From the NCBI RefSeq assembly GCF_033954835.1, contig NZ_CP121471.1, forward strand, positions 4,582,501-4,646,500: a DNA stretch of 64,000 nucleotides, given 5' to 3'. Made by a program: the position numbers and the translations under genes. The DNA is from Thiorhodovibrio frisius. Lineage in GTDB: Bacteria; Pseudomonadota; Gammaproteobacteria; Chromatiales; Chromatiaceae. The notes beneath the pieces were generated by a model, which was not told the DNA's origin, searched no databases, and saw only the letters and a program-made list of their open reading frames with translations. The stretch's first letter is position 1; each line of letters begins with the position of its first letter. Below are positions 1 through 64,000 of the stretch, piece after piece.

Positions 1-381
1 GAAGGTCGCGCCCACGACGTGGCCGTGGGACTGCGCCGCGCGGCAACGCGCAAGCAACTCGGCGAGACGGCGCGCAAACCCATCGATAAGGCGGCCGACT
101 ATATCGACAACAACCGCGAGCGCCTCGAATACGACCAAGCGCTTGCGCTGGGGCTGCCAATCGCCACTGGTGTGATCGAAGGCGCCTGTCGCCATCTCGT
201 CAAAGATCGCATGGATCTCACCGGGGCGCGTTGGGGGCTGGCCCGCGCCGAGGCGATCCTGAAACTGCGCTCACTAAAGATCAGTGGGGACTTGCCGGCC
301 TATCTTGCGTTTCACTTCGCTGAGCACCGACGCCACTATCCAGGACCACCGATCCCGCTGGACTTGCCCGTGGCGGCATGA
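1..381 (+). CDS. ISKra4-family transposase, C-terminal part (cut by window edge)
   Basis: The frame is open from base 1 and ends with TGA at 379-381, so only the last 126 residues are seen. The block GVIEGACRHLVKDRMDLTGA followed by RW and an alanine/leucine-rich helix (AEAILKLRSL) is the characteristic C-terminal end of ISKra4-family DDE transposases. The enzyme would cut and rejoin the ends of its own insertion sequence. The gene runs opposite to the cas2 remnant immediately to its right, which it appears to have interrupted. The family call is firm; whether the whole transposase is intact cannot be seen from here. Confidence 0.9.
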   Translation, partial: EGRAHDVAVGLRRAATRKQLGETARKPIDKAADYIDNNRERLEYDQALALGLPIATGVIEGACRHLVKDRMDLTGARWGLARAEAILKLRSLKISGDLPAYLAFHFAEHRRHYPGPPIPLDLPVAA

Positions 382-464
382 TGTCTCACTTGCGCCATCA
401 CCATCGACCGGAAACGTCGCCCGCAACCGCTGGATTCTGCGGCGCTTGGCGTCGTTCCAAAAGA
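1..464 (+). mobile_element. Right end of an ISKra4-family insertion sequence
   Basis: The transposase end is followed by about 85 bases without a gene, and then by sequence that matches the 5' part of cas2 on the minus strand. Homology to Cas2 stops abruptly after the residues KGYGCG, so the element boundary should lie near base 464. The exact terminal inverted repeat and target duplication cannot be fixed because the left end is outside the window. Confidence 0.6.
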
Positions 465-560
465 GCCGCACCCATAGCCTTTGAGGACTTTCAGCGCGTC
501 CTGGAGCCGGGCGGGGCTGGACACGTCGTAGGCGGCGATGTAGAGCTGACGCTGAGGCAT
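465..560 (-). pseudogene. cas2: Cas2 remnant (first ~32 codons), disrupted by insertion sequence
   Basis: Read from the ATG at 560, the product starts MPQRQLYIAAYDVSSPARLQ and continues DALKVLKGYGCG. This is a typical Cas2 start: a first beta strand ending in the conserved Y-D pair, followed by the first helix. A normal Cas2 has about 90 residues. Here the match ends at codon 32 and the frame runs into insertion-sequence DNA. Cas2 is the structural partner of Cas1 in spacer integration, so adaptation from this locus is probably lost unless another copy exists elsewhere. No cas1 is in the window. The Cas2 match rests on recognition of the motif. Confidence 0.7.
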
Positions 561-578
561 GGGGTTAAGGCTAACCCC
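561..578. repeat. Perfect hairpin directly upstream of the cas2 start
   Basis: The arms GGGGTTA (561-567) and TAACCCC (572-578) are perfectly complementary around a four-base loop, and they abut the cas2 ATG. It may be the terminator or leader hairpin between the upstream nuclease fragment and cas2. There is no T run, so intrinsic termination is uncertain. Confidence 0.4.
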
Positions 579-600
579 GCGTGGGCGCTTTGTCTGCGCC

Positions 601-625
601 GGCAAGCTTGCGGGGCTTGGTTAGA
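601..625. repeat. Palindromic element (GCAAGCTTGC core), copy 1
   Basis: GGCAAGCTTGC followed by GGGGCTTGGTT. Closely similar intergenic copies lie at 17188 (same flank with one base less) and 14746 (core only). The ten-base core is a perfect palindrome. Each copy sits at a border between modules of the CRISPR island. The core also occurs inside coding sequence, so only the longer shared flank supports a true repeat family. Confidence 0.4.
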
Positions 626-628
626 CAA

Positions 629-1306
629 TCATCCCCGCCACTGGCGCACCAGGTCGCGCAGCTTCGCCAGTTCTGCAGGCGGAATCAGCCGAATGTTGGC
701 GCGGCGGGCGCGGGCAATGAGAATCTCGGTCGGCTCGCGGGCGCATAGTAGCCAAGTGCTGCCAAACAGGCCGCGCGCGTCATCACCGAGGCTGTCAAGC
801 TTGTAGGCGATTTCGTTGTCGTTCTGGCCTGGTTGAAAGCGGGCGGTCTTGCATTCAATGACCAGCAGCTGGTTGAGGTGGCACGCCAGGGCGTCGAATT
901 CGTTGGTAATCGTCTGCCCGCGGTCCCAGGTGCCCTCGACGCTCATGCGCGCATCAAACACGCCTTCGTCTTTCAACGTGTGATAGGCGTATTCTTCCAG
1001 CCAGCTGCCGCGGATGAATTGCGCGGCATCGAGACTGTTGAAGACAAAAGTGTCGGAATCCCGATGCCAGTCGATCAGCGAGGCATTGGCCAGTTCACGC
1101 AAGGCGCTTTTCCAAATACCGCGCGGCGAGCCCTTGGTGAAGAATTGCTTGGGCGCGACCAGCCGTTCCATTCGGCTGCCAGGGATGGGCTCGAGCGCGC
1201 GGTGGGCGGTGTCGGTATAAAGGATGCGGCTGGCGATCCCCCACAGGGCCTCGAAGAAGGCAAGCGACATTAGCTTGTTCCCGCCGGTGACGTTCAGGGC
1301 GATGTC
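629..1306 (-). pseudogene. Card1/Can2-like DUF1887 nuclease, N-terminally truncated (CARF sensor lost)
   Basis: The open frame retains the end of the CARF domain, upstream of the first ATG: LNVTGGNKLMSLAFFEA, the DUF1887 hallmark. It then retains the full C-terminal nuclease domain. PD-(D/E)XK elements are visible: the aspartate of NEFDAL and the E-x-K of VIECKTARF, with the conserved ending RANIRLIPPAELAKLRDLV. Complete Card1-type proteins have about 370-390 residues; here about 225 remain. A TAG stop lies in frame at 1334-1336, so roughly 150 N-terminal residues that bind cyclic tetra-adenylate are missing. Intact relatives cut DNA or RNA when a type III complex makes cyclic oligoadenylate. 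An ATG at 1270 could start a 213-residue nuclease-only protein, but a decayed gene is the simpler reading. Confidence 0.75.
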
Positions 1307-1704
1307 GCTAGATGCTGTCTTGCATGGTTTGCCCTAGGCAAGAGAAGTCGGTTTCATTGGCAGTTTCATTGGCAGTTTCAAGGCGGAACCTGATTTCTCC
1401 GTTCGTTACAAGGAAAAAATCGACTGGTCCAAGCATCCCGCTCTTCACGAATTTGTTGCTGAATGTCCTCGACGGTTCGACCGGTTGGCGGCTATTGTTC
1501 CAACCAAGTGGCGAATTCGGCGAGATTTCTCGGCTTTTGACGCGAAGGAATCGCATCCTTTGATGCGGAAATGGATGCATCCGGGTTTGAGCTGAAGGTC
1601 TTGGCCACATCGTCATCGCGCCGAGCAGCGACATCAAAGCGCTTCTCATCCAGAGTCTGAACCACATCGTACTCGCTAACGCTGGTCGCACGGTTTGCGG
1701 AACA
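1307..1704. other. Intergenic region upstream of cad1, no recognisable gene
   Basis: About 400 bases with only overlapping low-quality open frames. It holds a short tandem repeat at 1351-1380 and should carry the promoter of the cad1-NUDIX unit. No CRISPR repeats and no convincing sigma-70 boxes were identified by eye. The break in the Card1-like gene lies at its left edge, so this DNA probably replaced the missing CARF half. Confidence 0.6.
1351..1380 (+). repeat. 12-base tandem repeat, 2.5 copies
   Basis: The unit GTTTCATTGGCA occurs twice, followed by GTTTCA. It lies between the broken Card1-like gene and cad1. Confidence 0.8.
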
Positions 1705-3837
1705 ATGCATCTTTTGATCTCCACCCTGGGCACTTCCTGGTCTATCGTGCCGGAGCTGTTTGCGTTCACTAACCCGCAACAGCTTGACCTCTATGCGCAT
1801 CACGAGAGTTGCGCCCAAATTGCCGCCCAGAGAGCGGAGTACGGGATTGTCGGGGTCAATCGGATTTGGGTTGTAACAACCGAGAAGATGCGCACTGATC
1901 GCCTACGAGAATGGGCGGCGCGCATTGAAATGCCCATCGACATCTGGCACCCGCTTGGAGTGGATGAACTGGCGAGTGTTCGCGAGAACCGCGCGATGGC
2001 CGATCTGATCTATCGGGTTGTACTGCGCGGCCGGGAGGTCACCCGCAATGGCCGACTCTATCTGTCTCTGGCCGGCGGTCGCAAAACAATGAGCGCCGAG
2101 ATGCAGCAGGCCGGAATGCTGTTTGGCTGCGACGCGCTGCTCCATGTGGTTGACCGGCAGCTGCCGTCCGGTATCGAGCGACTGTCCGACCAGGATGTTG
2201 GCGCCTTTTGCGCGCCCTTGCCGAAACCCTATGCCGACATCTATCAGCCCTTGGTCACCTTGGGCCGTTGTCCGCCCAACGCCGCGCTAGAGGTCCATCC
2301 CAGTATTCGATCAGCGGATTTTCCGGTTCCACCTGCCGGTGGCGCGGTTCCGCCAGAGCTGCCTCTCTATGAAGAGGTGCGGCGCCGACTCCGGCAAGCC
2401 GACAGTCTGATCTATAACTTCAGTTGCCAGGTGAGCCAGGCCGAAGCACAGAGTAACTTCCATGGGCTCTATATGCTGCCACCTGATCGGGTCAAGGCGT
2501 TGCGCGCCACGCGCCTTGGTGCAGATTCGGCGCGTACCCAAGCCGATCTGGGCTGGCTTGCCCAACTGCCCAAGAGCGATCTGCACTGTCACCTCGGCGG
2601 CGTGCTGGACGCGGCGGGGTTGATCGAAGTCGCCACGACCAGCGCCGCGCAGGTCCGCGAGCGCGAGGCCGTGAATCCCGAACTGGCACGGCAACTGAAA
2701 CAGGTGCGCGCGCTGGCGGCCGCCGAGGATCTGGACGGTCTACGCGCTCTGCTTGGCGCCGCGACCGCCCAGACGCCAGATTTCCGCCAGATTCGACAGT
2801 GGGATACGCAGGAGCCATGGGGCGTCTGTGGCTTCCTGATGGCCTTCACCGACCGCCCGGCATTGCTCGACGCCCTAGTGTTCGACGCCCTGCGCGATCC
2901 GGCCCGCTACCAAGGCATCGGCATCGCCGCTTACGAGCCGCTGGGGGATCTTCAGGGGTCCGCGCTCTTGCAGTGCGAAGCCAGTCTGCGGGCGGCCTGC
3001 GCCATGGTGCGACGCGCGGCCCGGCGCGACCGGCTGCGCTATCTGGAGCTGCGTTGTTCCCCCCACAACTACACGCGCGGCGGACTGAGCGCCCAGCAAG
3101 TCGTTGACATCCTTTTGGATTCCCTGTCTGACGAGACCGATTGCGATATTCGGCTTCTGTTCATTGCCAGCCGGCACCGGCGCATGAGCGAGGCGATTCA
3201 GCATATCGAGCTGGCCCAGGACCTGCGTGCGGCATCGGCCGATTTCCGCCGCCGGTTCGTGGGCTTTGATCTGGCTGGCAACGAGCAGCAGCGCTCCCCC
3301 GTGGAGATGCGCGACGCCTTTCGCCCATTGCTGAAGGCTTGCATTCCGATCAGCATTCACGCCGGTGAGGATCAACCCGTCAACAATATCTGGGAAGCGA
3401 CCTATGAGCTCAGCGCCGAGCGCATTGGCCACGGCCTGACCTTGCACGACAATCCGGAATTGTTGCGGCGCTGTGTCGAGCGTCGCATCGCGGTGGAAAT
3501 GTGTCCGAGTAGCAACTATCAAATCGTCGGATTTCGGGATTTTGTGCTCCAGGCAGGTCCCGACACCCAGTATCCACTGGCCGATTATCTGTCCGCCGGA
3601 TTGCGTGTGACGGTCAACACCGATAATCCCGGGATTTCCCGCACCGATCCCAGCCAAGAGCTCTATAAGGCCGCGGCGATGACGCCGGGCGGGCTGACCT
3701 ATTGGGAGGTACTACAATTGATTCGCAACGGTTTTCAGGCCGCCTTTTGCAACCGCCAGGACCGCCGCGAGCTACTTGGCCGCGCCGAGGCGGAGTTGAT
3801 GGAGTGGCTGACCGAAACGGCTTCACGCGATGTCTGA
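1705..3837 (+). CDS. cad1: CRISPR-associated CARF-adenosine deaminase fusion (Cad1)
   Basis: 710 residues. The N-terminal ~200 residues are a CARF domain: MHLLISTLGTSW at the start and LSLAGGRKTM near residues 121-130, the ligand-binding loop. From about residue 285 there is a complete adenosine deaminase domain. Zinc and catalytic motifs are DLHCHLGG (H294, H296), SIHAGED (H552, E555), RIGHGL (H576) and NTDNP (D640). Cad1 proteins were described as type III CRISPR effectors that convert ATP to ITP when cyclic oligoadenylate binds the CARF domain, halting growth of infected cells. All four zinc ligands and the catalytic glutamate are present, so activity is expected. The residue after the zinc aspartate is Asn rather than the Asp of classical deaminases; that variant occurs in some bacterial adenosine deaminases. 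The gene ends inside the start of the NUDIX gene, implying coupled translation, and faces the cmr operon. Confidence 0.93.
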   Translation: MHLLISTLGTSWSIVPELFAFTNPQQLDLYAHHESCAQIAAQRAEYGIVGVNRIWVVTTEKMRTDRLREWAARIEMPIDIWHPLGVDELASVRENRAMADLIYRVVLRGREVTRNGRLYLSLAGGRKTMSAEMQQAGMLFGCDALLHVVDRQLPSGIERLSDQDVGAFCAPLPKPYADIYQPLVTLGRCPPNAALEVHPSIRSADFPVPPAGGAVPPELPLYEEVRRRLRQADSLIYNFSCQVSQAEAQSNFHGLYMLPPDRVKALRATRLGADSARTQADLGWLAQLPKSDLHCHLGGVLDAAGLIEVATTSAAQVREREAVNPELARQLKQVRALAAAEDLDGLRALLGAATAQTPDFRQIRQWDTQEPWGVCGFLMAFTDRPALLDALVFDALRDPARYQGIGIAAYEPLGDLQGSALLQCEASLRAACAMVRRAARRDRLRYLELRCSPHNYTRGGLSAQQVVDILLDSLSDETDCDIRLLFIASRHRRMSEAIQHIELAQDLRAASADFRRRFVGFDLAGNEQQRSPVEMRDAFRPLLKACIPISIHAGEDQPVNNIWEATYELSAERIGHGLTLHDNPELLRRCVERRIAVEMCPSSNYQIVGFRDFVLQAGPDTQYPLADYLSAGLRVTVNTDNPGISRTDPSQELYKAAAMTPGGLTYWEVLQLIRNGFQAAFCNRQDRRELLGRAEAELMEWLTETASRDV

Positions 3838-4429
3838 TCGACACATCCTGGCCTTTGCCCGCGGCGATTTGCCAGCGCAGTGGTTGCCCGAGCGCGGCGC
3901 CTTGCGCATGGGAAGCACCGAGCTCGCCGAACAGCTCGCACAGCGAAGCCCGGTCTGGCTCCCACGCGCGGCGGCCGAGGAGGACCCGAGCCATAAGCAA
4001 CCCATTCCCTATGTCCTGGTTCGGCATGGGACGCGCCTTGCCTGTTATCGGCGTCAGGGAACTGAGCAGCGCCTGCACGGGCTCCGGTCCGTCGGCATCG
4101 GCGGCCATGTTGAAGTCGAGGACGCGGCGAACAGCCTCCTCGACACCCTGTTGTCCGCCGCCCGGCGGGAACTGCTGGAGGAGCTTCTCGACCTGACGGC
4201 CTGCCCGCCGGTCAGGGTGTTGGGCCTCATCAATGAAGACCTGACCCCCGTGGGTCGCGTCCACCTGGGTATCGCGATGATGGTCGAGATCGACACCCAA
4301 AGGCCGCCACGCGGCGGACCGGAATTACTGGATCTCGACTGGCTACCCCCATCCGTCGCGCGGCAATGCCCCTTGGAGTATTGGAGTCAACTCGCGCTTG
4401 ACCTGCTGGGTGCCGACAAGGCCGCGTAA
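3830..4429 (+). CDS. NUDIX hydrolase coupled to cad1
   Basis: 199 residues. The pattern KQPIPYVLV, then RLHGLRSVGIGGHVEVED, then AARRELLEELLDL is a NUDIX box of the GIGGH type (predicted phosphoesterases, COG4112-like). It has a longer insert between the glycine-glutamate part and REL-x-EE than canonical MutT. The metal-binding glutamates of RELLEEL are present. The start ATG (3830) overlaps the cad1 stop (3835-3837) in another frame, so the two proteins are probably made together. NUDIX enzymes cleave nucleoside diphosphates linked to another moiety. By context, an attractive but unproven role is hydrolysis of ITP/dITP or another nucleotide, either to deepen nucleotide depletion or to limit self-damage. 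The substrate cannot be read from the sequence. Confidence 0.85.
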   Translation: MSDRHILAFARGDLPAQWLPERGALRMGSTELAEQLAQRSPVWLPRAAAEEDPSHKQPIPYVLVRHGTRLACYRRQGTEQRLHGLRSVGIGGHVEVEDAANSLLDTLLSAARRELLEELLDLTACPPVRVLGLINEDLTPVGRVHLGIAMMVEIDTQRPPRGGPELLDLDWLPPSVARQCPLEYWSQLALDLLGADKAA

Positions 4430-4440
4430 GAATCCGCTAA

Positions 4441-4488
4441 CCGTGAATCACACGCGAATCATTCGCCCGCGTGGCACCGCACCATGAG
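4441..4488 (+). repeat. Dispersed intergenic repeat, degraded copy
   Basis: It has CCGTGAATCACACG, then ATCATTCGCCCGCGTGGCAC, then ACCATGAG, all in the same order as the better copies near 53.8, 55.4 and 62.7 kb. It fills the gap between the convergent NUDIX and CARF-HEPN genes. Confidence 0.55.
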
Positions 4489-4490
4489 AA

Positions 4491-5783
4491 TTAAGTCCAT
4501 AGCGGCGCTTGCGGGAGCTGGGGCGCGAACTTTTTCAGCCCGGCGCGCGCGGCTTGGGTGCCGAGCAGCGGGATCAGCGCCTGTTCCATCCAGCCGCTAA
4601 AGGCTTCCCAGTCGGCACGGGCAATGGGACGGTCGCCATGGGCCAGGATGGAATAATTGCGCTTGGTGAGCTGATCGAGCATGTGGCCGCGCTCGGCCTC
4701 GACAAAGGCCGCCACCTCGCCGCCAATGTGGTGCGCTGCCAGTTCCCAAGCGTTGCGCAGACCGGCCTGAAGCTTGCCGTCAGGGTTGGCTGTGATCGCT
4801 AAGCTTGCGGGGATTTGCTCGGGCTTGAGATCGCCGGTCAGGATGCCCCGGCCGGCCAGCAGCCATTGCGCGGTCCATTCCAGTAGCCGGTAGCCGCGCG
4901 CGACGGCATCATCGTAGCGGCCCTGGGCGGCGCGGCGCTTGGCGTTGAGCCACAGATCCCACAGCCGGGCCGGGGTCTTCTGCGAGCTGTCATCCTCGGC
5001 GCACAGGTGCTTGAGCGCCAGAAACAGCGGCCCGACTTGAGCGCCGGCCTGACTGCCGAGGCGCGGGCGATAGACCTCAAGCAGTGCACTGGCCTCGGCG
5101 TGGTCGAAGCGATCCCAGGCATCAAAAGCCTGGCTCAGGCTGCGGGCGATCTGCAAATCCCCGCGCAAGCCAGGATCGCGCGGCAGCGGCAGACGCAGTA
5201 GCCCCTCGGCCGCCTCACCGTACGCGAAGCGATCCCAGGCATTGAGATAGGCGCGCATGGCGCGACGCAGGCGAATCTCCTCGGCGCTCACCGCCAGCCC
5301 GGCCTGGCTACCGTCCTGCACCTTGATTAGATCGGCACGGTTGCCGGTAATCAGCTGCAACTCCACCCGGTCGTTATCGAGCGCCGCCATCACCAGCGCG
5401 GCGGTCATGGTTTTGGTGCCGCCGGTGTAATCGGCGATCAGCCGCGCCCGCGGGAATCGTTCGGCGATCTCGGCGATGGCGGCGGTCATAGCCGATACCG
5501 CTTGGTCCAGATCGTCCGTCGGCACCTCCACGGCTTGAAATTGATCATCACCCAGACCGGCCTGGGTCGGGATATTCGGCAGATGCTCGACCACCTGGCC
5601 AGCGCGCCGCACCTCCACCGGATGCCCCTTGCCGGTGATGGTGACTATGGACCCCGGCTGCCCGGTCCCCTGATCGCGTCCACTGGCGAAGAACAGCACA
5701 AAAACCGGCTGAAGCTCGCGAATGGCGGTCAAAATGGGCTGGTGTGAGCCGCCGACTGTGCAGAGGAGGATGGTTTGGGTCAT
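4491..5783 (-). CDS. CARF-HEPN ribonuclease, Csm6-like (TIGR02710/Cas02710 type)
   Basis: 430 residues from the ATG at 5783, which overlaps the upstream DUF2283 stop as ATGA. The N-terminal half is a CARF domain (ILLCTVGGSHQP at the start, DYTGGTKTMTAAL near residues 118-130). The helical C-terminal half ends in RNYSILAH (R375 to H382), an R-x6-H HEPN motif expected at an RNase active site. Proteins of this group are ancillary effectors of type III systems: cyclic oligoadenylate made by Cas10 binds the CARF dimer and activates non-specific RNA cleavage. It is the last gene of the cmr transcription unit. An upstream in-frame Met at 5864 lies inside the DUF2283 gene and lacks homology, so it was not chosen. 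Which ring size it recognises cannot be told. Confidence 0.85.
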   Translation of the reverse strand: MTQTILLCTVGGSHQPILTAIRELQPVFVLFFASGRDQGTGQPGSIVTITGKGHPVEVRRAGQVVEHLPNIPTQAGLGDDQFQAVEVPTDDLDQAVSAMTAAIAEIAERFPRARLIADYTGGTKTMTAALVMAALDNDRVELQLITGNRADLIKVQDGSQAGLAVSAEEIRLRRAMRAYLNAWDRFAYGEAAEGLLRLPLPRDPGLRGDLQIARSLSQAFDAWDRFDHAEASALLEVYRPRLGSQAGAQVGPLFLALKHLCAEDDSSQKTPARLWDLWLNAKRRAAQGRYDDAVARGYRLLEWTAQWLLAGRGILTGDLKPEQIPASLAITANPDGKLQAGLRNAWELAAHHIGGEVAAFVEAERGHMLDQLTKRNYSILAHGDRPIARADWEAFSGWMEQALIPLLGTQAARAGLKKFAPQLPQAPLWT

Positions 5784-6016
5784 GTACAGTCTTTCGTCAC
5801 GAGCGCTTGGGGTTTGGCGCCTAATGGCAGCATGGCTGGAGATTCGGTGTTTGTTGTACCGCACTGACGGATTGCTAACACTTCGATACCGACGAGGCGG
5901 CCTTTGTCGTCGTAATCAGCAATGATGCCGGGCTCCAATTCGCGAGCGGTTTCGACGTCTGCATCGCAAATCTCAAAATAGGCCGCGTCTGCGATTGGGT
6001 CGAGCTCGAGCTTCAT
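5780..6016 (-). CDS. DUF2283 domain protein
   Basis: 78 residues. The first ~50 residues, MKLELDPIADAAYFEICDAD and then EPGIIADYDDKGRLVGIEVL, are a typical DUF2283 domain, a short beta-rich fold of unknown function found widely in bacteria. The gene starts 9 bases after cmr6 and its stop overlaps the start of the CARF-HEPN gene (ATGA). It should therefore be co-translated with the ribonuclease. The pairing suggests, without proof, a partner or regulator of that effector. About 25 C-terminal residues are not conserved-looking. Confidence 0.8.
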   Translation of the reverse strand: MKLELDPIADAAYFEICDADVETARELEPGIIADYDDKGRLVGIEVLAIRQCGTTNTESPAMLPLGAKPQALVTKDCT

Positions 6017-6025
6017 GAGTCCGGC

Positions 6026-7330
6026 TCAAATACAGCCGTCAACCACGGTGCGCAGAAGCTTCTCGCGTTTGACTCGCTGCTTCTCGCGTTGTGGCGGCCT
6101 TAGTCCAGGACCGTGCCACCCCAAGCGCTCGAGTGCGGCGGTCATGGCATCAACTGCCTCTTGGCGCTTGTCGGCTTCTGGCCATTGCTGGGCTAGCTCG
6201 GCCAGCGTGTTGATCATCCCGGAGAAGTTGGCATAGACGTCCTTGGTGAGCGGCGGCTCGCCAAGGCTGGACAGGCCTTGATTGAATTGTCTCAGGGCCT
6301 TTTCGCTCTCGGGCAGGGCCTCGAAGGCTTTGCGCTCAGCCTCGACGCGGGCGGCTTGTTCCTGTTCGCGCTGGCGCTCGGCTTCTTCTCGCGCGCGCTG
6401 CTCCGCGGCGTCTTGTTCGGCCTGTTGCCGGGCCAGTTCGGCGCTGCGGTCGCGCTTCATGGCGCCATAGCCGACGGCGGTCTTGGCGCCGAAGCCGAGC
6501 CATTCAAAGACATGCTCCAGCGCGGCATTGAGCAGGGGTTGCCACGCTTGGGGCGCGGCCAGCTCCAAGGCGATGCGAGCGAGGAACGGCTGATCGCACT
6601 GGATGTGGAAATGAAAGTCAGCGCCGGGCGGGACGGTCAGGAAGTTGATGGGGTTGGGCTGGCCGGATTCGTGAGGGCTAGTCGGGTCCTGAGAACGGGC
6701 TTGCAGATAGTGTGACTGATGGGCGGTCATCACCTCGACCGTTAGGCTCTGACCCGGCAGTTGCGGATAGACATCCCAGAAGGAGAGCGCTCCGCGGACA
6801 TGCTCGGTCTCGTGATCCTGGCTTTGTTTGCCGAAGAGGACATCGAGCAGGCTGAGCGAGATGCGACTTCTGTCAGCCAAGGTCAGGCTGTAGCGCTCGG
6901 CGAGGTCCCAACCCTGGGTGTCGCCCCACTCGCCGCTCGCCAGTTCGCGGGCGGCCTGGCGCAGCACACCTTTCACGCCGCTGCCGGACAGGTAGGGCAG
7001 GCCATAGGGGTTGAGAAAGGCGAAACCGTTTTCGAGTGGATGTTCGTTGCCAAGGCCGGTGGTGAAGGGAGCGATAGCTTTGGCGTCGACGCGCAGCAGC
7101 TGGCCGGCTTGCTGCAAGGGGTTGGCGAGGGCGGTTTGGCGAGCGACCAGGGCGTTCATTAGATGGCGGTCCTGTGGCGTAAGGCGGGTCGCCTCCTTCC
7201 AAGCCTCCTTTTTGTCTTTGATCAGCTTGAATTGTTGATCCCAAGATTTCAGCAAATAGCTGAATCTGAGTCCAGGCGACGCGCCGGCAAAGTCGTTGCC
7301 AAGATAAGCAGGTACAGCGGCAATAGCCAT
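6026..7330 (-). CDS. cmr6: Type III-B RAMP protein Cmr6 with C-terminal coiled coil
   Basis: 434 residues from the ATG at 7330, two bases after the cmr5 stop. The RAMP core shows PFTTGLGNEHPLENGFAFL and LSGSGVKGVLRQAARELA, the Cmr6 signature with its glycine-rich loop, and ends at GFGAKTAVGYGAM. Cmr6 caps the Cmr backbone near the 3' part of the crRNA. After residue ~320 comes a long charged segment rich in E, R, Q and A, predicted to be a coiled coil, then a ~90-residue helical tail. That makes the protein longer than many Cmr6 proteins. The upstream part of the open frame overlaps cmr5 and is a shadow. Confidence 0.93.
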   Translation of the reverse strand: MAIAAVPAYLGNDFAGASPGLRFSYLLKSWDQQFKLIKDKKEAWKEATRLTPQDRHLMNALVARQTALANPLQQAGQLLRVDAKAIAPFTTGLGNEHPLENGFAFLNPYGLPYLSGSGVKGVLRQAARELASGEWGDTQGWDLAERYSLTLADRSRISLSLLDVLFGKQSQDHETEHVRGALSFWDVYPQLPGQSLTVEVMTAHQSHYLQARSQDPTSPHESGQPNPINFLTVPPGADFHFHIQCDQPFLARIALELAAPQAWQPLLNAALEHVFEWLGFGAKTAVGYGAMKRDRSAELARQQAEQDAAEQRAREEAERQREQEQAARVEAERKAFEALPESEKALRQFNQGLSSLGEPPLTKDVYANFSGMINTLAELAQQWPEADKRQEAVDAMTAALERLGWHGPGLRPPQREKQRVKREKLLRTVVDGCI

Positions 7331-7332
7331 GA

Positions 7333-7704
7333 TCAGTGCCCCCCTGCCCGCGAAGCGGCAGCCATCTGGCGCATCCAGCGCAGCCAGGCGAAGGCCTCGG
7401 CTGTGATGGCCTGGAAGGTGCGTGGGTCGGCGTCCATCAGCGCGGTCATGAAGGTCGGGAAATCGTCGCTGGTGAAGGTTCCGGCGAAGCGGCGCCGAAG
7501 CCAGTCGCGCAGATGATTGCTGAGGTCGCGGCAATGGTGCTGACTGGGTTTGGCGCCCTTTTCTTCCAGGAACGCGAAGACCTGCATCAGCCCACTATTC
7601 ATGATCAGCGCCGGCAAGCCCTTGGCGAGCTTGACGTATTCGTCGTTACAACGCTGGGCCTTGCTCCAGGCGTGGGCGGCGCGTGCTTGTTCGAGTGTCT
7701 GCAT
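7333..7704 (-). CDS. cmr5: Type III-B small subunit Cmr5
   Basis: 123 residues, helical. The start MQTLEQARAAHAW and the stretch LPALIMNSGLMQVFAFLEEK are typical of Cmr5, the small subunit that forms a filament along the target RNA in the Cmr complex. It sits four bases after cmr4 and two bases before cmr6, in the usual gene order. No anomalies are seen. Confidence 0.93.
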   Translation of the reverse strand: MQTLEQARAAHAWSKAQRCNDEYVKLAKGLPALIMNSGLMQVFAFLEEKGAKPSQHHCRDLSNHLRDWLRRRFAGTFTSDDFPTFMTALMDADPRTFQAITAEAFAWLRWMRQMAAASRAGGH

Positions 7705-7708
7705 GGCT

Positions 7709-8623
<915 letters not shown>

Positions 8624-8632
8624 CTATCGGGT

Positions 8633-9064
8633 TCAAAAAATGGTGATGTCCAGGTGGTTTTCGGCTGCGCGCTGCAGGCGGTCGTCAGTAGTCCAAAAGT
8701 CGTCGCAGCTGCCAGTGATGGCGGCAGCCAGGTGCAGGGCATCGGGGGTTTTCAACCGATGGGTGGCGCGCAGATCGGTCGCCAGTTCAAAAACGCGCCT
8801 GTCGATTTCGACTTTGACCGCATTGGCGAGAGCAAAAAAATCATCAAAGCGGGCAAGCAATGCCGGGTCCTGGCGGCGCAATGGCCCGACACGGCATTCG
8901 AGGCGCACCAATTCCGAGAACGCAATCTGGGGTCTTGCGCCTTCCGTGGGGAACATCCGCGCGCGGAGATTTTGATAACGGGCTGGGTTGCGTTCGACGT
9001 AATGAATTTCAATGCAGGCATCGAAATACACCCGAGGTCGCGGGGCTATTGAATTCAATCCCAT
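8633..9064 (-). CDS. PIN-domain toxin (VapC-like) inside the cmr operon
   Basis: 143 residues with the acidic residues of a PIN-domain RNase: the D of VYFDACIEIHY, the E of FSELVRLECRV, the D of LKTPDALHLAAAI and the D of FWTTDDRL. The start codon lies 10 bases inside the end of the upstream antitoxin-like gene, so the two are coupled. VapC toxins cleave RNA, often tRNA, and are neutralised by a cognate antitoxin. The pair lies between cmr3 and cmr4 in the same orientation, so it is probably transcribed with the effector complex. Confidence 0.85.
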   Translation of the reverse strand: MGLNSIAPRPRVYFDACIEIHYVERNPARYQNLRARMFPTEGARPQIAFSELVRLECRVGPLRRQDPALLARFDDFFALANAVKVEIDRRVFELATDLRATHRLKTPDALHLAAAITGSCDDFWTTDDRLQRAAENHLDITIF

Positions 9065-9315
9065 GAGGCCCGCTCCTCGGCAATTTCTCGCACAATTTCA
9101 TCGGGGCTGCGGTCGATCGCCGGCTGCTGGGCAAGCCAGGCGTCGAATTCCTCAAGGGTCTTGGGTTTGCTCGGTGTTTCTGGCTCGGTGATGACCCCGG
9201 GTAACTCGGAATAAAGCACAAGCACATCCACATCCCCGCTTGGCACCTCGGGTGGCAGTTGCAGGGTGAGGGAATGGTCATCTTCGACATAGGCTCTGAG
9301 GCGTTCGGCGCGCAT
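9055..9315 (-). CDS. Antitoxin-like protein paired with the PIN toxin
   Basis: 86 residues from the ATG at 9315 (MRAERLRAYVEDDHSLTLQL). A short N-terminal part resembles the beginning of small antitoxins that carry a basic strand, and the C-terminal half has the acidic/aromatic stretch LEEFDAWLAQQPAIDRSPDE. This is the type of segment that wraps a PIN toxin. The family could not be named with certainty. The call rests on size, composition and the 10-base overlap with the toxin gene. It begins 50 bases after the cmr3 stop. Confidence 0.65.
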   Translation of the reverse strand: MRAERLRAYVEDDHSLTLQLPPEVPSGDVDVLVLYSELPGVITEPETPSKPKTLEEFDAWLAQQPAIDRSPDEIVREIAEERASWD

Positions 9316-9365
9316 TGGGTCTCTCCTGGCAATTATTACGTTTGGATACCGGCTGGAAATCGGCG

Positions 9366-10511
9366 CTAGGGCCACAGGGCAAAGCTGAAACGATTAAACC
9401 CCTCGGCGCGGCGTTGGGGATGGTCGCAGGGTTCCGACCAAAGCCCCTCGGCGGCAAGCTTGCCGAGTGCCGCGGGTGTGGCTTCCAGCTCGTCGAGCCA
9501 ATAGACACTGCCGGCAGGCGCGGCGCGCTGGGCGGTTTTCGGCTCCCAGTTGGCCAGATCCCAGCCGGAGACGGTCTGGGCGCGCGGCACGGCGGCGCTG
9601 ACCAGGCGAGCACGCACGCCATGCAGCGCGAAGCGGCCATCGCTGTCGGTGCCGGGCAGGCGCCAGCCATCGGGGAAGATGCCGGGGCTGGTCAGAACCA
9701 GACGGCAGCGGTGGGCTTTGGCGATAACGCGCAGGTGAGTTACCGGTGGAGCGGCGTCGATGCTGGACAGGGCGGCACCGCGCCCATCGCCGCCGAGGCG
9801 CACCAGGCCGGTCGCGGGCGGCTCGGCGCCGGCGATGCCGACGAGGAAGCCAATCTCGGGCTGGAAGGCAACCGCCTGGGCGCTGAACAGCTTGCCGTCA
9901 TCGGCGCGACGCTGCTCGGTGTCGAGTCCAACGCTGATGCGCGGGTCGAGCTGCCAGAGCTTGCCGACCGGGATCAGTTCCGTCGGCGCTGGGACGCGAC
10001 CGGCAAGGTAGTCCACAAAGCCGGCTTCAGTCAGCCAGAGCCCGCCGCCGGGCTTGCGCCGCTCGGACTCACCAAGGATGGGCAGGCGTGGCAGCGAGCT
10101 CGACGCCATGAGACCGGCGGGCAACGGCTGGGGGTGAAGCAGCGACAGGCTTAGCTTGTCGTCGTCGCCGCCGTCGTCGCCTTCGCCGTCGCGGGCGATG
10201 AACAGATCGGCCGGCGGCTCGATCAGCCGCTCGACGGCGCCAGACGCCGCGCGGCGGGCGAGGCAACACTCGGTGAGCCGAAAGCTGCCGGGCGTGGTGG
10301 GCGTGCCGATGCTTGTATGGGTGACTTGGCCGCTGGCGAACTCGGCCAATGCCACGCCGTCGGCCGCCAGCATCAGCGAGCGCAGCGCGCCGGCTGCCGC
10401 CGACGGCGGCGGCGGGATCAGGCTTTCACCGAAGCTGCCGGGCTGGCCAAACAGCTTGTTGCCGCGCAAAAAGAGCACATCGAGCGGTTGCAGGAAGCGA
10501 TAGGCGGTCAT
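9366..10511 (-). CDS. cmr3: Type III-B RAMP protein Cmr3
   Basis: 381 residues. The start YRFLQPLDVLFLRGNKLFG and the following SLIPPPPSAAAGALRSLML are diagnostic of Cmr3, which binds the 5' handle of the crRNA and contacts Cas10. Glycine-rich RAMP elements recur towards the C-terminus. The ATG overlaps the last base of the cmr2 stop region (ATGA, 10508-10511), so translation is coupled to cas10. Confidence 0.93.
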   Translation of the reverse strand: MTAYRFLQPLDVLFLRGNKLFGQPGSFGESLIPPPPSAAAGALRSLMLAADGVALAEFASGQVTHTSIGTPTTPGSFRLTECCLARRAASGAVERLIEPPADLFIARDGEGDDGGDDDKLSLSLLHPQPLPAGLMASSSLPRLPILGESERRKPGGGLWLTEAGFVDYLAGRVPAPTELIPVGKLWQLDPRISVGLDTEQRRADDGKLFSAQAVAFQPEIGFLVGIAGAEPPATGLVRLGGDGRGAALSSIDAAPPVTHLRVIAKAHRCRLVLTSPGIFPDGWRLPGTDSDGRFALHGVRARLVSAAVPRAQTVSGWDLANWEPKTAQRAAPAGSVYWLDELEATPAALGKLAAEGLWSEPCDHPQRRAEGFNRFSFALWP

Positions 10512-13500
10512 GCGGGTTCTCCTAGTGCACCGGCTTTGGCCGGCAACTCTCGCGGCAGGCCGGGAGCACGGGTGCTGGCGATCTTGACGCGACAGTCGCG
10601 GACGAGAAACTCCGCGACCGCCAGGCAGTTTTCCAACCAGCGCAGGGGTTCCCGCTGCGCCGTTGCCAGGGTCGCAAGTCGGCGAGCGAGGCCAGGCAAG
10701 TCGCGATGATCAACAGTGGAGCGGCGCTCGGTCTGGCGCGCGAGTTGGTAACCAAGCAGTTCCGCGAGCATGCGCGGATCGCCGTCAGGGTCAGGCAGAT
10801 CCTTCAGCCACTCAAGACTGTTGTAGACCGCGCGGCGTGACACATCGGGCTCGGCGAGGAAAGCTTGCAGCGCAGTCAACACGGCCATGGGCTCGCCCCA
10901 TTTGGCGCTGAAGCGGCGGATGCCGCCGGAGCGCTTGATGAGCGTGACGCTGAAGGCATCGCGCCCGCCGGCGTTCTTGGCGGCCGACTCGGCCTGACGC
11001 AGCTCCCGCAGCACCATGCCAAGCGGCGCCTGGTGATGGGCGATCACGGCGCCGCAACTGGCGGTGGCGCGCTCGCCCATCAGGCGCAGCAGGCGGCCAC
11101 CCGATCCGGAACCCAGCCAGGCGAAGCCATTGCCAAGGCGCAGCGCGCGAGGGTCCGTGTCGGCGGAGTCCGCGCCGCGCCCGGAGTAGGCGTCGCGCAA
11201 CCGCGCCATGGCTGGCAGCAGATCGCTGACCGGCAGCATGGCCAGCACATCGTCGCCGCCGGCGTAGATGACGCGACCGAGGAATTCCCGCTCCACGACA
11301 TGGCGCACCAGGGTGAGGGCGAAGTCATTCAGCGCGCCGGAGATGGCGAGATGGCGGTTGGGCGACAGGGCGCGGGCTTGCTTGGCATAGGCTTGCAACC
11401 GTGGCTCGTTCTTGGCCTTGGCGTCGAAGCCCGCGCGCACCTGGGGATGAAAGCTGTCTCGATAGCTGATGGCATAGTCCTCGCCGCCGGCGAGCCAGGC
11501 GCCCATGCGATCACCGTCCATCAGTAGCAGAGCGTAATAAGCCTCGATTGGGGCGTCTTCGTCGCTCTCGGCGCTCATGTTCTCGTTCAGGCTCTGGCGC
11601 ACCAGGCGTTCAAGCCGATTGGCTTCTTCGGCATCCTCCAGCTCGCGCGCGACCTCCAGCAGCCCGGCGAGCTGCTTGGCTTCACGCAGGCGTTCACCGC
11701 CCACTTGCCCATGGCGGCGCAGCAAGCCTTGCGGCAGCGCGACACTTGGGGCGCGATAAATTGCCATGGCCTCGCGGCAAGCTTGCGACAGGCCACCGTT
11801 GCTCTCCAGCCAGCGATTGAGCCCGTGCACCAGGGTCATGGCGTGGGTGGAGACGACGAAGCGCTTTATGTCGGCACCCAGGGCCTGTTCCATTTCCGCG
11901 GCAAAGAGCGTCGGCCACAGCCGCTTGATTGCCGGCAGGGCGCCGAGATGCTCGCCGGATTTGGCCCAGGCACGGCGGTGCTTGGCCACCTTGGCCCAGA
12001 GGGTATCCTCGCGCTGGCGATAGGAGGTCGCGAGCTGATCCGGGTCGGTGGTCAGCCACTCGGTCTCGCCGGTCAGGGAGCATCGCCAGCCGCGCTGCTC
12101 GCTTTGCGCGAAGGAGCGGGTGGTCTTGGCAGCGGCCAGCACACGCTCGGCGAGATCATAGACCGCCGGGTAGAGCACACCGGGATTGGGCGAGAAGAAG
12201 GTCGTCCCATCCTGCCAGCGGGTCTCGCGTTGCAGCACCTGCCAGGCCGGCGTGGCGAGGAAGCCGGCGTCCTGCCCGGGCTCGGCGCCGAGGAAGGGCG
12301 CCATGGCGGCGGACAGCTCGGCGGTGTCGAGCGCGCGCTGGCCATCGACCTGGGTTTCCCGGATCAGCCCGAAGGGCACGGCGGCCCAGTGGACTTCCGG
12401 GAAGCCCTGGAGCTGCTCGGCCATTTGGCGATAGCAGTAGAAGTTCGGGTCGGGCGCGATATTGTCAACATCCAAAAGCTTTGCCAGCACTTGCTCGCCA
12501 AGATCCGCTAGCCAAGCGCGCACCCGCTGTTCAACCTGTTCGGCCAGCGCCCGAGCCTGAGCACGCGGCACCAGAGCGACGAAGCGATTGGGCAGCGCGG
12601 CAGAGAACAGCGGATTGCTGTCGGTGCCGCCGCGCGCCCATTCGCAGTCTTTGAACCAGTCACCTGGCAGACCGCAGTTGTCCCGCAGCCAAAGGTCGAC
12701 CTGCGGCACCCCGCGCAGCCGCGGGAAAAGGATGGCATCCGGCCCCAGCGCCTCGCACACCGGGCGCATGGCCTCCCAAGCCAGGCGTGCCAGCAGATGC
12801 GAGCCAGCCCAGAGATCAGACGTTGTGCGCGCGGCGGCGATGAAGGGTTGCACCGGGCCGATGGACAAGGCCAGCAGCGCCGCCTCGCCTTCGGGGTCGG
12901 CCGCGAAGGCGCCGGTGAAGGCGGAGGCCAGGTCGAGATGATCCCAGATGCTGTGATCCGGCACCCTGGTATCGGCGGGCAGCAGATTCCACAGCGCGCC
13001 CAGCTTGCCGAAGTCTTTCTCTTCGAGTAACTCGGGGCCAAAACGCCAGTAGGCGAGCAGAGTGCGTTGCCAGTCGGTCGGGGCATCCGGGCCGGCACCA
13101 CTGGTGAGCCTCAGCCGGTTGAAGTGGGCAAGACTGCGCGCCTTGATGTCGTGAAAATCGGTATCGGCCAGACTGCCGTGACGCCCGAGATCATACTCGG
13201 CGCCGGTCAGCGGGTGGATCAGAACTGGCTGCTTGCTCCACCGCACCTGCGCCCAGTCGGCGACCTTGAGGGTTTTCTCCTCGCCCGAGCGGGTCTTGAC
13301 TTGAAGTGCCTGCATCGGCCATTGCGGGCGGTCGGCGGCGGCGGACCATTGGTCAGCGCGGCGAATCAGAGCATAAAGATCCTTGGGGATGCCATCCTTG
13401 AACAGCGCACCATGCAGTCCGTCCCGGTCGGAGGGGATCGAGTCGCTGTCGTTGCCGGTCAGTCCGAGCAAGCGTTGCAGCGCCTTGGAGGTGCCGCCTT

Positions 13501-13603
13501 CATGCCCGGCTGGATCGCGCAACAGCACCAGCGCCTTTTCGGCTGGATCATGCAAGCGGGCGTGGAGCTTGGCTTGCCAGAGTCTTGTGTTGGTGTCATC
13601 CAT
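10508..13603 (-). CDS. cmr2: Type III-B Cas10 subunit Cmr2 (cyclic oligoadenylate synthase)
   Basis: 1031 residues from the ATG at 13603, preceded by a good GAGGA ribosome binding site. The second palm domain carries the intact cyclase motif VIYAGGDDVLAMLP near residue 780, so conversion of ATP to cyclic oligoadenylate upon target RNA binding is expected. The N-terminus has LHARLHDPAEKALVLL with an H-D pair near residues 18-19 and GHEGG shortly after, as in many Cmr2 proteins; whether this acts as an HD nuclease is unclear. The protein is the signal source for the CARF effectors of the locus. It follows cmr1 by about 11 bases and precedes cmr3 with an overlap. Confidence 0.95.
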   Translation of the reverse strand: MDDTNTRLWQAKLHARLHDPAEKALVLLRDPAGHEGGTSKALQRLLGLTGNDSDSIPSDRDGLHGALFKDGIPKDLYALIRRADQWSAAADRPQWPMQALQVKTRSGEEKTLKVADWAQVRWSKQPVLIHPLTGAEYDLGRHGSLADTDFHDIKARSLAHFNRLRLTSGAGPDAPTDWQRTLLAYWRFGPELLEEKDFGKLGALWNLLPADTRVPDHSIWDHLDLASAFTGAFAADPEGEAALLALSIGPVQPFIAAARTTSDLWAGSHLLARLAWEAMRPVCEALGPDAILFPRLRGVPQVDLWLRDNCGLPGDWFKDCEWARGGTDSNPLFSAALPNRFVALVPRAQARALAEQVEQRVRAWLADLGEQVLAKLLDVDNIAPDPNFYCYRQMAEQLQGFPEVHWAAVPFGLIRETQVDGQRALDTAELSAAMAPFLGAEPGQDAGFLATPAWQVLQRETRWQDGTTFFSPNPGVLYPAVYDLAERVLAAAKTTRSFAQSEQRGWRCSLTGETEWLTTDPDQLATSYRQREDTLWAKVAKHRRAWAKSGEHLGALPAIKRLWPTLFAAEMEQALGADIKRFVVSTHAMTLVHGLNRWLESNGGLSQACREAMAIYRAPSVALPQGLLRRHGQVGGERLREAKQLAGLLEVARELEDAEEANRLERLVRQSLNENMSAESDEDAPIEAYYALLLMDGDRMGAWLAGGEDYAISYRDSFHPQVRAGFDAKAKNEPRLQAYAKQARALSPNRHLAISGALNDFALTLVRHVVEREFLGRVIYAGGDDVLAMLPVSDLLPAMARLRDAYSGRGADSADTDPRALRLGNGFAWLGSGSGGRLLRLMGERATASCGAVIAHHQAPLGMVLRELRQAESAAKNAGGRDAFSVTLIKRSGGIRRFSAKWGEPMAVLTALQAFLAEPDVSRRAVYNSLEWLKDLPDPDGDPRMLAELLGYQLARQTERRSTVDHRDLPGLARRLATLATAQREPLRWLENCLAVAEFLVRDCRVKIASTRAPGLPRELPAKAGALGEPA

Positions 13604-13614
13604 GGGGGCTGTCC

Positions 13615-14664
13615 TCAAGCCGGAAGGCGTTGCAAGTCGGGATGTTGGTCCAGAAAGGCGTGAACCTGTGACCAGACGGCGATCAGCTCCCGAACGCGCG
13701 GGTGGAAAGGCTCATCCGGCGGTCGGCAGGGCACATGCACGATCATCGCGCGCAGTTGGCCATTGACGTCCGGACGCACCTTGAAGCGCAGGCTGTTGGG
13801 CAGGCGGGCATCCTTGCCCCAAGCCTGGACGTTGTGATTGGTGACTGGATAGCTCAGCCAATGGCGGCCTTCAGGATGCTTGGCAAATTTTCCAGCCGTG
13901 AACTTGAACTGGGTTCGCAGACCGATTTTCAGCCGCGCGAATTCCACCATCGCGCTCCGCCAGTCTTTGTGGATTTGCCTGCTTTGCCATTGCAGCGGTC
14001 CATAATCGTCAGCTCCGATCGCATGGGGCCAATCCAGCGCCAGTGCTTGGCCCCAGTCCCGCATCAACTCAAGAGGCAGTCTATCGACATGGTTGAAGAT
14101 AGTGGCAGAGGTCGGTGTCAAGTCAAATGAGCCCCAACCATTGCGGCTGCGGCCGCCGATGGTGCCAAAGCGGTCGATCAGCCCCAGGGCGGTTTCAATC
14201 AGCGGTGCGGCGTCATCGGGGCAGGCGATGGAGAAGACCGCCTGTTCGCCAGCCTGAATGACTGCACTCTTCTTCAAAGCCGGTTGCTTCGAACCTTTCG
14301 GTAGGGTGATCGGTCCGTAACCTAAGTAGAGACCGCCATCGATCGCAAATGGCACATCATCGTGCTTAACCTTCTCAAGCCCGGGCCACTCGCGCTGCTT
14401 GCCCATGTCCCAGCGATCCAGTCGCAGCCGCACCTGGCTCTTGCGCGAGCCATCCTTGCCATCGGCCGCGACACCGAACAGCAGCCCCTCGTCGCGGCGC
14501 ATCTGGTTGATGTCGGGTTGTCCCCCTTCTTGGCAGGCATAGCTGATCCGCCACCACTGCCGCAGCAGCGCCTTGAACGGCGGGGTGCGCCACTGCCCGT
14601 CTTGCTCGGCGTTGCCGAGAAAAGCAGGGGTGTGAAAGGTAATGTGATAGTCAAGCCGTTTCAT
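13615..14664 (-). CDS. cmr1: Type III-B RAMP protein Cmr1
   Basis: 349 residues. The start MKRLDYHITFHTPAFLGNAE and the following WRTPPFKALLRQWWRISY are the Cmr1 hallmark; the RAMP glycine loop is seen as GTIGGRSRNGWGSF near residue 185. Cmr1 caps the crRNA 3' end of the complex. It is the first gene of the tight cmr1-2-3 block. A 177-base gap holding a palindromic element separates it from the upstream CARF gene, so an internal promoter is possible. Confidence 0.92.
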   Translation of the reverse strand: MKRLDYHITFHTPAFLGNAEQDGQWRTPPFKALLRQWWRISYACQEGGQPDINQMRRDEGLLFGVAADGKDGSRKSQVRLRLDRWDMGKQREWPGLEKVKHDDVPFAIDGGLYLGYGPITLPKGSKQPALKKSAVIQAGEQAVFSIACPDDAAPLIETALGLIDRFGTIGGRSRNGWGSFDLTPTSATIFNHVDRLPLELMRDWGQALALDWPHAIGADDYGPLQWQSRQIHKDWRSAMVEFARLKIGLRTQFKFTAGKFAKHPEGRHWLSYPVTNHNVQAWGKDARLPNSLRFKVRPDVNGQLRAMIVHVPCRPPDEPFHPRVRELIAVWSQVHAFLDQHPDLQRLPA

Positions 14665-14841
14665 CGGGTGCGATCCTGTCGATGGCGCAAGTGGCGGTTG
14701 GCGATGGAAGCAGTGTGCATCACAACACTGACGTTTGTCATCCTCGGCAAGCTTGCGGGCCGTGTTTCGGGGCCTTGGCGCAAGACGAGGATCATGGGGC
14801 GAATGCCCATCTCAAATCAGATGCCCTTACCGGCTTGGCAA
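14665..14841. other. Intergenic spacer with palindromic element, copy 2
   Basis: The gap between the ring nuclease-like gene and cmr1. GGCAAGCTTGCGGGC at 14746-14760 matches the palindromic core seen at 601 and 17188. Nothing else was recognised. Confidence 0.4.
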
Positions 14842-16029
14842 TCATCCCTCGCCTTCGCGCGCCAGGCTGGGGAAGTGAATCGCCGCGGGTTCCAGAGCAA
14901 GCCGATAACGGGTATGCGGCCTCGCGCCATCGGAATGGATGAGATAAGGCTCGGCGAGCTGATCGCCGAGAGCGCGGGTCAGCTCGCGATTGGTGCGCGC
15001 CTTGCGCTGATCGAAGTCGTCCTTTGTCATGCCCTGTGCGAGAGACTTTTCCACGCGATCCAGTTCGGCGCTATCGCGGCCGACGATGCGGCGGTATTCG
15101 CTCAGGTATTGCTCGGCGATGCCCTCGGTGTTCCAGCGCGCGGGGTGGAGTCCTTTTTGTCGGCGTCGGGCCATCAGGGCGAGGAAGGCGAGCGGCGCCG
15201 GGGGGAGATTGATGATCTCGCCGGCGGCCCGGATGCAACGCGCGGCAAGGTCGATGACCAACTCGGCTGGTTGGAGCGCGCGCTGGGCGGCGGCGATGGT
15301 CTCGCCGAAGCTGGCCTGGCCGCTCAGCAGGCGCCCCGGTACCACGCCATCGCGCAGGCGTACGAAAGGCACCTCGGCTAGGGTGACGCGCGCGCTCTGG
15401 GTATCAGCCAGCTTGCCGTCGCGGGTCTCGATCACGCGCGGATAGGGGGTGGGATAAAAGAAGGCCCAGCTTTGCTCGAAGGGCTCGGACACCAGCACAT
15501 GGCTGAGCCGGTCCTGGGCGCGGCCGAACAGCGAGAGCGCATAGCCGGCGTAGTAGCCCATAGTCTTGCGCCCGCCAGCCAGGGAAACATGCAATGCGCT
15601 ATTTGGGTCTGCGGTGATGTCGCGGACGGTCTCGGTGATCTGGTCGGCGACGCGAGCGTTGTCGTCGAGATCGCGAATGTCGGGCAGCGGATGACCCTCC
15701 GCGTCGGTGATGACAACAATGTCATCTACGCTAAAGGGCACGGGTGGCAGGCGATAGTCCTTGAGCAATCGAGAAAACCAGCCAGGATCGGCCGAGAGGA
15801 GACTGAGGCGAGCGCGCTCAGCGCCCTCACTGGTGGTAATCAGGCGGATTTCAGTCGGTATCCAGGGCGGGTCGGCCGCGACGGCCAGGGCGAAGAGCGT
15901 TTCGGTGAGGATTTGCGGAGAAAGTCCGGCGACGGCGAGGAGGACGCGGCGCGGATGCGCTTGGTGCCTTGCCTCACCGACTCCCGTCAAGGAGATGTCA
16001 ATCGCTTGAGTCACCGCCGCTTGTCGCAT
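14842..16029 (-). CDS. CARF ring nuclease-like protein, NE0113/TIGR02584 family
   Basis: 395 residues from the ATG at 16029, preceded by the strong site AGGAGA. The N-terminal ~230 residues are a CARF domain: RVLLAVAGLSPQILTETLFA, then LHVSLAGGRKTMGYYAGYAL. Families with this layout (CRISPR-associated NE0113, also named ring nuclease Csm6) bind cyclic oligoadenylate and may degrade it. The C-terminal ~150 residues are helical with a basic segment (RTNRELTRALGDQL) and GARPHTRYRLAL, resembling a winged helix-turn-helix. No HEPN R-x4-6-H motif is evident in that part, so it is more likely a ring nuclease or sensor than an RNase. It lies between cas6 and cmr1 on the same strand. Confidence 0.8.
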   Translation of the reverse strand: MRQAAVTQAIDISLTGVGEARHQAHPRRVLLAVAGLSPQILTETLFALAVAADPPWIPTEIRLITTSEGAERARLSLLSADPGWFSRLLKDYRLPPVPFSVDDIVVITDAEGHPLPDIRDLDDNARVADQITETVRDITADPNSALHVSLAGGRKTMGYYAGYALSLFGRAQDRLSHVLVSEPFEQSWAFFYPTPYPRVIETRDGKLADTQSARVTLAEVPFVRLRDGVVPGRLLSGQASFGETIAAAQRALQPAELVIDLAARCIRAAGEIINLPPAPLAFLALMARRRQKGLHPARWNTEGIAEQYLSEYRRIVGRDSAELDRVEKSLAQGMTKDDFDQRKARTNRELTRALGDQLAEPYLIHSDGARPHTRYRLALEPAAIHFPSLAREGEG

Positions 16030-16097
16030 TGCGCTTCTCCTTTGTGCTGCGCGGTTTGGCGCCTGATTGGCTAAGGCGACCTGGCAACTGTTGGGGA

Positions 16098-17192
16098 TCA
16101 GCCGGTCTCCTCGCTGACCGATGCAGTTTTCACCCGATAACACCCAAGCCCAAAGCTACTCTGCTTGCCGAGATGCACCCACTGGCCAAGCACAATCAGC
16201 GGCCATAGCTGATCGAGTCCCTGCCCAGTTAGGCGCAGGCTGCCAAGCAGGCCGCCGAGCTGCATGTGTGTCGCCTGGCGCGAGGACCAGCGCGTCCAGT
16301 CCACCCATTCCAGCTCATGGTGTTCGATTCTGACCTGATCGACGGCTTGTTTGAGATGGTCCATGTCGGGCAGGGATAGCTTGGTCCCTTCGCTTGGGTC
16401 CGGGTAAAGTTCTTGCAGCAGCGCGATCCGTGCGATCAATGAGCCGAGCAACGCGCGGCTGTCCAGCTGGTGTTGGCTGACGTATTGGCCACCCCGCTTG
16501 ATGCGCAAGGGGGTAAGCAGTTCAAACTCGAGCGGCTCAGGCCGGGGTGGCGGTGCTGGCGGTGGGCTGGTTTCAAGCGGTATTAGCTGCCCGTTAGCCG
16601 CGTTGAAAATGCATTGCCAGTCGCCGCTGCCAGGCGTACGTTCTTGAGTAACCTCGAGCAACTGAAAACGTCCGTCGGTCCTGCCCAGTCCGCGCTCTCC
16701 AGCCCGCTGCATGGCGTGGATCAGATAGGCGGGAATATCCTGCCTGGGGCCGATGAGGGTTATACCCAGTGAGAGCGGATCTCCGGGCGCATGGTCGCGC
16801 GCACCGGCGGGCGGTGGCTCGAGCACGAATGGGTGCGGCAGCGCGTTGTATCGCAGGGACATCTCAGGCGAGAGCGGAGGTGTTTCGAAAAAGCGCGAGT
16901 AGACACACTGACCGCGCAGCAGACAGCCGTCGCAATGAGGCGCACGGGTCACGCAGACACTTCTGCGCAAGCTGTGGCCGAGCAGACCGCGCCAGGCTGA
17001 GCCGCTAAAATAGGGCAAACGCAGGGCATCAAGGCTCTGGCAGTGGAATCTGAGGCGGCGCAGCTGTAGCACGGGAAAGTACAGGTTCAAGCAAAAGGCG
17101 GAAAGGTTGGCAGGGGTCTTTGTAGCCGTCAGCGGCCTGGAGCCGAGTGCGTGAAGTATATCCCGACCCGCCCGGCATGCACGCCCCGGCAA
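16098..17192 (-). CDS. cas6: CRISPR pre-crRNA endoribonuclease Cas6
   Basis: Up to 364 residues if the TTG at 17192 is used. The cysteine-rich block VTRAPHCDGCLLRGQCVYSR is typical of the Cas6 proteins of type III loci. The C-terminal half has the PF10040-like features FELLTPLRIKRGG and the glycine-rich LGKQSSFGLGCYRV. Cas6 cuts the repeat RNA to make crRNAs. The start is uncertain: the first ~30 codons overlap a palindromic element and look non-conserved, and the recognisable domain begins near NLYFPVLQLRRLRFH. No ATG exists in frame there, so a TTG or GTG start is likely. No CRISPR array for it to process is visible in this window. Confidence 0.88.
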   Translation of the reverse strand: MPGRACRAGRDILHALGSRPLTATKTPANLSAFCLNLYFPVLQLRRLRFHCQSLDALRLPYFSGSAWRGLLGHSLRRSVCVTRAPHCDGCLLRGQCVYSRFFETPPLSPEMSLRYNALPHPFVLEPPPAGARDHAPGDPLSLGITLIGPRQDIPAYLIHAMQRAGERGLGRTDGRFQLLEVTQERTPGSGDWQCIFNAANGQLIPLETSPPPAPPPRPEPLEFELLTPLRIKRGGQYVSQHQLDSRALLGSLIARIALLQELYPDPSEGTKLSLPDMDHLKQAVDQVRIEHHELEWVDWTRWSSRQATHMQLGGLLGSLRLTGQGLDQLWPLIVLGQWVHLGKQSSFGLGCYRVKTASVSEETG

Positions 17193-17213
17193 GCTTGCAG
17201 GCTTGGTTCAGTT
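17188..17213. repeat. Palindromic element (GCAAGCTTGC core), copy 3
   Basis: GGCAAGCTTGC followed by AGGCTTGGTT, nearly identical to the copy at 601-625. It lies in the 16-base gap between the DUF5615 gene and the annotated cas6 start. Confidence 0.4.
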
Positions 17214-17552
17214 TGCGCCAATGATGGTCGCAACACCTTGAGCCGGAGTGATGAGCGCTTGGGTAATGGCGGGTATCAGTGCCTGAAGGTCTTGCAGCCG
17301 ATTCGTCTTGGCATGCAGCACAAGCACGGCAATCTGGAAATTTGATAGGCGTTGCTGGAATGCCAGATTGCGGTCGACGGTGATGAAAGCATCAAATTGC
17401 GTCTGCGCTGCCGCAAGCAAGGCACCGTCTTGTAATCCTGACCACCCCATCTGGGGGACAGTTGTTAGGTTATGGTGCGGGAGTGACCGGGCCAAGCGGC
17501 GGTCAATGCATTCGTCGAGCAAAATCCTAAGCGGCGGCGAGGAGTTGCTCAT
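17208..17552 (-). CDS. DUF5615 PIN-like toxin
   Basis: 114 residues from the ATG at 17552 (MSNSSPPLRILLDECIDRRL). The DECID motif, AAAQTQFDAFITVDRNLAFQ and the ending are the usual acidic pattern of DUF5615 PIN-like proteins, regarded as toxins of type II modules with DUF433 partners. The start lies within the end of the DUF433 gene (overlap about 25 bases). An alternative start at 17576 would lengthen the overlap. It precedes cas6 in the same direction. Confidence 0.82.
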   Translation of the reverse strand: MSNSSPPLRILLDECIDRRLARSLPHHNLTTVPQMGWSGLQDGALLAAAQTQFDAFITVDRNLAFQQRLSNFQIAVLVLHAKTNRLQDLQALIPAITQALITPAQGVATIIGAN

Positions 17553-17745
17553 CGATCTGTTGCCGGACCCGCTCAAGGAGTGCGATAACTTGCTCGCGCT
17601 GGACAGTCGGAAAACCGTCTAGAAAATCCTCGATCGAGTCTCCGGCTTCCAGGTAGTCGATCAAGGTGGCGACGGGCACTCGGGTTCCGGCGAACACTGG
17701 AGTGCCACCCATGATCTGGGAGTCGGTATGGATGATGGCTTTCAT
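17527..17745 (-). CDS. DUF433 antitoxin
   Basis: 72 residues. The sequence MGGTPVFAGTRVPVATLIDY and EAGDSIEDFLDGFPTV are the canonical DUF433 motif (a helix-turn-helix-like domain). These proteins pair with DUF5615 PIN-like toxins, as here. The gene overlaps its partner, so the two are coupled and probably autoregulated. Confidence 0.9.
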   Translation of the reverse strand: MKAIIHTDSQIMGGTPVFAGTRVPVATLIDYLEAGDSIEDFLDGFPTVQREQVIALLERVRQQIDEQLLAAA

Positions 17746-17786
17746 TGGTGCTGGCTCGGTTCGGGCCCGGAGTTGTGTGAGGCGGA

Positions 17787-18176
17787 TTACTCCTCGCAGG
17801 ACAGCCCGTGCGCGATCAGGCCTTCTTCGAGGTGGTCGGAGATCATCGGGTGGGCCAGGAGATACTCGCAGGCGCGAATACTGAAATCGCCCAGGGCTTC
17901 ATCGACGCATTCTTCCCATTCGTCAATGCTGTAGTCGCCCCGTCCGACCCACATTAATGCCACCAGCTCGGCGCGCTGGCGCTCGCCCATGTCGCCGATG
18001 CTCTGGCGCAGTTGGTTTAAGCTGTAGTCCTCGCTGTGATCAGCCAGGATTTGCAGCGCCCAGTCTTCTGTGGGGGCTGCGGGCGTATCTGGTATCACCA
18101 CCTCCTCTTTTGCCTGGAACTCCCGTGCCAGGGCAATGATGCAGCAGAGTGTTTCGAGCCGGATATGCAGTCGCAT
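17787..18176 (-). CDS. DUF3775 domain protein
   Basis: 129 residues from the ATG at 18176, preceded by the strong ribosome binding site GGGGGAGGT. The central part (LRQSIGDMGERQRAELVALM, then WVGRGDYSIDEW) and the ending LLAHPMISDHLEEGL fit DUF3775, a family of unknown function common in Chromatiales and some alphaproteobacteria. It is 41 bases upstream of the DUF433 gene and may be the first gene of the whole minus-strand run. No link to CRISPR function is known to me. Confidence 0.75.
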   Translation of the reverse strand: MRLHIRLETLCCIIALAREFQAKEEVVIPDTPAAPTEDWALQILADHSEDYSLNQLRQSIGDMGERQRAELVALMWVGRGDYSIDEWEECVDEALGDFSIRACEYLLAHPMISDHLEEGLIAHGLSCEE

Positions 18177-18565
18177 GACCTCCCCCTGTGGGTTGTTTTT
18201 GGTTTCCGGTGGGTAATGCCGGTGTTTGCCGGCCTTTTTGAGCCAGCGCCCTTGCGCTGACCGACACCAGTCTACTACGCCAGCCGTCGCGGGTATCTGA
18301 CAGGGCGCAACGGAAACTGTCATCAGTCTGCGCGGGTGCGGCTGCGCCAGTGCGGTTATACTCCTGTCGATGCTTCACGCAACCATACTACGTACGTAGC
18401 CTAAGTATCGTGACTAATGGACATACTGGTTCCCTTGGGTATTCACTAGACTAGAATAGTGAGGGTCGAGCCGGCGACAGCCTCACAACCTTTCTAACTT
18501 TCTAGCACCAGGAAATTGGCAATGAAAATTAACCCACAGTATATCTCCATTCAAAGAGGCGCTTT
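18177..18565. other. Divergent intergenic region between the CRISPR island and the cellulose operon
   Basis: About 390 bases without a gene. It contains a perfect 12-base palindrome CTACGTACGTAG at 18388-18399 and a short inverted repeat CACTA...TAGTG at 18444-18461, both possible operator sites. Promoters for DUF3775 (left) and the DUF2092 gene (right) must lie here. A TAGAAT box at 18452-18457 could be a -10 element, but no convincing -35 is seen. Confidence 0.5.
18388..18399. promoter_or_regulatory. Perfect palindrome, possible operator
   Basis: CTACGTACGTAG is self-complementary over 12 bases and lies in the divergent promoter region. A regulatory role is inference from position and symmetry only. 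Confidence 0.35.
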
Positions 18566-19372
18566 ATGATGAGAACATCACGCATGCTCGTAAACCTTTA
18601 TGCGCGCGGCCTGACTGCTGCCACCCTTTCGTGCATGGTTCTGCTGGGGACATCCATGCAGGCAAGCGCCGATGAGACAGACGCCAAGCGCTTACTCAAA
18701 GCCATGTCCGACTATCTAGTGGCGCAGCAGGCCATTTCATTCGACTACGACGCCATGCTCGAGGTCGTCACCACGGATGAACAGGTCCTCGCGCTTGCAA
18801 GCTCGGGCGCCGTCACACTCAATCGGCCAGACAAAATCATCGCCACAAGGTCCAGCGGATTTGCGGATGTCGAGATGGTCTTTGACGGCAAGACACTCAC
18901 CCTACTGAGCAAAAACCTCAACCTCTATGCACAGGAGGAAGTACCTGGCACGGTTGAAAATTTGGTCGATGAGTTGCGCAAGCGCGACCGGCCACTCCCA
19001 GGTGCAGACTTATTGTTGACGGACCCTTACGAAACCCTGATGCACGATGTCGTCGACGTCAAAGATCTTGGTAGCGGCGTGATTGGTGGCGTTGAATGCG
19101 ATTACCTGGCTTTTCGCACAGAGGAGGTTGACTGGCAGATCTGGATCGCTCAAGGAGAGCAACCCTACCCTTGCCGTTATGTGGTCACATCCAAGTTAAT
19201 CGACGGTGCCCCTCAGTACAGCATCCAGATCAAGGACTGGAAAGCTGGTGACGAGGTTGCAGCCACTGATTTCACCTTTATGCCCCCCGCCGATGCCAAA
19301 AAAGTGGATCTAAAGAATCTTGAGGGTGCGGATGAATTACCTAAAAACTTCCAGACAGGAGAAGCACAATGA
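18566..19372 (+). CDS. Secreted DUF2092 (LolA-like) protein
   Basis: 268 residues, start preceded by AGAGG. An N-terminal signal peptide is seen (hydrophobic AATLSCMVLLGTSMQASA, cleavage probably after ASA). The mature part has the pattern FDYDAMLEVVTTD, VTLNRPDKIIATR and VEMVFDGKTLTLLSKNLNLY of DUF2092, a periplasmic family with a lipoprotein-carrier-like fold. The stop overlaps the next start as ATGA. Its place ahead of the cellulose genes on the same strand suggests cell envelope or export work, but this is inference. Confidence 0.82.
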   Translation: MMRTSRMLVNLYARGLTAATLSCMVLLGTSMQASADETDAKRLLKAMSDYLVAQQAISFDYDAMLEVVTTDEQVLALASSGAVTLNRPDKIIATRSSGFADVEMVFDGKTLTLLSKNLNLYAQEEVPGTVENLVDELRKRDRPLPGADLLLTDPYETLMHDVVDVKDLGSGVIGGVECDYLAFRTEEVDWQIWIAQGEQPYPCRYVVTSKLIDGAPQYSIQIKDWKAGDEVAATDFTFMPPADAKKVDLKNLEGADELPKNFQTGEAQ

Positions 19373-19584
19373 AGGCATTGAAACGATTTGGCATCATGCT
19401 GGTTGTGGCCATTGCCGCTATTGGTGGGTCTGAAATTGGCGAACGGCTTTCAGTCCCTGGTGTTCAGAGCCTGATCCCGACGGCCGAAGCCATCATCGGG
19501 CGCCCACTCACACCATTGAGTGTTGCCGGGGTGGCGCGGCGCACGGTGCGACGTTGTGCGGTAGGCGTTTATCGCTGCAGATAG
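19369..19584 (+). CDS. Small secreted protein, IGRPLTPLS motif
   Basis: 71 residues: a signal-like hydrophobic start (LKRFGIMLVVAIAAIGG), then PTAEAIIGRPLTPLSVAGVA followed by a basic, cysteine-containing end. Translation is coupled to the DUF2092 gene by an ATGA overlap. Short proteins with this I-G-R-P-L-T-P motif occur next to DUF2092 genes to my recollection; the function is unknown. Confidence 0.7.
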   Translation: MKALKRFGIMLVVAIAAIGGSEIGERLSVPGVQSLIPTAEAIIGRPLTPLSVAGVARRTVRRCAVGVYRCR

Positions 19585-19588
19585 TTGT

Positions 19589-19630
19589 CTTGGGTGCCGG
19601 TGTTAGACCGGCTTGCTGCCGGCACCCAAG
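19589..19630 (+). terminator. Long perfect inverted repeat before bcsA
   Basis: Arms CTTGGGTGCCGG (19589-19600) and CCGGCACCCAAG (19619-19630) pair over 12 bases around an 18-base loop, followed by GTTTTGAGGGATTTT. It starts five bases after the small gene's stop and 70 bases before the bcsA start. It could be a terminator, an attenuator or an RNA-stabilising hairpin that sets different levels for the two halves of the operon. Confidence 0.55.
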
Positions 19631-19699
19631 GTTTTGAGGGATTTTGTCAACCAGAAACCAGCAATTGCAAGCATCAGCCCTTATCCTGCCAACCAACCG

Positions 19700-22069
19700 A
19701 TGAATGACGCCCACCCGACTGTGATAGGCAGCACCAGTGCTGCTTTGTTGGTGCTCGCGGCCCTAGGGCTGATGTCTCTAGCCGCCATGCCACAGTCGAT
19801 CTGGGAGCAGCTACTGCTGGCGGCCGCCCTGGTGCTGACAATGATTGTGTTGCGCCCGGTGGCGCTGCGCCACCTTTATGCGAGCAATATTGGGCTGATA
19901 CTGCGTTTTGTGCTGCTGACGCTGGGGCTCTTCGTCAGCACCCGCTATTTGCTGTGGCGCGCCTTCTATACCCTGCCAACTGAGGGTGTGGTGGATTTTG
20001 CCCTCGGGCTGCTGCTCTATGCCGGGGAAGTCTTCGCTTTCGTCATTTTGATTTTGGGCATGTTCGTCTCTTTGCGTCCGATCACCCGCCCGGTGGCGCC
20101 ACTGCCGGCGGATAGGTCTCAGTGGCCGAGCGTGGATGTGCTCATCCCCAGCTACAACGAGAGCACCGAGTTGCTCGAGACCACCCTGCTTGGCGCGCGC
20201 GACATCGACTACCCGGCCGACAAGCTCAAGGTCTATCTGCTCGATGACGGCGGCACAATCGAAAAGCGCAGCCAGGCGGACCCGGAGCGCCGCCAGGCGG
20301 CCGAGGCACGCCACCAAGAGCTGAATGCGCTGTGCGAGCAGCTCGGTGTGCAGTATTTGACGCGCGAGCGCAATCATTCGGCCAAGGCCGGCAATCTCAA
20401 CGATGCGCTGCCCAAGGTGCATGGCGAGCTCGTGCTGATTCTGGATGCCGACCATGTGCCAACGCGGGACTTTTTGCGCAACACCGTCGGCTGGTTTCTG
20501 CGCAATCCCAAGCTGTTTCTGGTGCAGACGCCGCATTTCTTTCTCAGTCCGGACCCGATCGAGAAAAACCTCGCGACCTTTCAGCGCATGCCAAGCGAGC
20601 AGGAGATGTTCTATACCAACATCCAGCGCGGGCTCGACTTCTGGAATGCATCCTTCTTTTGTGGCTCAGCCGCTGTGCTGCGGCGCAGCTGTCTGGATGA
20701 GGTCGGCGGTCTGGCGGGCGAGACCATCACTGAGGATGCCGAAACCGCGCTGGAGCTGCATCGTCGCGGCTACGACAGCGCCTACATCTGGCGGCCGATG
20801 ATCGCCGGCTTGCAGCCCGAGACCTTCAGCTCTCTGGTGTCCCAGCGCGCGCGCTGGGCGCAGGGCATGATGCAGTTGTTTTTACTCAAAAATCCGCTGC
20901 GATCAGGCGGGCGGGTGCATTGGTGGCAGCAGCTTGGCTACCTCAATAGCATGATGTTCTGGTGGTTTCCCTTCGCCCGACTGATATTCCTTTTCGCACC
21001 CCTGGCCTACCTGTTCTTCGGGCTCGGCATTTTCAACGCGAATTTTACCGAGCTGCTGGCCTATATGATCCCGCACCTGATCGGGGTGCTGATCGTTATC
21101 GACTACCTCTATGGCAACGCGCGCTGGAGCTTTGTCTCGGAATTCTACGAAACGGCGCTGAGCTTTTTTCTCATCAAGCCCCTGATCACCGTCCTGCGCC
21201 AGCCGCGCGCGCCGCACTTTGCCGTCACCGCCAAGGGCGAGGTGTCAGGTCAGGACTTCATCTCCCCGCTGGCGCGTCCCATCTACTGGCTGATCGGGCT
21301 GTCGCTCGCCGGCATGCTGGCCGGTTTGATCCGGGTGGCGCTGGTGCCCGGCAGCCTGGTGACCGACCTGGTCACCCTGTTCTGGAATTCCCTGAATCTG
21401 CTATTGCTAATCGGTGCTCTGGGCGCCCTGCTCGAGCGCCAGCAGCGCCGCGCGGCGCCGCGCTTCGACATCGACGCTGAAGCGCACATCAAATGCGGCG
21501 ACGACTGGCTGCCTTGCCGCACCGGGGACCTTTCGGCCACCGGAATTGGGCTGGTGGTCGATGCCCAAGTGGGCGAGCGCATCGCGGAGCTTTCGCGGGT
21601 GCGCGTGCTGGTGCAACGCGCGGCGGCCGATTTCGTCGAGGTGCATGTGGATATCCGCGACCGTCAGCGCTTCGGCGACGATCTGCGGCTTGGCTGCTTG
21701 TTCGTCGGCAAGGACGGCGCCTTGAGCACTGCGGAGAAGGCGACCATTGTGCGCCTGGTCTTTGGCGACAGCGAGCGCTGGCGCACCATCTTGCAGGCGC
21801 GCGACCAGCGTGTCGGCATTCTTCCCGCGAGCCGCATCATGTTGCAGCTGGTGGTGCAATATGGCCTCGCGCATCTGCGATTTTTGGGACGCAACCTGGC
21901 GCGCCAATGGCAAGATCGGTGGCAAAATCACCGGCATGGCGAACGATATGCCCCGGGACAGTCCGAGCAGCATCTCCGCTCAGGCTCCGCAGCGTCTCCC
22001 GACGCTCACAAGCCGCCGCCCTCGCAACCTCCAGTCACCGCCGCCCTGTCCCTTGCCCAGTCGGAATAA
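19700..22069 (+). CDS. bcsA: Cellulose synthase catalytic subunit BcsA with PilZ domain
   Basis: 789 residues from the ATG at 19700; upstream in-frame codons lack homology and no clear ribosome binding site is seen, so the start is tentative. Several membrane helices flank a family 2 glycosyltransferase domain. It has VDVLIPSYNES, YLLDDGGT (near residue 180), ILDADHVP (near 247), TEDAETALEL (near 343) and QRARWAQGM (near 381), the D, DxD, TED and Q-x-x-R-W motifs for UDP-glucose polymerisation. A C-terminal PilZ domain (RRAAPRFDIDAE and DLSATGIGL near 580-615) binds c-di-GMP, so synthesis should be c-di-GMP dependent. The last ~60 residues are a low-complexity tail. It is followed by bcsB, bcsZ and bcsC. 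Confidence 0.95.
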   Translation: MNDAHPTVIGSTSAALLVLAALGLMSLAAMPQSIWEQLLLAAALVLTMIVLRPVALRHLYASNIGLILRFVLLTLGLFVSTRYLLWRAFYTLPTEGVVDFALGLLLYAGEVFAFVILILGMFVSLRPITRPVAPLPADRSQWPSVDVLIPSYNESTELLETTLLGARDIDYPADKLKVYLLDDGGTIEKRSQADPERRQAAEARHQELNALCEQLGVQYLTRERNHSAKAGNLNDALPKVHGELVLILDADHVPTRDFLRNTVGWFLRNPKLFLVQTPHFFLSPDPIEKNLATFQRMPSEQEMFYTNIQRGLDFWNASFFCGSAAVLRRSCLDEVGGLAGETITEDAETALELHRRGYDSAYIWRPMIAGLQPETFSSLVSQRARWAQGMMQLFLLKNPLRSGGRVHWWQQLGYLNSMMFWWFPFARLIFLFAPLAYLFFGLGIFNANFTELLAYMIPHLIGVLIVIDYLYGNARWSFVSEFYETALSFFLIKPLITVLRQPRAPHFAVTAKGEVSGQDFISPLARPIYWLIGLSLAGMLAGLIRVALVPGSLVTDLVTLFWNSLNLLLLIGALGALLERQQRRAAPRFDIDAEAHIKCGDDWLPCRTGDLSATGIGLVVDAQVGERIAELSRVRVLVQRAAADFVEVHVDIRDRQRFGDDLRLGCLFVGKDGALSTAEKATIVRLVFGDSERWRTILQARDQRVGILPASRIMLQLVVQYGLAHLRFLGRNLARQWQDRWQNHRHGERYAPGQSEQHLRSGSAASPDAHKPPPSQPPVTAALSLAQSE

Positions 22070-22080
22070 CTTTTCGTTTG

Positions 22081-24668
22081 ATGAGGAAAATGATCGTGCA
22101 CCATGGACTCTGTTTTGGTCCCTCTCGAGGGTTGCCGGGATCGGCGCTCCTGCTGATGACCGCTATCGCGCTGTCGCCGATGGTGATCGCCCAGGATGCC
22201 GCGCCGCAAGCAGCGGATGCCGCCGCGCCCGCCGCCGTGCAACCGGCAAATCCGCCAGCCGATCAGCCAGCCGATCAGCCAACTGATCAAGTAACCGACC
22301 AGTCGCCTAACCCGTCAACAAGTCCGCCAACAGGCCAGGCAATGGGCCAATCGGCCACGCAGTCGGCCAATGGCGCAGCACCCCTGCGCGCGGAGCAGGA
22401 CCTGGCCAGCTTCCTGTACGGAAAGACCAGCATCATGCTGCAGGGTGCTCAGGCTCGGGCGAGTGTCACCCTGCCGCTGCCGGCAGCCTGGGATGTCCAG
22501 GCCTTCACGCTCAGGCTCAAATACCGCAACTCCGGCAGCCTGGTGCGCGACCGCTCGCAATTACGCGTGGCGCTGAATGGCCTGATCATCGGGCAATTCG
22601 CGCTCGACCCGGAACGCCCCGAAGGTGAGGCACGCATTCCTTTGCCGCGCGATCTGCTTGAGGTCGGTTCCAATTATCTCGAGTTCTCGGTCGCGCAGCA
22701 CACCAATCGGCCGAGTTGCGAGGACCCGAGGGCACCCGAGCTTTGGACGCAGATTGATGCCAAGGCTTCGACTCTGACGCTTGAGTATCAGCGTCTGTTT
22801 CCGACTCTTAAACTCTCCGGCATCAATAACTTTGTCAAACGCCATCGCTGGGGACAAGGCCGTTTGCGCATCCTGATGCCGCTCACGGACGGCAAGGCCG
22901 ATGCCGATCAGCTGCGCTGGGCGCGCTGGTGGCACAAGCAGCGGCGATTGGCCTGCTCTTCAATCCGCTCGAGTCTCGGCTCGAACCGCTGCACCCCTTT
23001 GCCAAGCAGGTCAACGCGCACTATGGCGACATCGTGCTGGTTGGAACCCGCGACCAGCTAAAAGGTGCGCTGGGAGCGGACTGGGCCGACACCGTCACCG
23101 ATGCCTATCTGGGTATCCGTAGCAGCCAGGACCTTGCCGGCACGGCGGGCAAAGCCGCAGAACCCTGGGTGGCCCTGGTGGTTTCAGGCCGAGATGAAGC
23201 GGAGGTCACACGCGCGGCCACCGCCCTGGGTGTGATGCGCGAGCCACTGCCGGCTATGCCATCAGCCCTGATCAAAACACTGGAGCTGCCAGACATTCCC
23301 GACAACACCGGCCCGCACGCGCTGATCGACGGCGCCGTCGCCAGCTTTGCCGACCTGGGTGCGTCGACCACCACGCTGACCAGCCCCTTGTTGCCGGCAA
23401 CACTCTTCTCCGGCGAGGGCGGCGATGTGCTGGCTGACTTGCCGACCTCGCTCGGGCTCAATTTCTGGGTGCCGGCGGGCTTCTTCCCGGGCCGACCGCT
23501 CGAAGGCGTGGTGACGCTGAATTTCTCCTATGGCGCGCGCCTGCGCGGCGACTCGGTGCTAAATCTGAGCTTGAACGGCATTTTCGTGCGTGCCATTCCG
23601 CTCGATCAGCCAGCCGGCAGCGTCGAACGCGGTTATGAGGTCCGCTTCCCGCTTAGTCTGCTGCGGCCGGGAAGCAATCAGCTCGATCTTTCGCCGATGC
23701 TGGTGCCTTCCTACACCGGTGAATGTGATCTGCGCCAGGGCGAGAACCTGCTGCTGACGATTGACGCCGAATCCAGCCTGCAACTGCCGCCGGTGCAGCG
23801 CCTCGCCACCCTGCCAGACCTGGAATTGCTCGCGCGTGCAGGCTACCCCTGGTTGCGTGATCCCACCGGCAGCGATCTTGCCGTGGAGTTGGGTGATGCC
23901 ACTCCCGCCACCGCCTCCGCCGCCTGGACCCTGCTTGGCCGCATGGCGCAGATCACCGGAGTGCCGCTGTTTCGGGCCAGCATTGGTTCCAATATCGACG
24001 AGCAACAGCCCAACGAGGACCGCGATCTGCTGATGATCGGGGCCGTGCCGGTGCTGAAATCCAAGCTCTGCGCCGCCGGGCCCATCAGTTGCCGTGATGG
24101 TCAAGTCCGGATCGACTATCCGGTGCTGGAGGCAGTCATGCCCGCTAAACCGGATAAACAATGGGCCGAGCGTGGGCTCGCTGGCATCGAGAGCTGGTTC
24201 GATCCGCCCAAGGGCCGATTGGGCCGCTTTGATGCCCGATTCGGACTGACGGAACCCGAAAGTTCCACCCGGCCCTCAGGCGACCTGCTTGGCGAGCGCG
24301 GCGCACTCTTCAGTTTCGAGTCGCCCAACGCACCCGGGCGCGCCGTGCTGATGCTGACCGCGCGCACCCCAGAGCTCCTGCAAGAGCGCACCGCACGCCT
24401 GGTGCAACCGGACTTCTGGTACAACCTCAAAGGTGGAATGGTGCTTTGGGAGCAGACCGAGCAAAGCCTGTTCAGCCAGTCGCCGCGGCGCACCTTCACC
24501 GTTGGCGAAGTCAATACCGGCACCTGGCTGAATTATCTGCTCAGCGCCTATCCTGCCGCGCTCATCAGTGTGACATTGTTGCTGGCGGTGTTGCTCGCCT
24601 CACTGCTGTTCGTGGTTACCGGGCGTTTCCGCCGCCGCCGTCATCCGCAGGTACCTGAAGATGCTTGA
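22081..24668 (+). pseudogene. bcsB: Cellulose synthase periplasmic subunit BcsB, interrupted by a -1 frameshift
   Basis: The gene begins at 22081 or, with a better GAGG site, at 22090, with a signal peptide. A Gln/Pro/Asp-rich linker follows, then the BcsB domain (ITLPLP-like strands, LRVALNGLIIGQFALD). Near 22920 the frame changes: the first frame continues as nonsense (WARWWHKQRR), while the second frame resumes the normal sequence as ALVAQAAAIGLLFNPLESRL and runs to a C-terminal membrane anchor (LISVTLLLAVLLASLLFVVTG). The break fits loss of one G from a GGGG run. BcsB guides the glucan through the periplasm and activates BcsA. All other motifs look conserved, so a sequencing error is as likely as a real mutation. 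Confidence 0.85.
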
Positions 24669-25917
24669 TGTCTTTCGTCGCTTCCACCGCATTCCTCGCA
24701 CCCAAACTGGCGTTAATGATGGACTCCATGCTGATGCACATGCTCGTCCCGCCGGGGCTTTGGTGCCTCGCGCTTGGCGATCGATGCTGGCGCTGATAGT
24801 GGTGCCGATACTGGTGTTGACCCAGCCGGTGCGCGCCGCGACCGAGCCATCAGCAGACTGTCCAACCGCCGCCGACCCAGCCAACTGGCAGCGCTATGCC
24901 GCCCTGGTACTGGACAAGGACGGGCGGGTGCGCGACACCGGCAATGGTGGCATCTCGCATTCCGAGGGGCAGGGCTTCGGTATGCGACTTGCCTTCCATT
25001 ACAACCAGCGCGAGGATTTCGCGCGCATCTGGCAATGGACGCAGAAGAATCTCTATGTGCGCGGCGATCATCTCGCCGCTTGGCGCTGGCGCCCGGATGC
25101 TGACCCCCACGTCGACGACAAAAACAATGCCACCGATGGGGATCTCTTCATCGCCTGGTCCCTGGCGCTGGCCGGACGCTGCTGGGACAAGCCGGAATAT
25201 CTCAGCGCCGCGGGCAAGATCGCCGATGACATTCGCGCCAAGCTGGTCCGTCAGACCAAAGCCGGCGCACTGCTGCTGCCGGGCACCGAGGGGTTTGAGC
25301 ACGATGAGACCCTGACGCTCAATCTGTCCTATTGGGTTTTTCCGGCCTTTGACGAGCTAGCCCAACTGCAACCGAAGGCCAAGGAATGGGCTGCGCTGAT
25401 TGAATCCGGCGCCGACCTGATCGGCAAGCTGCGCTTCGGGCGCTGGCAACTGCCACCAGACTGGGTGGCCTGGTCCGAAGCGAATGGCTTCAGCCTGCCG
25501 GATCAGTTCCCGCCGCGCTTCAGCTATGACGCTGTGCGGGTGCCGCTGTATTGGATCTGGCACGGGCAGGCTGGCGAGCCCATCGCGCGCATTGGCGCTT
25601 ACTGGCAGGGGCAGCAGGGCTGGGCCTGGCAGCCGGACTGGGTGGATCTCAAAACCGACGCCATCAGCAGCAACGCGGCCCCCCTAGGCATTGCCTCCAT
25701 TGCTGGACTGACGCGCTTTGTTGCCACCAATGGCGATGAGAATCATGGCGTCGCGCTTCTGCGCCTGTCCGCCTTGCCAGATGACAAGGATTCCGGGCTC
25801 GACTACTACTCGGCCTCTTTGCGCCTGTTCACTGCCATGGCCGGCGAGGGCTGGTGCCGGCACTCGGGCAAAGATGGCCAAAGCCCCTGTCTCGGAACTT
25901 TCGGCGATGGGCAGTGA
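24661..25917 (+). CDS. bcsZ: Periplasmic endo-1,4-beta-glucanase BcsZ (GH8)
   Basis: 418 residues if the ATG at 24661 is used; it overlaps the bcsB stop by eight bases. A second start at 24784 would place the signal peptide (SMLALIVVPILVLTQPVRAA) at the N-terminus. GH8 motifs are NGGISHSEGQGFGMRLAF (catalytic acid E102), DKNNATDGDLFIAWSLAL (conserved D) and RFSYDAVRVPLYWIW. The enzyme trims or frees cellulose chains during export and is a standard member of bcs operons. Confidence 0.93.
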   Translation: MLDVFRRFHRIPRTQTGVNDGLHADAHARPAGALVPRAWRSMLALIVVPILVLTQPVRAATEPSADCPTAADPANWQRYAALVLDKDGRVRDTGNGGISHSEGQGFGMRLAFHYNQREDFARIWQWTQKNLYVRGDHLAAWRWRPDADPHVDDKNNATDGDLFIAWSLALAGRCWDKPEYLSAAGKIADDIRAKLVRQTKAGALLLPGTEGFEHDETLTLNLSYWVFPAFDELAQLQPKAKEWAALIESGADLIGKLRFGRWQLPPDWVAWSEANGFSLPDQFPPRFSYDAVRVPLYWIWHGQAGEPIARIGAYWQGQQGWAWQPDWVDLKTDAISSNAAPLGIASIAGLTRFVATNGDENHGVALLRLSALPDDKDSGLDYYSASLRLFTAMAGEGWCRHSGKDGQSPCLGTFGDGQ

Positions 25918-28393
25918 TCCCGCCCGTGCGCTCCTGTCTGAGCGGGCGGTTTTGCTCGCCCTGATTCTTTGGACTGGCCTTCTCGGCTGCGGCCAGAGTG
26001 CGAATGCCCAGACCGATCAGAAAGATTCGACCGGACAACAAGCCAGTCCGCAGCAGGGTGCGACGGATGTGGTCCGCCCCGACCCAGGTGTCGAAGTCTC
26101 GACCGATGCACAGACCGTCGAATTATCAAGCGAGACAGCGGACGTACAAGTTCGCGAACAGAGGTCGAGCGTGGAAGTGCGCAATGCCCCGGACACCGAG
26201 GTGCGCTACACCCCACAACCGGGGCAGGACCTGCCGGAACTGCCAGCCGGGGCAGTACGGGCGGACCAACCCATCTACTCCGCCGGCCGCCGCGCCGAGC
26301 CAGCACTCTGGGCACTGTTAAATGCGGGGCGCTACGACGAATTGCAGCGCGACATCGCCCGGCTGCGCAATGAAGACCCGAACTGGCAGCCCCCGACCGA
26401 GTTGCTATTCTGGCTGGACCATCACCTGGCCGAGCAGGCGAAACCCTCCGCCCCAGCCGTAGCTGGCGAGCCCGCCGCGCCGGCAAGGCCCGATCCTTAC
26501 GCCGAGGCACTGACCCGCGCCGGTCGCCAGCAAAGCCGCGGCCAGCCCGGAGCGGCACTCAACACCCTGAAGCCCTGGCTCAAGACGATGCAAGCGCGAC
26601 GCGATGCCTCGGCCATGGCCCAGGTTGGCTGGGCGCGGCTCGCACTGGATCAGCCACAGCAGGCGCTGGCCGCCTTCCAACAAGCCTTGCGCTGGCGCGC
26701 GAGCAGCGAGGCGGCCAAAGGCGAACTGCTGGCGCTCTCCGCCCTCGGCGAGCCCGATCCGCTCCTGGCCCAGGCTGAGACCAGCACGCAACGCTGGCCC
26801 GCGCTGCGCAAGTCGGCCGCTGGCGCCCTGCGCGCGCTGGCGGTGCGAGAGCATCAGCAAGGCGATTATCAAGCGGCTGGACGCCTGTTGAGCGCGGCCC
26901 AGGGGCTCTCGCCCGCAGATCGCGACACCGAGATGCTCACCGGCTGGAACGACTTCAAGCTCGGCGACTATCGGCAAGCGACCGACACCTTCCAGGCGCT
27001 CTACCAAGCCGAGCCGGACAAGCCAAGTGCCGAGGGTCTGCTACAGAGCCTCGAGAAACTTGGCGACCGAGGCGAGCTGCGCGCGCTGGCACAAGCCCCT
27101 GGCCCACTGCGGGATCTGTGGCGACGTGAACAGGCCCAAACCCGCTTTGACCAGAGCCAGTTCCTGCGCGCCTACCGGCTCGACCCGAGCCTGAATCCGG
27201 CCCTTGAGAACATCGACAGCCCGGCACTGGCGCTCGGACTCGGCTGGCGCAGCCGCAGCGGCGATCCGGGCCTGAGCCGCCTGGATGAGCGCACCGAGCC
27301 ACTGCTGCTGGCCAGCGGCTGGCTGGGTGAAGTCGGCCTGTCCTTGGCTGTCGAGCGCATTTCGCTGGATGCCGGCAGGCCAGATGCCGACGCCTTGCTC
27401 GGCTCCTGGCCATCGCGCCGCGCGCGGCAACAATCCTTGGGCCAGTTTTCAGAGTGGCAAGCCGCTCGCCGCGACAACCAGGTCGAGGGCGGCCTGAGCT
27501 GGATGCTGAGCCTGAACGATCAGCGCCTGCAACTTGGGAACTGGCAACTGGTTGCCGCCATCGGCCAGACACCGACCGAAGGGGCACTACCGGCGGGCTG
27601 GCAGGGTCTGCTCGGCGTCGAGCGGCGCCAGTCAAACTTCGCCTGGACGGCCACCTTCGAGCATCTCCCGCTGCGCGAATCCCTGCTGTCCTACACCGGC
27701 ATGGTGGATCCTGTCACCGGCGATGCCTGGGGGCGGGTGTCGCGCACCGGTGTCTCACTCGACGGCTGGATGTTGCTCAATCCCGATTGGACCCTGAGCG
27801 GTCTGCTGCGGGCGCACGCGTATCGCGGCACCGACGTGGAAGACAATTTTGGCATTGAGGCCGGCCTGTCACTCGCGCGCAACCTGAATCACCCCGACTT
27901 CGCCTATCTGACCCTGGGGCCGGCCCTGGAATACCGGCACTTCGAGCGCAACCTCAACCACTTCACCTGGGGCCACGGCGGCTACTACAGCCCCGACCTC
28001 GACCTCGGCGTGATGCTGGCGCTCGATTTTCAGACCCGCGAGGCCGCGCACTGGTTGGTACGCGGCTCCGCTCGCGCCGGCTGGCGCATGCAGAATGAAG
28101 CCGAAAGTCCCTGGTATCCACTCGGCCTGCCACAAAATGGACTCTCAGCAGGCTTGCTGGACCCAGGCATCAATGGAACCTACGCCGATTCGCGCAAACA
28201 GGGGTTGGGCGGCTCACTGCGCCTGGAGGGCATAATGCGCCTCAGCTCATACTGGCAGCTCGGCGGAACCCTGTCAGCCGACTACAGCCCCCAGTTCGAT
28301 GAATTCAGCGGCATGCTCTTCGTCCGCCGCCTTTTCCGTCCCAGACCGGCCGTCTTCAGCAGCGATCTGCTGTCCGAGAGCATTTTACCCTGA
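25907..28393 (+). CDS. bcsC: Cellulose export protein BcsC (TPR and outer-membrane barrel)
   Basis: 828 residues from the ATG at 25907, overlapping the bcsZ stop. The N-terminus has a hydrophobic signal with a possible lipobox (LLGC). It is followed by a Gln/Asp/Val-rich linker, then a TPR-like helical region (repeated A-L-x-A-F-x-x-A patterns around residues 200-400), then a C-terminal beta barrel (LGLGWRSRSGDPGLSRLDE to FVRRLFRP) of the BcsC_C type. BcsC forms the outer-membrane channel for the glucan. It is shorter than the ~1150-residue E. coli protein because it has fewer TPRs. Confidence 0.9.
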   Translation: MGSDPARALLSERAVLLALILWTGLLGCGQSANAQTDQKDSTGQQASPQQGATDVVRPDPGVEVSTDAQTVELSSETADVQVREQRSSVEVRNAPDTEVRYTPQPGQDLPELPAGAVRADQPIYSAGRRAEPALWALLNAGRYDELQRDIARLRNEDPNWQPPTELLFWLDHHLAEQAKPSAPAVAGEPAAPARPDPYAEALTRAGRQQSRGQPGAALNTLKPWLKTMQARRDASAMAQVGWARLALDQPQQALAAFQQALRWRASSEAAKGELLALSALGEPDPLLAQAETSTQRWPALRKSAAGALRALAVREHQQGDYQAAGRLLSAAQGLSPADRDTEMLTGWNDFKLGDYRQATDTFQALYQAEPDKPSAEGLLQSLEKLGDRGELRALAQAPGPLRDLWRREQAQTRFDQSQFLRAYRLDPSLNPALENIDSPALALGLGWRSRSGDPGLSRLDERTEPLLLASGWLGEVGLSLAVERISLDAGRPDADALLGSWPSRRARQQSLGQFSEWQAARRDNQVEGGLSWMLSLNDQRLQLGNWQLVAAIGQTPTEGALPAGWQGLLGVERRQSNFAWTATFEHLPLRESLLSYTGMVDPVTGDAWGRVSRTGVSLDGWMLLNPDWTLSGLLRAHAYRGTDVEDNFGIEAGLSLARNLNHPDFAYLTLGPALEYRHFERNLNHFTWGHGGYYSPDLDLGVMLALDFQTREAAHWLVRGSARAGWRMQNEAESPWYPLGLPQNGLSAGLLDPGINGTYADSRKQGLGGSLRLEGIMRLSSYWQLGGTLSADYSPQFDEFSGMLFVRRLFRPRPAVFSSDLLSESILP

Positions 28394-28409
28394 TTCGGGT
28401 TTTGTCTAG

Positions 28410-28465
28410 CTAACGCTCATGGTCCCGGTCAGCCCGGAGAATGAATCCATGACATACACGGTGAA
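28410..28465 (-). repeat. Dispersed 54-base intergenic repeat, copy D (reverse)
   Basis: Reading the minus strand, it has GATTCATTCTCCGGG and GGGACCATGAGCGTTAG in the same order as the copies at 53787, 55417 and 62709. It lies just after bcsC. Confidence 0.8.
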
Positions 28466-28526
28466 GAGAGCGAAGAGGCCGCGTTTCGCGAATCATCTTC
28501 GCTCAGCCTGATTCGCCTGAAGTACA

Positions 28527-28559
28527 CCACCCTGCCGGCTTTGCACCGGCAAGATGGTG
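28527..28559. terminator. Imperfect hairpin between convergent genes
   Basis: CACCCTGCCGG and CCGGCAAGATGGTG can pair imperfectly around CTTTGCA. It lies between bcsC (plus) and the small secreted protein gene (minus). A role as a shared terminator is inferred from position; no T run is present. Confidence 0.3.
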
Positions 28560-28578
28560 CTGAGCTCGATCAGACAGC

Positions 28579-28743
28579 TCAGGCGACGGCTTTAGCAGGA
28601 ATGCTCACAGCGGCGGATTTATCGCCGTCCTTTTTGCCGCCACAGCTTTTGCCGTCACCAGCCGTGGCTGTTCCCAGAGCACCAAAAGCGAGGATAAGGC
28701 CAAATGCCAGCGTGCCGAGCAGGTTCATGTTGCGCGTTTTCAT
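28579..28743 (-). CDS. Small secreted protein (54 residues)
   Basis: The start ATG at 28743 is preceded by an excellent GGAGG site eight bases upstream. The product has a basic start (MKTRN), a hydrophobic signal core (LLGTLAFGLILAFGALG) ending in TATA, and a mature part of about 27 residues. That part contains DGKSCGGKKDGDKSAA with a single cysteine. This lysine/glycine/aspartate-rich pattern recalls small cysteine-containing secreted peptides such as the HvfA and bufferin groups, but it lacks their repeated motif and I do not assign it. Confidence 0.6.
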   Translation of the reverse strand: MKTRNMNLLGTLAFGLILAFGALGTATAGDGKSCGGKKDGDKSAAVSIPAKAVA

Positions 28744-28931
28744 CAGTACTTCCTCCGTCCGAAGCAGGATAAGCCAAAGGCTAGATTTTGAAGGATTCGA
28801 AAGAGCGAATTGCGAATTCGCAACCGCCTCGAAGCCTTAGCTATGGCCTGCGGCGAGATTTCCAAGACCTTCGTCCACCAAGACAGCGGCGTTATACTTT
28901 GGCAAAACTTGCCAATCGGGAGCGGGCAACC

Positions 28932-29174
28932 ATGGCGACAATCAACATTTCCCTTTCGGATGATCTGCGCGACTTTGTCAACGAGCAGGTCGTGGCGTCA
29001 AGCTATACCAGCACCAGTGAATACCTCCGCCAGCTGATCCGTGAGCACCGCGAAGTGGTGAGATTTCGCACCCTGATCGACGATGGTGCCTGCTCCCCAA
29101 TAGAAGGCGAGTTTGACAAGGGGTATTTCGACGATCTGCGGAGCCGTGCCAAGCACCGAACGACTGCTACCTGA
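28932..29174 (+). CDS. parD: ParD-family antitoxin
   Basis: 80 residues from the ATG at 28932. MATINISLSDDLRDFVNEQV and TSTSEYLRQLIREH are typical of the ribbon-helix-helix domain of ParD-type antitoxins. It binds its own promoter and neutralises ParE. Upstream in-frame codons from 28788 lack homology. The toxin gene follows 12 bases downstream but is truncated. Confidence 0.88.
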   Translation: MATINISLSDDLRDFVNEQVVASSYTSTSEYLRQLIREHREVVRFRTLIDDGACSPIEGEFDKGYFDDLRSRAKHRTTAT

Positions 29175-29186
29175 TCGGCAGGCCTG

Positions 29187-29351
29187 ATGGCTAAGCCCGT
29201 TATCCGCCGCGAGCGCTCACGCAAAGACCTGGAGGAAGCGGCTGATTTTCATTTTGCCCAGGGCGGCGAGGCTCTGGAGTTGAGGTTTATCGATGCCATC
29301 GAGCGATCTTGCAGAGCGATCGTGGAGATGGCGCCCCTTGAGGAAAAATAG
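29187..29351 (+). pseudogene. parE: ParE/RelE-type toxin, C-terminally truncated
   Basis: 54 residues: the start MAKPVIRRERSRKDLEEAAD and the following LRFIDAIERSCRAIVEMAP match the first half of ParE toxins. A TAG stop at 29349-29351 ends it where about 45 further residues, including the C-terminal strands of the toxin fold, would be expected. The remaining piece is unlikely to poison gyrase, while the antitoxin gene in front is intact. Confidence 0.7.
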
Positions 29352-29361
29352 AACGGGAAGT

Positions 29362-30279
29362 TTATGATTTCCGATCTGGTTGCTCGAGGGCATAGCGGTT
29401 GCGCCCCAGTGATTTGGCCAGGTAAAGCTGTTTGTCGGCGGCGGCGGTGAGTTGCTCGGGTTGCAGGCTTTGGGTGCAGTAGCAGCTGACCAGGCCGAGG
29501 CTGACGGTGACATGGGGGGCGGTGGGCGAGGTCTCGTGCGGGATTTTGAGTGCGATGACGTTGGTGCGGATGCGCTCGGCGATGGCGGTGACATCTTCGA
29601 GCGCGCCGGTGTCGGGCAGGATGCAGGCAAACTCCTCGCCACCGTAGCGGGCGGCCAGATCGGTGGCGCGCAACAGGGAGCCATGTATGGAGCAGGCGAT
29701 GGCGCGCAGGCAGTCGTCGCCGCGTAGATGGCCGTAGGTGTCGTTGTAGAGCTTGAAGTGGTCGATATCGAGCATGATGACCGTAAGCGGCTCGTGGCTG
29801 CGCAGGTGGCGCTGCACTTCGCGCTCCAGCACTTCGTCGAAGCGCCGGCGGTTGGCCAGGCCGGTCAGGCCGTCGGTGGTGGCGAGTTCGGTCAGGCGGT
29901 CGCGCGCGCGCTTGAGCTCGATGTGATTGCCGACCCGCATGCGCACGATCTGGGGGTTAATCGGCTTGGTGATGTAGTCCACCGCACCCAGCGCCAGGCC
30001 GCGCGTCTCGGTCTCGATATCGTCGCGCCCGGTGATGAAGATGACTGGAATATCGGCGGTGTGAGGCTCGGTTTTCAGGCGCGCGCAGATCTCGAAGCCG
30101 TCCATGCCGGGCAGCATAATATCGAGCAGGATCAGGTCGGGGTTGGTGCTGGCGGCCAGCTCCAGTGCTTTGGCGCCGTCGGTGGCGAAGAGCACTTCAT
30201 GGTCGTCCATGAATATCTTGGCAATCAGCTCGATGTTGAGGGTCTCATCATCGACGATCAAAATCCGTGGCTGGTTCAT
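29362..30279 (-). CDS. Response regulator diguanylate cyclase (REC-GGDEF)
   Basis: 305 residues. An N-terminal receiver domain (ILIVDDETLN, phospho-acceptor D53 in LILLDIMLPGMDG, the Lys of DYITKPINP) is followed by a GGDEF domain with LTGLANRRRFDE. The active site is RYGGEEF near residue 213, and an intact inhibitory site R-A-T-D lies just before it. It makes c-di-GMP from GTP when phosphorylated. The neighbouring hybrid kinases end in HPt domains and are plausible donors. The nearby BcsA PilZ domain is a plausible consumer of the signal. Confidence 0.93.
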   Translation of the reverse strand: MNQPRILIVDDETLNIELIAKIFMDDHEVLFATDGAKALELAASTNPDLILLDIMLPGMDGFEICARLKTEPHTADIPVIFITGRDDIETETRGLALGAVDYITKPINPQIVRMRVGNHIELKRARDRLTELATTDGLTGLANRRRFDEVLEREVQRHLRSHEPLTVIMLDIDHFKLYNDTYGHLRGDDCLRAIACSIHGSLLRATDLAARYGGEEFACILPDTGALEDVTAIAERIRTNVIALKIPHETSPTAPHVTVSLGLVSCYCTQSLQPEQLTAAADKQLYLAKSLGRNRYALEQPDRKS

Positions 30280-30378
30280 GCGCGTGTGGTCGGGTGATTG
30301 GAGGGCGATTGGGTGACGATAGCCACAGTCTAAATCGAAGCCTAAGAAGAAACCGGAGGAGATGACTGGCCTTAACTC

Positions 30379-33300
30379 TCACGTAGGAGTGGGAGCAGGA
30401 GCCTGAGCAGAAACAGCAGCAGAATCCGTCCTTAAAATGTCCACGATAGAACCGAGGTGCTTGCTTGCATTAGGAAAGTCCAGTCTGGCGAGCGCGGCGG
30501 CCAGTGCTTCGATGTCCGGGGAGCTGATGCGCGCTTCCAGGGATTGTCGCAGGTTCTGAAAGTCTAGGCGCGCATCAACAGCATTTATGTCTAGCTTGTC
30601 ACGCAAATGTTGCAGGGCTTCGTCGAGGTCTGTTTGAGACAGCTTCGCGACATCGCTCGCCGGATCGGGCGCGGCGGCGGGAATGCGGACCTCGCCGAGC
30701 AGTTGGCGGGCAGCGCTCAGCGCGGCGGGCAGCAGGGTTTCCAGGTGCGCAAGAGCGCTGGCGAGTGACGCGGGTAAATTGGACTCAAGCGGCTGGGTAT
30801 TCGAGCTCTCCGGGAGCGATTCGGCCGTGGCTTCGATGGCGGCTTCCAGCTCGCGCGCCGCGCGGGCGAGTGACTCCAAGGCCAGGGTCGCGGCGGAACC
30901 TTTGAGCGAATGCGCCCGCAGCCGCGCCTGCGCCCAGTGCCCGTCTTGCAGGTGCGCGCGCAGCTCTGGAACCAAGTCCGCAAACTCGGCAACGAAGGTA
31001 TCGATCAGCTTGACCAGCAGGGCGAGGTCGTCGTTGCAGCGGTGCAGCGCGGCGGCGATCTCAAAGGGCGGACAGTCACGCAGCGGCGGCGGGCCGGCTG
31101 AGTTATCCGCGCTTGCATGCCCGGCTTCGCGGGTCATCGGCCAACCCGTCGGCTGTCCGGTCGCCCGCTCCACCGGCCAATCCGTCGCCCCGGCGCTGGC
31201 CAACTCCGCGCGCAGCCAGCGTGCCAGGGTGGCGACCAGCTTGTCCAGGTCAATCGGCTTGGTGAGATGCGCGTCCATCCCGGCAGCCAGGCTCTTGGCC
31301 TCATCGCCGCGCAGGGCATGCGCCGTCATCGCGATGATGGGGAGATGCGACTGGTCGGCTTGGCGCTCTTCCCAGGCGCGAATGCGTCGGGTGGCGGTGA
31401 GGCCATCCATGCCCGGCATCTGGATGTCCATCAGCACCAGGTCGAAGGGCTCTGCGGTGACGCGGGCGACGGCGGCTTCACCGCTGTCGGCGGTCGCGAT
31501 GCTCGCCCCGAAGGGTCGCAGCAGCTCCTCAATCAGCACCCGGTTCACCCGGTTGTCGTCAACCACCAGCAGCCGGCGACCGTGCAGGTCGAGCGCTGGC
31601 GCTTCGGCGGGGACTGGCTCGTGATGGGTTGCGGAATCCGCGACCCGTTCGAACGCTAGAGCGAAGCCGAAGGTGCTGCCTTGCCCCAACTCGCTCCTGA
31701 CCCAGAGTGTGCCGCCCATGCGTTCGACCAGCTCCCGGCTGATGGCCAGCCCGAGTCCGGTGCCGCCATAACGGCGGGTGATTGAGCTGTCGCCCTGGGC
31801 GAAAGGTTCGAACAGCCGCGCCATCTGCTCCTCGCTCATGCCGACGCCGGTATCTCTCACCTCGAAGTCCAGCGTGATTGCTTCAGGCTGCTCCGGGGTG
31901 GCCTCGTGCTCTTTTGGCCCAGCGGCAGGCGCGACACGCAGTACCACCTGACCCTGCGTAGTGAATTTGATCGCATTGTTGATCAGGTTGATCAGCACCT
32001 GCCCGAGGCGCAAGCGGTCGCCCTGGACTTGGTTGGGCAGATCGGGGGCCAGCTCCAGGCGCAGGGCGACGCCCTTCTCCTGTGCCTTGACGCACAAGAG
32101 CCGCTCAACCTGAGCGAGCGCCGAGCGCAGGTGGAAGGGTGCATGCTCGAGCACCAGCTTGTTCGCTTCGATTTTCGAGAAGTCCAGAATATCGTCGATG
32201 ATGAGCAGCAGGCTTTGGGCGGCTGTCTGGATTTCGTTTAGGTAGTTGCGCTGATGGTCGGTCAGCTCGGTACGCAGTGTCAGGTGTGTCATACCAAGGA
32301 CGGCATTCATCGGCGTGCGGATTTCGTGGCTCATGTTGGCGAGGAACTGGCTCTTGGCGCGATTGGCCGCCTCGGCACGCTCGGCCATGGTCATGGCCTC
32401 CTGACTGGAGGCGCGCAGGGCGCGGTTGGCCCGCTCCAGCTCCTGGCGGGAGGCTTCGATCACGGCTTCCGCGCGCTTGCGCTCGCCGACATCCTCAAAC
32501 ACCGCGATGCCACCTGAGATGCGACCAGCATCGTCGTATAGCGGCGCCACGCGCCCCGAGAGCCACACCTCGGCCTCGCTGATGGTGGCGCGATACAGCC
32601 CCTCGAACAGACCTTCCTCGCCAGTGAGCGCGGCCTGCAATGCCGGAATCAGGCCTCGATCACGTAGCTTGCTGAGGTCGAGACCGATCAGCCGCTCGCG
32701 CGAAGTTTGCAGGATAGTCGCCAGGCGCTGGTTGCAGTCGAGCAGTTGCAGATCCTGATCGAACAGAAACACGCCGGCCGGGGAGCGCTCGAACAGCAGC
32801 CGGTAGCGACGCTCGCTGGCGCGCAAAGCCAGCTCAGCCGCCCGGCGCGCGGAGATGTCGCGGGTGACACCGTAGTAACCGCTGATCTGGCCCTGATCAT
32901 CGCGCATGGGCGCGACATTGATCTCAGTCCAGAGCCAGCCACCGTTCTTGCATTTCTGCTCCAGCTCATAGCATTGGGTGCTGGTGGACTTGGCCTGGGA
33001 TTCGCGCTCCAGACGCTGGGCGTTGGCCTGCTGGATCTGCTCAATGCCCTCGGGCTTGAGCAGGCTCCAGACGGTCTGGCCAAGCACCTCCTCGCGCGGG
33101 AAGCCGCGCAGGCGCTCATCGGCCAGGCTGATGTAGGTGAAGCGCAGATCACTGTCGAGATGCCAGATGATGTCGCTTGAGTGCTCGGTGAGATGGCGGA
33201 ATTTCTCCTCGCTTTGGCTCAGCTCGTGGCGAATTCGCGCACTCTCTGCCAGGCTCGCGCGCAGGCGGCGATTGATGCGCCGGAACTGCCAGGTAATAGC

Positions 33301-34338
33301 GAAGCTGAGCAGGATGAGCACCAGCGCGCCGCCCATGGAAAGCCGCAGCCAGGCGGGCAGTGCGCCGCGTTCGGGCGCGCCATAGAGCATGTCCGCGACC
33401 GGAAAGTCGCGTTCCAGCATGCCAAGATCGGCATAGACGGCGGCGATGTGCTGCCAGCGACCGGGGTTCATATAGCCGATCTCGACCAGATCGGCGCGAA
33501 TCAGCTTGGCGGTCTGCTCGGCCTCGAAGGTCAGGAAGGCCCGGCTCGGTGGCGGGTCGCTGATGTCGCGCGCCAGAATGTCGTCTATGACCTCTTGGGG
33601 GTGAGCGAGCGCATAGGCCCAGCCGCGCAGACTGGCGTCGAGAAAGGCGGCGACCCGACTCGGATGCCGGTCGAGTTCGGCCTCGCTGGTGAAGAGATTG
33701 TCGCCGTAGAAGTCGATCCCGGCCGAGCGCGGCGAGAAGATGGAAAACGGCAGCTCGGCCTGTTGCAGAAAGAACACCTCGTTGGTTGAGTAGGCGGAAA
33801 TGGCCTGGGCGCGGCCCTCGATCAGATCGCGGAAGTCAAATTGGTGCTCGATGATATCGATGGTGTCGAGCGGCACGTCCTCGGCCGCCAGATAGGCGAG
33901 CAGTTCCTCGGCCTGGCGCTCGATCATCACCGGCTTGCCGGCCAGATCATGGATGCTTTGCAGGTCGTTATCGCGCCGCGCGAGCAGCACCAGCGGCGAG
34001 TGCTGAAAGATGGTCGCCAGCGCCACCACCGGCTGCCCGGCGGCGCGCGCAAGCAACAGGCTGCTGGTGCCGATGCCGAATTGCGCCCGACCGCTGACCA
34101 CCTCGGCCACCACGTCGGTGTCGGGGCGGGCTTCGACCAGCTCGACCTCCAGCCCGGCGTCACGATAGTAGCCTTGGCTCTGGGCGGCGTAGTAGCCCGC
34201 GAACTGGAAGGCGTGGGTCCATTTGAGCTGCACCCGCACCGGCTCGAGCGCGATGCCGGGGGCGGCGTGCAGCAGCAGGGCGGCGAGCAGGCCGGCTAGC
34301 AGCCCGTGTTGGCGCATGCGGCAGCTGGTGATCTTCAT
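30379..34338 (-). CDS. Hybrid sensor histidine kinase with NMT1/THI5-like periplasmic sensor
   Basis: 1319 residues. A signal peptide is followed by a periplasmic NMT1/THI5-type binding domain (VQLKWTHAFQFAGYYAAQSQ, ARPDTDVVAEVVSGRAQFGI) and one membrane helix near residues 333-350. Next come two PAS domains, HisKA ([15 protein letters not shown] near 668) and HATPase with DTGVGM and GGTGLGLAIS (near 859). A receiver (LVLMDIQMPGMDG near 969) and an HPt domain (RAHSLKGSAATLAL near 1142) complete the phosphorelay. The sensor fold resembles pyrimidine or amine-type ligand-binding proteins, so a small organic ligand is likely; its identity is unknown. The start overlaps the end of the next upstream gene (ATGA), so both kinases are co-translated. 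Confidence 0.9.
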   Translation of the reverse strand: MKITSCRMRQHGLLAGLLAALLLHAAPGIALEPVRVQLKWTHAFQFAGYYAAQSQGYYRDAGLEVELVEARPDTDVVAEVVSGRAQFGIGTSSLLLARAAGQPVVALATIFQHSPLVLLARRDNDLQSIHDLAGKPVMIERQAEELLAYLAAEDVPLDTIDIIEHQFDFRDLIEGRAQAISAYSTNEVFFLQQAELPFSIFSPRSAGIDFYGDNLFTSEAELDRHPSRVAAFLDASLRGWAYALAHPQEVIDDILARDISDPPPSRAFLTFEAEQTAKLIRADLVEIGYMNPGRWQHIAAVYADLGMLERDFPVADMLYGAPERGALPAWLRLSMGGALVLILLSFAITWQFRRINRRLRASLAESARIRHELSQSEEKFRHLTEHSSDIIWHLDSDLRFTYISLADERLRGFPREEVLGQTVWSLLKPEGIEQIQQANAQRLERESQAKSTSTQCYELEQKCKNGGWLWTEINVAPMRDDQGQISGYYGVTRDISARRAAELALRASERRYRLLFERSPAGVFLFDQDLQLLDCNQRLATILQTSRERLIGLDLSKLRDRGLIPALQAALTGEEGLFEGLYRATISEAEVWLSGRVAPLYDDAGRISGGIAVFEDVGERKRAEAVIEASRQELERANRALRASSQEAMTMAERAEAANRAKSQFLANMSHEIRTPMNAVLGMTHLTLRTELTDHQRNYLNEIQTAAQSLLLIIDDILDFSKIEANKLVLEHAPFHLRSALAQVERLLCVKAQEKGVALRLELAPDLPNQVQGDRLRLGQVLINLINNAIKFTTQGQVVLRVAPAAGPKEHEATPEQPEAITLDFEVRDTGVGMSEEQMARLFEPFAQGDSSITRRYGGTGLGLAISRELVERMGGTLWVRSELGQGSTFGFALAFERVADSATHHEPVPAEAPALDLHGRRLLVVDDNRVNRVLIEELLRPFGASIATADSGEAAVARVTAEPFDLVLMDIQMPGMDGLTATRRIRAWEERQADQSHLPIIAMTAHALRGDEAKSLAAGMDAHLTKPIDLDKLVATLARWLRAELASAGATDWPVERATGQPTGWPMTREAGHASADNSAGPPPLRDCPPFEIAAALHRCNDDLALLVKLIDTFVAEFADLVPELRAHLQDGHWAQARLRAHSLKGSAATLALESLARAARELEAAIEATAESLPESSNTQPLESNLPASLASALAHLETLLPAALSAARQLLGEVRIPAAAPDPASDVAKLSQTDLDEALQHLRDKLDINAVDARLDFQNLRQSLEARISSPDIEALAAALARLDFPNASKHLGSIVDILRTDSAAVSAQAPAPTPT

Positions 34339-37300
34339 GCCTCAGTGCTCTCGGCCTTGCCGCCATGGAGGCGATTGAGCAGCTGACCTGCGGCGGCGAA
34401 ATCGAGCCGCTCGATCGCGTCGGCCAGATCGTCCAGCGCCAGCGGGTCGCTTGCCTGCGCCAGCAGCGGGCGCAGCTCGGCAAAGGTGCGCCGCGCGCTG
34501 ATCCGATTGGCCGCAAGCTGCTCGCGCAGCTCCGCCAGACGCGGGCCGATGAGGGCGATGGAAGCTGGGGACGGGGCCTGATCGATTGCCTGGGTTGTTT
34601 GCCGGTTCGTTGCTGGGCTCGCTTCTGGGCCTGCTTCTGGGCCTGCTTCTGGGCCTGCTTCTGGGCTGGCGTCTGGAGCCTGTTCGGGTTCATGCGCCGG
34701 CGCCCTGTCGCACAGCGCTTGTGCGGCCGCGAGCGCGGCGGCGAGTTGCTCGCTCAAGCGTTCGAGTGCTGCGTCCTTGTGCGCGGCTGTGTGTGACGGA
34801 GCGGCACCTTCCTCCCGCGCCGACAGCGCCTTTTCAAGCCCGGCGGCGGTGCTGGCGAGCTCGCCGAGTCCGAGAGTGGCAGCGTTGCTCTTAAGAGCAT
34901 GGAGTTGCTCGCTCGCGGCCCGTGCATGACCGGCCGCAAGCGCGTCGCGGATCTGCGCATCGGCCTGCTCAAAGCCCTCGACAAAGCGCGCGATCAGCCG
35001 CAGCAGCAGGCGCTGATTGCCGCTGCAACGGGCGCTCGCCGCGCGCAAATCAAACGGCGGCCAGTCCTCAGGCAGCAAACCCCCGGTATCCGGCGCTCGG
35101 TCGGGTTGCTGGAGCTCAGGGTCGCGCGGCTTGTCGTTGGCCAGAGCGAGCGCGGTGTCCGCATGCGCTGGGGCTGGATGTGCGGTGTCCGGATGCGCTG
35201 GGGCCGGATGCGCGGTGTCCGGATGCGCTGGGGCCGGATGTGCGGTGTCCGGATGCGCTGGGCCCGGCGGCAGCCAGCGCTTGAGCATGGTGGACAGGCT
35301 GACAGGGTCGACGGGCTTGGTCAGGTGATCGTTCATGCCCGCGGTCAGGCTCTTGGCGCGATCTGCGGTGAGTGCATGGGCGGTCAGCGCGATGATGGGA
35401 ACGCCCGGCGCCTGTTTCCCTTCGGCGCGACGGATGCGGCGGGTCGCCTCGAGTCCGTCCAGCTCCGGCATCTGAATGTCCATAAAAATCAGGTCGAAGC
35501 GCTGCGTCAGCGCGAGCTCGACGCCGGTCAGCCCGTCGGTTGCCGTGGTGACCCGGACGCCCAGCTCGGCGAGCAGCGCCTTGGCCAGTTCGAGGTTGAG
35601 TCGGTTGTCCTCCACCACCAGCACATGGCGACCGCGCAGGCGCGCCCGGTCTAGGGCGGACAGCTCTGGCGCGCCTGGGGGCGCGGAGGCGGCCTCGGCG
35701 CGCGAGTGCGGCGGCATCCGCGCCGGTTCGCGGTCGACACGCAGGCGCACGGTGAAGCGGAAGCAGCTGCCCTGCCCGGGTGTGCTCTCGACCTCGATGC
35801 GACCGCCCATGCGCTCGATCAAACTCTTGCTGATGGCGAGCCCGAGCCCGGCGCCCCCATAGCGGCGGGTGGTGGAGCTGTCTCCCTGGGAGAAGACCGT
35901 GAACAGACGCGGAACCTCCTGCTTGTCGATGCCGATACCGGTGTCCCAGACCTCAAACTGAAGCACCCGCTCCTCGGCCTCAGGCGCGGCTGGCAAGGCC
36001 GCGACGCGCACGCCAACCGCTCCCTGCTCGGTGAACTTCACCGCGTTGCTGGCGAGGTTGGTCAGCACCTGGCCCAGGCGCAGCGAGTCGCCGATAAACG
36101 TTGTCGGTGTGCCGGGCGCGACCTCCAGGTGCAGCGCGAGCCCCTTGCGCTCGGCCGGCTCGCGGATCACGGCCCTGAGGGTGTCGAGCAGAGAGTCCAG
36201 CACGAAGGGCCGCTGCTCGAACTCCAGGCGCTCGGCCTCGATCTTGGAGAAGTCGAGGATGTCGTTCAGCAGCGCCAGCAGTTGCTGGGCCGCCGTCATG
36301 GTCATGTCGAGGTGCTCGCGTTGCTCCGGGTCGACGGCCTTGCGCTGTGCGAGGTAGGTCATGCCAATGACCGCATTCATGGGCGTGCGAATCTCGTGGC
36401 TCATGTTGGCCAGGAAGCGGCTCTTGGCTTGGTTGGCCGCATCGGCCTCCGCCGCCATGGCGTTGGCGTGCTGGATCGACTGATTGAGCGCCTGGTTCAG
36501 CCGCTCCTGTGCCTCGCGCGCCTGGCGCTCGCCGAGATACTGCTGGTAGCGACCGAGGGTGGCGGCAAAGTTATCGGCCGCGAGTTGCAGCAGCGCGCGC
36601 TCAGTCGGGCTGAAGGAGCGCTCGCGCTCGGTATCGTCGAAGCCGACAAAGCCAATCAGCTCGCCATCGACACGCATCGGCTGCATCACACAGGCATTGA
36701 TGGATTGGGCTTGCAGTAGCTCGCGCGCATCGGCCATGGGTGGTGGCAGCGCGTCGAAGGAGCTGAGGTAGAGTGGCTCGCCGACCAGGAATTGGTCGAT
36801 CAGACCGGGGAAGGTTTCGAAGGGTACGTTCTGTAGTTCGTCGATCTTGCACTGGACACCCTCGCGACACCATTCGTGCGTGTTTGACCAGGTTCTGGCA
36901 TTGAGGTCGTTGCTGAAGATGTAGGCGCGACCCGCGTTCAGATGGGTGCCGAGGATTTCCAGACAGCGCGTCAGTCCCTCGTCGATGGTGTCAATCCGTA
37001 GGCTGGCATTCGCGAGTGCGAGGCGTGAGGCGATGGCGTGGAAGTCGGTAATTTCTTGCAGGCGCGACTCCGCCTGTTTGCGCTCGGTGATGTTCACGAT
37101 GATGCCGTCGAGCCACTCGAGCCGCCCGTCTTCGGCATAACAGCCGCGTCCGGTTTCCTGCACCCAGAGGCTGCCCCCGTCGCGATGAATGATCCGATAG
37201 CTGAGCTCGAAGGGCTTGCGCGCGCTCACGGCCCACTGCACTTGTTCAGTGACACTGTCGCGATCCTCGGGGTGGATCAGGTCCCCGTAGCGGCGCGGCT

Positions 37301-38495
37301 CCTCGGCCAGAAAGTCCGCTGCCGGGTAGCCACTCAGGACCTCGATGCCGTCGCTGATGTAGTCCATGGGCCAGCCCGGCTCGTTCAGGCAACGGTAGAC
37401 CACGCCAGGCACACTTTGGACAAGCGAGCGAAATTTGTACTCGCTTTCGCGCAGGGCACGCTCCTTGGCCCGGGTCAGATTCAAATTGGCCGACAGCGCG
37501 GCGGCCGCCTGGGCCTGACGGCGCAGCAGGTACAGCAGGCTCGCGAGCAGTGCGCTCAGCACCACGGCCGCCAGGGCCCAGCTCAGCATCTGCTGGCGGC
37601 GGTGATTGGCAATGGCAGCCATTACAGGCGCGATGTCCTCGCTGATCATCACCGCCAATGGCCAGTCCACCATGGTGCGCACCGAGACCATGCGCGGTGC
37701 CCCGCCGTTGGAGGTCAAAACCGCCGACGCCGTGGCACTATCCGCCTGCATCAGCTCGACCGCTTCTGGCGCGATGTAGTCGCCCGCCCGGGGCTGGTCA
37801 GGCTGCTGAACAATGATTTCGCCCGCACTGGTGGTAATGGTCACCCCGGTGCCAGCCAGGCGGTCCGCAACGGCCATGGCCTCAGCCAACCACTCGACAT
37901 CCATGATGGCCACTACAGCGCCGGCGAATTGGCCCTGCCCGTCGAGCACCGGGCGACTCAGTGCGAGAAAATAATGGTCGGGATAGATGCGCGAGTCCAT
38001 TAACTCGGAAAGCAAGGCGTGGTCGCGCGGGTCCTCGCGATGGCGGACGAAATAGCTGCGATCAGCCACCGTCGGCGGCTTGCCCTCGGACGCCCAGGCG
38101 ATGATCCGCCCGGTGCGGTCGAGCAGCAGGAAGTCGAGCACCACCGGCACCTGATCATCGTGCGGTCGCAGCATGGCCGCCGCCATTGCAGGTCCGTTGG
38201 TCATGGGGTTGATCTGGCGAATCTGCACCAGCGTGCGGTCAAGCTCGGCCAAACGCGCGAGCACCAGCGACTCTTCGGTAAGCGCCAAGCCCTCGGTGCG
38301 GGCGCGCGCGCTCTGCAGTAGATGCTCGGAAAAGTCGCGCGTGCCGATGAGATACTGGCTGACCGCCAGGCCGAACAGCAGCAGCCAGAGGAGCACAATC
38401 GCGAGAAGGGACAGCCGCTCACCGCGCACGCGCCTGGCAGCGGTGCCAGTGCTCATGGTCTCGGCCACCCGGGAGACTGAATCCCCGTGATTCAT
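34335..38495 (-). CDS. Hybrid sensor histidine kinase with Cache, PAS and GAF domains
   Basis: About 1386 residues from the ATG at 38495; a GTG at 38567 or a later ATG are alternatives. Two membrane helices ([20 protein letters not shown] and [20 protein letters not shown]) flank a double-Cache periplasmic domain. A PAS domain ([20 protein letters not shown]), a GAF domain, HisKA ([15 protein letters not shown] near 698), HATPase, a receiver ([13 protein letters not shown] near 1004) and an HPt domain ([13 protein letters not shown] near 1200) follow. The linker after the receiver carries a Pro/Ala/His/Asp/Thr repeat encoded by a 30-base minisatellite, and a second repeat (PEAG) follows the HPt. 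It overlaps the downstream kinase gene. Confidence 0.9.
34621..34668 (-). repeat. 12-base minisatellite inside the kinase gene
   Basis: Four tandem copies of a unit close to GCTTCTGGGCCT encode PEAG repeats in the minus-strand kinase. The unit is a multiple of three, so copy-number change keeps the frame. Confidence 0.85.
35161..35268 (-). repeat. 30-base minisatellite inside the kinase gene
   Basis: About 3.6 copies of a unit starting GGATGCGCTGGGGCCGGATG and ending TGCGGTGTCC, at 35161, 35191, 35221 and 35251. It encodes a Pro-Ala-His-x-Asp-Thr-type repeat in the linker between receiver and HPt. There are no spacers, so it is not a CRISPR array. Confidence 0.9.
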
Positions 38496-38644
38496 GGAAC
38501 CGCCCGTCGCAAGCGGCGGCGGGTCGGGCCTGGGGGCCGAGCTAGAGTTGGGCAATGGATGTTCCACACGCCGATTCTAGACCGAACCAGGGCTTTTCGC
38601 TCAAGCCCCACAGACCTCTGACGAGGCCCCGAGCCAAAATGGAG

Positions 38645-39886
38645 TTAAGAAATCACGGCAACCCCGCTATCAATAGCCGCCTGGGCGACGGCTTGGGGGA
38701 CGCGCTCGCGCAGGCGCGGGTCGAAGGGTTTGGGGATGATGTAGTCGGGGCCGAATTCCAGCTTGTCGAGTTCATAGGCTTGCAGGACTTCCTTTGGCAC
38801 CGGTTCGCGAGCGATGGTGCGCAGCGCCTCGACCGCGGCGATCTGCATCTCCTGGTTGATGCGCTTTGCTCGCACGTCGAGCGCGCCGCGGAAGATGAAG
38901 GGGAAGCCAAGCACATTGTTGACCTGGTTCGGATAATCCGAACGGCCGGTGGCCATGATCAGATCATCGCGCACCTTGAATGCCTGCGTTGGGCGGATCT
39001 CTGGAATGGGATTTGAGAGCGCAAAGACGATCGGCTTGGGCGCCATGGAGGCGAGCATGGCGTCGCTGACCAGATCAGGGCCGGAGACGCCGATAAAGAC
39101 ATCAGCATCCTGCATGGCGTCCGCCAGGCTGCGCTTGTCGGTCGGGTTGGCGATTTCGGCCTTGAAGGTATTGAGATCATCGCGCCCGGGGTGGATCACG
39201 CCCTTGCGGTCGAGGGTGAAGATGTTCTCAAGCTTTGCGCCCAAGCTCACCAGCAGATGAATGGCCGCGATGCCGGCGGCACCGGCGCCGAGGATGACGA
39301 TTTTGGCCGCGGCCAACGTCTTGCCCTGCAATTCCAGTGCGTTCAGCAGTCCGGCAGCGATGATGATGGCGGTGCCGTGCTGGTCGTCGTGAAATACCGG
39401 GATGTCGAGGCGTTCAATCAGTCGCCGCTCGATATCAAAGCAGTGGGGTGCGGCGATGTCCTCGAGATTGATGCCGCCGAAGGTCGGGGCGATGTTTGCC
39501 ACCGTTTCGATGAAGGCATCCGGGCTGTCGGCATTGACTTCGATATCGAAGCAGTCGATGCCGGCAAAGCGCTTGAACAACACTGCCTTGCCTTCCATCA
39601 CCGGCTTGCCGGCCAGGGAACCGACATTGCCGAGGCCCAGCACGGCGGTGCCGTCGGTGATGACCGCAACCAGGTTGCCCTTATTGGTATAGCGGTAGGC
39701 GTCGGCCGGATCAGCATGGATGCGGCGCACAGGCTCAGCCACGCCTGGCGTGTAGGCTAGCGCAAGCTGATGCTGGGTGCTGGCCGGTTTGGTGATTTCG
39801 GTGGCAATTTTGCCGGGGATTGGCTCGGCGTGATAGGCGAGCGCCTCGGCGTTGATGTCGGCGTCTTGGGCGGCGGTGTCGGTCAC
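38645..39886 (-). CDS. NAD(P)-dependent malic enzyme (short form)
   Basis: 413 residues. [60 protein letters not shown] and [20 protein letters not shown] are the hallmarks of bacterial malic enzymes. A Rossmann motif ([16 protein letters not shown]) follows. The enzyme decarboxylates malate to pyruvate, giving NAD(P)H. It lacks the C-terminal phosphotransacetylase-like domain of MaeB, so it belongs to the short class. The cofactor preference is not evident. Confidence 0.94.
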
Positions 39887-39910
39887 GTTATTATCTCCGC
39901 TCGGTGGTAT

Positions 39911-40159
39911 TTACGCGGCCTGTTCGAGGCTTTGTGCGTTTTGGATCAGAATTGTTGGATTGTTTGGTTTTTGGGGAATCGGGCGATTGGTTTGCAACAG
40001 CATCTCGACATGCTCCGGCATTGCGGTTGTGGCCCGATCAATGCAGTCCTCAACCGAATGTCCCGCGCCCGAGAATCCGGCGAGTTGCGGTGAAAAAAAG
40101 GTAAAGAAATCGGGCTCCAGCGTTGCCTCGATGATCAGAGAGTAGGGTAACTCGATCAT
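39911..40159 (-). CDS. hicB: HicB-like antitoxin
   Basis: 82 residues. The partial RNase H-like fold is visible (LIIEATLEPDFFTFFSPQLA, GAGHSVEDCIDRATTAMPEH), typical of short HicB proteins. It lies four bases after hicA in the same direction. It neutralises HicA by direct binding. The long C-terminal DNA-binding part of larger HicB proteins is absent. Confidence 0.85.
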   Translation of the reverse strand: MIELPYSLIIEATLEPDFFTFFSPQLAGFSGAGHSVEDCIDRATTAMPEHVEMLLQTNRPIPQKPNNPTILIQNAQSLEQAA

Positions 40160-40163
40160 TGGG

Positions 40164-40355
40164 TCACCTCATTTCAATGCCGGCGGCTTTGAGAATTGAC
40201 CGGCAAGTGCCGGTGGGGATTTCTTTTGCTCCGTGATAATCAACGCGAATCAGGTTGTCGCAGCCATCCTTGGCGTAATAACGCACGGACCCCTTCTGTT
40301 TAATGAGACGGAAGCCGTTGCTTTCCAAGAGTCGGACCAATTCGCTGAACTTCAC
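40164..40355 (-). CDS. hicA: HicA mRNA interferase toxin
   Basis: 63 residues: MKFSELVRLLESNGFRLIKQ, then GSVRYYAKDG and the RVDYHGAKEIPTGTCRSILK block with the catalytic histidine (YHG). This is a double-stranded RNA-binding-like HicA toxin that cleaves mRNA. It is full length and precedes hicB, so the module looks intact. Confidence 0.92.
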   Translation of the reverse strand: MKFSELVRLLESNGFRLIKQKGSVRYYAKDGCDNLIRVDYHGAKEIPTGTCRSILKAAGIEMR

Positions 40356-40403
40356 TTGATTTTGGGCAAAATAGAACGCTATAGGGCCTGGCCACCGGCT
40401 ATG

Positions 40404-43400
40404 TCAGTGCAAAGAAGCGGACGCGGTTGGCTCGTCAGCGGAAGGCGTCTTACCCAATCCATGGAACCACTCGCGCCCGCGTTGGAAGACCACGTAGAGC
40501 ATCGGGATCAGGAAGATACCCAGTACGGCGGCGGCGAGCATGCCGCCGAACACCGCCGTGCCCACGCCGCGCTGGCTGGCCTCGCCGGCGCCAGAGGCGA
40601 TGACCAATGGGATGAGCCCTAGGATAAAGGCAAAGCTGGTCATCAGCACCGCGCGAATTCGCAAATGCGAGCCGTTGATGGCGGCTTGCTCGATGCTGCG
40701 CCCGGCTTTGCGCTCGGCCATGGCGAACTCGACGATCAGAATGGCGTTCTTACTCGCCAGGCCAATCAGCACCACGATGCCGACCTGGGCATAGAGGTCA
40801 TTCGGCAGTCCGCTGATCCATAACGCCAGCATGGCGCCGAGCATGCCGACGGTGACCGACAACAGCACCGCCGCCGGCATCGACCAGCTCTCATAGAGGG
40901 CGACCAGGAACAGGTAGGCAAAGAGCACCGCCAGGCCCAGCACGATGGGCGTCTGGCCCCCGGCTTCCTTCTCCTGGAAGGCGGTGCCAGTCCATTCATA
41001 GGCATAGCCGGCTGGCAAGGTCTTGGCCGACAGGGTTTCCATTTCTTTCAACGCCTGGCCGGAGCTATAGCCAGGTGCCGGCTGGCCCTGAATGGTGACG
41101 CTGCGATAGTTGTTATACCGCTGGAGAATCTGCGGTGCCAGCAACAGTTCAGGGGTCATCAGGGCGCGGATCGGCACCATCTGGCCCTGTTTATTGCGCA
41201 CATGAATGCGATAGACATCATCGAAGCGTTCGCGGTCACGTTGGCTGCCCTGGATTTGCACCTGCCAGACCCGGCCAAATTTGTTGAAGTCGTTCACGTA
41301 GTAGCCGCCAAGCGTCGACTGGAGCGCGAGGAAGATGTCGCTAATCGTCACCCCGAGCGTCTGGGCTTTCTGACGGTCGATATGCAGGAAGATCTGCGGG
41401 GTGCTGGTGGTCCAGGTCGAGAACACCCGCTCCAGGTCCGGTTGCTGGTTGGCAGCCACGATCATGGCGCGCATCGCCCCGGCGAGTTCTTCTGGTTTGC
41501 GCCCTTGCAAGTCCTGCAATTGATACTCGAAACCGCCGCCGGTGCCGAGTCCGATAATGGGCGGCAAGTTAAAGGGCATGACGCGCGCACCAGGGATGCC
41601 CGCGGTCTTGGTCGCCATGCGGTCGATGACGGCATTCACGCCCAGATCGGGCGAGGTGCGCTCTGAGAAAGGCTTGAGCCGCACCACCACTAGGGCGCTG
41701 TTCGACTGCACGCTGCCGTTCAAAATGCTGTAGCCGGGAACCGTGAGCAGATGCTTGACGGCCGGATCATCCTTCATGATGTCGACGATCTGCTGGCTGA
41801 TGGCGATGGTGCGATTGAGCGAGGCCGCCTCGGGTAGCTGCACCTCGGCCATGAAGGCGCCCTGATCTTCTTCAGGCAAAAAGCCCGTGGGCGTGTGGGT
41901 GAACAGCCAGCCGGCGCTGAGCGCGATAACCGCCACCATGACCAGAACCATGATCGCGACCCGCACCAGCCGGGTGACGATGGACGAATAGCCATCCCGC
42001 ACCCCGTCGATGGCGCCCATCATCCGCGCCATCAGCCCGCCTTTGCGATGGTGGGTCGGCTTGAGCAGCACCGCGCACAGCGCAGGCGATAAGGTGAGTG
42101 CGTTGACCGCCGAAATCAGCATGGAGAAGGTCACCACGGCGGCGAACTGCTGGAACAACTGCCCGGTGATGCCGGGGATGAAGGCCACCGGCACGAAGAC
42201 CGACAGCAGCACCAATGTCACGGCAATGATAGGGCCGGTTATCTGCCCCATGGCTTTCTTGGCGGCGGCGCGGGGGTCGAGGCCTTCTTCCTCCATGACG
42301 CGCTCGACGTTTTCAACCACCACAATGGCGTCATCCACTACAATGCCAATGGCAAGAACGATGGCGAGCAGTGAGATGGTATTGGCCGAGAAGCCGATCA
42401 TCAGCAAAAAGGCAAAGGTACCGACCAGGGCCACTGGAACAGCGACTAGCGGAATCAGGGTTGCGCGCCAACTGCCGAGGAAGATGAACACCACCAGGAT
42501 GACCAGGGCGAAGGCCTCGAACAGTGTGTGAATAACATCCTCAAGGCTCGACTCGACAAAATCCGTGGTGTCGTAGACGATGTTGTAGTCCAAATCATCC
42601 GGGAAGCGCTTAGCGAGCTTATCCATCGCCGCATCAATGCCCTTGGCGACGGCAACCGCGTTGGCGCCCGGTGCCAGGTAGATGGCCATGGATGCCGTAT
42701 CCTGGCCATCGAGCATACTGACGGAGTCCGACTGCTGTGAGCCAAGATCGACGGTGCCAATATCCTTGATCAGCACGGTGGAGCCATCCTGATTGGCGCG
42801 CACCACGATGTTCTCGAACTCGCTCGCGTCCGTCAGCCGTCCTTGCGTCTGCAAGGTGATCTGGAACTGCTGATCCGGCGTCATCGGCTGGGAGCCAATG
42901 CGCCCGACTGCGGCCTGCACGTTCTGCGCCTGGATGGCGTTGATCACGTCAGTCGGGGTCAGGGACAGCGCCGTCATGCGATCAACATTCAGCCAGATGC
43001 GCATGCTGTAGTTGAGCGGACCGAACTGCATCACCTCGCCCACACCGGGGACGCGCGCGAGGGTATCGATCAGGTTGATGGTGGCGTAGTTGCTCAGAAA
43101 GAGCCCGTCATAGGACTTTTCTGGCGAATAAAGCGCGATGACTTGCAGCATCGCGGTGGATTGCTTCTTGACGCTGAGCCCCTGGCGGGTGACTTCCAGC
43201 GGCAGTTGCGGCTCGGCAAGACTGACCCGGTTCTGCACATTGACGGTGTTGATATCCGGATTGGTGCCAAGCGCGAATGTCACATTGAGCGAATAGCTGC
43301 CGTCATTGGCGCTGGTCGACTTCATGTAGAGCATGTTGTCGACGCCATTGACCTGGGACTCGATCGGTTGGGCGACTGAGGACTCCACGACCGAGGCGCT

Positions 43401-43559
43401 GGCCCCCGGATAGGCACCGCTCACCGACACCTGGGGCGGCACGATGTCCGGGAACTGGGCGACCGGAATGCGGGTGATGGCAATGATCCCGGCGAGCGTC
43501 AGAACGACCGAAATGACGATCGACAGTCGCGGCCGGTCGATGAAGACGTCGGAAATCAT
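40404..43559 (-). CDS. RND efflux permease, HAE1/AcrB family
   Basis: 1051 residues. [20 protein letters not shown] at the start is followed by the two periplasmic porter domains and twelve membrane helices. [20 protein letters not shown] with the proton-relay aspartates and the ending VAFGLLIPLV-type helices fit the AcrB/MexB group of multidrug exporters. Its start overlaps the stop of the adaptor gene (ATGA). No outer-membrane TolC gene is adjacent, so a TolC encoded elsewhere is presumably used. Substrates cannot be predicted. Confidence 0.95.
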
Positions 43560-45073
43560 AGCGCGTTGGCCTCGCTGTTCTGTTCCTGCTCGGCCTGGCC
43601 GTTCTGGTCGCCAGCATCGCCCTGATCGGCTTGGTCTGCTTGATTTTTCGTGCCGTCAGCACTGTCAGCACTGCCGGGGCTGGCGGCTTGGGTTTGCGTC
43701 CCAGGTTTGTCATCAGCCGCCTTGTCAGATGATGCCTTGTCGCTGTCATCCACTGTTGCCCCAGGCTTGGGCGCATCCTTGGGCGAATCCTTGGGTGCGT
43801 CCTTCGGCGTGTCCTTGGACTCGTCCGTGGATGCACCAGCGCCCGCGTCCTGATCAGCACCACCATCGCCGCTGTCGCCAGGCTCCTGCGGCGGACTGGC
43901 CTTCACCGGCTGGCCCGGACGGACTTTCTGAATGCCCTCGACGATCACCAACTCGCCTTCCTTCAGGCCCTTGGTCACCGCGACATCCGCGCCCTTGGTC
44001 GGGCCGGTCTCAATGCGGCGCACTTGTGCCTTGCTGTCTTCGTCGACCACAAAAATGTAAACGCCCTGCTGATCGACCTGAAGCGCGGCCTGCGGCACCA
44101 CGACGGCCTCGTCTGGATCACCGAGCGCGAGGCTCAGATTGACGAACTGTCCATCGATCAGAATCCCCTTCGGATTGGCGAGTTCGGCGCGCAGGGTGAC
44201 GGAATCCGTGGTCTCATTGGTGGTCACATCGACAAAGTCGAGCTGGCCGGTGTGGTCGTACTGGCTGCCATCAGGCAGTTCCACCTTCACTTTCACATCC
44301 TTAGCGTTGCCGCCACGGCCCTCGATCTCGCGGCGTGCCTCGAGCAGCTCGCGCTGAGTAACCGGAAACTGCACATAGATCGGGTCCTGACTGACCAGTG
44401 TCGCCAGCGGACCGGACGAGGGGGCGACCAGATTGCCGATGGTGTAATTGGCCAGGCCAATGCGCCCGGCAACCGGAGCGGTGATCTGGGTGTAGCCAAG
44501 ATTCAGCTCGGCCGAGTTCAGCGCTGCTTTCGCCTGCTGAATGCTCGCCTGGGCGACGGATTCCGCCGCCTGGAGTTCATCCACCTTCGATTGCGCGATA
44601 TTTTTGCTTTGCAGCAGTTCCTGGCCGCGCTTGAGCTGGGCGCTGGCGTTGAGTTCGCTTGCCTCGGCCGAGGCCACATCGGCCTGGCGCTGTTCCACCA
44701 CCGCCTGGTACTGATCGGGCTCAATCAGGAAGAGCACCTGGTCCTTGTCAACACGGTCACCTTCCGTAAAGCGCCGCTCCTTAAGAAAACCCTCGACCCG
44801 GGCGCGCAGTTCCACCTTATTGATAGCGACCACGCGGCCGACAAAATTGGCCGAACCCTCGACCAGTTCCTTCTTGGCCGGCTCGGCCACCACCGAGGGC
44901 GGCGCAGGGGGCGGTGCTGGCGGCGCTGACTTGCTGCAGCCACCGAGCACCAAGCCCGCAAGCACGGCTGCCGGCAGCAAGCGCCAGCGCAAACTGGACG
45001 ATTGATGGAAGCACCGGAGCGTCGCGACCGGCGTGATGTTGGAAAAATCCGTCGCCCAAGCTGCTTGCCGCAT
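43556..45073 (-). CDS. RND efflux periplasmic adaptor lipoprotein
   Basis: 505 residues. A lipobox (LVLGGCSKS) near residue 46 is followed by a proline-rich stretch, a barrel-sandwich hybrid ([20 protein letters not shown]), an alpha-hairpin and the [20 protein letters not shown] lipoyl motif. This is the AcrA/MexA family, linking the pump to TolC. Unusually, the last ~110 residues are a hydrophilic D/K/S/P/Q-rich tail, partly made from a 12-base repeat at 43771-43820. Typical adaptors end soon after the beta-barrel domain ([15 protein letters not shown]). The ATG at 45073 has AAGAGG nine bases upstream. Confidence 0.93.
43771..43820 (-). repeat. 12-base minisatellite in the adaptor tail
   Basis: About four copies of a unit like GCATCCTTGGGC encode a [10 protein letters not shown]-type repeat in the C-terminal tail of the adaptor. 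Confidence 0.75.
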
Positions 45074-45339
45074 CGGGTAAACCTCTTAATGGTCGCTCAA
45101 AGCCAAATTGCGGTGGTCTCGATAACAGCCGAGATCACCCCAGATATCAGGATGGCGCTATGCTAAAGGAAATTGCGGCTTGATGCGCGTGGTTTGCTTA
45201 CCATTGCAGGGTGTTTCGTCGCGCTCAACGACAAATATCCGCTACCCCAGGCTAACCACCGACGACTACTGCCTAAAGCCCTCAGACGACTAAAGGCTGA
45301 CGACTGGAAAAGCATCCCAACATGGCAAGCGGCGGATTC

Positions 45340-47538
45340 ATGGTGCAGCAACCAATCGACATTTTCTCTCACCGCAAACACTGGGCACACAAATTCGGCA
45401 CCGCACCTGAGCTGCCCATGTCGCGTGCCGAGATGGACCTGCTCGGCTGGGACGCCTGCGATGTGATCCTGGTGTGCGGCGATGCCTATGTGGATCATCC
45501 CAGCTTCGGCATGTCCATTGTCGGCCGCCTGCTCGAAGCCCAGGGCTTTCGCGTCGGCATCATCGCCCAGCCTGACTGGACCAGCGCCAAGGACTTCAAG
45601 CGCCTTGGCCGCCCAGAGCTGTTCTTCGGCATCACCGCCGGCAACATGGACTCCATGGTCAACCGCTACACCGCCGAGCGGCGCAAGCGCTCAGACGATG
45701 CCTACACACCAGACGCCCAGCCCGACCGCCGCCCGGATCGCGCCCTCACCGTCTATGCCCAGCGTGCGCGCGAGGCTTACAAAGACGTTCCCATCGTGCT
45801 CGGTGGCATCGAGGCCAGCTTGCGCCGGGTGGCGCATTATGATTACTGGTCGGAGAAGGTGCGCCGCAGCGTGCTGGTCGATGCCAAGGCTGACATCCTG
45901 CTGTTTGGCAATGCCGAGCGTGCGCTGGTCGCCCTGGCACATCGGCTCGCGCGCGGCGAGCCGGTCGAGAGCATCCGCGATCTGCGCGGCACCGCTTTTA
46001 TGGTGCGCGAACTGCCAGAGGACTGGGCACAGCTGGATGCCAGGATGCTGGATCAGCCGGGGCGGGTTGATCCGCACCCTGACCCTTATCGTGATGAGCC
46101 GCTTTGTTCGGGCCAAAAGAACTCTGGCAAAAACAATTCTGGCCGAAAAGATTCTGGCCAAAAAGATTCTAAACAGCAGGGTTCTGGACAGCAGGGTTCG
46201 GCTGATGCAGCCCCTTCGCAGCCAAAGCCACGCGTGGCTGTCGCGGCTGAAGCCGCTGCCACCCGGTGCGAATGCACCCTGGTGCAGCTGCCCTCTTATG
46301 AGCAGGTGCGCGCCGATCCGGTGCTCTACGCCCATGCCGCGCGGGTGTTTCATCTCGAGACCAATCCCGGCAACGCCCGAGCGCTGGTGCAGGCGCATGG
46401 GAATCGCCTGCTATGGCTGAATCCGCCACCCATTCCGCTCAGCACGCGCGAACTCGACCGCCTGTTTGAGCTGCCTTTTGCACGCCGCCCGCATTCGAGC
46501 TATGGCGCCGCGCGCATTCCCGCCTGGGAAATGATCCGCTTCTCGGTCAACATCATGCGCGGGTGCTTCGGCGGCTGCACCTTCTGTTCCATCACCGAAC
46601 ACGAAGGCAGAGTAATACAGAGCCGTTCACAGGAATCCATCCTCAAGGAGCTGGAAGACATCCGCGACCGTGCACCCGACTTCACCGGTGCCATCTCCGA
46701 CCTCGGCGGCCCGACCGCCAACATGTGGCGCATGTCCTGCCGCAGCCCGGTGATTGCTGCTGCTTGTCGGCGGCTATCCTGCGTGCATCCGGACATCTGC
46801 AAGAACCTCAACGCCGACCATGGTCCGCTGATTGGCCTGTATCGCCAAGCGCGCGCGGTGCCCGGCATCAAACGCATTCTGATCGCATCCGGCCTGCGCT
46901 ACGATCTCGCCGTGCGCTCGCCCACCTATGTGCGCGAACTGGTCACCCACCACGTCGGCGGCTACCTCAAAATCGCCCCCGAGCACACCGAGCCGGGGCC
47001 GCTGGGTAAAATGCTCAAGCCCGGCATCGGCAGCTTTGAGCGCTTCCGCGAGTTGTTCGAGCGCTACTCGCGCGAGGCCGGCAAGGAGCAGTATCTGATC
47101 CCCTACTTCATCGCCGCTCATCCTGGCACCAGCGATGAAGACATGCTCAATCTCGCCCTCTGGCTCAAGCGCAACAATTTTCGCCTTGACCAGGTTCAAT
47201 CTTTCCTGCCTACGCCCCTGTCGCTCGCCACTGCCATGTACCACAGCGAGCGCAATCCACTGAAAATCATCACCCCGGATTCCGAACAGGTGCTAGTGCC
47301 ACGCGGCCAGCGCCAGCGCCGCCTGCACAAGGCGTTCTTGCGCTATCACGACCCCGACAACTGGCCACTGCTACGCGAAGCCCTGACCCGCATGGGCCGC
47401 ACGGATTTGATCGGCAACGGCAAGCGCCATCTCATCCCGACCTTTCAGCCAGCAGGGACGGGTGGAGTGCCAAGGGCGTCCGCCTCGCCACGCAGCCAGG
47501 GATCTGCTCGGCGCCGACAGCCCGAGCGACGACGGTAA
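45340..47538 (+). CDS. ygiQ: YgiQ-family radical SAM protein
   Basis: 732 residues from the ATG at 45340 ([15 protein letters not shown]); an earlier ATG at 45322 is possible. The N-terminal domain has [20 protein letters not shown], and the radical SAM cluster motif is [18 protein letters not shown] (C-x3-C-x2-C). [20 protein letters not shown] also fits the family, whose reaction is not established. Between the N-terminal domain and the radical SAM core there is a ~30-residue Ser/Gly/Gln/Lys/Asn-rich insert encoded by a short repeat. The last ~25 residues ([20 protein letters not shown]) look unrelated and overlap the stub of a transporter gene on the other strand. Confidence 0.92.
46112..46200 (+). 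repeat. Degenerate 15-base repeat inside ygiQ
   Basis: Imperfect copies of a unit like GGCCAAAAAGATTCT encode a low-complexity SGQKDS-type linker. Confidence 0.6.
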
Positions 47539-47539
47539 C

Positions 47540-47689
47540 TGCCACTTGCGCCGCACCTTTCGCGGTCATGCAAAGGACGGAAAAGAGGATCCAGCCCCAG
47601 CGCATACCGCCATCTGTCAGGCCAAGCTTGAGTCCGACAGGCCAGCCCCACTCGAAGATTCCAGCGATAATCAGGTAAAGCCAAGCCAT
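47540..47689 (-). pseudogene. Small multidrug resistance (EmrE/SugE-like) transporter, N-terminal stub
   Basis: The start MAWLYLIIAGIFEWGWPVGL and the following RWGWILFSVLCMTAKGA match the first one and a half membrane helices of SMR transporters, with the membrane-embedded glutamate at residue 13. After about 47 residues the match ends, and the frame runs antisense through the end of ygiQ. Full SMR proteins have about 105 residues with four helices, so this is a broken gene. Confidence 0.6.
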
Positions 47690-47789
47690 CTTTTTAGGGA
47701 GCCTCTCTTATTGCGAGGCTCACTCAGCGTTACCCTGAATCTCAAGGCGATTCTGCTGGGTTCCCGGTGCTAGATGGTGAAACTTGCCA

Positions 47790-49544
47790 TTAGCTGTTGA
47801 GCCTAAACTGCTGAAGCTGGTCACGCAGCACCTGGGCGAGTTCCTTGAGGTGCTCGGTAGCCTCGGACATGCGCTCGGCACCGTTGGATGTCTGGTCGGC
47901 GACCTGGCTGATGTTGACAATGTTGCGGTTGATCTCCTCGGCCACGGCGGACTGCTCTTCCGAGGCGCTGGCGATCTGTTGGTTCATATCAGTGATGGTG
48001 CTGACCGCATCGGTAATGGTGTCGAGTCCGGCACCGGCCTCAACTGCCTTGGCAACCGATGCCTGGGCTTGCGTTTGGCCGTGTTCCATGGCCGCGACCG
48101 CTTCCTTGGCGGCAGATTGCAGCCGCTGGATCATCTGCTGGATTTCGTCGGTGGAACTTTGGGTGCGGCTGGCAAGGCTGCGCACCTCGTCGGCAACCAC
48201 TGCGAAGCCCCGGCCCTGCTCGCCAGCGCGGGCCGCCTCAATGGCGGCATTGAGCGCGAGCAGATTGGTCTGCTCAGCCACGCCTTTGATGACATCCACC
48301 ACGGCGCCGATCTGCTCGGCGTCATTCTCCAGGCGGGAGATGACTTGCGAGGCGGTTTCGATGTCGTTGGCAAGCTGTTCAATGGATGACATGGTTTCTT
48401 GCACGATGGCCTTGCCGCGGCTGGACTGGCCATCGGCATCGCGCGCAGACTCGGCGGCGGAGGCGGCGTTGCGCGCGACCTCCTCGACCGTAGCGGTCAT
48501 TTCATTCATGGCGGTGGCGACCTGATCGGTCTCCGCCTGCTGCTGGCGCACGCCAGCATGGGTCTCATTGGTGATTTGGCTGACCTGGCGGCTAGCGCTG
48601 TCGAGTTGCTCGGCCGAATGGGCCACCTCGGTGACCAGCCCCTGAATGCGGGCGATGAATTCGTTAAAGCCTTCTGACAGGCGTTGCATTTCGCGGTTGT
48701 TCTGTGCTGGCAGACGGAAGCTCAGGTCGCCGCTTTTCTGGGCCTCAAGTAGCGCATCGACTGCGGTGTCGATGGGGCGCGAAACCATGCGATAGCTCAG
48801 CCAGCCGATCAGGCCGATAATGAAGCCGCCGGCAATAATGACCAGCGCGATCAGCAAGAAAATTTTGTTGCGCGTTTGGGTGCGTGATTCAGTCAGCGGG
48901 CGAATAATCTCGAAGGCGCCATGCATGTCGCCCAAGCGCTTGCCATCCATGCGGAAGCCGGTGATGTCGGTGCCGTCCGTGGTGCCCCAGATTTGCTCGC
49001 TGCGCGCCGGGTCGCCGTGGCACAGCAGGCACATGTGACTTAAGTAAACGGGGCGAAAATAACGCACGGCGTCGCGTTCTTCGTCGACGACGAAATGCTC
49101 TTCCACATCGGGGTTTTCGCGCAGATAGGCGAGAACCTCGGCTTCCACCGCATCGGGCTCGTTCTCGTCATTACGAGCATTAGGCCTGGGAGTGCGGAAC
49201 TCAAAACCGCCAGCATCGGCCTTGGACTTGGCGGCCTCCCATGCGGTGATGACGGGGATTGTGGCAAAGATCTTTTTCCAGCGCTCATCTTCGGACAAGT
49301 CAGTGGACTCATGGATTTCGCGCAGTTTCTCGGCCGTGAACAGTCCCAGGCCCCATTTCTCGTCCATGTTCTCGCGCATGGATTCGGTCAGGAGCAGCAG
49401 GTTGCGGGCGGCATGAACCTCGCTTGCGACGGTTTGATTTAATTCGTCCTTGGAGTAGATCACAAGTGCGACTGCGGCAACCACAATGAGAATGGCTGCG
49501 GTCGCGGCCAGAATACGAAAGCCGACGCTGTTAAATGCTTTCAC
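47790..49544 (-). CDS. Methyl-accepting chemotaxis protein with Tll0287-like heme c sensor domain
   Basis: 584 residues. A first membrane helix ([20 protein letters not shown]) precedes a ~175-residue periplasmic domain of the DUF3365/Tll0287 type. It contains [14 protein letters not shown] (C-x2-C-H near residues 170-174), a covalent heme c attachment site. A second helix ([20 protein letters not shown]), a HAMP domain and a complete signalling domain with [20 protein letters not shown] follow. The heme suggests sensing of redox state, oxygen or nitric oxide for taxis, which suits a phototrophic sulfur bacterium; ligand and redox behaviour are inferred. No cheW-binding anomalies are seen. 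Confidence 0.92.
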
Positions 49545-49904
49545 GGCGAGCTGTTCCTGCGCGATGCGTTAGATGAAAAGCCGAGTGGACCGAGTTGCAA
49601 CCGAGGGACTTCAGGGACGCATCGCCGGGGCATGGGGCGCGCAATCCTTAGGGACCACCTGAAGTGACGCAGCCGCGACCGGAAGAGTCGCGATAATTTT
49701 TGCGGCAATTGGCCAAGGCTATGCATTCGCGCGGCGGCCGTCAAGTCGCCCGCGCGTGAGCTCGCGGTAACGCACTTGTTTTGCTTGCGGCGATGATCCT
49801 GACAATCGCGGCAATTAGGGATCACCGAGTGGCACTTGCCGTCTTCCGCCTGGGGTGTTGCACCGCCTGAAGTCTTGATCAAGACCGCGCGGCCTGAGTG
49901 GAAA
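49545..49904. other. Intergenic region between yhaN and the chemoreceptor gene
   Basis: About 360 bases with no convincing gene; the open frames present have no domain-like features. It must carry the promoter of the chemoreceptor gene (minus strand). No repeat copy or hairpin stands out. Confidence 0.5.
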
Positions 49905-52900
49905 TCACCCATCCCGTGACCGGCTCGCGCAGAGATCATGGACGAAAATCCGGGCCATTGCATCTGCCTGCGCCATCTTTACTGATGTTTGCTCTGGGAT
50001 CTGCCCTGGGGTCTGCTCGGGCATCCCGCTGGCGGCAACGGATTGGATATCGGATTTCAGGGCCTGCGCCTGCTCCACCACATAGCGGTGATGGGTAAAG
50101 AGGATCACCTGGGTATGGGCGGAGAACTCGGCCAACGCGCTTAAGGTGGCGCGGGAGCGGCGATCGTCGAATTGCACCAGGATGTCATCGACGATCAGCG
50201 GCAGCGGCTCGGCGCGGCTGGCGCGCTGTTCGAGCGTGGCCAGACGCAGTGCCAGGTAGAGCTGATCGCGGGTTCCGGTGCTCAGGGCGTCGACCCCCAG
50301 GCGCTCGCCACTGGCTCGGCGCGCCACCAGCACCGGCGGGTCGCCCTGGTCGAAGTCGATTTCCACCGCGCTGAAGGCGCTTTCGGTCAGCTGCGCGAAA
50401 TACCGCGCGATGAGCGGCAGCAGCGGGTCACGATGGCGCTCGGCAAAGCGGTCGCGGGCATCTTGCAGCAAGTGCGCGGCAAAACGGCGTTCCAGCCACT
50501 GACGCGCGAGCCGCTTGATGCGCGCGCGTGATTGAGCAACCTGGGTGGCCAGATCGGCAGCCTGGGCGCTGCCATCCATGGCGGCAAGGACCTGCTGCGC
50601 GCAGAGCTTGTGCTCGATGGCGGCGCGCTCACGCGGGCGCAGGTCCATGCTGAGCTGTTGTTCGAGGGCGATGAGTTCGGCACTCAGGGCATCGCCTGCG
50701 AGCGCTTGGGCTTCGGTGCGCAGATCGGTTAGCGGGCGACCATCGCCAGCTTCGCGCAGTTCGGCCTGCACGACGGTGAGCTCTGACTGGCATTCCTGCT
50801 GTTGGCGCGCGCGCGCTTCGATGTCGGGCAGATCCTCGGCGGCGGAACAGCCAGCGATCTCGCACAGTGCCTGCAATGCGGCGCGGGCGCCGGCCTGGGC
50901 ATCCTCAATGCGGGCCATATCCTGCTCGGCTTGCTGGTGCTGGCTGTTGAGTTCGTCGCGGCGGCTGCGTGCCGCGCGCTCCCGGGCCAGGCGCTGGCGC
51001 AGTTCGGCCAGAGCCGGTTCCAGCTCGGGTTCCCGCTCGATTTCCAGCGTGGGTTCCGGTTTGGCCTCAGGGACCGCTTGCGCTGCGCCTTCGGGCAGAG
51101 CCGACGTCAGGCGCGCGAGCAAGGCGCGGGCGCTGTGCGCGAAGGCGCGGGCATCGGCGTCGATGGCCTGAATGCGCGCATTGAGCCCGGCGTGGCGGTC
51201 GAGGGCGGCGAACAGCTCGCTGAGGCGCTCGAAGTCCTCGGCCACCGCCTCGGCATCGCGCGCGCCTGGCAGCTTCAGCTCGGCGAGCAGAACCTGCCAG
51301 CGCGCTTGCCAGTCGGCAAGCTGTTGGTCGGCGGCGGTACTGTCGGCGTGCAGTTGCTGCTGGCGCACGCGCTGCTCTTGGCAGGCGTCGCGCAAGCTGG
51401 CATGCTCGCGCGCCTTCTTTTGCAGCTTGGTGAGGGCGCGCTCGGTCTGCTGCAACAAGGGCCCGAGGCAGGCTTGGCTCGCGCTGGCGGGATCGCTGGG
51501 ATCCTCCAACTCCTGATTGTCCAGTTCGTCGCTGTCCGCTGCTGCGGGCAGGTCACTGTGCTCGCCGACGCGCTCAAGGCTCTGTGCCAGCCTTTGTATC
51601 AGCCGCGAGCGCTCCTGCTTGAGGGCATCCAGGCGGTGCGCCAAATTCTCCCGCTGCTCAGCCTGTTCGATCAGCGGGCGCACTAGGGCGCGCCAGTCGC
51701 GCATGGCGGCTGGGGTAGCGGGCTTGCTGTCTAGCACGGCCCAAAGTGCCTGCCATTGCTGGTCGAGCGCAGCGGCCTTCGCATCGCAAGCGCTGGACTC
51801 GCGCACAAGTTTGGCCTCCTCGGCCTGAGTCTGTTCGAGCCGCGCCTGGATACTGGCCTGCTCATGCACGTTGGCGGCCTCGCGCCTGAGCCGATCGGCA
51901 ATGCGGTCGGCGGCACCTTGGCTGGTCTCGAAGCGCTCGGGCAGTGGTGCCTTGCCGCCTTCGGCATCTGGCGGCGCCGGCGTGTTGCCGGTATCTGTGG
52001 AGGTGTCTTTAACGGGATTGTTGACAGTATCAGCGCCAACATCCCCACCAACATCCCCACCAGCATCCCCACCAGCATCCCCAGCAGTATTCTTGCCGCT
52101 AAAGCACGAGGTCTTGATGCATTGCCACAAGGCTTCCCGCTGGGCACGCGCCTCGGCAAGCTGCGCTTCGGTGGGTATTTCTCCGCCCAATTGCAGGGCA
52201 CGCAGACGTTCGCTCGAACGCGCCTGTTCGGCACGGGTGTCGCTGAGCGCGTTGGCGATGCGCTCGGCTTGTTGCGCTAGGTCTTGCTCGCGCTCGATGA
52301 AGGTCTGAATTTGTGCTTCGCTCGGCAGGGCAGCGCGGCACAGGGCCGACAGGTCGTGTGGCCAGAAGCCGGCGGCAGCCAGGCTGCGCTCGGCCTGGCG
52401 TTGGGTGTTGACCTGCTCGTCTGTGACCTCGGCGATGTGGCGATCAAGATCGCCGGCGCGGCGGGCAGCGGTGACGGCGTCCTCCAAGGCTTCGGTGGGG
52501 GGCGGCGCTGGGCAGGCGGCCAGGTGCGCCTCGCGCTGGGCCAATTGCTGTTCGAGATCGCGCAGAGATTTCTGCGCGAGGGTGGCGGCGGTTTTCAGTC
52601 GGGCGCCCTCGGCGGCCAGTTGCTGAGTGGCGCGCTGGCGGGCGAGCAGCGGGCGCAAGGTCTCAGCCTGCTCCAGTGGCAGATCTGGGCGAGCCATGGC
52701 CAGGATGCGCGCGGCTTGATCGCGCTCGGTGTCGCGCTCGGCCAGAAGCCCGGGACGGTCGCGGGCGGCTTTGCGAAAGCCGCCGAGCGCTTCGGTCAAG
52801 GCCTCGATGGCCTCGGCCTCGGCGAGCAGGCGGTCGTCGACCGGCTGCTCGGCAATCTGCTGGCGCAGGCGCGCAAGCCGGGTTTCCAGGGTCGCGCGTT

Positions 52901-53774
52901 GAACGGCGCTATCTTGTAACTGGCGCTCAGCCTGCTGGCGGCGCTGGCTGAAGTCCTCGGGCAGGATGGGGACATCAGCCAAGGCGGCGAGCTGGGCCTT
53001 GAGTTCGTCCAGGCGCGCCAGTCTGGGCTGAGTGCGACGCACGCGTTCAAGCTGGCTGCGGCGGGTCTCGGCGTGCAGGATGTCTTGGGCGAGTTGGTCG
53101 AGCTCCTGCCTGGCCTCGTTCAGGCGCTGTTCGGCCTCGGCCCAGTCGCGCGCGGTAAGACCAGCGGTTTTGAGGTCGCGTTCGAGCTCGCGGTGGCGGG
53201 CCAGTTCTTGGTTGAGTAACGGCTTTTTGGTTGCCTGGGGGCGGAATAGCGCATTGGCCTCGCTGTCGAGCTGCTGGGCCAGACCGCGCAGATTCAGCCG
53301 CCCCATACCGGCGCCAAACAGGGCATCGGCCGCAGCGCCGCGTTCGGCGAGCAGTTCCTCGCCACCGCTAACCAGAGTCTGGTGGTCGATGCCGAACAGG
53401 CGGCGAAAGGTCTCGGCATCGACGCCGCCGAGCATGGCCTGAAGCTGGTCCTCAGCCATGCTGCTGTTATCCGCGCTGCCGTCGGGCGCGAGCAGGGTGT
53501 TCTTGCGGCCCTTGCGGCGGTAGCCCTGCCATTCGTGCCCATCGCTGGCCCGCAGGCGCGCGCCAATGCGCAGGTCGCGTGAGCCGTGGATAAAGTCATC
53601 CCGGGTGCGCTCGGGAATGCCAAACAGCAGGCCATGCAGGGCGCGCAGGGCGGAGCTTTTGCCGGCCTCGTTGGGGCCATGGATGATATGCAGCCCCTCG
53701 CGACCGGCGCTCAGGTCGAGTCGGCAGTCGGTGAAGGGGCCGAAGGCTTGCAGATGGAGGTCGAGCAGGCGCAT
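49905..53774 (-). CDS. yhaN: AAA ATPase, SbcC/Rad50-like YhaN
   Basis: 1289 residues. The N-terminal half of a split ABC-type ATPase has LDLHLQAFGPFTDCRLDLSA and Walker A GPNEAGKSSALRALHGLLFG. Very long Glu/Arg/Leu/Ala/Gln-rich coiled coils follow. The C-terminal half has LSTGTRDQLYLALRLATLEQ (signature), LPLIVDDILVQFDD (Walker B) and FTHHRYVVEQA. YhaN partners with the nuclease YhaO, paralogous to SbcC-SbcD, in DNA end processing. A low-complexity Gly/Asp/Val insert in the coiled-coil part is encoded by a 12-base repeat. The gene follows yhaO on the same strand, with a dispersed repeat in the 63-base gap. Confidence 0.92.
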   Translation of the reverse strand: MRLLDLHLQAFGPFTDCRLDLSAGREGLHIIHGPNEAGKSSALRALHGLLFGIPERTRDDFIHGSRDLRIGARLRASDGHEWQGYRRKGRKNTLLAPDGSADNSSMAEDQLQAMLGGVDAETFRRLFGIDHQTLVSGGEELLAERGAAADALFGAGMGRLNLRGLAQQLDSEANALFRPQATKKPLLNQELARHRELERDLKTAGLTARDWAEAEQRLNEARQELDQLAQDILHAETRRSQLERVRRTQPRLARLDELKAQLAALADVPILPEDFSQRRQQAERQLQDSAVQRATLETRLARLRQQIAEQPVDDRLLAEAEAIEALTEALGGFRKAARDRPGLLAERDTERDQAARILAMARPDLPLEQAETLRPLLARQRATQQLAAEGARLKTAATLAQKSLRDLEQQLAQREAHLAACPAPPPTEALEDAVTAARRAGDLDRHIAEVTDEQVNTQRQAERSLAAAGFWPHDLSALCRAALPSEAQIQTFIEREQDLAQQAERIANALSDTRAEQARSSERLRALQLGGEIPTEAQLAEARAQREALWQCIKTSCFSGKNTAGDAGGDAGGDVGGDVGADTVNNPVKDTSTDTGNTPAPPDAEGGKAPLPERFETSQGAADRIADRLRREAANVHEQASIQARLEQTQAEEAKLVRESSACDAKAAALDQQWQALWAVLDSKPATPAAMRDWRALVRPLIEQAEQRENLAHRLDALKQERSRLIQRLAQSLERVGEHSDLPAAADSDELDNQELEDPSDPASASQACLGPLLQQTERALTKLQKKAREHASLRDACQEQRVRQQQLHADSTAADQQLADWQARWQVLLAELKLPGARDAEAVAEDFERLSELFAALDRHAGLNARIQAIDADARAFAHSARALLARLTSALPEGAAQAVPEAKPEPTLEIEREPELEPALAELRQRLARERAARSRRDELNSQHQQAEQDMARIEDAQAGARAALQALCEIAGCSAAEDLPDIEARARQQQECQSELTVVQAELREAGDGRPLTDLRTEAQALAGDALSAELIALEQQLSMDLRPRERAAIEHKLCAQQVLAAMDGSAQAADLATQVAQSRARIKRLARQWLERRFAAHLLQDARDRFAERHRDPLLPLIARYFAQLTESAFSAVEIDFDQGDPPVLVARRASGERLGVDALSTGTRDQLYLALRLATLEQRASRAEPLPLIVDDILVQFDDRRSRATLSALAEFSAHTQVILFTHHRYVVEQAQALKSDIQSVAASGMPEQTPGQIPEQTSVKMAQADAMARIFVHDLCASRSRDG
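52036..52087 (-). repeat. 12-base minisatellite inside yhaN
   Basis: Just over four copies of a unit like CCAACATCCCCA encode GGD(A/V) repeats within the coiled-coil region. Confidence 0.8.
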
Positions 53775-53786
53775 GCGTGGGTCGCT

Positions 53787-53837
53787 TTACTGTGAATCAC
53801 ACGGGTTCATTATCCGGGGTGGTCGGGACCATGAACG

Positions 53838-53841
<4 letters not shown>
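53787..53841 (+). repeat. Dispersed 54-base intergenic repeat, copy A
   Basis: It begins TTACTGTGAATCACACGG, continues TTCATTATCCGGGGTGG and ends GGGACCATGAACGTTAG. The stop codon of yhaO (TAA on the minus strand, 53838-53840) lies inside the repeat's final GTTAG. The front part GAATCACACGGGTTC can form a short hairpin. Confidence 0.85.
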
Positions 53842-55157
<1,316 letters not shown>

Positions 55158-55205
55158 GGCGTGTGCCTGATTTTATACCGAAACCCTTTGAGATTTCGGC
55201 TCGTC

Positions 55206-55226
55206 TTGGGCCGGGTAGCGGCCCAA
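55206..55226. repeat. Perfect GC-rich hairpin upstream of yhaO
   Basis: Arms TTGGGCCG and CGGCCCAA around the loop GGTAG. No T run follows on either strand, so a leader RNA structure or protein site is as likely as a terminator. Confidence 0.6.
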
Positions 55227-55416
55227 AACCTAAAACCAGTTTGCGGTTGGTATCCTCAGTTAAGCATTTCGGGGTGTTGCAAGAAAAGCCTGTCACTATC
55301 GCGACGCTCAGTGTAACAAATCCATGGCTGCTGCAAAGCCGCCGCTGATCGCCGATGCTGCGCGCAAAGGTGACTATCGCAACCAAGACCCCGATAATAG
55401 ATACTGATGGCGGTCT

Positions 55417-55470
55417 TTACCCTGAAACAGCCACTTTATTCTCCAGAGTGGCGGGGACCATGAGCGTTAG
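55417..55470 (+). repeat. Dispersed 54-base intergenic repeat, copy B
   Basis: It begins TTACCCTGAAACAG, continues TTTATTCTCCAGAGTGG and ends GGGACCATGAGCGTTAG. It lies 38 bases before the DUF2333 start. Confidence 0.85.
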
Positions 55471-55508
55471 TCATGACTGATCGAGTCTCAGGCTCAGGAG
55501 CCTAAACA

Positions 55509-56603
55509 ATGCAACAGCAGAATTTCCCATCGGGCGCAGCAGCGCCCAAAAACGCCCTGCGCCTGAAAGAGAGCGCGGCAAAAGTCGTCAAACTCTACGA
55601 TCCGCGCACCTGGAAGGAGAAAGGACTCTGGTGGACCGCCGGACTCCTGCTGCTAACCGGCGCGGTCATCATGGTGTTGGTCGGCATTTACTGGTCGCGC
55701 AGCCCAGGGATGTTTGATGTCGAGCAGTTTGCACTGGAAAAAGCCGACGGCGACAAAACAAAACTGGTGCCCGGTTATGTCATGACAGCCACCGCGATTG
55801 GCATTGGCGAGACCCTGCTCGACAAGCCCGGCGGCTACATCACCAATGACAAGATCCCGCCCGGTCTGTATCTGGACAACATCAAGAACTGGGAATTTGG
55901 CGCCCTGACCGAACTGCGCGACCTGGTGCGCGCGCTGCGCAATGATTTCAGTCGTTCCCAAACCCAGTCGACCGAAGACAAGGACTTACAACTCGGCGAG
56001 CCCCAGTTCCATTTCAATTCGGACTCCTGGATTTTGCCCTCCACAGAGTCAGCCTATCGTGACGGCACCAAGTACCTCTACCGTTACCTGGACCGCTTGG
56101 CTGATGATCAACAGTACGACGGTCAGTTCTTTAGCCGCGCGGACAATCTCGCTGCCTATCTGGCGGTGGTCGAAAAACGCCTGGGCAGTTTCGCGCTGAG
56201 ACTGGCGGCCAATGCTGGGGAGATGCGCCACGATATCGATCTTGCAGGCGACCCAAACGCATCCAAGTCCACAGCGACCCCCTCTGAGACGCTGGTCAAG
56301 ACATCCTGGTGGGAAATTGACGATATTTTCTTCGAGTCGCGCGGCTACTGCTGGGCACTTTTGCACACACTGAAAGCGGTGCAGGTTGACTTCAAGCAAG
56401 TACTCGAGGGCAAGACGGCTGAAGTATCCTTGCGCCAGATCATCCGCGCACTCGAGAACACCCAGAAGCCCGTCTGGAGCCCGCTGATCTTAAACGGCAC
56501 CGGCTTTGGCCCCATGGCCAATCATTCGCTGGTGATGGCGTCTTATATCTCACGCGCCAACGCGGCCATTATCGATCTGCGCAATCTGCTTGAGCAGGGT
56601 TAG
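55509..56603 (+). CDS. DUF2333 family membrane-anchored protein
   Basis: 364 residues. One N-terminal membrane helix (WWTAGLLLLTGAVIMVLVGI) precedes a large periplasmic domain. It has GYVMTATAIGIGETLLDKPG, YITNDKIPPGLYLDNIKNWE and SWWEIDDIFFESRGYCWALL, all typical of DUF2333. The family is common in gammaproteobacteria and of unknown function. It is a single gene on the plus strand. Confidence 0.88.
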   Translation: MQQQNFPSGAAAPKNALRLKESAAKVVKLYDPRTWKEKGLWWTAGLLLLTGAVIMVLVGIYWSRSPGMFDVEQFALEKADGDKTKLVPGYVMTATAIGIGETLLDKPGGYITNDKIPPGLYLDNIKNWEFGALTELRDLVRALRNDFSRSQTQSTEDKDLQLGEPQFHFNSDSWILPSTESAYRDGTKYLYRYLDRLADDQQYDGQFFSRADNLAAYLAVVEKRLGSFALRLAANAGEMRHDIDLAGDPNASKSTATPSETLVKTSWWEIDDIFFESRGYCWALLHTLKAVQVDFKQVLEGKTAEVSLRQIIRALENTQKPVWSPLILNGTGFGPMANHSLVMASYISRANAAIIDLRNLLEQG

Positions 56604-56805
56604 CTGCCATCTCGAGCATAACCTGAACATTTTCGCACTCCTGTAACGAATCGGCTGCGAAACAAACTGACTGAAGCTGTTAAAATGGGCGGCTTTGCGC
56701 TTTTTCGCGGCTTTTTTTCGCCAATTTGGCTTGCTGCTAACCGCCCTTCCCTGCCGGGATGCCAGCTGCGAGTGCACGCCTTGCAATGACCTGAATCCTG
56801 ACCCT

Positions 56806-57795
56806 ATGCCTAACTCCATGCCGGCCGCCGAGAAGCTAACCCCACAGTCGCGACTGAGCCCCCACACCCATCAGCGTGGGCTAGATAAGGTCGCGCGCAT
56901 TCCGGTGAAGGTCGAGTCGGGCGCATCCTTGCGCAAGCCGGCCTGGATTCGGGCTAAGGCGCCGCTCGGAGCCGGGGTGGCGCGGATCAGGCGGTTACTT
57001 CGCGATGCTGAACTGGCAACCGTGTGCGAAGAGGCCCAGTGTCCGAATCTGGGTGAGTGCTTCGCGCATGGCACGGCCACTTTTATGATTCTGGGCGATA
57101 TCTGCACGCGCCGGTGCCCTTTTTGCGATGTAGCCCATGGCCGACCGCTACCGCCGGATGCAGAAGAACCAGCGCGTCTGGCCGAGGCAATCGCGACCAT
57201 GGGGCTGCGCTATGTGGTGATCACCTCGGTGGATCGTGACGATCTGCGCGATGGTGGCGCTGGGCATTTCGCTGACTGCCTGCGCGCCATCCGCGAGCGC
57301 GCGCCGGCCACCCGAATCGAAGTGCTAGTGCCTGATTTTCGCACGCGCGAGGCGGTGGCACTGGAGCACTTCCGCGGCGATTCGGTGCCCGATGTCTTCA
57401 ACCATAATCTGGAAACGGTCCCCAGGCTCTATGCACAGGCCCGTCCGGGAGCCAGTTACCAGGGCTCACTCGACCTGCTGCGTGCGTTCAAACAGCGCCA
57501 TCCGCAGGTGCCGACGAAATCCGGGCTAATGCTCGGACTGGGCGAGACGCGCGAGGAGGTGCTGGCGGAAATGCGCGATCTGCGCGCGCATGACTGCGAC
57601 ATGCTGACCATTGGCCAGTATTTGCAGCCAAGCGCTGAGCATCTGCCCGTGCGCGAATACTGGACGCCCGATGCCTTTGGCGCACTTGAGGCCGCAGGCA
57701 AGGCCATGGGCTTTTCCGCTGTTGCCGCAGGCGCCATGGTGCGTTCCTCTTACCATGCCGACCGCCAGGCACACGGCCTGGTCGGCACCGTCTAA
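56806..57795 (+). CDS. lipA: Lipoyl synthase LipA
   Basis: 329 residues from the ATG at 56806; the earlier in-frame codons are not conserved. The auxiliary cluster motif is [12 protein letters not shown] (C-x4-C-x5-C) and the radical SAM motif is [29 protein letters not shown] and [13 protein letters not shown] are standard family blocks. The enzyme inserts two sulfur atoms into octanoyl groups on lipoyl domains of 2-oxoacid dehydrogenases and the glycine cleavage system. No lipB is next to it here. Confidence 0.97.
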
Positions 57796-57863
57796 CAGGC
57801 CCCAGAAATCGCCCCAAAACCTAGCCCCAAATCTAGCCCCAGAACCAGTCCCGCTAATGACTC

Positions 57864-58487
57864 ATGTCCATTGAGCTTAAGACCTACGTCTTCATCGACT
57901 CCTTGCAGCCGCAGCTCGCAGCCTATATGGGCAGTGTTTCCCAGGGCTTTTTGCCGGTGCCGGGCGATGCCTGTCTGTGGCTCGAGGTCTCCCCCGGCAT
58001 GGCCATCCATCGGCTGACGGACATTGCGCTGAAAGCCACCCGGGTTCATCTCAGCCAACAGGTGGTCGAGCGCGCTTACGGCACCATGGTGATTCATCAG
58101 CGCGACCAGAGTGATGTGCTCGAGGCCGGGCGCACGGTATTGAATCGCCTTGGCGTGGGAGAAGACGACCGCCAGAAATGCCAGGTGGCATGGACCGAGA
58201 TTATCCGCGCGGTCACGCCAGATCATGCAGTGCTGATCAATCGCCAGAACCGCCGCGGGTCGATGATTCTGCCCGGACAAAGCCTGTTTATTTTGGAGAC
58301 CGAACCAGCGGGCTACATCGTCTATGCCGCAAACGAGGCCGAAAAAGCCGCCAATGTGACTTTGGTCGACGCACGCGCGGTTGGTGCCTTCGGCCGCCTG
58401 ACCATGGCCGGACGCGAGGCCGATGCCGACGTGGCCGCAGCAGCGGCGGTCAATGCGGTCGAGAGCCTAAGTGGGATAATCCGCTAG
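57864..58487 (+). CDS. csoS1D: Tandem-BMC shell protein, CsoS1D-like
   Basis: 207 residues with two BMC-like halves. The first has [20 protein letters not shown] and [20 protein letters not shown], and the second has [20 protein letters not shown] and [20 protein letters not shown]. These blocks match the carboxysome pseudo-trimer CsoS1D, whose pore can open and close to let RuBP and 3-PGA pass. The conserved basic pore stretch NRQNRRG is present. It lacks the longer N-terminal extension of some cyanobacterial forms. It sits alone between lipA and ilvA, away from any cso operon visible here, and its 3' end overlaps the end of ilvA by about 21 bases. Confidence 0.85.
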
Positions 58488-60011
58488 GCCCCGGCCGCTA
58501 GCAGCAAAAAGGCGGCAAGCCGGGTTGTCGGTTTCGTTCCAGAAGGGATAGCCCAGTTCCCGCAGGCTGCGCTCGAACTCGGCGCCTTCGGCCTCTGGCA
58601 CCTGAATGCCCATCAATACCCGACCGTAGGCCGCACCATGGTTGCGGTAATGGAACAGACTGATGTTCCAGCGTCGGCCCAGGCTGGATAAGAAGTTCAG
58701 CAGCGCGCCAGGACGTTCGGGAAACTCAAAGCGCACCAGGCGCTCGTCTGTCAGTCCAGGTGCATGGCCGCCCACCATAAAGCGAATATGCAACTTCGCG
58801 GTCTCGTTTTCGCTCATATCGAGCACGCTGAAGCCTTTCTTCTCTAGGCGCTCGGCCAGGTCACACCGCTCCTGCGCACCGCCGCCGAGCTCAATGCCGA
58901 CAAACACCTGGGCCTCTTGGGCATCGTTGTAGCGATAATTGAACTCGGTAATCTGGCGTTTGCCAATCGCCTTACAGAAGCCGAGAAAACTGCCGGGCCG
59001 CTCGGGAATGCCGACGGCGAACAGTGCCTCGCGACGCTCACCGAGTTCAGCGCGCTCGGCGACATGGCGCAGGCGGTCGAAGTTGATATTGGCGCCACTT
59101 TCAATGGCAATGAGATGCTCGTCGCGCAGGCCGTAAACTTCCACATAGCGCTTGAGCCCAGCAACCGCCAAGGCGCCGGCGGGCTCGGCAATGCCTCGAG
59201 TATCGTCATAGATATCCTTAATGGCGGCGCAGATTTCGTCGGTGTCGACTAAAATCACCTCATCCACGCATTCACGCGCTACCCGAAAGGTCTCGCTGCC
59301 AATACGCCGCACCGCCACGCCATCGGCGAACAGCCCAACCTCGGGAAGATCGACAGGTTTACCGGCGGCAAGGGCCTGATGCAGGGTCGCTGCTTCAGCC
59401 GGCTCGACGCCAATCACCAGCACCTCCGGGCGCAGGTATTTCACATAGGCGGCAATACCCGCGATCAACCCCCCACCACCGACGGGCACGAAGATGGCCG
59501 CCGGTGGGTCCGGGTGCTGACGCAGCAGCTCCATGCCGATGGTGCCCTGACCGGCGATCACTTCTGGGTCATCGAAGGGGTGGATAAAGGTCAGACCGCG
59601 TTCTTCGGCCAGCTCAAAGGCATGAGCGCAGGCCTCGTCGTATGAGTCGCCATGCAGGAGTGCGCGCCCGCCGAGATTGCGCACGGCCTGAACCTTAATA
59701 GCCGGCGTGGTGCGCGGCATCACAATGGTCGCCTCAGCCCCGAGCCGCGCCGCACCGAGCGACACCCCCTGGGCGTGATTGCCAGCCGAGGCGGCAATCA
59801 CCCCACGGGCAAGCGCCTCGGGCGTAAGATGGCGCAGTTTGTTGTAAGCCCCGCGCAGCTTGAAGGAAAACACCGGCTGCAAGTCCTCACGCTTGAGGAA
59901 CACCTGATTGGCCAGACGGCGCGAGAGCAGGGGCGCGGGGCTCAGTGGGGTTTCTACCGCGACCTCATAGACGCGGGCTTTGAGGATACGTTCGATATAG
60001 CGATGGGGCAT
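58467..60011 (-). CDS. ilvA: Threonine ammonia-lyase, biosynthetic (IlvA)
   Basis: 514 residues. The PLP lysine is K51 in [32 protein letters not shown] and [16 protein letters not shown] are the standard fold II motifs. The C-terminal third holds two ACT-like regulatory domains ([20 protein letters not shown] and [20 protein letters not shown]) that bind isoleucine and valine. It converts threonine to 2-oxobutanoate, the first step of isoleucine synthesis. It is convergent with csoS1D. Confidence 0.97.
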
Positions 60012-60275
60012 GCGGGAACCAGAAGTGACGCTAAGCGCGGGGATTGTCTCGATGATAGAAGATCAGGTCGGGGTTGGAGTCGCTCTGTTATGATCCACAC
60101 ATGATATCCAGATTAGGCAATACTCACGGCCCCAGCCGACCCGGAGGATAAAGGCTGCGCTTCCATGACAAGGCGCACGGCTTAGAGAATGCGCGCGGCT
60201 TGGCCTTTGCCCGGGCACCATCATCCTTAAACCATTACCTTTCAATCATCATCTTACCCCAGGAGCTTGAGCCCC

Positions 60276-60932
60276 ATGACTCAGGACGAACTGAAAAAAC
60301 AAGCCGCCGAGGCCGCCCTTTCCTATGTGCAGGGTGGCGTGATTGGCGTTGGCACCGGCTCGACCGTGAACCACTTTATCGATTTTCTCGCCCAGATCAA
60401 AGGCCGGTTTGAGGGCGCAGTCTCGAGTTCCGAGGTCTCAAGCGAGCGACTGAAAAGCCACGGCATACAGGTGTTTGATCTCAACAGCGCCGGCGACCTG
60501 TCGCTCTATGTCGATGGCGCCGACGAGGCCAACGGTCGCCTGCAACTCATCAAAGGGGGCGGCGGCGCACTGACGCGCGAGAAAATCGTCGCTGCCGCCA
60601 GCGAGACCTTTGTCTGCATTGCCGATGAAAGCAAGCGTGTCGATGTGCTCGGGGCCTTCCCGCTGCCGGTAGAAGTCATTCCGATGGCACGCAGTTATGT
60701 GGCGCGCGAGTTGGTCAAGCTCGGTGGCACACCGGTGTGGCGCGAGGGCTTCGTGACCGACAACGGCAATGCCATTCTAGACATTCAGGGCCTCGAGATT
60801 CAGGACCCCGCAGCCATGGAGCAGCAGATCAATAACATCGCCGGTGTGGTGACCGTAGGTCTGTTCGCCCTGCGTGGAGCCGATATGCTGATTCTGGGCT
60901 CGCCCAATGGGGTCAATATCTACGAGCCCTGA
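60276..60932 (+). CDS. rpiA: Ribose-5-phosphate isomerase A
   Basis: 218 residues from the ATG at 60276, with AGGAG ten bases upstream; a TTG at 60267 is less likely. [40 protein letters not shown] and [12 protein letters not shown] are the substrate-binding and catalytic blocks of RpiA. It interconverts ribose 5-phosphate and ribulose 5-phosphate in the pentose phosphate pathway and in the Calvin cycle, which links to the nearby carboxysome shell gene if the organism fixes CO2. Confidence 0.97.
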
Positions 60933-60955
60933 TCGCATAAGCCACTACTCTAACT

Positions 60956-61001
60956 CTTGCGCCTAATCTTCTCGCGCCTAATCTCGTCTTGCGCCTAATC
61001 A
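60956..61001 (+). repeat. Short direct repeats after rpiA
   Basis: The sequence GCGCCTAATC occurs three times (each preceded by a C/T-rich triplet) within 46 bases, merging into a degraded copy of the dispersed repeat. Confidence 0.65.
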
Positions 61002-61037
61002 CGCGGATTCATTGTCCCGGGTGGCCCAAACCCTGAG
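60997..61037 (+). repeat. Dispersed intergenic repeat, partial copy
   Basis: AATCACGCGGATTCATTGTC, CCGGGTGGCC and CCCTGAGC follow the order of the full copies; the first and last parts are missing. Confidence 0.55.
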
Positions 61038-61073
61038 CCTTGGCCAGAAAACAGGCGGTCAGGGCGTCCAGGC

Positions 61074-61619
61074 TCAGGCGGATTCGGTCGCCGATTTGGT
61101 ACTGGCGCGGCGTGAGCGGCCGCTGCTAGTGTCCTTATCGGCGCCGGCATTATCCTGCGGCTTGTCAGCATCGGCTGCACTCTCGGGTGTTCCAGGGCTT
61201 TCCTTCAGCGTCACTGTCTCCTCGAAGTGGCGTCCATCGTAGCTCAGGCGTTGCAGTTCGGCCGAGTCGCAATGCACCAGCTTGCCGTTGATCTCGGCGC
61301 CCATGGCCATTTCCAGCAACTGGTAATACAGGGTGCCGGTGACGCGCGCATGGGCTCCGAGTTCGACCCGGTCGCGCGCATGCACATCGCCCACAATGCT
61401 ACCGTCGGTAATGAGCTGCTCGACTTTGACGTCGCCTTCGATGGCGCCCTGCTCACTAATGATCAGCGTGGCATTGGTTTCTGCTTCTGCGGTGACCTCG
61501 CCCTTGATCTTCCCGTCGAGGTGGAGCGCGCCCGAGAATCGGACATGGCCCTCAATGACGGTACCCTGTCCAATAACAGTCACGACCTTGGGCGGCTTCA
61601 CTCTACGAATGCGTGCCAT
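61074..61619 (-). CDS. Bactofilin (polymer-forming cytoskeletal protein)
   Basis: 181 residues from the ATG at 61619, with AGGAGG eight bases upstream. The central ~100 residues are a regular beta-helix (TVIEGHVRFSGALHLDGKIK, GAIEGDVKVEQLITDGSIVG, TGTLYYQLLEMAMGAEINGK) as in bactofilins. They polymerise into filaments that organise cell-wall or surface proteins. The C-terminal tail is disordered and ends in a basic Arg/Ser/Lys patch. The DUF6776 membrane protein gene is directly upstream. Confidence 0.92.
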   Translation of the reverse strand: MARIRRVKPPKVVTVIGQGTVIEGHVRFSGALHLDGKIKGEVTAEAETNATLIISEQGAIEGDVKVEQLITDGSIVGDVHARDRVELGAHARVTGTLYYQLLEMAMGAEINGKLVHCDSAELQRLSYDGRHFEETVTLKESPGTPESAADADKPQDNAGADKDTSSGRSRRASTKSATESA

Positions 61620-61756
61620 GAAACGAACCTCCTGGTTCTGGTTTTGAGACATTTTTTTGAAAAACACTGCTATCTCGCATCAATTAGCGCGTGGTGGTAT
61701 TTGGCATTTCGCTCGTCTGGGGTTGTTACCCAATCGACATAGAATTTCAGGATGAG

Positions 61757-61803
61757 GCTCTTAGTCTCTGCCAGCCCGGAGAATAAAACCATGTGATTCA
61801 CGA
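61757..61803 (-). repeat. Dispersed intergenic repeat, copy E (reverse)
   Basis: The minus strand reads GTGAATCACATGG, then TTTTATTCTCCGGGCTGGC, then a diverged end. It lies between the bactofilin and DUF6776 genes. Confidence 0.7.
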
Positions 61804-61856
61804 CAAAACGACAACTCATTCGCACCAGCTATATGGTGCAGCTCTGGTTCGGCTGT

Positions 61857-62633
61857 TTAATCTGGCTCTTCGCTCAATTTCCATTCAAACTGCCGCCGTG
61901 CTCCACCTTTGGCCTTGTCGTCCGGCACCACGATCACCAGTAGTTCCTCGGGGAGAAAGTTTTGCGGTAATTTGATTGTGCCGTCAATTTCCTGGAAATG
62001 CCGGAAGCCGAGCCGGTGCCCGTCGTCGCCGTTTTCGGTCAGTTCTGACAGGCTGAAGTAGCGCTCCTGGTCGTCAATGGTGCCGCGTAACTGCATGCGC
62101 ACCTGGCCGGTCAGCATGTCTTCGTCGGCATTGGTGCGCGAGACCTTGAACCAGTAACGCACGCTGCCCTCGCCCTCACTCGACAAGGCCAGATCGCTGA
62201 TGGTGATGGGGCCGTCGTCGCCGCCGAAGAGCTGCGTTAAAAAGGCTATTTGCGAGCGCAGTTTGGCGTTTTCGCTCTGGAGCTGACGAATTTCGTCTTG
62301 TGCCTGGCGCACTGCCTCGCTTTGCGCCTGACGATCCTCGCTCAGACTTTGCAGTCGTTGTTCGAGTTCGGCGGTTTCATCCGCAAGTGTCGCACGATTC
62401 TGTTCGATGCTGTCCAGATCAGATGGCTTTACCGGCTCGTTCGCTGGAGCTGGCACCTTGATAGAGGTCGGCTGTTCACGGGGAAGATCGAGCGCCAGAT
62501 AGCCCCAACTGCCAAGCGCCACGACCAGTAACACTAGCAACAGGCCTAGCCGTCCGGTCGGGCGGGAATCGATAATATGGGGTTGGCGAATTCGACGTAC
62601 CTTGACCTGTCCCATGCCTTTTCGCATCCGCAC
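61857..62633 (-). CDS. DUF6776 family membrane protein with coiled coil
   Basis: 258 residues from the first Met (a later Met at position 7 is possible). A basic N-terminus and one membrane helix (LGLLLVLLVVALGSWGYLAL) are followed by a ~75-residue coiled coil (ETAELEQRLQSLSEDRQAQS) and a C-terminal beta domain (ITISDLALSSEGEGSVRYWF, QEIDGTIKLPQNFLP). This is the layout of DUF6776, a family found with bactofilin genes in gammaproteobacteria. The position suggests anchoring of the bactofilin to the membrane, which is inference. Confidence 0.82.
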   Translation of the reverse strand: MRMRKGMGQVKVRRIRQPHIIDSRPTGRLGLLLVLLVVALGSWGYLALDLPREQPTSIKVPAPANEPVKPSDLDSIEQNRATLADETAELEQRLQSLSEDRQAQSEAVRQAQDEIRQLQSENAKLRSQIAFLTQLFGGDDGPITISDLALSSEGEGSVRYWFKVSRTNADEDMLTGQVRMQLRGTIDDQERYFSLSELTENGDDGHRLGFRHFQEIDGTIKLPQNFLPEELLVIVVPDDKAKGGARRQFEWKLSEEPD

Positions 62634-62665
62634 TCTAAACTCTATAAAAAAGGGTGATTATCCTC

Positions 62666-62690
62666 AATCACCTGGATTCATTTTCCGGTA
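62666..62690 (+). repeat. Dispersed intergenic repeat, partial copy
   Basis: AATCACCTGGATTCATTTTC and CGGTA match the front half of the repeat, 19 bases before a near-complete copy. Confidence 0.5.
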
Positions 62691-62708
62691 TCGTCGCAGC
62701 TAGGCGCG

Positions 62709-62762
62709 TTACCGTGAAACAGCAACTTCATTGTCCGGGGTGGCCGGAACCATGAGCGTTAG
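62709..62762 (+). repeat. Dispersed 54-base intergenic repeat, copy C
   Basis: It begins TTACCGTGAAACAG, continues TTCATTGTCCGGGGTGGCC and ends GGAACCATGAGCGTTAG. Confidence 0.85.
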
Positions 62763-62872
62763 GATAGACGCCTTTGCAAACCGGCGCAGCCGTTTTTGTG
62801 CTTGAGCGCAGCTTGGCTATACTCTGCCACGTCCAATGACTATCAGCATCCGCTCCCAGGCGGGGAGAATTC

Positions 62873-64000
62873 ATGCCCGATCAACCATCACAATCCAAGC
62901 CGCCGGCCACCAGCCCCTCGACCGGCAACGGCCAGCCTGCTCAGCGCAACATCAGCGCCGTGGCCGCCGATCTTGCCATTCAGCAAGAAAATGAAGGCCT
63001 GCGCCTTGCCTTACGCGAGCAGGAGCGCATCGTCGAGGAACTGACCAACGAATGCCGCCGACTGGAAGACCGGCTCGAGGATCGGTATCAGGACATCGAC
63101 GCCCTGCGGCGCGAACTCGACCGTGGCGAGCGAGCGCTCAAGCAGGCCGAGGAGCGCCCCTCGCAGCTTGTGGGCGACACCGCCACGCCCGCTGCCGGTG
63201 CGCCAGAGGCGCAAGCAGCAGCGGACGCAGAGGATAGCAAAAAGTCCACCGCCAAGTCTGCGGGCGCCAAGGGCAGCCCGCTCAGTTTTGCCGCCGGACT
63301 GCTTTCCGGGGTGGTGCTGGCAGCAGGCACGGTGACCGCCTTGTGGTTCGCCGGCCTGATGACGCTGACAGGCCAGAAAGCGATATCGCCACAGATTGCC
63401 GAGCCCGCGCCACCGTCCCGACCGCCAGCAACGCCAACAGCGCAGACGCAGACCACGGATGACGCGCCAAGCAATACAGCGACCCCCATCGCCAAGCCCA
63501 ATCCGGCAGGAAATGCCACGGCGGGCAGACCCGATCCGGGAACGGATGTATCGCAGGGGACGACCGGGATTGTTTCTGAAAATCAAACGCCTGCGGATGC
63601 AGATCGCGCCTCGGGGCCGGCGTCGTCCGAGCCCCTCAGCGGAGATTTGCGAGTGCCCGCCGAGCCCGTTGCCGGCACTCACACAGATGTTTTTCTGGTC
63701 GGGGACACGACAGCACCAGAAATGGTGGCGCTCAAGCCGAGCGAATTCATGATGGGTAACCCGGTCGGCATGGCCGATAGCGATGCTCGACCAGTCCACA
63801 GAGTCAGCCTCGATGGTTTCATGATCGGCGCACGCGAGGTGACATTCAGCGACTATGACCGTTATGTGCGCGAGACCGGCGCGCGGCGGCCACAGGATTA
63901 TGGCTGGGGACGGGGGTCGCGCCCGGTCATCGATGTGTCCTGGGACGATGCCATGGCCTACGCCAAGTGGCTTGGCAAAAAAACCGGGCAGCCCTACCGC
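62873..64000 (+). CDS. Membrane-anchored protein with formylglycine-generating-enzyme-like domain (cut by window edge)
   Basis: 376 codons are visible from the ATG at 62873, with GGGGAG six bases upstream; the frame is open to base 64000. A hydrophilic coiled-coil start (LREQERIVEELTNECRRLED) precedes one membrane helix (LSFAAGLLSGVVLAAGTVTA). A long Pro/Thr/Ala/Asp-rich linker leads to the start of an FGE-sulfatase (SUMF1-like) domain (EFMMGNPVGMADSD, VHRVSLDGFMIGAREVTFSD, VIDVSWDDAMAYAKWLGKKT). Members of this fold either make formylglycine or act as non-catalytic ligand-binding modules. The cysteines needed for catalysis would lie beyond the window, so function stays open. Confidence 0.85.
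   Translation, partial: MPDQPSQSKPPATSPSTGNGQPAQRNISAVAADLAIQQENEGLRLALREQERIVEELTNECRRLEDRLEDRYQDIDALRRELDRGERALKQAEERPSQLVGDTATPAAGAPEAQAAADAEDSKKSTAKSAGAKGSPLSFAAGLLSGVVLAAGTVTALWFAGLMTLTGQKAISPQIAEPAPPSRPPATPTAQTQTTDDAPSNTATPIAKPNPAGNATAGRPDPGTDVSQGTTGIVSENQTPADADRASGPASSEPLSGDLRVPAEPVAGTHTDVFLVGDTTAPEMVALKPSEFMMGNPVGMADSDARPVHRVSLDGFMIGAREVTFSDYDRYVRETGARRPQDYGWGRGSRPVIDVSWDDAMAYAKWLGKKTGQPYR

Follow-up and report, generated by a model that had tools for sequence, protein, structure and literature searches.

Gene order around the pair

The window, that is, the whole 64,000-nucleotide stretch of the Thiorhodovibrio frisius genome that was analysed, carries a type III-B CRISPR operon on its minus strand. 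In transcriptional order this comprises cas6 (16098-17192 (-); PADLOC Cas6, 321 bits), a Cas_NE0113 CARF gene between cas6 and cmr1 (14842-16143 (-)), cmr1 (13615-14664 (-); RAMP PF03787, 35.3 bits; PADLOC Cmr1, 32.3 bits), cmr2/cas10 (10508-13618 (-); TIGR02577, 201.9 bits), cmr3 (9366-10511 (-); Cas_Cmr3 PF09700, 194.6 bits), cmr4 (7709-8608 (-); Cmr4 TIGR02580, 190.6 bits), cmr5 (7336-7827 (-); PF09701, 84.9 bits) and cmr6 (6026-7534 (-); TIGR01898, 100.2 bits over residues 158-359). The cmr6 reading frame starts with TTG, and its first ~150 residues, which overlap cmr5, are probably not coding.

Two further genes lie between cmr3, the upstream flank, and cmr4, the downstream flank: an antitoxin-like gene (9055-9315 (-), 86 aa), identified as an open reading frame that also precedes the PIN gene in relatives standing alone outside Cmr operons (solo copies), and a PIN-domain toxin-like gene (8633-9064 (-), 143 aa) for a putative metal-dependent RNase. 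The pair sits 50 nt past cmr3 and 24 nt ahead of cmr4; this location, orientation and spacing, described in an earlier note on this DNA, were borne out to the base by the reading frames and the Pfam and NCBIfam matches. The two frames overlap by 10 nt (ATGGGATTGA), and ribosome-binding-like sites precede both starts (AGGAGA for the antitoxin-like gene, GAGGAG for the PIN gene). The same cmr3-pair-cmr4 order is also present in other genomes.

A sigma70-like promoter candidate (TTTCCA-16-AATAAT, 9332-9359 (-), 9/12 consensus matches) between cmr3 and the antitoxin-like gene weakly suggests that the pair need not depend on the operon promoter; because the consensus scan found 2 promoter-like sites in 1.1 kb where 0.4 were expected, such a site is weak evidence. 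No terminator-like site was detected within 8500-9600. Direct repeats of ≥24 nt within the window included no CRISPR array; an array of ~29 repeats of 37 nt lies 4-6 kb outside its left edge (L153:14150-16152). When the genome's 37-nt repeat was compared with the 1.2 kb around the pair, the best ungapped match had 17 identities, against a mean of 19 for 30 shuffles, and its end octamers had no match there.

A second TA-like pair (17208-17745 (-)) stands at the 5' end of the operon, 15 nt ahead of cas6, and consists of a DUF433 gene (17527-17745; PF04255, 66.5 bits) and a DUF5615 PIN-like gene (17208-17576; PF18480, 26.8 bits); tblastn retrieved no relatives of it in loci L033-L152. At the other end of the operon, 9 nt after cmr6 and ahead of a TIGR02710 CARF gene, a DUF2283 gene (5780-6016 (-)) is possibly a lone antitoxin-like gene. 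Elsewhere in the window, a run of 15-nt GC-rich tandem units occurs within a large ORF region (35150-35267 (+)).

The PIN protein and its partner

The PIN protein matched PF01850 with 46.5 bits, the Pfam cut-off being 23.6. Four acidic residues, D15, E56, D108 and D127, are invariant in 19/19 sequences (alignment A2), and we take them to be the catalytic tetrad known from PIN proteins. Once five relatives outside A2 were added, all four were found in 22 of 24 PINs, the exceptions in that alignment being L178, which lacks the E, and L182, which lacks the last D. AlphaFold2 modelled the protein confidently (pLDDT 93.8), and most of the model's top Foldseek matches are VapC toxins, the first being 7by2_B (E 6.4e-06); a profile search of PDB sequences returned one sequence at E ≤0.01, that of 7by2/7by3. 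Judged by sequence and model, the PIN protein is predicted to fold like VapC and has the four acidic residues of that fold. Pfam found neither a CARF nor another sensor domain in this single-domain protein of 143 residues, which also had no PADLOC match.

The partner of 86 residues has no above-threshold match in Pfam or NCBIfam (two sub-threshold DUF matches, E 0.12), and its relatives are likewise without a family (one scanned by Pfam, three by NCBIfam). These scans assigned it to none of the known VapB classes (AbrB, RHH, Phd, HTH), and a PDB profile search gave chance-level matches only (best E 0.11). Seventeen aligned partner sequences share an N-terminal LxLPxxxPxGxxxVIVL stretch and, within the C-terminal helix that bears an EERASW motif in the window, an E-R-x-x-W core; besides the start, P21, G27, E81, R82 and W85 are invariant in 17/17. 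The AlphaFold2 model of the partner, which has two C-terminal helices, was too poor overall (pTM 0.32) for a fold search.

The earlier description of the pair as VapBC-like holds for the toxin (PF01850, VapC fold) and needs qualification for the partner, which has no antitoxin family in Pfam or NCBIfam. With VapBC, whose nearest solved member is the Klebsiella pneumoniae TA complex 7by2/7by3, it shares the PIN fold, the acidic residues and the small overlapping upstream gene; it differs in its location inside a CRISPR effector operon and in its antitoxin. On its sequence, the pair is apparently intact and VapBC-like, with a putative antitoxin outside the Pfam and NCBIfam families, and adds an antitoxin family without a match in either. 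The upstream gene would encode the antitoxin and the PIN protein would be a VapC-type RNase toxin, the two forming a type II-like TA cassette. The C-terminal EERASW helix of the antitoxin probably covers the PIN active site, and on a presumed analogy with VapB tails its R82 may enter that site.

The PIN-antitoxin pair is not CRISPR-specific. PINs of the window's kind were found at E ≤1e-10 in 25/210 host-family genomes, with 34 matches among those listed, one gene being in two pieces. Only 3/34 listed matches lie inside Cmr operons and 31/34 outside, where 'inside' refers to the operons from the Cmr4 search and the other 31 neighbourhoods were annotated for the partner gene only. A solo paralog is also found in the window's own genome. 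Among 27 solo PIN loci, the upstream match to the antitoxin profile exceeded 40 bits in 9, reached 12-15 bits in 3, and was below 10 bits or missing in 15. The two other genomes of the genus had neither a window-type PIN nor Cmr4 at the thresholds used. An antitoxin gene of the window's kind also lies close to a contig end, ~1.4 kb past cmr6 of a III-B operon from the distant set (L064:374-688 (-)).

Occupants of cmr and other operon junctions

The Cmr4 search gave a match in 41/210 host-family genomes, at 52 places among the matches listed. Operon stretches were taken from 40 listed places and the window, 11 places being left aside, and 80 further loci, kept of 199 matching relatives, came from scanning contigs with a profile built on 11 Cmr4 proteins. 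Removal of seven duplicates (L073, L074, L075, L077, L096, L116 and L151) left 114 loci including the window, namely a close Cmr4 clade of 84 loci, 83 of them with a measurable cmr3-cmr4 junction, and 30 distant III-B loci. Gaps were computed between profile matches, and inserts of ≥250 bp were read.

Such an insert is present between cmr3 and cmr4 in 28/83 close-clade loci, a frequency that is not a population estimate because the loci were chosen via two conserved Cmr4 peptides and one host family (41/52 listed places, window included); related loci are not independent in this and the other junction counts. All of the inserts (28/28) are TA-type, RhuM-Fic and HepT-MntA being presumed to be so, and the other 55/83 gaps, of 12-247 bp, contain no insert of this size. 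The occupants are of four unrelated kinds, AT-PIN (7), RhuM-Fic (7), Phd-PIN (11) and HepT-MntA (3), some of them partly deleted; Pfam names come from a single representative per kind (two for AT-PIN), and the rest were assigned by similarity to it. AT-PIN occupants (the window, L041, L042, L102, L137, L148 and L149) are in sense orientation, as are those of the RhuM-Fic and HepT-MntA types, and the Phd-PIN occupants are antisense. The cmr3-cmr4 junction is thus a recurrent TA slot, which is the outcome of the comparison across related loci that the earlier note had proposed. Comparison of the junction edges suggests that the cassettes supply their own ribosome-binding site for cmr4, and revealed no clear target duplication.

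In the distant III-B loci of the host family, cmr3-cmr4 inserts were found in 2/30: an Unstab_antitox protein with a RelE-like second gene, the latter named by eye, in L050, and, in L048, a gene whose DUF4351 match is below threshold. An apparent insert in L047 was rejected, as cmr3 continues there in another frame. The gap in L148 includes part of cmr4, probably through a frameshift. In a Zoogloeaceae cmr operon, one PIN gene is preceded by two antitoxin genes in tandem, both of the window's kind (L102:1221-1781). Two III-B loci of one metagenome bin differ at this junction, one (L125) carrying Phd-PIN and the other (L136) a 12-bp empty junction; both have a VapB-PIN type insert at cmr1-cmr2.

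Several cassettes are decayed. The PIN of L042 is internally deleted, L149 retains the antitoxin without the toxin, L086 and L147 have internal deletions, and the PIN of L132 is split across two frames. In the closest relative, L033 (76% Cmr4 identity), only the last ~40 PIN residues remain, in a 154-bp gap. With the operon retained in loci whose toxin is broken, the cassette is dispensable.

Trees were used to follow the history of the slot. Mapped onto a Cmr4 tree (84 loci), the five states of the slot require a minimum of 16 changes, compared with a mean of 27.8 for shuffled states, and AT-PIN occupants are spread over three distinct supported clades; these counts do not distinguish gain from loss, and the bootstrap had yet to converge completely. 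A PIN tree was built from 5 embedded and 23 solo copies, leaving out the truncated PIN of L042, the remnant of L033 and four fragmentary solo copies; forcing its embedded PINs to be monophyletic lowers the log-likelihood by 40 units (AU p 0.0016). In this tree the PIN embedded in L041 is the sister of a solo PIN, that of L157 (97/91), from a genome in which Cmr4 had no match. Descent of the embedded PINs from a single origin is therefore rejected, which supports at least two separate captures of this PIN family into cmr3-cmr4.

Inserts also occur at other cmr junctions of the close clade, several of them named by eye beside a Pfam-named representative. The cmr1-cmr2 junction is filled in 7/68 measured loci, always by an antisense VapB-PIN type; the cmr2-cmr3 junction in 4/75, by MNT-HepT, an AbiEii-like gene and two SLFN AlbA_2 genes, the last kind not being TA; and the cmr5-cmr6 junction in 9/84, eight with an antisense RHH-PIN_3 type or its remains and the ninth being L143. 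No insert was found at cmr4-cmr5 (0/84). Over all cmr junctions of the close clade, 45/48 inserts are TA-type. A cmr2-cmr3 insert of L119 was rejected as cmr2 sequence, and cmr1-cmr2 gaps of distant loci were discarded because RAMP genes were confused. Three cmr2-cmr3 inserts of distant III-B loci were kept out of the close-clade counts: that of L045, that of L062, which is a run of N, and that of L069, with DUF29 as well as a DUF5615 gene on the other strand.

Type I and nif operons served as controls. In I-F operons, no inserts were found at csy2-csy3 (0/23 in the host family, 0/23 in the class) or at csy3-csy4 (0/23 at class level). In the best 30 I-E loci of the host family, neither the 29 measurable cse2-cas7 junctions nor the 30 cas7-cas5 junctions contained a TA insert; L265 has a gene between cse2 and cas7 that is cas6e-like by eye and is not TA. 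Apparent inserts in I-F L186 and L195 proved by eye to be cas6f followed by CRISPR arrays, and those in I-E L247 and L269 to be adjacent cas5/cse2 genes. The nifD-nifK junction, with wider gaps of 68-192 bp, had no insert in the best 30 loci of the host family (0/30); a nifH-nifD gap of 281 bp was seen in L356. In the host family, close-clade III-B junctions were filled in 5/11 loci, against 0/23 for I-F (Fisher p 0.0017) and 2/30 for distant III-B (Fisher p 0.0096); the Fisher tests took 24 I-F class loci, for which a recount gives 23. Gaps are about -1 to 57 bp at the I-F and I-E junctions, 68-192 bp at nifD-nifK and 12-247 bp at empty cmr3-cmr4 junctions. Because similar or larger I-F, I-E and nif gaps are without a TA insert, the size of the empty junction fails to explain the slot.

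A second slot, which was unforeseen, emerged from one of these controls. In I-C operons, csd1-csd2 was empty (0/30 in the host family, 0/26 in the class), whereas csd2-cas4 was filled in 13/28 loci of the host family and 11/24 of the class, L320 being counted as filled. Of these inserts, 10 in the host family and 10 in the class are TA-type (20/24), with names given by eye for L313, L315, L326, L236 and L231 as well as for partner genes in several other inserts. They include MazEF-like, HicAB, ParE with Unstab_antitox, DUF433-DUF5615, MNT-HEPN, DUF4258 with an MqsA-like zinc protein, RhuM (first 140 residues scanned) and one lone MazE-like antitoxin, the scores behind the MazF/MazE, MqsA, L215 RelE and HicB-like names being below the curated cut-offs. 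The non-TA inserts are transposase-like genes in L214 and L226, and L230 and L320 have no recognised gene, so this slot is not reserved for TA. For L219, a gap of 93 bp from profile matches was overruled by reading of the sequence. DUF4258/MqsA-like genes also follow csd2 in L312, where cas4 is out of reach and the locus is uncounted. The window's own genome also has an I-C locus (L321), in which a DUF433-DUF5615 pair lies between csd2 and cas4.

Possible roles of the cassettes

A recurrent TA slot in III-B operons and a second one in I-C, with none at the tested I-F and I-E junctions, offer a testable case in which protein addiction may stabilise immune operons, and so bear on how costly CRISPR systems are kept and lost. 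We lean, with modest confidence, towards a self-contained TA cassette that acts in the operon as a resident addiction module. A cell that deleted or replaced the stretch would lose its antitoxin supply and be poisoned by residual toxin, and the cassette together with the linked cmr genes would be held in place without a sensor or crRNA control. Generic TA modules would be captured at insertion-tolerant junctions, swapped and later lost to decay. Orientation on either strand, diversity of families and frequent decay speak for generic addiction rather than for a specific biochemical role in CRISPR immunity. The sequences are best read as exchangeable generic addiction cassettes at tolerant junctions, for which a guard role is plausible. 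More tentatively, and with doubts that outweigh our confidence, we suggest that class 1 CRISPR operons of certain subtypes, those of the present III-B clade (cmr3-cmr4 and other cmr junctions) and of I-C (csd2-cas4), have dedicated TA slots, whose interchangeable cassettes would have been selected for making operon deletion or replacement lethal and which would together amount to a protein counterpart of CreTA that uses any available TA family.

The recurrent TA slot fits the addiction device that the earlier note had put forward; self-maintaining hitchhikers fit equally. The excess of TA among the inserts could come from TA self-maintenance alone, without benefit to CRISPR, and the pair would then be a selfish or neutral passenger of a tolerant junction, persisting since TA loss is costly and neither guarding nor helping the CRISPR system. 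We regard this as possible but rather doubtful. The location of 31/34 listed PIN-family matches outside Cmr operons agrees with it, as do several decayed toxins in operons that are still present, occupants on both strands, and an I-C slot that lies at the boundary of effector and adaptation genes and also takes transposase-like genes. It is less easily reconciled with the I-F, I-E and nifD-nifK junctions, which without a TA insert show gap size alone to be inadequate, or with the repeated filling of the same slot by unrelated TA families. On the sequences, we give somewhat more weight to addiction with real operon retention than to pure hitchhiking.

The other readings are less probable. According to one, which we hold to be improbable, phage shut-off or cleavage of the operon transcript would free the PIN protein as an extra effector in a CRISPR-coupled abortive infection. 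The same-strand overlapping genes and the lack of a terminator-like site in 8500-9600 are compatible with it, and PIN toxins can stop growth; the PIN protein, however, has no CARF or other sensor domain, its family is not dedicated to type III loci (3/34 listed matches in Cmr operons), and the pair has a promoter-like site of its own. Because 11/28 occupants (Phd-PIN) are on the opposite strand, turning off the operon promoter would not in itself be enough to silence them. The idea in the earlier note of an extra RNase released on operon shutdown finds no support here, given these antisense occupants of the same slot, the 31/34 listed matches elsewhere and the decayed toxins of relatives. It is very unlikely that the genes are no TA pair at all but encode a PIN RNase and its small accessory subunit for housekeeping or RNA processing. 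That reading would accommodate a partner outside known antitoxin families and the weak (<10 bits) or absent antitoxin-profile match in 15/27 solo loci, yet the small overlapping upstream gene, a pairing kept in other solo copies, the conserved C-terminal E-R..W helix of the partner and the patchy distribution (25/210 host-family genomes) all speak against it. The least likely of all is a guard in which the crRNP represses the toxin via a degenerate CRISPR repeat. Its appeal lies in functional analogy only, as CreTA safeguards CRISPR-Cas according to the abstract of PMC10097628; the repeat match near the pair (17/37) is below the shuffled mean of 19, no end octamer matches, and toxin and antitoxin here are proteins.

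As described in the abstract of PMC10097628 and in passages of PMC12737573, CreTA resembles the present pair in that a TA lies within a cas locus and may lead to addiction. The CreTA toxin and antitoxin are RNAs whose repression needs the CRISPR effector, whereas the window's pair consists of proteins, and a creA-type ectopic repeat was not found beside it by ungapped comparison. Association of TA-like genes with cas genes has been noted before, Table 3 of Makarova 2006 listing PIN, HicB and AbrB/MazE as 'loosely associated' (PMC1462988); unlike the present survey, the passages concerned give no junction-level pattern, family exchange or frequency. PMC3506569 mentions CARF-PIN fusions, and according to its abstract typical antitoxins do not seem to be encoded in immunity loci, a statement with which the complete TA modules in the slots conflict. 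By term search of two later sources, the term VapBC is absent from a 2025 TA/CRISPR review (PMC12737573), and the terms toxin, antitoxin and PIN from a 2024 type III survey (PMC11229360). None of the titles and abstract starts listed by full-text searches of an open-access library described TA modules in the cmr3-cmr4 or csd2-cas4 junction, and a prior mention is possible. Shmakov 2018 and Shah 2019 reportedly surveyed CRISPR-linked genes.

With type III accessory effectors (CARF-fused nucleases, Csx1/Csm6) the window's PIN shares the occurrence of an RNase-type gene in a type III operon; unlike them it has no CARF, has an antitoxin-like partner, and belongs to a family found mostly outside Cmr operons. 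The window also contains a CARF-adenosine deaminase gene (1705-3837 (+); PADLOC CARF5--CARF_ADA, 779 bits), which is divergent from the Cmr operon and overlapped by 8 nt by a gene that is a NUDIX hydrolase by eye (3830-4429 (+)). A NUDIX partner for a Cad1-like nucleotide effector would merit attention.
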